Source of the DNA: a virus
Length of the DNA stretch: 23,165 nucleotides
Strand: one strand, 5' to 3'
Virus record (IMG/VR): IMGVR_UViG_3300007532_000005
Location: 1-23,165 of that record
Positions 1 to 23,165 of this stretch are shown here, in pieces. Under the pieces are notes generated by a model. The model was not told where the DNA came from, searched no databases, and worked only from the letters and a program-made list of their open reading frames with translations. The stretch's first letter is position 1. The number at the start of each line of letters is the position of its first letter. The translations under genes were made by a program, and so were the position numbers.

Positions 1-239
1 CGCTCATAGTCCTCGCCCGTGTCGAGTCGTTCACACCGGCCGCATTTGTTGTGGTCGTTCCACTCCGCGACGGGTTGGGCGACGCGCTTGGGGTCATCCA
101 TCTGCTCCACGGTGGCGCAGCGGTTGGTGTGATACGAACGGGCGCTGGAGTTGCCCCGCGCAATCCATACCTCGGGTGCGTCGTCGGGGACCGTGAGAAC
201 GCGCGGGTCGGTCCCGTCCGGGCGGGCGGCGTCACTCAT
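1..239 (-). CDS. Small cysteine-containing protein, C-terminus cut by window edge
   Basis: Open reading frame running from an ATG at 239 off the left edge; 79 residues are visible without a stop. The start overlaps the end of the upstream gene by 8 nt (ATGAGTGA), the arrangement seen repeatedly in this operon. The visible part has a histidine/cysteine stretch (YHTNRCATVEQ) and, about 30 residues later, a Cys-X2-Cys pair (KCGRCERL), so a small zinc-binding fold is plausible. I do not recognise a family. It belongs to the run of small minus-strand proteins starting at 2430; the function is unknown. Confidence 0.6.
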   Translation of the reverse strand, partial: MSDAARPDGTDPRVLTVPDDAPEVWIARGNSSARSYHTNRCATVEQMDDPKRVAQPVAEWNDHNKCGRCERLDTGEDYE

Positions 240-492
240 CGGCCTCCCCCGCCGCACACGCGGCCTCGTAGATGCTGCGGTCGTTCGGACCTTTCGGTGG
301 CGAGCCGGTACAACTCAGGCACACGGGTTTGCTGTCGGGATACATGGCGGGCGTTTTCTCGATAATCGGGTTCGTGGCGGTCTGGAGGTGGCGACAGTCC
401 GGGTCCAAGTGAATCCGTTTTGTGCCGGAACTGCGGTTAGTGGTCACGTAGATGCGATCCGGGTCAACGTCGGAAAGGGTCTTACGAGTCAT
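232..492 (-). CDS. Small hypothetical protein with Cys/His pairs
   Basis: 86 residues starting MTRKTLSDVD. An in-frame ATG two codons earlier (498) is an equally possible start, and longer readings run through the upstream gene and look like shadow sequence. The centre contains HLDPDCRHLQ and, about 30 residues on, VCLSC, which together could bind one zinc ion. The C-terminus is acidic (AGEADE). The gene overlaps its upstream neighbour by 11 nt and its downstream neighbour by 8 nt, so translation is probably coupled. No family assigned. Confidence 0.6.
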   Translation of the reverse strand: MTRKTLSDVDPDRIYVTTNRSSGTKRIHLDPDCRHLQTATNPIIEKTPAMYPDSKPVCLSCTGSPPKGPNDRSIYEAACAAGEADE

Positions 493-607
493 TATCATAG
501 CCTCGGGTCGGCGGCACGGCCTCACACGGGAGGTGGTTGGGGAGCTTTGCGACAGTCTCACCGCAGTACGGGCACACGCTCGGCGGCTTGTTTTTGCCTT
601 TAGTCAT
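482..607 (-). CDS. 41-residue zinc-ribbon-type micro-protein
   Basis: Starts MTKGKNKPPS at an ATG overlapping the end of the upstream gene by 8 nt (ATGACTAA). A longer in-frame reading exists but is shadow sequence. The core is CPYCGETVAKLPNHLPC: Cys-X2-Cys followed by His-X3-Cys, a single C2HC zinc knuckle of the CPxCG type. Haloarchaea are known to make many very small CPxCG zinc-finger proteins, mostly of regulatory or unknown role. A DNA-, RNA- or protein-binding adaptor is the natural guess, but the partner is not evident. Confidence 0.65.
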   Translation of the reverse strand: MTKGKNKPPSVCPYCGETVAKLPNHLPCEAVPPTRGYDNDS

Positions 608-866
608 TGGTGTGGATAGCCTCGGCAACGCCGATACGCCGCCACGTGTCTCCGCTGTCGCGCACTTCAACGAACGCCCCGCGGGCGTCGCCGTCAAGCC
701 GGACGGTGCCTAAGTCCCGCGTCGGACTGAGCTTCATGGTCCAGCCGTCGCCCGTTGCGAACGCTTCCGTGACGGGTCCGGCGACGGTGTTGATACTCGC
801 GCCGTTGCTTTGTCGGTACTTTACGATGGCGTGTGTGCCTACGGGTTTGGGTTCTATATCGCTCAT
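600..866 (-). CDS. Hypothetical acidic small protein
   Basis: 88 residues from the ATG at 866 (MSDIEPKPVG), chosen because it overlaps the upstream stop as ATGA. The sequence alternates short hydrophobic and charged stretches (HAIVKYRQ, GWTMKLSPT, GTVRLDGD, AFVEVRD), as expected of a small beta-barrel or SH3-like fold. It has no cysteines and no membrane segment. It sits in the left-hand small-protein operon. Function not recognised. Confidence 0.6.
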   Translation of the reverse strand: MSDIEPKPVGTHAIVKYRQSNGASINTVAGPVTEAFATGDGWTMKLSPTRDLGTVRLDGDARGAFVEVRDSGDTWRRIGVAEAIHTND

Positions 867-1063
867 TGGTCGAGTTTTGTGAGTCGCTGATTGATACACG
901 CGATACGGTCGGGGCGCGGGTCGGCACGGTCGGCCTCGGCGCTCGCGGCGGCGCGCAGGCGCTCGGGGTCAGACTCATTACCGACCCGAATCTCAAAGAA
1001 GCGGTCGGGCCATGACGTGGCCGCGTCGCCCCACTTGTCGGCGGGGAGGTGGCCGCTTGTCAT
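863..1063 (-). CDS. 66-residue hypothetical protein
   Basis: Starts at the ATG at 1063, overlapping the winged-helix gene upstream (ATGA), and ends overlapping the next gene the same way. The N-terminal half has a tryptophan-containing stretch (SWPDRFFEIRVGNESDPERL) and the C-terminal half is predicted helical and highly charged. No metal-binding or catalytic motif is visible. Translational coupling on both sides argues that it is a real gene. Function unknown. Confidence 0.6.
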   Translation of the reverse strand: MTSGHLPADKWGDAATSWPDRFFEIRVGNESDPERLRAAASAEADRADPRPDRIACINQRLTKLDQ

Positions 1064-1623
1064 GCGTCGCCCTCAACAAAGTCCGATAGTTCAAGCACCG
1101 GGTCGTTCTTGATTTGCTCGCGCTCCTCGTCAGTCAGGCCGTCGTCGCTGTTGTCGTTGGTCATGTCGTAGGGTGGCGTCCAATCGGGATCGCGTGCGAG
1201 CTTCGCCGCGTCGTGGTCGTTGACGACCTCCTCAAGCGCCGCCTCTTGTGTGTCGCCGTTGACCACCGCGCGGGCGACCGTCACCACGTCGCTCTTGAGT
1301 TCCGACAGCGTGGGGCGTGGGTCCGGGTCGACCTCGCCGCGTAGGTATCGCTCCCCGCGAGCGGTGAGGACGTGGACATATGCCTCGTGGCCGCTCGGGT
1401 TGGTGCGCTTTTCCGACCGTTCAACGCAGCCCATGCGGAGGAGTTCGTTGACGCGTGGCCGGAGCGCGTTGCTTGAGTGTTCAGGGAAGCGGTCGGAGAG
1501 TTCCGACGTGGTGGCCGGCGTCTCGGCAATTGACGCGGCGACTTTGCGCCGCAGCGATACGTCCTCGCCGGACTCTTTGACGTGCTTGTACGCGTCGGTT
1601 TTGGTTTGAGGCGTACTACTCAT
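1060..1623 (-). CDS. Winged-helix DNA-binding protein
   Basis: 187 residues from MSSTPQTKTD; the ATG overlaps the stop of the upstream gene (ATGA), so I prefer it to the longer MEGDGR start. Residues about 22-95 read as a winged helix-turn-helix: VAASIAETPATTSELSDRF, then a recognition-helix-like segment (SSNALRPRVNELLRMGCVER) and a wing ending VLTARGERYL. The C-terminal half is acidic and helical (EEVVNDHDAAKLARD, LTDEEREQIKNDPVLEL) and may mediate dimerisation or partner binding. It lies directly downstream of a second, shorter winged-helix gene and the RHH-like regulator. A transcription regulator of early genes is likely; the target is not identifiable from sequence. Confidence 0.75.
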   Translation of the reverse strand: MSSTPQTKTDAYKHVKESGEDVSLRRKVAASIAETPATTSELSDRFPEHSSNALRPRVNELLRMGCVERSEKRTNPSGHEAYVHVLTARGERYLRGEVDPDPRPTLSELKSDVVTVARAVVNGDTQEAALEEVVNDHDAAKLARDPDWTPPYDMTNDNSDDGLTDEEREQIKNDPVLELSDFVEGDA

Positions 1624-1826
1624 GCGTCCGTCACCTTCCACGTATCGCCAACGCGGTATATCTCGCCACGCGCCTCCAGCGCGTCCAGCGTCTCACGCAC
1701 GGCCGCAAGGTCCGCGTCCGTCTCGGCGTGCGCGGTGGCAACGAGTAAGTCGTGAGTGATACTGCCGTAATCGCTAATCAAGCCGAGGATTACACGGCGG
1801 ACGCTCGGCGTGTCGGTCTTACTCAT
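1620..1826 (-). CDS. Small winged-helix protein
   Basis: 68 residues from MSKTDTPSVR. The ATG overlaps the end of the RHH-like gene by 8 nt. The whole protein is one compact winged-helix-like domain: helix VRRVILGLISDYG, helix SITHDLLVATAHAE, recognition helix LAAVRETLDALEARGE, then a wing IYRVGDTWKVTDA. Such minimal domains act as phage and archaeal repressors or as architectural DNA binders. It sits between two other DNA-binding proteins, so this is a regulatory cluster. Confidence 0.7.
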   Translation of the reverse strand: MSKTDTPSVRRVILGLISDYGSITHDLLVATAHAETDADLAAVRETLDALEARGEIYRVGDTWKVTDA

Positions 1827-2430
1827 TGTATCCAGCCTCATACTCGTCGGGGAACTCGTCTTGTGCTTCTTTGTGGAGTCCGTCTTTCATGTTTTCCTCA
1901 AGCTCTGCGTGTCGCTCCTCGGTGACAAGCACCTTGTCGGTTGCGGGATGGGTCATAAGGTCAAAGTGGTCAACCAAATGCTCAACGTATCGCTTCGCGG
2001 TGTCACGGCGGAAGCCGTATTCTTGTTTGATAACGCCGCGGAGGTCGTCGCGTGTGACCTCTTGGAAGTCGTCGCCGTGATTATCGCGGAGGCACTTCGC
2101 CAACCACGCGACTTTCTTGTCCGTGCCCGTGTTGGACGGCGGCTTTTCGGTCGGCGTCGGCGGTCGCGTGTGTGTGTGTTCACGCTCGGGAACGGTGTCC
2201 GTGCCCCCGTCCGTGGGGGCCGCCCCGACCGCCTCCTCAATCCGGGCGATCCGCTTTTCAATCCGTTGGTCGACGGGGCGCTCCTCATGCCGAAGGTACT
2301 CCCGTATGGCGTTATCAAGCTCGTCGCCGAGGTTGCCGCGGACGCTTCCCTTCCGCTCCTCCACGTCCTCGCGGAGCCGCTTCCAGAGCGTCGCGTCCAC
2401 CTTCGGCCCGACTTGAACCCGGTCAGACAC
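1819..2430 (-). CDS. Ribbon-helix-helix-like DNA-binding regulator with C-terminal HTH
   Basis: 203 residues from a GTG at 2430 (VSDRVQVGPKVD). An earlier GTG at 2457 is possible, but a TATA-like TTAGTGTATA is centred about 27 bp upstream of 2430, fitting a leaderless start there. The first 45 residues resemble the MetJ/Arc ribbon-helix-helix type: a short strand (RVQVGPKVD), then two helices (ATLWKRLREDVEERKG and GDELDNAIREYL). A coiled-coil-like stretch, a Pro/Thr-rich linker (residues about 75-100) and a second helical domain follow (about 103-165, FRRDTAKRYVEHLVDHFDL), possibly a winged helix. As first gene of the left operon, next to a large AT-rich dyad at 2479-2519, it is a good candidate autoregulator. 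Confidence 0.7.
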   Translation of the reverse strand: MSDRVQVGPKVDATLWKRLREDVEERKGSVRGNLGDELDNAIREYLRHEERPVDQRIEKRIARIEEAVGAAPTDGGTDTVPEREHTHTRPPTPTEKPPSNTGTDKKVAWLAKCLRDNHGDDFQEVTRDDLRGVIKQEYGFRRDTAKRYVEHLVDHFDLMTHPATDKVLVTEERHAELEENMKDGLHKEAQDEFPDEYEAGYNE

Positions 2431-2478
2431 GGCAATCACCCGCCGAGTTGTATACACTAAGCGTACACTCGCGCCCTA

Positions 2479-2519
2479 TACTACTACTAACTAATCCTAA
2501 TGTATAGTAAGTAGTAGTA
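2479..2519. promoter_or_regulatory. AT-rich dyad, operator candidate
   Basis: Arms 2479-2493 and 2505-2519 (15 bp, one mismatch) flank an 11-nt spacer: TACTACTACTAACTA pairs with TAGTAAGTAGTAGTA. The element lies in the otherwise GC-rich gap immediately upstream of the left operon and contains TATA-like DNA. A related CTACTTA-containing dyad lies at 4712-4769. Inferred role: binding site for a dimeric repressor, perhaps the RHH-like protein encoded just downstream. Confidence 0.55.
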
Positions 2520-2533
2520 GTTGGGCGGACTCG

Positions 2534-2577
2534 ACGGGGGCGCAGCCCCCGTCTACGGGGCGGCGTAGCCGCCCCGT
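2534..2577. repeat. Two tandem perfect GC-rich hairpins
   Basis: Hairpin 1: arms 2534-2541 and 2545-2552 (ACGGGGGC/GCCCCCGT, 3-nt loop GCA). Hairpin 2: arms 2555-2564 and 2568-2577 (ACGGGGCGGC/GCCGCCCCGT, 3-nt loop GTA). Both are perfect, separated by 2 nt, and lack a clear T-tract. They lie between the HNH gene and the next minus-strand promoter, so they may end HNH transcription, or mark a mobile or recombination element. RNA or cruciform structure is inferred, not shown. Confidence 0.6.
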
Positions 2578-2658
2578 CATGCGATTCGGTGTTTTCACCG
2601 CTACCGCCTACACTCTTTTTTTGGCCGTGGACACACACACGCGCGATTTGCCGCGTGG

Positions 2659-3360
2659 TCATGCGTCATCCCCCACGAACGGTTTGGGATCTTCGCACGC
2701 TATCCGGCGGCCGTTTGTGTCTGTAGGGTGGTTCGGGACTTGCCACCCTGCGGCATTAATCGCTTCCGTCCATGAACCGAACCGCTTGACATACGTGGGG
2801 CGAGACGGGCCGGGCCATCCGTCAATATCTCCGCCCGTGGGAACATATCCGAACTCGGAGACAAACGCGTTTATCCACTCTAACATCTCCTCATCCGTGT
2901 ATTCTTTTTGTTGAATCTTCTCAAGCTTGTCCGGGTGCTTCTTGGCGTGTTCCTCCGCCGTTAGCACTTCAAGATTTTCCGGGCGATTGTCCCACTTGAC
3001 GCCGTTCTTATGATGGACGTGATACTCACCACTTGAGTATACTTTGTGTGGATCGGCACCGTCCGCGACGGCTAACAACTGATGGACGAACGTGGTAGAA
3101 AATCCGTCCATATCAGTCGTCCCGCTCCACACGCAGTATCCGCTTGCGTCATCCCCGTATGCGACCTTATTCACACGCGGGCCTGTGTTATCTCCGCCCG
3201 TTGAGCCATGACGGTCTATATCATAGCGTTCAAACCACTCCCAAATGGTCTTTTCGTGGACGTTATACCGCTCAGCTATCTCTTGTAAGGTCAGATCCTC
3301 CTCCCAGTATAGTGCGCGAAGCACTTGCGGGTCTTTGTATCGCTTTTTCGTTGCTGACAT
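2659..3360 (-). CDS. HNH homing-endonuclease-like protein with N-terminal HTH and C-terminal repeat
   Basis: 233 residues. Residues about 10-43 form a helix-turn-helix (YWEEDLTLQEIAERYNVHEK). Residues about 90-142 form an HNH nuclease: VHQLLAVADG, then VHHKNGVKWDNRPENLEVL with the paired histidines and both asparagines intact, then HAKKH. Residues about 153-206 match the homing-endonuclease-associated repeat pattern (aromatic-rich helices YTDEEMLEWINAFVSEFG and FGSWTEAINAAGW). This fits a free-standing homing endonuclease that nicks or cuts DNA and spreads itself between viruses. The gene is visibly AT-richer than its neighbours and is flanked by hairpins, consistent with separate acquisition. 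A TTTAA box near 3394-3398 could start transcription. It is paralogous to 21844-22410. Confidence 0.88.
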   Translation of the reverse strand: MSATKKRYKDPQVLRALYWEEDLTLQEIAERYNVHEKTIWEWFERYDIDRHGSTGGDNTGPRVNKVAYGDDASGYCVWSGTTDMDGFSTTFVHQLLAVADGADPHKVYSSGEYHVHHKNGVKWDNRPENLEVLTAEEHAKKHPDKLEKIQQKEYTDEEMLEWINAFVSEFGYVPTGGDIDGWPGPSRPTYVKRFGSWTEAINAAGWQVPNHPTDTNGRRIACEDPKPFVGDDA

Positions 3361-3410
3361 GGTGGTCCGACGAACCCACCTCTAACCGGCACGTTAAAGT
3401 GCGCGGGTCG

Positions 3411-3444
3411 CGTAGAAAGACCACGCCCAAGCGGCCTTTCTACG
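3411..3444. terminator. Inverted repeat, possible terminator
   Basis: Perfect 9-bp arms CGTAGAAAG (3411-3419) and CTTTCTACG (3436-3444) around a 16-nt GC-rich loop. It lies 42-75 nt beyond the stop of the zinc-finger gene (minus strand) and upstream of the HNH gene. A terminator for the GIY-YIG operon is the simplest reading, though no T-tract follows; an operator for the HNH promoter is the alternative. Confidence 0.4.
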
Positions 3445-3485
3445 GGGCGAGCTTCCGTCGGTAGTGCTACGTATACACGCCGGTA

Positions 3486-3806
3486 CTAAAAGTCTTGTGA
3501 CAGGGTAACGCCGGACTCCACACACGTCCCCTCATGCTGCGCCAAGCCGCCCGCGCTTTGGAACGCCTTGCCGCAGTCGGCACACGTCACGCACTCGGTC
3601 CAGCCCTCGGGCGTCTCGACACACGGCGGCGTGTCGTGGTCATGCGCGCACTCGCCCGTCGCGTGATACCGGAGCGTGTCACGGTTGCGCCCGTTCCACG
3701 TGCGAAGCTCCGCGACGGACTCATGGCCCAACAGCCGCTCGCGGATCGCCGCGCACTCCTCCGCGTCAACGCGCTCGGGCGTCGCGTAGCTGCGGCCGTC
3801 AACCAT
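3486..3806 (-). CDS. C2HC zinc-finger protein
   Basis: 106 residues from MVDGRSYATP; the ATG overlaps the stop of the GIY-YIG gene as TAATG, so longer readings are rejected. Residues 75-95 form a classical finger, C75-X2-C78-X12-H91-X3-C95, with the usual hydrophobic core (CGKAFQSAGGLAQH). A His/Cys cluster at about 48-62 (YHATGECAHDHDTPPC) may bind a second metal. The N-terminal part is helical (DAEECAAIRERLLG). Zinc fingers of this kind are common in haloarchaeal viruses and are taken to bind nucleic acid. Co-translation with the nuclease suggests a shared task, such as targeting, but this is inference. Confidence 0.75.
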   Translation of the reverse strand: MVDGRSYATPERVDAEECAAIRERLLGHESVAELRTWNGRNRDTLRYHATGECAHDHDTPPCVETPEGWTECVTCADCGKAFQSAGGLAQHEGTCVESGVTLSQDF

Positions 3807-4207
3807 TAGAACAGTTCCCCGTTCGCATACGCCACCGTCTCGGCGTCCGATAGCGCCCGCGCACGGTCGCGCTCGGCCACGCCCGTCCGCTCGCCCGGCC
3901 ACACGCCAACCACGTCCGTCACGGCAAACGCGCGGAGCAACGACGCCCGACGCACCTCGCCGCGGGCGTGGTCCATGAGCCGGTCATAGACGTGGCCGGA
4001 CTCGCCGACGTAGACGACGCGCTCGGCGGCGGCAAGCTGTTCTGCCATGTCGTCGGGAAACGGGTGGTCCGCGACCGACAGGCGAGCGCGCTGGATGCTG
4101 TCGACGCTATCGGGGACGGCCACGGCGAGCGCGTACACGCCCGGCCCTTTGCTGTCGGCAAGGTGGCCGGCGTGGTCAAGGCGTTCGTGGAAGTCGGTCG
4201 GGGTCAT
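3806..4207 (-). CDS. GIY-YIG nuclease-like protein
   Basis: 133 residues from MTPTDFHERL (ATG overlapping the upstream stop as ATGA; a longer reading adds shadow sequence). GIY-YIG signatures are visible: GVYAL at 23-27, VVYVGES at 64-70 (the YIG half), then DRLMDH with R76 and H80, and a late Glu (E123 in DAETVAY) in about the right place for the metal-binding residue. The insert between the halves is longer than in the simplest members. Family members cut DNA in homing, repair or restriction. The coupled zinc finger downstream could supply DNA binding. Whether it cuts host DNA, rival viruses or its own replication intermediates is not visible. Confidence 0.72.
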   Translation of the reverse strand: MTPTDFHERLDHAGHLADSKGPGVYALAVAVPDSVDSIQRARLSVADHPFPDDMAEQLAAAERVVYVGESGHVYDRLMDHARGEVRRASLLRAFAVTDVVGVWPGERTGVAERDRARALSDAETVAYANGELF

Positions 4208-4428
4208 TGAATCTCTACCGCGTTCTTTTCCCACGCCACGACTGGTTTCGGGTCCGACCACTTATTTCGACACCGTTTCATCAACTCGTCGGCGTCCGCC
4301 TCCTCTTGAAACACGCCGATACACTCCGGGTGGGGGCTATCCATCCAGCGCACCGTAACAGTATAGACCGTGCCGGCGAGTGTGGCCGTGTTCACACTTC
4401 CCGCCGTTAGGGTGTCTTGCTCGCTCAT
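4204..4428 (-). CDS. 74-residue hypothetical protein
   Basis: Starts MSEQDTLTAG at 4428, overlapping the stop of the preceding small gene (ATGA). It has a beta-rich N-terminus (TATLAGTVYTVTVRWMD), then a helical segment containing EEADADELMKRCRNKW. No recognised domain. It is the third gene of the minus-strand operon starting at 4704 and is coupled on both sides. Confidence 0.6.
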   Translation of the reverse strand: MSEQDTLTAGSVNTATLAGTVYTVTVRWMDSPHPECIGVFQEEADADELMKRCRNKWSDPKPVVAWEKNAVEIQ

Positions 4429-4586
4429 TCTATCTCACCCGTCGCAAACGCCCGCGTCACGTCGCCGCCATGCGTCCGAATCCACACGTAGGGCGTGCCG
4501 TCCGCGGTGCGCGTGGCCGCCTCGGGCGGGGCGTGCGTGCGGTGGCCGTCCGGCGTGGCATACGCGATTGTCATGCGGTTAGACAT
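4425..4586 (-). CDS. 53-residue hypothetical protein
   Basis: Starts at the ATG at 4586, which overlaps the end of the 41-residue gene, and ends in an ATGA overlap with the next gene. The sequence reads MSNRMTIAYATPDG, then RTHAPPEAATRTADG, ending YVWIRTHGGDVTRAFATGEIE. It is beta-strand-like with no cysteines. Tight coupling on both sides and halophile-like composition support it as a real gene. Function unknown. Confidence 0.55.
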   Translation of the reverse strand: MSNRMTIAYATPDGHRTHAPPEAATRTADGTPYVWIRTHGGDVTRAFATGEIE

Positions 4587-4704
4587 TGTATCCGGCCTCC
4601 TTGAACACGTCGCGCACGGCTTCTTTCATGGTGATACCGCGGTCGTCGGCCAACGACTCGGCTTGCTCGCGCACCGAATCGTGGACTCGCATTAGTTCCG
4701 ACAT
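4579..4704 (-). CDS. 41-residue antitoxin-like helical protein
   Basis: First gene of the minus operon, starting MSELMRVHDS at 4704 just inside the dyad-rich divergent promoter. It is two helices joined by a turn (VREQAESLADDRG, then TMKEAVRDVFKEAGY), the layout of small VapB/RHH-type antitoxin or operator-binding proteins. No toxin-like partner is obvious next to it. A role as dimeric repressor of its own promoter at 4712-4769 is plausible but unproven. Confidence 0.55.
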   Translation of the reverse strand: MSELMRVHDSVREQAESLADDRGITMKEAVRDVFKEAGYNV

Positions 4705-4711
4705 TGCGACC

Positions 4712-4769
4712 GATAGTATGCTATCCACCTACTTAGTTGTTTACTATGCGTTAACTATAAGTAGATAGC
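4712..4769. promoter_or_regulatory. Divergent AT-rich control region with nested dyads
   Basis: This 86-bp gap between divergent starts (4704 minus, 4791 plus) is far AT-richer than its surroundings. It contains GATAG-TATG-CTATC (4712-4725) and a larger imperfect dyad pairing GCTATCCACCTACTTAGTT (about 4720-4738) with AACTATAAGTAGATAGC (about 4753-4769). GATAG recurs near 4763 and 4783. TATA-like AACTAAGTA (minus) and TATAAG (plus) lie at useful distances from the starts. Inferred: divergent promoters under one dimeric repressor. It shares CTACTTA with the dyad at 2479-2519. Confidence 0.55.
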
Positions 4770-4790
4770 AAATAGAGTGTGTGATAGGTC

Positions 4791-4961
4791 ATGTGCGACC
4801 ACCAAAATGCGGTGTGTGTTGATACCACTCCCGCAAGTGACGAAGGACGGTTTTACGAAAAGTATGAGTGCCTGTGTGGCGCTGAGGGTGTGATCACCGG
4901 CAAGGAACAAGACCCGCCCGCGGAGTGGCACCGATCCGGTGAGGTGTTTGCCGATGACTGA
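4791..4961 (+). CDS. 56-residue cysteine-rich micro-protein
   Basis: Starts MCDHQNAVCVDTT at 4791 and ends at a TGA overlapping the next ATG by 8 nt. Cysteines come as CDH, VCV and CLCG, so a Cys/His zinc site is likely. The composition is acidic. It is first of three overlapping plus-strand micro-genes driven by the divergent region at 4712-4769. Such proteins are typical of haloarchaea; no specific function can be given. Confidence 0.6.
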   Translation: MCDHQNAVCVDTTPASDEGRFYEKYECLCGAEGVITGKEQDPPAEWHRSGEVFADD

Positions 4962-5145
4962 GTGCGACGCGTGCGGCCGTGGCGACCGACCGGGCTACTT
5001 CCACGTCAACGGCCGGACGCTCTGCCGGGCGTGTCGCAACGAGGAACAGGGAGACACGCGCTTGCCGGGGCGCACCACGTCGGACCCGCACCGCGAGGCG
5101 TACAACCGCGCTCGCGTGGTCCGCAACGACCGGGGGCAACGATGA
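4954..5145 (+). CDS. 63-residue zinc-ribbon micro-protein
   Basis: Starts MTECDACGRGDRPG at 4954; a longer in-frame start at 4939 lies inside the previous gene and is less likely. Two cysteine pairs, CDAC and CRAC, are separated by about 19 residues with a Tyr/Phe/Val core (GYFHVNGRTL) between them, the layout of a treble-clef or zinc-ribbon domain. The tail is basic (EAYNRARVVRNDRGQR) and could contact nucleic acid. It overlaps both neighbours. Confidence 0.65.
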   Translation: MTECDACGRGDRPGYFHVNGRTLCRACRNEEQGDTRLPGRTTSDPHREAYNRARVVRNDRGQR

Positions 5146-5249
5146 AGTCGTGCCTCCGCTGCGGCGACCCGATTGACCGCGAGGGCGGCGCGTTGCTCCA
5201 ATACTGTGCGTTTTGCGTCCGGCTGGAGCGCCCGGCCGGGTGGGACTAA
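5142..5249 (+). CDS. 35-residue zinc-binding micro-protein
   Basis: Starts MKSCLRCGDPIDREGG at an ATG overlapping the preceding stop (ATGA), and ends at 5249, overlapping the convergent minus-strand gene by 4 nt. It holds CLRCG and CAFC pairs about 15 residues apart, a complete four-cysteine site in a very small protein. Third of a coupled trio of zinc micro-proteins; the order and overlap suggest they are made together. Confidence 0.6.
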   Translation: MKSCLRCGDPIDREGGALLQYCAFCVRLERPAGWD

Positions 5250-5788
5250 GCCGCCGCTTCTTTTGCCAACACGCCGTAGGCGTCGCCGTCCTGTTGCTCG
5301 CCCGTGAGGTGCGCGAGCGGGTCCGTGATTGCCGCCTCGGTGTGTGCGTAGAGGTCAACCGTCCCGTCACTATTGCGGAACAGATACCCTTCCACCTGTT
5401 CAGTCCCGCCGTTCACGGTCCACACGACGTGCGCCGCGCTCAACGGATCGCCGTGCGTGTCCGGCCGGCGCTTGAGTGAGTTAATCAGGTGGAGCGTCGC
5501 CCCGGCAGCTTGGAGGTCTTGAACGACGCCGCGCACGCTGCCGTCCACCGTCCGCACGAACTCGGGATCGTCACGGCCGCCCTTGTCGCTCACTAAGAGA
5601 ATCGCCTTGTCGACCGCAGGGATACGGTCGGCAAGGGGGAACACGCCACGCTTGAAGCGGTGGAGTTCGCGGTACTCGCTCCATGTGAGTTCCGTTTGAT
5701 ACGCACGAGCAAGCCGGAGCGCAATCGCAAGCGCCACGGCAAGCTCCGGGTGCTGCGTCAACACGTCGACCACGGTCGGGAGAGACAT
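5246..5788 (-). CDS. Hypothetical halovirus protein, 180 residues
   Basis: Starts MSLPTVVDVLTQHP at 5788, 27 bp downstream of a T-rich box at 5811-5820. An alanine/leucine-rich helical N-terminus (PELAVALAIALRLARAYQ) is too charged to be a clear membrane anchor. A central segment KAILLVSDKGGRDDPEF resembles a strand-loop at the edge of an alpha/beta fold. The C-terminus has strands (HVVWTVNG, EQVEGYLFRNSDGTVDLYAH). No catalytic motif recognised. It may be transcribed alone. Confidence 0.65.
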   Translation of the reverse strand: MSLPTVVDVLTQHPELAVALAIALRLARAYQTELTWSEYRELHRFKRGVFPLADRIPAVDKAILLVSDKGGRDDPEFVRTVDGSVRGVVQDLQAAGATLHLINSLKRRPDTHGDPLSAAHVVWTVNGGTEQVEGYLFRNSDGTVDLYAHTEAAITDPLAHLTGEQQDGDAYGVLAKEAAA

Positions 5789-5810
5789 ACGCCGCGATAC
5801 GCACGCGTCC

Positions 5811-5820
5811 GCAAAAAGAG
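5811..5820 (-). promoter_or_regulatory. TATA-like box, leaderless promoter candidate
   Basis: On the minus strand CTCTTTTTGC is centred about 27 bp upstream of the ATG at 5788 in otherwise GC-rich DNA. This is the spacing expected for a haloarchaeal leaderless transcript. Confidence 0.5.
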
Positions 5821-5829
5821 GTCGGCCGC

Positions 5830-6156
5830 CTACTCGACTGTCGCCGCCGCGTCAAGTCGCGCCGCGCCGTAGGCAAGCACGCGCTCACCGTCGCTTGTGA
5901 CGGCCACGCCGCGCGCGTTGGGCGTTGGCTCGCCGTTGCGTCGCTCCACAAGGCCGGCGTCGGCAAGCCCGTCAAGCGCCGCCTGCGTCGTCTCAGGCGA
6001 GGGCGTGTGCCCGGTGAGTCGCCCCACCGACTCGGTGAGGCCACGGGTCGACGGAATCGCGCCGTGCTTGGCCGCGTGGATCGCGGCGGCCATGAGGTGG
6101 TCGCGCTCGCGGGAACGCAGGGCGTGGTACTCGTCGGGGGTGAGTTCAACGGTCAT
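5830..6156 (-). CDS. Winged-helix protein, 108 residues
   Basis: Starts MTVELTPDEYHAL at 6156, overlapping the stop of the upstream gene (ATGA); the longer reading is Arg-rich shadow sequence. Helices LRSRERDHLMAAAIHAAKHG and a SPETTQAALDGLADAGLVERRNG segment make a helix-turn-helix plus wing, followed by a short C-terminal strand-helix (VTSDGERVLAYGAARL). Probably a DNA-binding regulator or an accessory of the upstream annealing-like protein. Confidence 0.65.
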   Translation of the reverse strand: MTVELTPDEYHALRSRERDHLMAAAIHAAKHGAIPSTRGLTESVGRLTGHTPSPETTQAALDGLADAGLVERRNGEPTPNARGVAVTSDGERVLAYGAARLDAAATVE

Positions 6157-6776
6157 AGTTCGTTCTTGAGTTCCTCCACGGCAATCAGCCCGACGCCCGT
6201 CGCCCCGGCAAGCGCCCGCTTCCGTGCGCGCGTCGTCGCCAACTCTAAGAGCAAGGTCGCGTCGTCGCCGCGTTCGACGCCCGCGCTCCCGTGGTTCTGA
6301 TACGTCCGACCGTCCGCGTCCTCCACGGTAGCCTTGACGCGACAATAGGTATGGTCTGTCTCTTCGGGACCGACTTGAACCGACACGTCCGGCGCACTAA
6401 TCCCGAACTTGCGCCCGAGGGCGGCGTACCCGCGCCGGTTGATGGTCGGCGTCCCGTCAATTGAGTCCACAAAGTCGCCGGGCATCCACGCAAACGGGTC
6501 GTCTGTGAGATTCGGATCGTCAGGCACTTGCTCCACCGGGTCGGGTTGCGGGTCGGCCGCCTGCGCCGCGGGCGTGCCGGGGTCGCCGGTCGTGCCACCG
6601 TCCGCGGCGGCGTCATCCGCGGGCGTCTCGCCCGGCGGGTACATCTCCACGTCAATCCCAAAGTCGGCCATGTCCTCACGCGCGTCCTCGGCGTCGCTCC
6701 GGGCGTCAAACGCACGCACGTTGTCGTTGTCGGGGTCGTACACTTGCCAATCGCTTACTCTGTCTCGGTCTGTCAT
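6153..6776 (-). CDS. Possible ssDNA-annealing/recombination-like protein
   Basis: 207 residues. The first half is a negatively charged, low-complexity region (ADDAAADGGTTGDPG, PVEQVPDDPNLTDDP). From about residue 110 a compact domain follows: INRRGYAALGRKFG, a strand pair (YCRVKATVEDADGRTYQNHGSA), and a terminal helix TTRARKRALAGATGVGLIAVEEL. A strand-strand-helix domain ending in an A/T-x-TRA-x-x-RA helix and GxGxxAxEEL resembles what I recall of Rad52/ERF/Sak-like annealing proteins and related viral proteins; this is pattern-level recognition only. If right, it works in replication or recombination of the viral genome. The winged-helix gene downstream is coupled to it. Confidence 0.5.
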   Translation of the reverse strand: MTDRDRVSDWQVYDPDNDNVRAFDARSDAEDAREDMADFGIDVEMYPPGETPADDAAADGGTTGDPGTPAAQAADPQPDPVEQVPDDPNLTDDPFAWMPGDFVDSIDGTPTINRRGYAALGRKFGISAPDVSVQVGPEETDHTYCRVKATVEDADGRTYQNHGSAGVERGDDATLLLELATTRARKRALAGATGVGLIAVEELKNEL

Positions 6777-6859
6777 AGGTGCGCCCTTGCGGGCACGCCG
6801 CCGGCCGGGTGTGACACCGGCTTACGGGTCGGCGGTGGATTGCTATCGCGGGATATGGT

Positions 6860-6979
6860 TTATACGCCCGAGACGGCCGTCACGGTGAGGCCCGCACGCG
6901 ACAGGCGCTCGGCACGCTCGGCGTCAAACACGCGGTACGTCACGCCGCGGTCGTCGCGCACGGTGTACACGGTGGTCAT
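6860..6979 (-). CDS. 39-residue hypothetical protein
   Basis: ATG at 6979 overlaps the stop of the upstream gene (ATGA). It starts MTTVYTVRDDRGVTYRVFDA and ends LTVTAVSGV, with an amphipathic helix between (AERAERLSRAG). A strand-turn-strand-helix-strand micro-domain. An 83-bp GC-rich gap without a gene follows before 6776; I see only weak CCGG-rich stem potential there and no TATA-like box. Confidence 0.5.
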   Translation of the reverse strand: MTTVYTVRDDRGVTYRVFDAERAERLSRAGLTVTAVSGV

Positions 6980-7254
6980 GGCTCCACCCGCGGGAACATG
7001 ACCACGCCCTGAACGAACGGGAGATCGCACACGGCGTTGCGCGCAAGGCGTGCCGTGTCGGCGTTGCCCTGAACGTTGAACTTCTCGCCGTCCGGTTCTA
7101 TCGTTCCCAACACGGCGGTACTCCCGTCCATGTTGAACGTGTACGTGGTATAATACGTGTACTCGCTACTCCGGCGGCGCGTGTCGACCTCCACCTTCTT
7201 GGCCTCGTTGTCGCGCCGCGTCACCGTCACGGTGGTCGTTTCGGCGTCCGTCAT
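6976..7254 (-). CDS. Hypothetical protein, 92 residues
   Basis: Starts MTDAETTTVTVTRRD at 7254, overlapping its upstream neighbour's stop (ATGA). Mostly beta strands: TTVTVTRRD, KKVEVDTRR, EYTYYTTYTFNMDGSTAVLGTIEPDG. A helix ADTARLARNAVCDL and a final strand GVVMFPRVEP follow. It resembles a small beta-barrel or PH-like fold. No known family recognised. Confidence 0.6.
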   Translation of the reverse strand: MTDAETTTVTVTRRDNEAKKVEVDTRRRSSEYTYYTTYTFNMDGSTAVLGTIEPDGEKFNVQGNADTARLARNAVCDLPFVQGVVMFPRVEP

Positions 7255-7424
7255 GCCTGGACCTCCATCCAGTCGTCAAAGTCAAGGAGCGGGTCGCCGC
7301 TCCGACACGCGGTAAGCGTTGCGTCCGGTTCCACGTCGGCCACGGCCGCGGTCACGTCGGGGTCGTCGGTGACGCCCGCGAGCGCCGCGTCCGCAAGCGT
7401 CGTTCGGATGCTGTTGGCTTCCAT
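7251..7424 (-). CDS. 57-residue acidic hypothetical protein
   Basis: Starts MEANSIRTTLADAAL at 7424; the longer in-frame reading crosses the palindromic operator and is rejected. Asp-rich (TDDPDVTAAVADVEPD, LLDFDDWMEVQA) and helical. It begins about 30 bp downstream of a TATA-like box inside the palindrome at 7445-7465 and is divergent from the RelE-like gene. It could be a regulator or an antitoxin-like partner of that toxin, but neither is shown by a recognisable domain. Confidence 0.55.
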   Translation of the reverse strand: MEANSIRTTLADAALAGVTDDPDVTAAVADVEPDATLTACRSGDPLLDFDDWMEVQA

Positions 7425-7444
7425 TGCGTATGTCACATACACAC

Positions 7445-7465
7445 CCGTTACAATAAATGTAACGG
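7445..7465. promoter_or_regulatory. Perfect palindrome overlapping a TATA-like box
   Basis: CCGTTACA (7445-7452) and TGTAACGG (7458-7465) flank the 5-nt ATAAA. On the minus strand the centre reads ATTTATTG, centred about 31 bp upstream of the ATG at 7424, where a TATA box is expected. A dimeric repressor bound here would block TBP access. The regulator is unidentified. Confidence 0.6.
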
Positions 7466-7478
7466 TGAAGCCCGGACG

Positions 7479-7486
7479 CTTTAGAC
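7479..7486 (+). promoter_or_regulatory. TATA-like box for the RelE-like gene
   Basis: CTTTAGAC is centred 26-27 bp upstream of the GTG at 7509, fitting a leaderless transcript and supporting that GTG as the start. It lies 14 bp from the palindrome, so one repressor could affect both directions. Confidence 0.5.
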
Positions 7487-7508
7487 ACCGGGGCGTGTAT
7501 GTCGGGGC

Positions 7509-7808
7509 GTGACACAATACAAGCTCCAAATCCACACGACCGCGAAACGCGAACTCACCGCGCTGGAGAGTGACGAACGCGAGCGTCTAACCGACGAGAT
7601 TGCGGACGTGGCGACGCACCGCAAGCCGACCAATCACCCGAGCGTGCGCTTGCTGGAAGGCCAAGACGGCCTCTACCGCGTGCGCGTCGGTGACTTGCGG
7701 GCGGTCCTTCAACTCGACAAGCCGGCTTTAAGAGTCCTTAGAGTCGGCAGGCGGAACGGCGTGTATGAGCAAATAGACGAGATTTATGACCGGCGCGCGA
7801 CGAGTTAG
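7509..7808 (+). CDS. RelE/ParE-superfamily toxin-like protein
   Basis: 99 residues from a GTG start (VTQYKLQIHTTAKREL). The RelE signature is clear: an N-terminal strand and helix pair with KRELTALESDERERL, then LLEGQDGLYRVRVGDLRAVLQL and RVLRVGRRNGVYEQIDEIY. The GLYRVRVGDxR strand and the VGRRxxVY strand are hallmark positions, and basic residues expected for mRNA contact or cleavage on the ribosome are present. Length is normal. Family members are usually co-transcribed with an antitoxin; here no ORF precedes it on its strand and the downstream gene is convergent with a 4-bp overlap. It may therefore be a solitary toxin controlled by a divergent or host antitoxin, or a RelE-fold protein reused by the virus. 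Confidence 0.85.
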   Translation: MTQYKLQIHTTAKRELTALESDERERLTDEIADVATHRKPTNHPSVRLLEGQDGLYRVRVGDLRAVLQLDKPALRVLRVGRRNGVYEQIDEIYDRRATS

Positions 7809-8368
7809 CCGGTCGTGAACTCCACCTCGCCCGTGCCGCTTAGGTTCATATCAATTTTTAACTCCTCGTTTTTCACCGTCACCTCAAAGGTGTCCGTCTG
7901 TGCCGCCTCGGCAACCACCTCCTCATTGCGGATAACGTACAGGCGGAGTTCCGCAACCACCGTGCGCCGGAGTTCGCCGTTGCTCGGCTGAAAGTCCGAC
8001 AGCGCAAAGTCCGACGCGTTGACGAGCGATCCCGACAACTCCTCGGTGCCCGTGAGCGAGTCCGTCCCGAGGTCCGTGCGCTCGGTGCGCGCAATCATAT
8101 CCACGGTGTCCGGCGTCGCGCCGACGTGAAGCTCAAGCTCCAGCCCGTGGATTGGCGCGTTTGACTCATACCCATACTCGGCGTTACACACAAGCCGCAC
8201 GTCTTGGAGTTGCGTGTCGGCAAGCACCGTCTCGCCGTCCGGAATCGTGAACTCACCCGTGACGGTGGCCGAGGCTTGATTAGTTGTGGTCGCTATACCT
8301 ACGGTCGTGGCGGCGGCGAGCGCACCAGTTCCAATAATGGCTCGTCGCCGTGTCATGCTGTCACGCAT
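7805..8368 (-). CDS. Tat-secreted protein of unknown function
   Basis: 187 residues. Starts MRDSMTRRRAIIGTGALAAA: a twin-arginine motif, a hydrophobic core (IIGTGALAAATTVGIATT) and a likely cut after NQASA, giving a mature protein beginning TVTGEF. No lipobox cysteine. The mature part is beta-rich and resembles an immunoglobulin-like sandwich: strands LQDVRLVCNAEYG, GLELELHVGA and VVAELRLYVIRNEEVVAE. The Tat route exports folded proteins in haloarchaea. It is the last gene of the tail region but has its own TATA-like box, so it could change the host surface (for example superinfection exclusion) or be virion-associated. Convergent with the RelE-like gene. Confidence 0.75.
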   Translation of the reverse strand: MRDSMTRRRAIIGTGALAAATTVGIATTTNQASATVTGEFTIPDGETVLADTQLQDVRLVCNAEYGYESNAPIHGLELELHVGATPDTVDMIARTERTDLGTDSLTGTEELSGSLVNASDFALSDFQPSNGELRRTVVAELRLYVIRNEEVVAEAAQTDTFEVTVKNEELKIDMNLSGTGEVEFTTG

Positions 8369-8393
8369 GGCTTTTTCACATACGGCGGCGGGG

Positions 8394-8400
8394 TACTAAG
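8394..8400 (-). promoter_or_regulatory. TATA-like box upstream of the Tat-protein gene
   Basis: Minus-strand CTTAGTA lies about 27 bp upstream of the ATG at 8368. The CTTAG core is shared with the repeated tail-gene promoter motif. It supports the MRDS start over the internal MTRR start. Confidence 0.4.
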
Positions 8401-8433
8401 TGGTAATCCCCCCGCGGTGAAAGTGAACGTATC

Positions 8434-11400
8434 TTAGTTGTCACCCGTGAACTGACTTGTCTCAGCGGACGCGATTCGTTGGCCACTTTCCACAGAGAAC
8501 TCCGCGAGGATATGCCGCGTGAGGAGCGTTGACCCACTCTTTAGCCCCGCCTCGCGGATTGTTTCACCTGTGAGCGTGCCGGGGGACACAGTTGCGCGCG
8601 TAAGCGTCTCCCCAATATTATCCGGCACAACCGCGTCGGGGTTTGCCGTAAGCTCCCATGAGTCTATCCGCTGCCCCGAGTCGCCCGTTGCCGGCGTCGT
8701 CGTAGCGTCGCTTGTGTAGCGGGAGAAGTTGAGATTAGTATCCACGCCACGATCTGACGATGCGAAGGTAACGCTCCCCGTGTCGCTGTTATTGAATCGC
8801 GTGAACGTGCTGCTGTCGTTGGCGAGTTCGACGTACTGGTTATTACTCACGTCGTTCCACGTGCTGGTAAAGGACGCCTCGGTGACGTTGCGGCGCGTGT
8901 CGGACGTGTTAAGTGAACGCAAGTCTGTTGTACGGTACTTTTGTGGCCCGTCAAGCGGCCCGCCCGATCCGTTATTCGTGTCATCAAACGTGATTTCGCT
9001 TGTCTCGCGCGTATCATATGGCGCAACCACGTCCACATTATATTGATACGCGTCCGCACTCCCGTCTGAATCCGTAATATCAACGCGAAGCTGGTAGGTA
9101 CTTCCCGCTTCAAGTGCCGGGCCGTTATATTCACTCGGGCCGTCATACACGGCACGCCCCGTCAAATCACTCCACCCCGGCAAGTCTTGAAACCCAACGG
9201 TACCCGCAACCGTCAACTCCTCTAAAAGTGTGTCTGAATCGGGGCCAATAAGTCGCCATTCAAACGCGGGCGCGTTGGTTGTTGGCGACGCGTCTCGGAC
9301 TTGGACGCCGACACTATCCGCAGGAATGTCATGCGCGGGTGTAAACTCCCAGACAGCGAAGTCGCCGGGTGAGCTAATGTCCTCGCCACGCGTTCCATTC
9401 CAATAATCACCGCCTGAATATGCGCCGGTGTTTGTGGTTGCATCAAATCCAGTTTGTTCGGAATCAGGTGCTTCACCTTCTGTCGTCCATGCGATTTGTT
9501 CCATCCCCGGGTCGGTTGCGTCAACTGTAAACGGATCGTCGCTTGCCGGCGCGGGGAAAATATCTTGCCATTCGGCCTGCGTATCAGCCGACTGAATAAG
9601 GATTTGAGTAAGCGACACGTCCACAAGTTCGTTGCCGAGCGCCGTGTCGGACTCACTCACCGCGGTTCCGTTGTCGCCGTAGCCGTAGGCGTTCGGCAGC
9701 GCAGGCGCGTTGTCGGCCAACACGTCACGCACGGCAGTTTGGCCGTCGTTGGTAAGCACGCCACGCGACACGCTCGCGTCGTTGCTCACGGTGAGCGTCA
9801 CCGTCACCGTGCCCTCAAGGTCAACGGCCCCGTCAAACACCGCGCGCGTGATAAGCCGCCCGTCCGCCGTCTCTAAACCGAGTTCTTGAACGCCGGTCTG
9901 TGTGACACTCGCCGTGAACTCCACGCTTGTCGCGTTGGGTAACGCTTGTGTGACGCTCGCGCTCGCTATCTGGTTGCGGAGCGTGTCGTTGCTGCGCGAC
10001 AGCCCGGCGTTGTCCGATCCAACCACAAGCGTCGTTATGTCGGGCGCGGCGTCGCCGGTCCACGTGTCGCGGACTGCGCGCCGGCCGTCGTTGACGAATC
10101 GGTCGGCCGCCGTCGCCTCCTGTTCGGTAACAGTATAGTCCCACGTCGCAGTATTATCTCCGCTATGCGTAAACCGAATCTCGTCAAACGTGACTCCCGA
10201 ATCACTCACCTGCGCGCTAAAGGTAGCCGACCCACCCGACGCACTCCCAATTGTATTGTCTGAGTCAATTACGCTCCCGTTATTTAGCACTTCCACGGTT
10301 ATCTCGGCAGATTCGCCGTCGTTAAGCGTGACCGAAATGCTCGCGTCATAGCCGCCGGTTGTGTCTTGGCTAAACTCCGTCGTGGTCGTGCCCGTCACAC
10401 TCCCCGAGTCAGTATCCTGAACGACAGCCGCGGAGTCACTTACCCCCACAAGCGCGGTCGCGTTCGTCGTCGTAATGCGGTTGCTCGGCGCGTCACGGTT
10501 TGCGCCCTCCATTTCGACGCGCTGGACGCTATCGTTGAGGTCCGTGAGTATGTCATCCACGTCGCCGCGCCGCTCAATAATCGTTAGGATTGTCTCGTCA
10601 ACCCCCCACCGATATTCAACCCCCGCGATCACAAACTCCGAATCTATGCCGCGGGAGTCAATCGTTATATCAATCGTGTCGCCCGGCTCGGCGTCATACA
10701 AGCCGAAGGTCGTAACCGTCCCCGACAGCGTGGAGTTGCGGAACTTGAGATACTTGCGCCCAATATCCTCGGCGTCCGCTATGTCGGTGACAAGCGGGCG
10801 GTTGAGTTCGGCGCGTTGCGTGCCGGGCGACGGGAGGCCGAGATTGTCTTGGAGGTCCAGCTTGTCGGTCCCGTCGTCAACGATGACGCTTTCGTCGCCG
10901 TCATCAAACCACACTTCCACCTCGTTAATCGCCTCTTTACCGAGTTCGGGAATGTCGTACCGGAACCATTGCGTATTATCAATGCCGCGGTCTATATGCC
11001 GCGTCTCGCGTGGTCGGAAAAAGAACTCAAGCGCGTCGTTCACGCCAAACTCCTCATTATTCGACTTAAACGCAAAGTCGCGCAGCACGTTTTCGACGGC
11101 CTCGCCTTGATAGGAGCGCGTAAGCTCTTGATCGTCACCAACGTCCACGTTGCCCGCGACGTATGAGACGGGCGTGTCGGTTTGGATAATGTCCGCGAGC
11201 GCCTGCGAAATCGTGTTACCGCGTTGGTCGTTCGTAACGGTGTTGCGTCGCAAGAATTGGTCAAAACTGTACGCTTCCACCTCAAGCGCGTCCGCGCCCG
11301 CCTGTTCGTTTTCCCTGCGTTCAACGACGTACCCCGTAAAGCGGTCTTGGAACGTGATCCCGGCGTTGGTACTCACGGCCACGTCGACGCGCGTGCCGCG

Positions 11401-11898
11401 TTCGTACTCCGCAAACTTGTCTCCGCCGCGGTCGTCTAACTTGATGACCGCATAGTCACCGAAGGGGTTGGCCGTGTCAACAAGCGGGTCCACGTCATAG
11501 ACAGCATCCTCTACCGTGTCGCCGTCGCGTGTCACCTGATATTCCACCGGCAGCACGTCGCTCGTCGCGTCCGTGGCAACGGTCGCCGCGGTTGTGGTTG
11601 CGCTCGCGGTTGTACTCGCTGCGCCTGCGCTTGTCGTTGCTGACGACGCCGTGGTTTGCGCGCCCGCCGTGGCGGGGGTTGCGCCTGCGCCTGTCGTTAT
11701 CGTGGTCGCCGTGGTTGTCGCGTTCGCCGTGGTCGTGGTTTGCGCGTCTCCGACCGCGAGCGAGTTCGCGGTTGTGTTAGATACGGCCGCCGCGATTGCT
11801 GCGAGCGTGCTGTCAAGGAGGCCGTAATCATACGTGGCGCTATAACCATAGTCATAGCCCGTTTCGGACTCAATCGTGGCCTCGGTGACGGTTGGCAT
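8434..11898 (-). CDS. Large tail hub / receptor-binding protein
   Basis: 1154 residues, the largest gene here. Residues 1-30 contain a YDYG-x5-YDYG repeat. Residues about 42-112 are almost only Thr, Ala, Ser and Gly, a flexible linker. Residues about 115-450 look like a tail-hub/baseplate domain (gp27/Tal-like strand-rich layout: FQDRFTGYVVERRENEQ, EVEAYSFDQFLRRNTVT, AEDIGRKYLKFRNSTLSGT, GDTIDITIDSRG). From about 500 on come beta-sandwich modules. Two related repeats begin NDGRRAVRD (602-) and NDGQTAVRD (717-) and run to SDTxLxN; the partner half (EFTASVTQTGVQELGL, 660-) recurs only at the C-terminus (ATVSPGTLTGETIREAGL, 1102-), so about 330 residues are inserted between. The insert is probably the receptor-binding part. 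A TTTAGG box lies at 11929-11934. Confidence 0.82.
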   Translation of the reverse strand: MPTVTEATIESETGYDYGYSATYDYGLLDSTLAAIAAAVSNTTANSLAVGDAQTTTTANATTTATTITTGAGATPATAGAQTTASSATTSAGAASTTASATTTAATVATDATSDVLPVEYQVTRDGDTVEDAVYDVDPLVDTANPFGDYAVIKLDDRGGDKFAEYERGTRVDVAVSTNAGITFQDRFTGYVVERRENEQAGADALEVEAYSFDQFLRRNTVTNDQRGNTISQALADIIQTDTPVSYVAGNVDVGDDQELTRSYQGEAVENVLRDFAFKSNNEEFGVNDALEFFFRPRETRHIDRGIDNTQWFRYDIPELGKEAINEVEVWFDDGDESVIVDDGTDKLDLQDNLGLPSPGTQRAELNRPLVTDIADAEDIGRKYLKFRNSTLSGTVTTFGLYDAEPGDTIDITIDSRGIDSEFVIAGVEYRWGVDETILTIIERRGDVDDILTDLNDSVQRVEMEGANRDAPSNRITTTNATALVGVSDSAAVVQDTDSGSVTGTTTTEFSQDTTGGYDASISVTLNDGESAEITVEVLNNGSVIDSDNTIGSASGGSATFSAQVSDSGVTFDEIRFTHSGDNTATWDYTVTEQEATAADRFVNDGRRAVRDTWTGDAAPDITTLVVGSDNAGLSRSNDTLRNQIASASVTQALPNATSVEFTASVTQTGVQELGLETADGRLITRAVFDGAVDLEGTVTVTLTVSNDASVSRGVLTNDGQTAVRDVLADNAPALPNAYGYGDNGTAVSESDTALGNELVDVSLTQILIQSADTQAEWQDIFPAPASDDPFTVDATDPGMEQIAWTTEGEAPDSEQTGFDATTNTGAYSGGDYWNGTRGEDISSPGDFAVWEFTPAHDIPADSVGVQVRDASPTTNAPAFEWRLIGPDSDTLLEELTVAGTVGFQDLPGWSDLTGRAVYDGPSEYNGPALEAGSTYQLRVDITDSDGSADAYQYNVDVVAPYDTRETSEITFDDTNNGSGGPLDGPQKYRTTDLRSLNTSDTRRNVTEASFTSTWNDVSNNQYVELANDSSTFTRFNNSDTGSVTFASSDRGVDTNLNFSRYTSDATTTPATGDSGQRIDSWELTANPDAVVPDNIGETLTRATVSPGTLTGETIREAGLKSGSTLLTRHILAEFSVESGQRIASAETSQFTGDN

Positions 11899-11941
11899 TG
11901 TGTTATGTCACGCGTTTGGATTGATAGACCTAAACACCGAG

Positions 11942-12607
11942 TCAAACACTAACGACGACCGTATCATCTATCCAACAATCCTGGTTCAATTGCCCGCCCC
12001 AATGGTCTGAGCCACTTCCCGCCACAATACGAATCTGCTCAATATCATAGGTCGCAGCGGATGCTAACCCGATTGTTTGTGATCGTGTTGCAGTTGAGCC
12101 ACCAATGTCTGTCCAAGTAATATTTGCATCTGTGTTAGTCCAATTAAAGGACACCTCAAACTCCCTCCACGTATCGTACTCGGGCGATGGTGTATCCTCA
12201 AGCGTCACGGAAGTTGCCCCTTCGGCGCGAACTTGCGGGTTGTCAGGGCCAACGTAAAGGATTGGGTCGCCGCTACTGGTTATAAATGTCATCACGGTGG
12301 CCCCATTATCCACAGTCTCATTATACGCAAATCCAAATGTATCCTCGTATTGGTTTGGCTCAAATGTGGCCGTCTCAGCGAGTGTGGACCCCTTTCCACC
12401 TGACGAAGTTAAGTAATAGGAATTAGGTGTGCTGTTAGCCCGCGAATCGTCAACCTGTCCGTCCCCCCTCACGTCAGACCACGGGCCGGGGTTACTCTCT
12501 CCGAGGCTGTCGGCGTCGAAATCATAGACTACGCTGTCGGGTATAACACTCGCCCCAACTGATACGTTCCGCAACGACCCACGCAATCCGGCTTCTTTGA
12601 AGCCCAT
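11942..12607 (-). CDS. Lectin-like jelly-roll virion protein
   Basis: 221 residues from an ATG overlapping the upstream stop (TAATG). It opens with MGFKEAGLRGSLRNVS, reminiscent of the EAGL segment in the large tail protein, then a domain with the look of a concanavalin/LamG-type sandwich: VYDFDADSLGESNPGPWSDV, YYLTSSGGKGSTLAETATF, DTFGFAYNETVDNG, WREFEVSFNWTNTDANITW. These domains commonly bind sugars, which suits adhesion to glycosylated archaeal S-layers. DNA is visibly AT-richer than the flanking tail genes, suggesting module exchange. Exact ligand unknown. Confidence 0.65.
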   Translation of the reverse strand: MGFKEAGLRGSLRNVSVGASVIPDSVVYDFDADSLGESNPGPWSDVRGDGQVDDSRANSTPNSYYLTSSGGKGSTLAETATFEPNQYEDTFGFAYNETVDNGATVMTFITSSGDPILYVGPDNPQVRAEGATSVTLEDTPSPEYDTWREFEVSFNWTNTDANITWTDIGGSTATRSQTIGLASAATYDIEQIRIVAGSGSDHWGGQLNQDCWIDDTVVVSV

Positions 12608-12939
12608 TAGCGTTCGTCCCCCGTGACGGCTACCTCGCCGCCAGTCGCGGCGTCATCAATCCGAAGCCGACGCTTCCCGCTATCCACGTACACGCGATTA
12701 AACTGCGTGTGGAAGCTCCCGGTAAAGGTCGTGTTGCCGTTCGCGTCTGTCAGTTGTGTCACTTGCGTCCATGACGTGCCGCCGTCGTTGGACGCTTCAA
12801 TAAAGATTTGTACGTCAAAGTCGCCGTACACCTCGTTGATAATCGCCGTCCCGGTGCTACTCGCGGAGCCGTCAAACGTTACACTCCCGCCGTCCGCCAC
12901 CGTGGCAAAGTCGGGGAGATACGGATCGTTTTGAGCCAT
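12607..12939 (-). CDS. Small beta-sandwich virion protein
   Basis: 110 residues starting MAQNDPYLPDFATVADGG. Strand-rich: GGSVTFDGSASSTGTAI, VQIFIEASNDGGTSWTQVTQL, GSFHTQFNRVYVDSGKRRLRIDD. The ASNDGGTSWTQV stretch resembles accessory domains of tail fibres and decoration proteins. It sits between the baseplate-like gene and the lectin-like gene in a tightly packed series, so a place in the tail tip is likely. Confidence 0.6.
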   Translation of the reverse strand: MAQNDPYLPDFATVADGGSVTFDGSASSTGTAIINEVYGDFDVQIFIEASNDGGTSWTQVTQLTDANGNTTFTGSFHTQFNRVYVDSGKRRLRIDDAATGGEVAVTGDER

Positions 12940-12941
12940 TG

Positions 12942-13397
12942 TTAGGCGAGGTCAAGCCGCGCGGTCACTTCGATACTGGTAAAGTTACTCAGGTCTTGCG
13001 AGCCAATATCAAGCGTCGCGCTGTAAATGTGGTGCGTGTTCTGCCCCGTCTCGCTATCCACCACGTCGCTCTGGAAGTCTACCACGCACATCGACGCGTC
13101 AACCGTGCCGGTCGTGCCGTCCACGTCAAACGTGACGGTGGCCTCGGCGCGGATATTGCCACCGACCTGCGTGATTGTCACGTCCGAACTATCAAGCGTA
13201 AACGACTGTCGCGTATAGTTGCCGTCCGTGGGTTCGGTTGTGACCGCACTCACGTCGTCGGCGTCACCGATGTTGTCCGTCGAGTCGTTGTATAACAGTA
13301 CCTCTACGCTTGTATCACGCGTGCCGAGGAGGTCTTGGCGAAATGCGTACTTATGTTCCCACTCCTCGCCGTAATCCGAGAGTCCGGTACTGGGCAT
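12942..13397 (-). CDS. Tail-tip/adhesin-associated beta protein
   Basis: 151 residues from MPSTGLSDYGEEWEHKYAFR. It begins with a mixed helix/strand segment (LLGTRDTSVEVLLYNDSTDN), then DDVSAVTTEPTDGNYTRQSF, a motif of strand and turn often seen in tail proteins of haloarchaeal viruses and other phages. Long strands follow (AEATVTFDVDGTTGTVDAS, HIYSATLDIGSQDLSN). It starts 24 bp from the repeated promoter motif at 13421-13438 and so heads a transcript that includes the genes down to 11942. Exact role unknown. Confidence 0.6.
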   Translation of the reverse strand: MPSTGLSDYGEEWEHKYAFRQDLLGTRDTSVEVLLYNDSTDNIGDADDVSAVTTEPTDGNYTRQSFTLDSSDVTITQVGGNIRAEATVTFDVDGTTGTVDASMCVVDFQSDVVDSETGQNTHHIYSATLDIGSQDLSNFTSIEVTARLDLA

Positions 13398-13420
13398 GGG
13401 CGTGACTTACGCCGCCCGCC

Positions 13421-13438
13421 CCTAAGCATTTGCCCTAT
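13421..13438 (-). promoter_or_regulatory. Tail-gene promoter motif, copy 1
   Basis: Minus strand ATAGGGCAAATGCTTAGG; its TAG is the stop codon of the upstream gene, and its last base is 24 bp before the A of the ATG at 13397. Near-identical copies at 16632-16649 and 18645-18660 have the same relation to their ATGs. CTTAG is centred at about -27. Confidence 0.65.
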
Positions 13439-14283
13439 GCGCTAAATATTCTTCTCAGTTCTAATTGGGGGATGCTCACCCAATCTTGCCCGGCGCTCTG
13501 GACTTGTCGGAACGGCGCGCTTCCCACGGGCACCGCCTCAATCGCGCCGAGGCCCAACATTCCGTTAAAGTCCACCGTGACGCCCTGCCGCCCTAATCGC
13601 TCGCGGAACACGTTATCCGTAATGCTATTTAAGACGCTTTGCGCGTTCTGGACCGCCTCAAAGTTAAACGTGAACAGGTCGCTTGTGACCTTCGCTTTGA
13701 CCTCATAGCGCGGATCGGCCTGTTGGGGTTGCCGGCGTATCGCGTCGTTCGGCCGCCCGACCGTGCGCTCTAAGCCGAGGCCCGCCGTTGGCACTTCTAC
13801 GGTGGTCCCACCGATCCGCAACTCAATCGGGCCGGTGCCCGTCGCGGTCGGCGTCGTCGCTTGTTGCTCGTTGACGCCAAGCACGTCCCCGACGCGCGTG
13901 AGGTTAAGCGACACGTTCACGTTATCCCGCTTGCCCGCCGGGTACTCCAGCGTAAGCGCCGTGTCTTGCCCCGCGGCCGGCGCGACGCGGAGCGTGTTGG
14001 GATATATGTCGGATGGCAAGGACAACTCCAGCGGGTCAAGCGACGCGCTCTTAATGAGGTCCGCGAGGTCGTGAGATTTCTGATAGTCAAAGAGCCGGCC
14101 GGCGAGTTGGACACCCTGTAAGGAACTCCATTGATCCTGTACCCTCGGGTTCAAGACACCCCCCGACTCACGGACTTGCGTCTCGGGCTTCCCAAACGTA
14201 CTCGAAACCAGTATCTCGCCGCCCTCCTCTACAAGCGGGATCTCAACGCTTGTGGTCCCGCGCGACAGGGTGGCGACGGCCAT
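13435..14283 (-). CDS. Distal-tail (Dit)-like protein
   Basis: 282 residues starting MAVATLSRGTTSVEIPL directly after the tape-measure stop. The position after the tape measure and before the hub/adhesin genes is the Dit/baseplate slot in siphoviruses. The N-terminal half is strand-rich and contains VQLAGRLFDYQKSHDLADLIKSA and LPSDIYPNTLRVAPAAGQD; later LTLEYPAGKRDNVNVSLNLTRV suggests the split-barrel common to tail tube and Dit proteins. The C-terminal part (FTFNFEAVQNAQSVLNSITDNVF, VDFNGMLGLGAIEAVPV) is unassigned. Assignment rests mainly on gene order. Confidence 0.6.
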   Translation of the reverse strand: MAVATLSRGTTSVEIPLVEEGGEILVSSTFGKPETQVRESGGVLNPRVQDQWSSLQGVQLAGRLFDYQKSHDLADLIKSASLDPLELSLPSDIYPNTLRVAPAAGQDTALTLEYPAGKRDNVNVSLNLTRVGDVLGVNEQQATTPTATGTGPIELRIGGTTVEVPTAGLGLERTVGRPNDAIRRQPQQADPRYEVKAKVTSDLFTFNFEAVQNAQSVLNSITDNVFRERLGRQGVTVDFNGMLGLGAIEAVPVGSAPFRQVQSAGQDWVSIPQLELRRIFSA

Positions 14284-15441
14284 TTACAGCCCCCGCCGCC
14301 GGCTTGGGTCGCTGCGATAGCGCCCGGTGGACTCGGTGAGCGTGCGGCCGTCAAGCGATACGCCCTGCCCGTTTGCCGTGCGTGCGATTGGTCGCCCGCG
14401 GCCGCCCGGCGTTCCGCCTGCCGTGCCGCCGCCGCCTTCGTCAAGACGGCCAAAGGAGAAGTTCCCACCCACGTCAACGCCGGGGAGGTTTGACAGCAGA
14501 TCGGCAATACCATTTGCTAAAAATTCAATATCGCTAATCACATCATTCACGAACGGCGCGATTAGCCCCTTAATCGCGTTTATCACTTCTTCAAACAGCG
14601 GCTTCCAGCGCGAAATAGTGCGCTCAATAAAGCCCGTGATTGTTTGGAGCGCGCCGTCAAAGTCGCCTGTAAGTAACTGTAGTCCCGCTTGGACAACGGT
14701 GAGGATAGCATCAAATGCCTGCTCAAATGCCGTGCCAACAACTCGGAGCGCAAAGTTCACCGCCGAGATAATCGCGTCACCGTTATTATCCCAGAACTTT
14801 TCCAACCGGTTTAGGAACCCTTGGACAATCGGGCCGACCACCGAGATAAATTTTTGGAGGCGGGAGCGGATGGCGTTCACCGTCGATTCAACAACGCCGC
14901 GGATATTCGCAAAGTTCGTTTCCCACGCCGTCCAAAGCGCGGCGACCGCCGCCGCCGCGCCCGCAATCGCCAGCAGGATCGGGCCGGTGAGTGTCACACC
15001 CACGGCGGCGAGCGCGCCCGCGACTAATCCCGCAAGTGACGCGACAACCCCTAATCGGCCGATTAACTTCCCCATCCCCCCATCTGCCTCAAAAATCGCA
15101 TTTGCAATTTCAAAGAGCGTGTTTGTAACGTCTGAAATCGCGGGCCGCAAGACGCTATCCATCTTAAGCGCGACAGCATCAACAATTGCGCTTAGGCCGC
15201 TAAACGCTTCGCCTAAGACGGGGACTTGCGACAGTAAGCCGGCCGCTCCGAGGGCTAACGCACCGACCGCGGCGGTCATGGCCCCGGCAAAGCGTTCGGA
15301 AAAGCCTTGGAGTTGCTCGGCACTACTTCCGGCGCTTTCGGCGGTATCCGACATGGACTCCTCAACGCCCTGAAGGTCGCTTTTCGTTTCGTTTACGCCT
15401 TGTGACTTAATCGCAACCGTCAGCTCCTCGGCTGTCACCAT
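14284..15441 (-). CDS. Tail tape measure protein
   Basis: 385 residues. A Ser/Glu-rich N-terminus (VNETKSDLQGVEESMSDTAE) leads to long Ala/Gly/Val/Leu-rich helical stretches (AGAMTAAVGALALGAAGLL, VASLAGLVAGALAAVGVTL, ILLAIAGAAAAVAALW), then amphipathic helices rich in Ile/Phe (FISVVGPIVQGFLNRLEKFW). The Gly/Arg-rich C-terminus probably hangs free. The layout and place after two small chaperone-like ORFs are typical. By the usual 0.15 nm per residue this predicts a tail near 55-60 nm, short for a siphovirus. A T-rich box (CTTTTG, 15470-15475) lies about 31 bp upstream. Confidence 0.82.
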   Translation of the reverse strand: MVTAEELTVAIKSQGVNETKSDLQGVEESMSDTAESAGSSAEQLQGFSERFAGAMTAAVGALALGAAGLLSQVPVLGEAFSGLSAIVDAVALKMDSVLRPAISDVTNTLFEIANAIFEADGGMGKLIGRLGVVASLAGLVAGALAAVGVTLTGPILLAIAGAAAAVAALWTAWETNFANIRGVVESTVNAIRSRLQKFISVVGPIVQGFLNRLEKFWDNNGDAIISAVNFALRVVGTAFEQAFDAILTVVQAGLQLLTGDFDGALQTITGFIERTISRWKPLFEEVINAIKGLIAPFVNDVISDIEFLANGIADLLSNLPGVDVGGNFSFGRLDEGGGGTAGGTPGGRGRPIARTANGQGVSLDGRTLTESTGRYRSDPSRRRGL

Positions 15442-15469
15442 AGTTGCGTGCGACTAACACGGCGGAGGG

Positions 15470-15475
15470 CAAAAG
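15470..15475 (-). promoter_or_regulatory. T-rich box upstream of the tape measure gene
   Basis: Minus-strand CTTTTG within ACGCTTTTGCC, about 31 bp before the ATG at 15441. It resembles the CGCTTAGG core of the repeated tail promoter but is weaker. Possible internal promoter. Confidence 0.35.
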
Positions 15476-15486
15476 CGTGCGGGCTA

Positions 15487-15675
15487 TCACGGCCCGTTTT
15501 GTGACCGCTCGCTTGCCCGTTTCTTTTCCTGATACCACCGCGCCCGAACGAGCGCCGTGAGGTATCGGTCCCACCGATCCATCTTGTGTATCTCCCGAAA
15601 CGTCATGTCCGTCCCGTCTTGAACGAGGGCGTACTGGAGGATTTCGTCGCTACTCTTTGCGAAACCCGTCCGCAT
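15487..15675 (-). CDS. Tail assembly chaperone, second (T-like) ORF
   Basis: 62 residues as an independent ORF (MRTGFAKSSDEIL, ending YQEKKRASERSQNGP). Aromatic/charged helices such as EIHKMDRWDRYLTALVRARWY are typical of the downstream half of G/GT-type chaperone pairs lying just before the tape measure. It overlaps the upstream ORF by 26 nt in the +1 (equivalently -2) frame. It could be reached by ribosomal frameshifting at the end of the upstream ORF or by its own ATG at 15675, in front of which I see only a poorly spaced GGAG. See findings. Confidence 0.6.
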   Translation of the reverse strand: MRTGFAKSSDEILQYALVQDGTDMTFREIHKMDRWDRYLTALVRARWYQEKKRASERSQNGP

Positions 15676-16135
15676 CTCCGCGCAGCCGTTCGTCCTCTTT
15701 GCGGAGTGCGTCCATCACCTCCTCTAAGATACGCCGGACGGGCGCGACGCCTTCGGCCTGATACGTCTGATACACGCCGCGGGCCGTAATCTCGTCGTCG
15801 TCAACGAGGTCGTCAATAATCTCCCCGAGTTCACGGACAATATCAGATACGCCGTCAGGCGCGTCCTCGTCGTTCGCACGGCGTTTTGCTTCGGCGTCAA
15901 GGCGTTCCACCCGCTCGATGAACGCGCCGTTCAAGCGCCCGCTCACGGGGATTGTGACGCCCGCAATTGTGGCTTTCGTTTCGAGTAGGGGCGCACCCTC
16001 CTCGTCGGCAACGGCGTCAAAGAGGTCGTGCTGTTCGGCTTTGGACTGTTGATAGTCTTCATGCGCCGCTAGCGCAAGGTCCGCTGCGAGTTCGTCCGGG
16101 TTGTCGGCGGCCATCCCAACCGGATCGTCACCCAT
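15650..16135 (-). CDS. Tail assembly chaperone, first (G-like) ORF
   Basis: 161 residues from MGDDPVGMAADNPDELA, immediately downstream of the tail tube gene and upstream of the short chaperone ORF and tape measure: the standard slot for lambda gpG-like chaperones. Sequence is acidic and helical (QQSKAEQHDLFDAVADEEG, FIERVERLDAEAKRRANDED, RELGEIIDDLVDDDE) with a short strand pair (TKATIAGVTIPVSGRLNG). Such proteins coat the tape measure during tail assembly and are absent from the virion. It ends GFRKE before a TAG overlapped by the next ORF. Confidence 0.68.
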   Translation of the reverse strand: MGDDPVGMAADNPDELAADLALAAHEDYQQSKAEQHDLFDAVADEEGAPLLETKATIAGVTIPVSGRLNGAFIERVERLDAEAKRRANDEDAPDGVSDIVRELGEIIDDLVDDDEITARGVYQTYQAEGVAPVRRILEEVMDALRKEDERLRGDADGFRKE

Positions 16136-16137
16136 AC

Positions 16138-16608
16138 TTAGGCCCCGGACGTGTCGCTAAAGTCGCTTAGCTGTCGGCCCGACCCGGATAGGTCCCACTC
16201 CTCATACTCGCCGTAACTTCCTTCAACCACGGGGAACTCGGGAAACACCACGTTCTCCACGACGGCCGTGCGTTCAAACGTGCCGTCCGCGCTCGGCGTC
16301 ACGTCCTCAATGCTAAAGAGCGCCGGGTCGGAGTCGTCTTGTGACGCGGTGGCCGTCGCGCCCTCCCCGCCGAGCCATTCCTGCGCGGCTTCAACGCTAA
16401 ACTTCGCGTAGGTGATTTCCACGTTCACGTTATGCTCGTACCGCTTCACGGTATCGCGGAAGCTACTATCCATCGTATACAGCTCCTCATGCTCATACGC
16501 GGGGACAATCGATACCTCTTGAATCCCGGCAATCGGGACGGTCGTATCCGCGGAGTTCTGGACCGACAGCGTGCGCGCGTTGCTCCAAATAGCTTCCTCG
16601 GTACTCAT
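16138..16608 (-). CDS. Major tail tube protein
   Basis: 156 residues from MSTEEAIWSNARTLS. I choose the ATG at 16608 over 16617 because the repeated promoter motif lies 24 bp upstream, as at two other genes. The protein is strand-rich, with paired beta segments (TVPIAGIQEVSIVPAYEHEEL, VNVEITYAKFSVEAAQEWLGG, FERTAVVENVVFPEFPVVEG) as in the split-barrel of lambda/HK97-type tail tubes. Placement between the tail terminator region and the chaperones, and a promoter of its own, suit a highly expressed tube subunit. No sheath gene accompanies it, pointing to a siphovirus. Confidence 0.72.
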   Translation of the reverse strand: MSTEEAIWSNARTLSVQNSADTTVPIAGIQEVSIVPAYEHEELYTMDSSFRDTVKRYEHNVNVEITYAKFSVEAAQEWLGGEGATATASQDDSDPALFSIEDVTPSADGTFERTAVVENVVFPEFPVVEGSYGEYEEWDLSGSGRQLSDFSDTSGA

Positions 16609-16631
16609 ACCCGACACAAAACGGCGGCGGG

Positions 16632-16649
16632 CCTAAGCGTTTGCCCTAT
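16632..16649 (-). promoter_or_regulatory. Tail-gene promoter motif, copy 2
   Basis: Minus strand ATAGGGCAAACGCTTAGG. The TAG is the stop codon of the membrane-protein gene and the last base is 24 bp before the A of the ATG at 16608. Differs from copy 1 by one base. Likely drives the tail tube gene. Confidence 0.65.
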
Positions 16650-16969
16650 TCGTCGCCCGACTCCTGTTGTGCCGCGGCGTCTTGGACCTCTTTGTACGCG
16701 CGGAGCAAGGCGAGATAGTCCCCGAGTTCAAGCCCGTTGTACGCGCCGATCACACTAAACGCAAGGACCGAGATAATTGTCGGGTCGCCCCCGACGCGCA
16801 GCGTGTAGAACCAGCCCGCAAAGAGGCCGACGTTCACGACAATCGCGCGAATGATTTTGAGCTTCTTTAGCATCGGAAATTGGTCACTTCCGTCTTGGAG
16901 CGACGACTTGTATTCATCAACCACGCCGCTCCGACAGTACCACGGCCTGCGCTTGGATAGTTCACTCAT
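16646..16969 (-). CDS. Small membrane protein, two transmembrane segments
   Basis: 107 residues starting MSELSKRRPWYCRSG. Two hydrophobic segments, IIRAIVVNVGLFAGWFYTL (about 39-57) and IISVLAFSVIGAYNGLEL (about 65-82), are joined by a short loop (RVGGDPT), with charged soluble ends; the C-terminus is acidic. Its start overlaps the 18-residue ORF (ATGA). It is unusual to find a membrane protein between the tail terminator and tail tube genes. A role in entry, virion egress (holin-like) or exclusion can be imagined; there is no lysis enzyme nearby to support egress. Confidence 0.68.
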   Translation of the reverse strand: MSELSKRRPWYCRSGVVDEYKSSLQDGSDQFPMLKKLKIIRAIVVNVGLFAGWFYTLRVGGDPTIISVLAFSVIGAYNGLELGDYLALLRAYKEVQDAAAQQESGDE

Positions 16970-17022
16970 GACTCACTATGTGCGCGTATTGACGCCGTGA
17001 TATTAATGTCCGGCTTACTCAT
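16966..17022 (-). CDS. 18-residue ORF coupled to both neighbours
   Basis: ATG at 17022 overlaps the stop of the tail terminator gene and its TGA overlaps the ATG of the membrane-protein gene (ATGA at both ends). Encodes MSKPDINITASIRAHSES. It fills the gap exactly, which would carry ribosomes from one gene to the next. It may be a coupling device and not a functional peptide. Confidence 0.4.
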   Translation of the reverse strand: MSKPDINITASIRAHSES

Positions 17023-17486
17023 GGTTTCGCGGTGTCGCTTAAGCCCGTCGTCTCGACCGTGACGGACATAACGTAGTGGTTTGTGTCCCGCGCCGGCTTT
17101 TGCTCGCGGAAGTCCGCTTGCCCGGTCGGGTGTACGTCACTATACGGCGTGTTCACGGTGTTGTCATCAAGGTACTGCGAGAGAATCCGCGTCACGTCGC
17201 TCTGGAGTTGCCGAGCTTCTTGCTCGTCTAAGCTCCACGCTTGAATCTCGACGGTCGTGTTTTCAAGAAAGTCGTCGCCGTCCATGCTAAACGTCTCAAG
17301 CTGCGAGTCGGTCGGACTCCACAGGTACAACACGCCCGGTTGGTCCGCGCCCGGCCCGCGCTCGCTTTGGGCGTCATCCCAATAGTTGCGGATCGCGGGC
17401 GTGGCCGGCGTCCAGTCCGTATCGGGCGCGGCCTCAAGAAGCGCCTTGATTTCCTCCACGTGTGTCGTTGCGTCCGTCGCGCTCAT
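17019..17486 (-). CDS. Tail terminator / completion-like protein
   Basis: 155 residues from MSATDATTHVEEIKALL. The order connector, HK97-gp10-like, this gene, tail tube is the standard placement of the tail terminator. The predicted pattern fits the family: an N-terminal helix (HVEEIKALLEAAP), then GVLYLWSPTDSQLETFS, a strand followed by the long helix EQEARQLQSDVTRILSQYL, and a final strand (HYVMSVTVETTGL). Family hexamers cap the growing tail tube at the head-proximal end. A T-rich box (GTTTTA, about 17511-17516) lies 26-27 bp upstream of the start. Confidence 0.65.
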   Translation of the reverse strand: MSATDATTHVEEIKALLEAAPDTDWTPATPAIRNYWDDAQSERGPGADQPGVLYLWSPTDSQLETFSMDGDDFLENTTVEIQAWSLDEQEARQLQSDVTRILSQYLDDNTVNTPYSDVHPTGQADFREQKPARDTNHYVMSVTVETTGLSDTAKP

Positions 17487-17509
17487 ACGCGCCCTTATGC
17501 GGCGACGGG

Positions 17510-17516
17510 GTAAAAC
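17510..17516 (-). promoter_or_regulatory. TATA-like box upstream of tail terminator gene
   Basis: Minus-strand CGTTTTACC, centred 26-27 bp before the ATG at 17486, in a 36-bp gap between genes. Leaderless promoter candidate. Confidence 0.45.
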
Positions 17517-17522
17517 GCCGCC

Positions 17523-17771
17523 CTACTCGACGCGCGTAAACATCCCCTCCGCGAGTGACGGCGGGGCCTTGTGCGCGTCGCGGGCGTGGGTCGCACGCTT
17601 GTCCTCGGGCACCTCGGCGTCGCACCTGTCGCACGCGTAGGTCGGCGGCGTGTCGTCGTCGCCCGCGTCGCGCGCTTGGAGCATGACGCGGATTTGCTGG
17701 AGTTCGGTTAGTATGCCTATGAGTATGTCCTTGTCGTCTAGGTCGTCGTATTGCTCGCTATAGTCGTCCAT
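17523..17771 (-). CDS. C2H2 zinc-finger protein in the tail operon
   Basis: 82 residues. A very acidic, helical N-terminus (MDDYSEQYDDLDDKD, then ILIGILTELQQIRVMLQ, likely coiled coil) precedes a short finger: CDRCDAEVPEDKRATHARDAH, i.e. Cys-X2-Cys and two histidines. The gene lies between the HK97-gp10-like and terminator genes, 5 bp after the former, so it is co-transcribed with structural genes. It may be an assembly factor or a late regulator; no known tail protein matches it. Confidence 0.62.
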   Translation of the reverse strand: MDDYSEQYDDLDDKDILIGILTELQQIRVMLQARDAGDDDTPPTYACDRCDAEVPEDKRATHARDAHKAPPSLAEGMFTRVE

Positions 17772-17776
17772 GATTG

Positions 17777-18196
17777 TTATAGGTCAAGTCCATGGTTGTC
17801 TAGCCATGGTTTCATCCGCTCGGCGGCCGGGCGGAGGTACGGCTGCGCGTCGACGCCCTCTTGCGGGATTTTCTCGGTCGCCACCCACACGCCAAAGCCG
17901 GGGTCTTTGCCGATCCGTTGCGCCCACCGCTTGAGCGGTTCAATCGGCGGCGTGTGGCCCGGCTCGGTCCCGTATTCCATCGGCGCGGCTTGGCGGGCGG
18001 TGTAGCCGAACACCACGTCCTCCTCCCTAAACTCCGGCGGGAACCCCGATTGCTGGAGCGTCCCCGTGTCGACCGGCACGCGCTCTTGCGACACGCTAAA
18101 GCCGAGTTGCGACGCTTGTTTGACGCGCTCGCGGTGGGCTTGATACACGTCCTCGGCCGTCACGTCAACGGTGAGGTCAACACTCGCCTCAAGCAT
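17777..18196 (-). CDS. HK97 gp10-like head-tail joining protein
   Basis: 139 residues with the hallmark pattern of this family: an early helix (DVYQAHRERVKQASQLGF), then VPVDTGTLQQSG, a strand (VVFGYTARQAAPMEYGTEPGH) and a C-terminal PYLRPAAERMKPWL. The P-V-D-T-G-x-L and Y-x-x-x-x-E-Y-G-T elements are well known in HK97 gp10-type proteins, which lie at the neck between connector and tail. It follows the connector gene by 1 bp and precedes the terminator, as expected. Confidence 0.82.
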   Translation of the reverse strand: MLEASVDLTVDVTAEDVYQAHRERVKQASQLGFSVSQERVPVDTGTLQQSGFPPEFREEDVVFGYTARQAAPMEYGTEPGHTPPIEPLKRWAQRIGKDPGFGVWVATEKIPQEGVDAQPYLRPAAERMKPWLDNHGLDL

Positions 18197-18197
18197 T

Positions 18198-18620
18198 CTA
18201 ATAGCTCCTGACGACGCTTATGGACGAGTCCTCCCACACGTGCCGGAGCGCGGTCTTGCCGAACCGGGTAAGCGTTAGATAGTCCTCCACGTTGCCCGTG
18301 GTGTATGACACGCTCCCGCCCTCGCCGCTTTCGCTTTGGGCTTCGCCACCCTCCGCGAGTTCCATCTTGTGCGCGGCGAGATTGAGGCTAAACACCTCGG
18401 CGTCACCGTCAAGCGTCGGCAGGCGACTCATGCGGTCGGTATACAGCGTGTCGCGTTCGGCAATCGCGGAGCGGATCGCCTCGCTCTTGCGCTCGCGGGA
18501 GAGTTGCGCCCAGCCGGTGGAGCTTAGATATTCGACTTGCTCAATAATGTCGTCTTGCTCTTGGGTGGTCGCGGCGTCCCAATCGCTCTTACTCAACTCG
18601 TCAATACTCGGGTCGGGCAT
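18198..18620 (-). CDS. Head-tail connector-like protein
   Basis: 140 residues from MPDPSIDELSKSDW; the ATG at 18620 is supported by the promoter motif 25 bp upstream, so the longer MSPS reading is rejected. N-terminal helices (ATTQEQDDIIEQVEYLS, WAQLSRERKSEAIRSAIAER) and a segment AEVFSLNLAAHKMELAEGG resemble DUF-type connector proteins that sit between portal and tail; the middle is Gly/Ser-rich. Position as first gene of the neck-tail series supports the call. Sequence evidence alone is modest. Confidence 0.6.
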   Translation of the reverse strand: MPDPSIDELSKSDWDAATTQEQDDIIEQVEYLSSTGWAQLSRERKSEAIRSAIAERDTLYTDRMSRLPTLDGDAEVFSLNLAAHKMELAEGGEAQSESGEGGSVSYTTGNVEDYLTLTRFGKTALRHVWEDSSISVVRSY

Positions 18621-18644
18621 ATGGCACGCTACGCGCGGCCGGTC

Positions 18645-18660
18645 CCTAAGCGTTTGCCCG
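18645..18660 (-). promoter_or_regulatory. Tail-gene promoter motif, copy 3
   Basis: Minus strand CGGGCAAACGCTTAGG, starting right after the TAA of the zinc-ribbon gene (18661-18663); the last base is 25 bp before the A of the ATG at 18620. The GGGCAAACGCTTAGG core is identical to copy 2. Confidence 0.62.
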
Positions 18661-18846
18661 TTAGGGCGCGTCTGTGTGGACGGACTCAAAGCGTTGCCAC
18701 GCGTCGCACTCGGTACAATAGTGTTCCGTCCGGCGTTGCGGCGTCTGGATCGTCGCGCCGTGGCCGCACGCCCGACACGTGTGCGTGCCGTCCGGGTCGC
18801 TGTCGGCGTCGTTCCACTCCTCGCGGGACCACCAGCGTTGCGACAT
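18661..18846 (-). CDS. 61-residue zinc-ribbon protein
   Basis: Starts MSQRWWSREEWND at 18846, exactly leaderless with respect to a TATA-like box at 18868-18875; the longer reading crosses that promoter. It has CRACGH and YCTEC about 20 residues apart, a zinc ribbon, and a tail containing AWQRFESVHTD. It is the most upstream gene of the tail-region series and might be a regulator of late genes, but that is only suggested by position. Confidence 0.65.
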   Translation of the reverse strand: MSQRWWSREEWNDADSDPDGTHTCRACGHGATIQTPQRRTEHYCTECDAWQRFESVHTDAP

Positions 18847-18867
18847 ACGTGCGTGTTTGTGGCGCAC

Positions 18868-18875
18868 TTTCAAAA
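18868..18875. promoter_or_regulatory. Single TATA-like box serving two divergent genes
   Basis: TTTCAAAA on plus, TTTTGAAA on minus, is centred at 18871.5: about 26 bp from the A of the ATG at 18846 (minus) and about 26 bp from the ATG at 18898 (plus). It is the only A/T-rich stretch in the 51-bp divergent gap, so both leaderless transcripts may use it. Confidence 0.55.
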
Positions 18876-18897
18876 CGCTACGGGGCGAAGCGGACGC

Positions 18898-19182
18898 ATG
18901 AGTTGGGGCACGCTCCCGGTGTGGCAAGACGCCGCGATAGCCCTCGGGTCCGCGGTCGGACTCCTCACTAAGTTCTACGCGCTTGCCGACACGGATACGG
19001 TATGGTCGCGCCGCTCCTCTGTCGTCAACGCCGCCTTTTACCCGCCGTCACTCGCCGCGTTTGCGTCACTCGGGCTATGGCTCACCTTTACGGCGTCGTG
19101 TCTGTCGTTCCTCACGTGGGTCGGGATTGCCGTGTGGCGTGCGCCGGACGGTGAGGATTGGCTTGGCCGCACGGACGCGTGA
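18898..19182 (+). CDS. Small membrane protein
   Basis: 94 residues from MSWGTLPVWQDAA at 18898 (a longer in-frame reading upstream is shadow of the minus-strand genes). A moderately hydrophobic helix (about 12-29, AAIALGSAVGLLTKFYAL) is followed by a long hydrophobic stretch (about 50-81, PSLAAFASLGLWLTFTAS continuing to VGIAVW), enough for one or two membrane crossings, and an acidic tail (APDGEDWLGRTDA). It is isolated on the plus strand between minus-strand genes and shares a promoter region with the zinc-ribbon gene. Unknown function; envelope modification or lysis are options. Confidence 0.65.
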   Translation: MSWGTLPVWQDAAIALGSAVGLLTKFYALADTDTVWSRRSSVVNAAFYPPSLAAFASLGLWLTFTASCLSFLTWVGIAVWRAPDGEDWLGRTDA

Positions 19183-19183
19183 C

Positions 19184-20659
19184 TTACTCGCGGTCGTAGT
19201 GCCGCGTATCAATCGGGAATACGCCGGTTAGCCCGTCGTCGCTCACCCCGTGCGCGTGTGCGATAGTGGGCACGTTCGGCCCCGTCACCTCCCCCAGCTT
19301 GCGCGCGTACTCGCCGCCGGGCTTCGGACTCCCGGTGATTAGCACGGGCGGGCCGTTCCACGGCAAGCGCCCCGATACGTGGTGGTGGCCCATCCATATC
19401 ATGTCAACCGCCGTCCCCGCGTTGAGGCTGTCGAGAATCGTACTCAGCCATTCCTTTTTGCGCGCCGAGGTGTCGGCCTGCGGGCTGCGGTCTTGCCCGT
19501 GGCGGAGTTGCCCGTGGATCGCGCCGTCGCGCAGGTAGAACACGGTCGGCCGGCCGGCGCGACCAATCGTGAACTCCACGTTTTCGAGTTGCCCGCACTC
19601 TTGAAGCGCGGCCACCGTGTTCCGCACGCTCTTGTAGAGGATAAGATCCGCGTTCGCTTGCTTGCTAGAGCCGTTGGCGCGTATCTCGCCGTGGTTGCCG
19701 GCTTGGCATACGATATGGACCTTGGGGAACGCTTCGGATAGCGCCTTGAGGTGGCGTAAGAGCGGGTCGTGGAGTACGTCAATCTGTTCGTCAAGCCATG
19801 CGTCTAAGTCCTCAAATTGGCCCTCATAGATGGATTCGTTCGTCACAAAGTCGCCGCCCCAAAGCGAATAGGCCGTGCGATAGTCCGACCCGTGCTTGTC
19901 CGCGAGGGCCAACGACCGCTCGGTGATATGGTCAATCATCGGCGGCAAGTCCTCGGTGCGGTGTACCACGTCGCCTTGATACCCAAGCACTTCATCCCCG
20001 GCGTGGAGGTCCGTCAGGTGCGTCACCCAATCTTCCGCGCCCGACGCGTCGCCCTGTGGCGTGGCGGTGGGTGTGTCCAACTCTCGATAGCGTCGTTCAA
20101 GCGCGGAGTGTGTGAGTTCCCACCACCGATTTGCCTTCCGGGTGCGCGTGCCCTTGTGTTCGCTTGACCGCAGGGGTTCGTCCGTCTCTAAGCCGATGTA
20201 TTCCGCCGTCTCGTCAATATAGACCTTCCATCCCGACCGGCGGAGTTCGCGCAAATGCTCGGTGATAATCGCGTCGCGTTCGTCAAGCCGCCCGGTGAGG
20301 TCGTCAAGCGTCGCCCCGGTTTGGAGTTCGGACACAAGCACGCGCTCGCGGTCGGTGAGGTCATCCATATCCGGCGCGGCGTCCGCAACGGGCGTGTCGG
20401 ACAAGTCCGGCAGCGCGTCGCTCTCGTCGTCTGAGCCGGTGGTGTCAACGGGGTCGTCGGGGGCGTCCCCGAGCGTGAATATCCGACTATTTCCGTCGCG
20501 TTCCGAATGGAGGTCATAGCCCGCCGCCCGCAACGCCGCGAAGTGATCGCTCACCGTGGATTTGGTCACGTCCAGCGCGTCGGCAATCTCGCCGCGTGTC
20601 GTCGCGCCACTTGACAACTCACGCAGTACCTCGGCCTCTCGCTCCGAAAGGTCCGGCAT
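19184..20659 (-). CDS. Double winged-helix / calcineurin-like phosphoesterase fusion
   Basis: 491 residues from MPDLSEREAEVLREL (ATG 20659, about 29 bp after a TATA-like box). Residues 2-62 form a winged helix (TTRGEIADALDVTKSTVSDHF) and about 100-157 a second (LTDRERVLVSEL, EHLRELRRSGWKVYIDE), joined by an acidic linker. Residues about 210-485 are a metallophosphoesterase with all metal motifs visible: D217-L-H219, G269-D270, G321-N-H323, H382 and G424-H-H-H427. The order recalls Mre11/SbcD-like nucleases, but many members act on other phosphodiesters. Fusion to two DNA-binding domains argues for a DNA substrate or DNA-linked regulation. It is convergent with the membrane protein gene and separated from it by 1 bp. 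Confidence 0.85.
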   Translation of the reverse strand: MPDLSEREAEVLRELSSGATTRGEIADALDVTKSTVSDHFAALRAAGYDLHSERDGNSRIFTLGDAPDDPVDTTGSDDESDALPDLSDTPVADAAPDMDDLTDRERVLVSELQTGATLDDLTGRLDERDAIITEHLRELRRSGWKVYIDETAEYIGLETDEPLRSSEHKGTRTRKANRWWELTHSALERRYRELDTPTATPQGDASGAEDWVTHLTDLHAGDEVLGYQGDVVHRTEDLPPMIDHITERSLALADKHGSDYRTAYSLWGGDFVTNESIYEGQFEDLDAWLDEQIDVLHDPLLRHLKALSEAFPKVHIVCQAGNHGEIRANGSSKQANADLILYKSVRNTVAALQECGQLENVEFTIGRAGRPTVFYLRDGAIHGQLRHGQDRSPQADTSARKKEWLSTILDSLNAGTAVDMIWMGHHHVSGRLPWNGPPVLITGSPKPGGEYARKLGEVTGPNVPTIAHAHGVSDDGLTGVFPIDTRHYDRE

Positions 20660-20684
20660 TACGTGAACGGTAGGGCCACGGGCG

Positions 20685-20692
20685 CAAAAAGG
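20685..20692 (-). promoter_or_regulatory. TATA-like box upstream of the phosphoesterase gene
   Basis: Minus-strand CCTTTTTG, centred about 29 bp before the ATG at 20659. It suggests the phosphoesterase can be transcribed independently of the small genes upstream. Confidence 0.45.
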
Positions 20693-20701
20693 CACGCCCG
20701 C

Positions 20702-20812
20702 TTAGGCGTTAGACTCAACCACGCGATAGTGAACGCCCGGCTCGCCCTCTATGATGTACTTCTCAACAACCGTGCCCTGTCGGTATTGGGTATCAATAAC
20801 GCGCTCAGTCAT
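20702..20812 (-). CDS. 36-residue hypothetical protein
   Basis: ATG at 20812 overlaps the stop of the upstream gene by 8 nt. Sequence MTERVIDTQYRQG, a strand pair (TVVEKYIIEGEPGVHYRVV) and ESNA: a small beta-hairpin protein. Supported by coupling and by halophile-like composition only. Function unknown. Confidence 0.5.
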   Translation of the reverse strand: MTERVIDTQYRQGTVVEKYIIEGEPGVHYRVVESNA

Positions 20813-21044
20813 GGTCGTACTCGTCAAACGTCCGCTGGACCACAAAGTAACTCCGAATCTCCAAGAGCGTCGACCGGCCGCTTATCTCGTCGGTGTCGGC
20901 CGCGCCTGCGAGCCGGCGCTTGAAGTGTTGGTCGAATTGGTCAAACTCCGCGGCCGTAAACGTGAGGTCGTCGGCCTCGTTGCGTTCAATCGCCGTCTCC
21001 GCGACAAGCTTCGGCGGCTTGGGGGGTTGCTCGGCTTGGCTCAT
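20805..21044 (-). CDS. Hypothetical acidic protein, 79 residues
   Basis: Starts MSQAEQPPKPPKLVAETA at 21044, overlapping the upstream zinc-ribbon stop (ATGA). It has a Pro/Lys-rich start, a helical middle (ADDLTFTAAEFDQFDQHFKRR) and a C-terminal STLLEIRSYFVVQRTFDEYD. No motif recognised. Part of a coupled run of five or six tiny genes upstream of the phosphoesterase. Confidence 0.55.
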   Translation of the reverse strand: MSQAEQPPKPPKLVAETAIERNEADDLTFTAAEFDQFDQHFKRRLAGAADTDEISGRSTLLEIRSYFVVQRTFDEYDHD

Positions 21045-21178
21045 GAATCAAGTGGCGTAATACTCCCGCACTCGGAGCAACGGAAGGCTTGTGCGTATGC
21101 GAGCGTGTCTTCACGCAGTGGCTCTTTGAAGTCATCAGACACCGCGCCACACGTATCACACGGTGGATAGTCGCTCAT
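21041..21178 (-). CDS. 45-residue zinc-ribbon micro-protein
   Basis: ATG at 21178 overlaps the upstream stop, and its own TGA overlaps the next ATG (ATGA at both ends). It has CDTCG near the N-terminus and CSECG near the C-terminus, about 24 residues apart, a complete four-cysteine zinc ribbon, with ITPLDS at the end. Like the other micro-zinc proteins of the window, likely a nucleic-acid or protein adaptor. Confidence 0.6.
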   Translation of the reverse strand: MSDYPPCDTCGAVSDDFKEPLREDTLAYAQAFRCSECGSITPLDS

Positions 21179-21387
21179 ACCCGTTCCGCCCCCTCAAGCG
21201 CGTCCCGAATCGCGTCGGCGCTATCCCGCCCGTTCACCGCGTCGGTTGGATGCTCGGCGGCGAGACTCTGGAGTTCGCGGCCGTCCATGCGCTCAAGCTC
21301 CTCGGCGCTATACTTGTTGTCGAGAAACGGGTCGTTTGAGTCGTCGGGGATGAACGACCGCGACCACGTGGGGCGATTGCCGCTCAT
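21175..21387 (-). CDS. Hypothetical acidic protein, 70 residues
   Basis: Starts MSGNRPTWSRSFIPDDS at 21387 (overlapping the previous gene's stop, ATGA); the longer start is rejected. The middle is DPFLDNKYSAEELERMDGREL and the rest helical (SLAAEHPTDAVNGRDSADAI). The YSAEELERMDGRELQSLA pattern is like a SAP/HeH-type helix-extended-loop-helix, which would bind DNA; this is a weak resemblance. Confidence 0.52.
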   Translation of the reverse strand: MSGNRPTWSRSFIPDDSNDPFLDNKYSAEELERMDGRELQSLAAEHPTDAVNGRDSADAIRDALEGAERV

Positions 21388-21548
21388 CGTTTCACCCCCA
21401 CCGTCGCGCCACAAGTGCGGCACTCACGCTCTGCCAACTGCGGCCCCCAACACGAACGGTGCCCGTGCGCCCGGTTGATAATCCCGGCAAGTCGGACGTG
21501 AGAGTGAAAGCAAAACGGTTCGGCCTCATGCTCAAGAATTTCAGTCAT
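21384..21548 (-). CDS. 54-residue Cys/His-rich protein
   Basis: Starts MTEILEHEAEPFCFHSHVR at 21548. C13, H15, H17 and a later C, then CRTCGATVGVKR at the C-terminus give a probable zinc site. It is the second gene of the run that starts at 21799, just 2 bp after its neighbour. Unknown function. Confidence 0.55.
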   Translation of the reverse strand: MTEILEHEAEPFCFHSHVRLAGIINRAHGHRSCWGPQLAERECRTCGATVGVKR

Positions 21549-21550
21549 GG

Positions 21551-21799
21551 TTAGCGGTTTCGGAGCGTCCGCACGTCGGTCCCGTTAATCCCGAACAGGT
21601 CAATCGTGCGCCGGAACAGATACATCCGGGGGTTATCCTCGCCCGTAATCTGTGCCGTCTCAAGGTTGTACTTGATAATCTCGGTGTTACTAAAGAACGC
21701 GTCTAAGTCGCCGCTATACGCCTGTTCACGGGCGCGCTGCCGCTGTTGGTGCCACTCCCTATCCAGCGGACGCGCACCGGGAGAACGCCTTAGTTGCAT
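21551..21799 (-). CDS. Hypothetical protein, 82 residues
   Basis: Starts MQLRRSPGARPLDREWHQQR, a basic N-terminus, then QAYSGDLDAFFSNTEIIKYN, and a basic C-terminus (MYLFRRTIDLFGINGTDVRTL). The charge pattern is unusual for this acidic proteome and suits nucleic-acid contact. First gene of the small-gene run, with a TATA-like box 30 bp upstream. No family recognised. Confidence 0.55.
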   Translation of the reverse strand: MQLRRSPGARPLDREWHQQRQRAREQAYSGDLDAFFSNTEIIKYNLETAQITGEDNPRMYLFRRTIDLFGINGTDVRTLRNR

Positions 21800-21824
21800 A
21801 CACGGAGGATATGAACCCGGTGCG

Positions 21825-21832
21825 ACAAATAT
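21825..21832 (-). promoter_or_regulatory. TATA-like box for the small-gene run
   Basis: Minus-strand ATATTTGT, centred about 30 bp upstream of the ATG at 21799, in the 44-bp gap after the HNH gene. Confidence 0.45.
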
Positions 21833-21843
21833 CTACCGGCGGT

Positions 21844-22410
21844 TTATCCGGGTAAGTCGTGTTTGCGAACATGCTCGCCTTGATTCTCAAGCACTTCTAT
21901 GTTTTCCGCGCGGTTGTCCCACGGGATCTTATTCTTGTGGTGGACAACAGCATCCCCGTCAAACAAGTCGGACGGATTGGCACCGTCCGCAATCGCAACT
22001 AATTGATGAACGTATGCCATGCCGCCGCCCGACGCGACCATGACGTGTCCGCGCGGGTGCGTCCGATACGCGGCGTGTTCGCCGTGGTGTTTCCGGATCG
22101 CTTCTTTCCGCGACCGAACGCTAATGTTGTGGTGGCGGAGAGACTTTTGGACATGGTTGCGTGAGTAATCTTCACCCTTGGCTATTTCCCGCGCCGACTG
22201 TTCTTGGTCGACATACTCACGTTGTAGCCTTTCTTTCGGTATCGGCTTGTTCTCCCACCCATCCGGTCGGTCAATACCGTACTCGTTCAACCGCCGCCGA
22301 ACCGTCCGCGGCGACGCGTCGGCCAACTCCGAGATTTCGCTCGCGCTCAACCAGTCATCAACGTACTTCTCTCGCACCCATTCCGCGTCTAACTCAATCT
22401 TCGGCCCCAT
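21844..22410 (-). CDS. HNH endonuclease-like protein with N-terminal HTH domains
   Basis: 188 residues from MGPKIELDAEWVREKY (ATG 22410; an in-frame ATG at 22431 is possible). Residues about 8-48 form a helix-turn-helix (SASEISELADASPRTVRRRL) and about 58-98 a second (SAREIAKGEDYSRNHVQKSL). Residues about 120-184 form the nuclease: YVHQLVAIADGANP, then VHHKNKIPWDNRAENIEVL with both histidines and asparagines, and HVRKH. It lacks the C-terminal repeat of its paralogue at 2659-3360. Likely a free-standing homing endonuclease or similar selfish gene; it neighbours another AT-richer cassette. Confidence 0.85.
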   Translation of the reverse strand: MGPKIELDAEWVREKYVDDWLSASEISELADASPRTVRRRLNEYGIDRPDGWENKPIPKERLQREYVDQEQSAREIAKGEDYSRNHVQKSLRHHNISVRSRKEAIRKHHGEHAAYRTHPRGHVMVASGGGMAYVHQLVAIADGANPSDLFDGDAVVHHKNKIPWDNRAENIEVLENQGEHVRKHDLPG

Positions 22411-22414
22411 GTAT

Positions 22415-22466
22415 CCATACAGACACCACAAACACTAAGGGCTTATGGTACAACGTGCCTGTATGG
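22415..22466. promoter_or_regulatory. Inverted repeat spanning a divergent promoter
   Basis: CCATACAG (22415-22422) and CTGTATGG (22459-22466) are perfect 8-bp arms 36 bp apart, centred between the divergent ATGs at 22410 and 22463; the right arm includes the plus-strand start codon. Candidate operator for the 38-residue antitoxin-like protein, controlling both genes. A weak CTTAG box sits at the centre. Confidence 0.45.
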
Positions 22467-22579
22467 GTAAGACCCATATTGAAATCCGCGAGGAAACGCG
22501 GGACGAACTACGGGTTTTCAAGGCCGAACATGGCATGACCTACGATGAGGCAATTCAAGAGTTGATGGATAATGAGTGA
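22463..22579 (+). CDS. 38-residue antitoxin-like (RHH/VapB-type) protein
   Basis: Sequence begins MGKTHIEIREETRDELRVFK and continues AEHGMTYDEAIQELMDNE: one strand (THIEIREET) and two helices, the minimal layout of a ribbon-helix-helix antitoxin or of the short VapB-like proteins common in haloarchaea. The stop overlaps the start of the next gene by 8 nt, the usual order for antitoxin-toxin pairs. The downstream protein is not a known toxin, so the pairing is a hypothesis. Confidence 0.65.
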   Translation: MGKTHIEIREETRDELRVFKAEHGMTYDEAIQELMDNE

Positions 22580-22940
22580 TAAAACGTATCGCGTCCGAAT
22601 TTGGCACAGTTACTACGATGAATATCCAGATGAACCGGACGAGATTGTGGAAGTAAAGGCAAGGAAACCCCACTTATGGAAAGAAGATCCATATTTTGAT
22701 AGTGGGTCATGTGCCTTTGATATTCATCCAGACGACGCACCAGCAACGCTTGAAATATACACGAGTGAATCGGTGCGTTCTCCCCCCGGATATGAGAACC
22801 ATGTTGAAACGGCATATTGGAACGGCCCGGTGGAGCAGGGGTTGCCGTTTGACCCAGACAGATATGACGGCTACCCACCGTTTGGATGCGAAGTGTGGGG
22901 CCGGGTATTATTCTACGTAAAAGACGGCCTAACACGCTAA
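22572..22940 (+). CDS. Unknown 122-residue protein paired with antitoxin-like gene
   Basis: Starts MSDKTYRVRIWHSYYDEYPD, overlapping the upstream gene. Aromatic-rich and strand-rich: IVEVKARKPHLWKEDPYF, ATLEIYTSES, ENHVETAYWNGPVEQG, PPFGCEVWGRVLFYVKDGL. It has no PIN, RelE, MazF or nuclease signature that I can see. The DNA is visibly AT-richer, with more A-ending codons than neighbours, suggesting recent transfer. A bidirectional terminator-like hairpin follows. Possible new toxin, anti-defence or superinfection factor, but nothing in the sequence fixes this. Confidence 0.65.
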   Translation: MSDKTYRVRIWHSYYDEYPDEPDEIVEVKARKPHLWKEDPYFDSGSCAFDIHPDDAPATLEIYTSESVRSPPGYENHVETAYWNGPVEQGLPFDPDRYDGYPPFGCEVWGRVLFYVKDGLTR

Positions 22941-22986
22941 AAGACCCGCGCGCCGGGTGAGCGTCGGAGTTGCACACGCGGGCTTT
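22940..22986. terminator. Bidirectional terminator-like hairpin
   Basis: CCCGCG (22945-22950) pairs with CGCGGG (22977-22982); AAAG at 22940-22943 continues the stem with CTTT at 22983-22986 past a 1-nt bulge. Transcripts from the left leave a stem ending in CTTT; those from the right end in a stem followed by TCTTTT. It lies between convergent genes ending at 22940 and 23018. Confidence 0.5.
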
Positions 22987-23017
22987 ACACGGCCTCCCAC
23001 AAAGGTTTATGGGTCGC

Positions 23018-23165
23018 TTACAAGTCCTCGCGTTCAAGATAGACGACGCCGATGCTCCCCGGCGCGGCTTCGGTCCCGTCGTTCTGGAGTTCAAGCACGA
23101 CCTCGCGGCCGGGTTCAATAATCGGCTCGGTGCCAATCCCCGCGCCGCCCGTGCCGGTCCCGCCA
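23018..23165 (-). CDS. C-terminus of a probable virion protein, cut by window edge
   Basis: 49 residues plus a TAA are visible; the start lies outside. The visible part begins with a Gly/Thr-rich stretch (GGTGTGGAGIGTEP), then strands REVVLELQNDG and SIGVVYLERED. This looks like a beta-sandwich C-terminal domain of a head or virion accessory protein, consistent with head genes lying further right, upstream of the tail genes on the same strand. Assignment is by position and style only. Confidence 0.5.
   Translation of the reverse strand, partial: GGTGTGGAGIGTEPIIEPGREVVLELQNDGTEAAPGSIGVVYLEREDL

Follow-up and report, generated by a model that had tools for sequence, protein, structure and literature searches.

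A winged-helix phosphoesterase of the HRTV-4 gp47 family as a candidate for handling the ends of viral DNA

A gene in the window (the whole 23,165-nucleotide stretch analysed here, DNA from a virus of salt-loving archaea) encodes two winged helices joined through a conserved tether to a metallophosphoesterase (MPE). The reading that we favour, giving it about an even chance of being correct, is a late-module, virion- or packaging-associated phosphodiesterase handling the ends of the virus's own DNA. Judged by its match to phrog_284 (E 3.7e-52, residues 157-462) and its 94% identity to gp47 of HRTV-4, the protein is a member of a known viral family. What this analysis adds is the assignment to a DP1-like enzyme, the linkage to packaging genes, and two traits of the protein: a tether conserved at 86% and a first winged helix that evolves fast. 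The gene and its parts are as follows:

19184..20659 (-), the whole gene, 491 residues, orthologue of HRTV-4 gp47 (94% identity)
20465..20653 (-), first winged helix (wHTH1), residues 3-65, evolving fast and in some relatives absent or of another kind (Pfam, AlphaFold)
20366..20464 (-), acidic linker, residues 66-98, 33% D/E and no K/R, pLDDT below 50 at residues 68-80
20186..20365 (-), second winged helix (wHTH2), residues 99-158, retained by relatives with a single winged helix
20117..20185 (-), basic tether, residues 159-181, near-invariant (86% mean pairwise identity), containing RSSEHKGTRTRKANRWWE
19202..20038 (-), DP1/Mre11-type MPE, residues 208-486 (phrog_284, the family alignment A1, AlphaFold, Foldseek, VIA-align, hhalign)

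The gene is a single unbroken open reading frame that runs from an ATG at 20659 to a stop at 19184. This ATG, used in the original prediction, is the conserved start; an alternative GTG at 20695 would give 503 residues, and that start is missing from HRTV-4 and from locus L007. The window is a 23-kb virus record, shorter than HRTV-4, and is a fragment. Compared with HRTV-4, the whole gene is under purifying selection (dN/dS 0.10), and the ratio for the MPE is 0.046 against HRTV-4, 0.038 against L007, 0.023 against L005 and 0.029 against L008. The gene is real, intact, conserved and under selection, and its domain arrangement is not due to chance. A chance open reading frame is rejected by the purifying selection together with the wide conservation.

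The two N-terminal winged helices proposed in the original prediction are borne out by Pfam, by the structure prediction suggested there as a check, and by relatives. wHTH1 passes the cut-off of Pfam HTH_5 (E 7.6e-10, residues 10-48). AlphaFold models it as three helices followed by two strands at residues 6-63 (helices 6-16, 22-29 and 33-45, strands 50-55 and 58-63), with pLDDT of 83-94 in these blocks, and the N-terminal model resembles MarR, BirA and ArsR (VIA-align, Z up to 9.7). wHTH2 of the window protein has no Pfam match; it is modelled with the same order of elements at residues 103-157 (helices 103-114, 118-125 and 129-141, strands 146-149 and 154-157), mostly with pLDDT of 81-93, and the matching segments of L053 and HRTV-7 gp60 pass the cut-off of Pfam HTH_11. 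Upon alignment of the two winged helices with each other, 16 of 51 residues are identical and the score is 76, compared with a mean of 24.9 for shuffled sequences (none of 2000 shuffles scored as high), a likeness which suggests that they arose by duplication.

The mean pairwise identity in the family alignment is 0.28 for wHTH1, 0.29 for the linker, 0.53 for wHTH2, 0.86 for the tether and 0.64 for the MPE. The linker is acidic, as had been predicted. The most constant segment is thus the 23-residue tether and not the enzyme. The tether is modelled at low confidence (pLDDT below 50 at residues 160-181); a constant segment with such a model is what would be expected of one that binds DNA or a partner. 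The alignment comprises 35 sequences, near-duplicates above 92% identity having been left out. Also omitted were loci whose open reading frame is cut short by the edge of the contig at the 5' end (L011, L031, L034, L039, L050) or the 3' end (L049), the annotated records L002 and L003, L004, which is identical to the window protein, and L052 (456 residues, homology in more than one piece). Loci from a later IMG/VR search based on this alignment are not part of it; they were counted in the neighbour census described below if their MPE reading frame was detectable.

The homologues in HF2, HCTV-1 and HRTV-7 have one winged helix, which aligns with wHTH2, and lack wHTH1. The Salinibacter form has an N-terminal part that lacks a Pfam match and, when aligned, does not resemble wHTH1. 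Synonymous divergence from HRTV-4 is 0.585 in wHTH1 and 0.293 in the MPE (Fisher p 0.0002, on rounded counts). This suggests either that recombination has exchanged the module or that change is faster locally. With L007 the gap is smaller (0.543 versus 0.469), and in the comparisons with L005 and L008 wHTH1 does not change faster (no nonsynonymous changes). The gene seems also to move as a unit, since its DNA is 88% identical to that of HRTV-4 over its whole length, compared with 71-75% in the flanking blocks.

Several other features of the window were observed. Across positions 7459-21805, stretches resembling HRTV-4 and stretches resembling HRTV-29 form a mosaic, and among the blocks longer than 1 kb the phosphoesterase gene is closest to HRTV-4 (88%). 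A segment of about 1.1 kb at 21800-22947, containing an HTH-HNH endonuclease reading frame at 21844-22431 (phrog_7545, E 2.8e-26), interrupts a region that runs on unbroken in HRTV-4, where the HNH gene has another location; this looks like a mobile insertion of the homing-endonuclease type. A second HNH endonuclease at 2659-3360 combines an HTH with a homing-endonuclease-associated repeat (Pfam HNH_repeat, E 3.3e-12) and shows short DNA similarity to HRTV-4 gp40. The reading frame at 5246-5788 matches phrog_6788 (unknown function, E 7.4e-28).

The MPE carries the motifs D217-x-H219, GD270, GN322-H323, H387 and GH425-x-H427. All 35 aligned sequences share the eight residues D217, H219, D270, N322, H323, H387, H425 and H427, which confirms the complete motif set of the original prediction. 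Residue 426 is H in 20 sequences and Y in 15. In a distant Microbacterium homologue (20% identity), Q replaces H219. With its invariant metal site and low dN/dS, the enzyme looks active. The motifs together with the fold matches from Foldseek and VIA-align place the domain in the calcineurin-like MPE superfamily, the Pfam Metallophos model alone remaining under its cut-off (E 0.012).

A Foldseek search of the PDB gave DP1 of PolD in the first eight rows (best E 3.9e-8), followed by Rv0805 and Mre11 of M. jannaschii. The VIA-align scores were Z 14.4 for MJ0936 (rmsd 2.5, 164 residues aligned), Z 14.2 for T. maritima Mre11 (rmsd 4.2, 206 aligned) and Z 13.4 for DP1 (rmsd 4.2, 237 aligned). As these values do not separate DP1, Mre11 and MJ0936, the fold alone does not decide. 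PDB sequence searches with the window protein and the HF2 homologue returned nothing on the MPE, and a search with the profile of the family alignment gave weak DP1 matches only (E 0.012-0.098).

In a tblastn search (E 1e-5), 255 of 50,697 phage records matched, 195 of them over at least 80% of the query. They comprise 183 Salinibacter, 49 Halorubrum, 17 Haloarcula, 2 Halovirus, 2 Halophage, 1 Hardygib1 and 1 Actinomycetia records; two are 90-95% identical (both entries of HRTV-4) and 253 are below 60%. In IMG/VR, the single protein as query led to 51 loci and the family alignment to 63, the two sets overlapping. Four loci in the GTDB collection are in haloarchaea and are probably proviruses. 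The family is thus widespread in hypersaline archaeal viruses and Salinibacter phages, yet its labels conflict: exonuclease (RefSeq and PHROG-284, in the latter an annotation name), HTH domain protein, calcineurin-like of ApaH type, DNA polymerase II small subunit, YonJ-like and putative exonuclease/Mre11. A passage in PMC2194725 likens BJ1 ORF43 to an HF1 protein that "may be a YonJ like, small subunit of the DNA polymerase", and one in PMC3316494 records calcineurin-like genes on halovirus fosmids. Term searches of PMC8651126, PMC7911831, PMC3950731, PMC12494034 and PMC8727067 yielded no statement on the gene.

The neighbour census covered 73 loci with a detectable MPE reading frame, which form 48 clusters at 90% identity. 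A gene of a TerL or portal group lies less than 4 kb away on the same strand in 34 of the 48 clusters, downstream in 27 and upstream in 7 (raw counts); these labels come from one PHROG-scanned representative per BLAST group, and that of portal group 1 has matches to head-morphogenesis families as well. Three TerL groups, unlinked by BLAST, take part in this adjacency. The other 14 clusters have no such neighbour within 4 kb, some of their loci having short flanks. Individual genomes in which the gene lies upstream of terminase genes are CGphi46, BJ1, Hortus1 and HRTV-DL1. In HRTV-4 and HRTV-29 it is flanked by capsid genes on one side and neck genes on the other. In HRTV-4, which belongs to the clade of the window, the TerL, portal and capsid genes are 11.4 kb, 7.4 kb and 2.6 kb upstream, respectively, and neck genes lie downstream. 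The terminase adjacency could also be an effect of the border between early and late operons, for which a similar picture would be expected; the authors of the BJ1 study assign ORFs 1-43, including the homologue, to replication and transcription. As a separate observation, the phosphoesterase has a gene of a DNA methyltransferase group no more than 0.7 kb away in L003 (HRTV-29, 6050-6958), L016 (8044-9747), L017, L059 and L069, and no such gene beside it in HRTV-4; this pairing of methylase and nuclease might merit a look.

ORF4 of HRTV-DL1 is 47% identical to the window protein over its full length, with both winged helices aligned, and downstream of its gene come ORF5 and ORF6, with the TerS, TerL and portal genes after them. 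According to Mercier et al. 2023 (PMC10544981), the ORF4 product was detected by mass spectrometry in CsCl-purified, DNase-treated particles. The same study describes the genome as linear in particles and the DNA in cells as mostly exonuclease-resistant and circular, and proposes that ORF4 might aid circularisation (PMC10544981). The detection comes from one study, and contamination is possible. No other experimental evidence on the family, and no enzymatic or nuclease assay of any member, was found in the literature searched. The case that the original prediction named as counting against it, an already characterised fusion family, is half borne out, the family being catalogued and one homologue having been detected in a virion.

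The neighbourhood of packaging genes and a homologue reported in virions fit a role at DNA ends. The preferred reading builds on the HRTV-DL1 detection, which by analogy may carry over to the window virus. The winged helices and the basic tether would keep the enzyme on viral DNA, while a DP1-like two-metal site would trim or nick it, be it during the cutting and packaging of the linear genome or in readying its redundant ends for circularisation after entry. Neither a Rad50-type ATPase nor a viral polymerase would be needed. DNA as the substrate, end-processing as the reaction and site recognition by wHTH1 are predictions of this scheme. The 14 of 48 clusters that lack the neighbour, the distance of 11 kb to TerL in the clade of the window, the VIA-align tie and the H219Q replacement in the Microbacterium homologue count against it. 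Among the self-targeting DNA roles of the original prediction, the one at DNA ends fits the packaging neighbours and the virion homologue, whereas degradation of host DNA or counter-defence is favoured by nothing here. If genome ends are indeed processed in the particle or during packaging, this would go some way to explaining how these viruses pass between a linear packaged and a circular intracellular form of their DNA; the isolates HRTV-DL1 and HRTV-4 allow a test.

A virion nuclease with an exchangeable address can also be envisaged, although we think it unlikely. An ATPase-free, DP1-like enzyme would accompany the packaged genome and be aimed by wHTH1 at the packaging site or terminal repeat, so that wHTH1 would vary with the site while the tether and the cutting domain stayed constant. 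We know of no description of such genome-end processing in tailed viruses.

Clearly less likely than the preferred reading is a viral DP1-like exonuclease of replication or proofreading, editing the DNA made by host PolD or by a viral polymerase. The labels "DNA polymerase II small subunit" and "YonJ-like" (BJ1, HCTV-1, HRTV-5, HRTV-7) and the DP1-like motifs II-III would suit it. Profile searches of ten relatives' records found PolB in the three larger relatives, HCTV-1, HF2 and HRTV-7; it is, however, missing from the other seven, and the N-domain of DP2 was found in none of the ten. Moreover, the winged helices (Pfam and model) occupy the place of the OB domain in the DP1 layout given in a passage of PMC4104785, the gene lies among head genes in HRTV-4 and HRTV-29, and a homologue has been detected in the virion (HRTV-DL1).

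It appears quite improbable that the enzyme serves host takeover or counter-defence by degrading host DNA or cleaving the nucleotide signals of defence systems. Rv0805, an enzyme with cyclic-nucleotide activity, is among the Foldseek rows, and delivery in the virion would suit early action. A passage of PMC7824862 predicts a counter-nucleotide role for orthologues of T5 A1. However, small molecules need no pair of DNA-binding domains, the neighbourhood consists of late genes, and the PADLOC matches are confined to the first HTH. As these matches are to Csa3, CasR and CARF models, a component of a known defence system is not supported.

Very improbable is a protein that mainly regulates late-gene transcription, with the phosphoesterase as an accessory: wHTH1 scores best with ArsR/MarR-type regulators and the gene is at module borders in BJ1 and CGphi46, but the enzyme is more conserved than wHTH1 (0.64 versus 0.28, with dN/dS of 0.02-0.05) and invariant in its catalytic residues, and the homologues of HF2, HCTV-1 and HRTV-7 do without wHTH1.

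Among known systems, the T5 A1-type calcineurin phosphodiesterases are likewise phage MPEs, with a predicted counter-defence role (passage in PMC7824862), and are likened to the window protein by description only. Mre11/SbcD shares the fold and the metal-site motifs. Nevertheless, motif II of the window family is GDFVT, with T273 invariant in 35 of 35 sequences, and not GDLFH as in three host Mre11 proteins. The AAA_23 profile (Rad50/SbcC), which was positive in 14 of 14 control genomes, matched one of the ten relatives' records, that of Salinibacter phage 4_15, and was not found in the other nine, HRTV-4 included. The earlier observation that no Rad50/SbcC is encoded, which the window fragment alone could not settle, holds for nine of the ten records, HRTV-4 among them. 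The MPE apparently works without such a partner, although host Rad50 could serve as one. Membership in Mre11/SbcD is rejected, given the absence of the motif-II histidine three residues after the aspartate and of Rad50 in HRTV-4.

PolD DP1, a 3'-5' exonuclease, resembles the window protein in the top Foldseek rows, in motifs II-III (GGDFVTNESIYEGQ in the window family, GDMVEGVGVYPDQ in DP1), in GNH and in GHxH. Using hhalign, the family alignment matched three haloarchaeal DP1 sequences with P 6e-6 over motifs II-III, and three host Mre11 sequences with P 0.18 at motif I only. NCBIfam DP1 models give no match to the window protein, and their matches to the homologues of HF2 (E 1e-7) and HCTV-1 stay far below the cut-offs. 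Sequence and Foldseek ranking together lean towards DP1 rather than Mre11/SbcD. In contrast to DP1, the window protein has two winged helices in place of the OB domain, DP2 is absent from the virus records tested, and identity in the fold alignments is about 15%; strict membership is rejected on the first two of these grounds. The enzyme thus probably acts as a DP1/Mre11-type DNA phosphodiesterase while belonging to neither family. Of the DNA phosphodiesterase originally predicted and set beside Mre11/SbcD, the DNA-directed MPE is supported, with DP1 and Mre11 high in the Foldseek ranking, and the kinship to Mre11 gives way to DP1.

The closest likeness is to the HRTV-4 gp47/PHROG-284 family. 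The domain architecture of the window protein recurs there, and the fusion is not novel, full-length homologues with two winged helices being present in HRTV-4, BJ1 and HRTV-DL1. HRTV-29 gp49, BJ1 ORF43, CGphi46 HALG_00010 and HRTV-DL1 ORF4 belong to this family; together with HRTV-4 gp47 they are 47-94% identical to the window protein over their full length, with both winged helices, the tether and the MPE aligning. The differences are those between orthologues, and the window gene adds a new sequence to the family.
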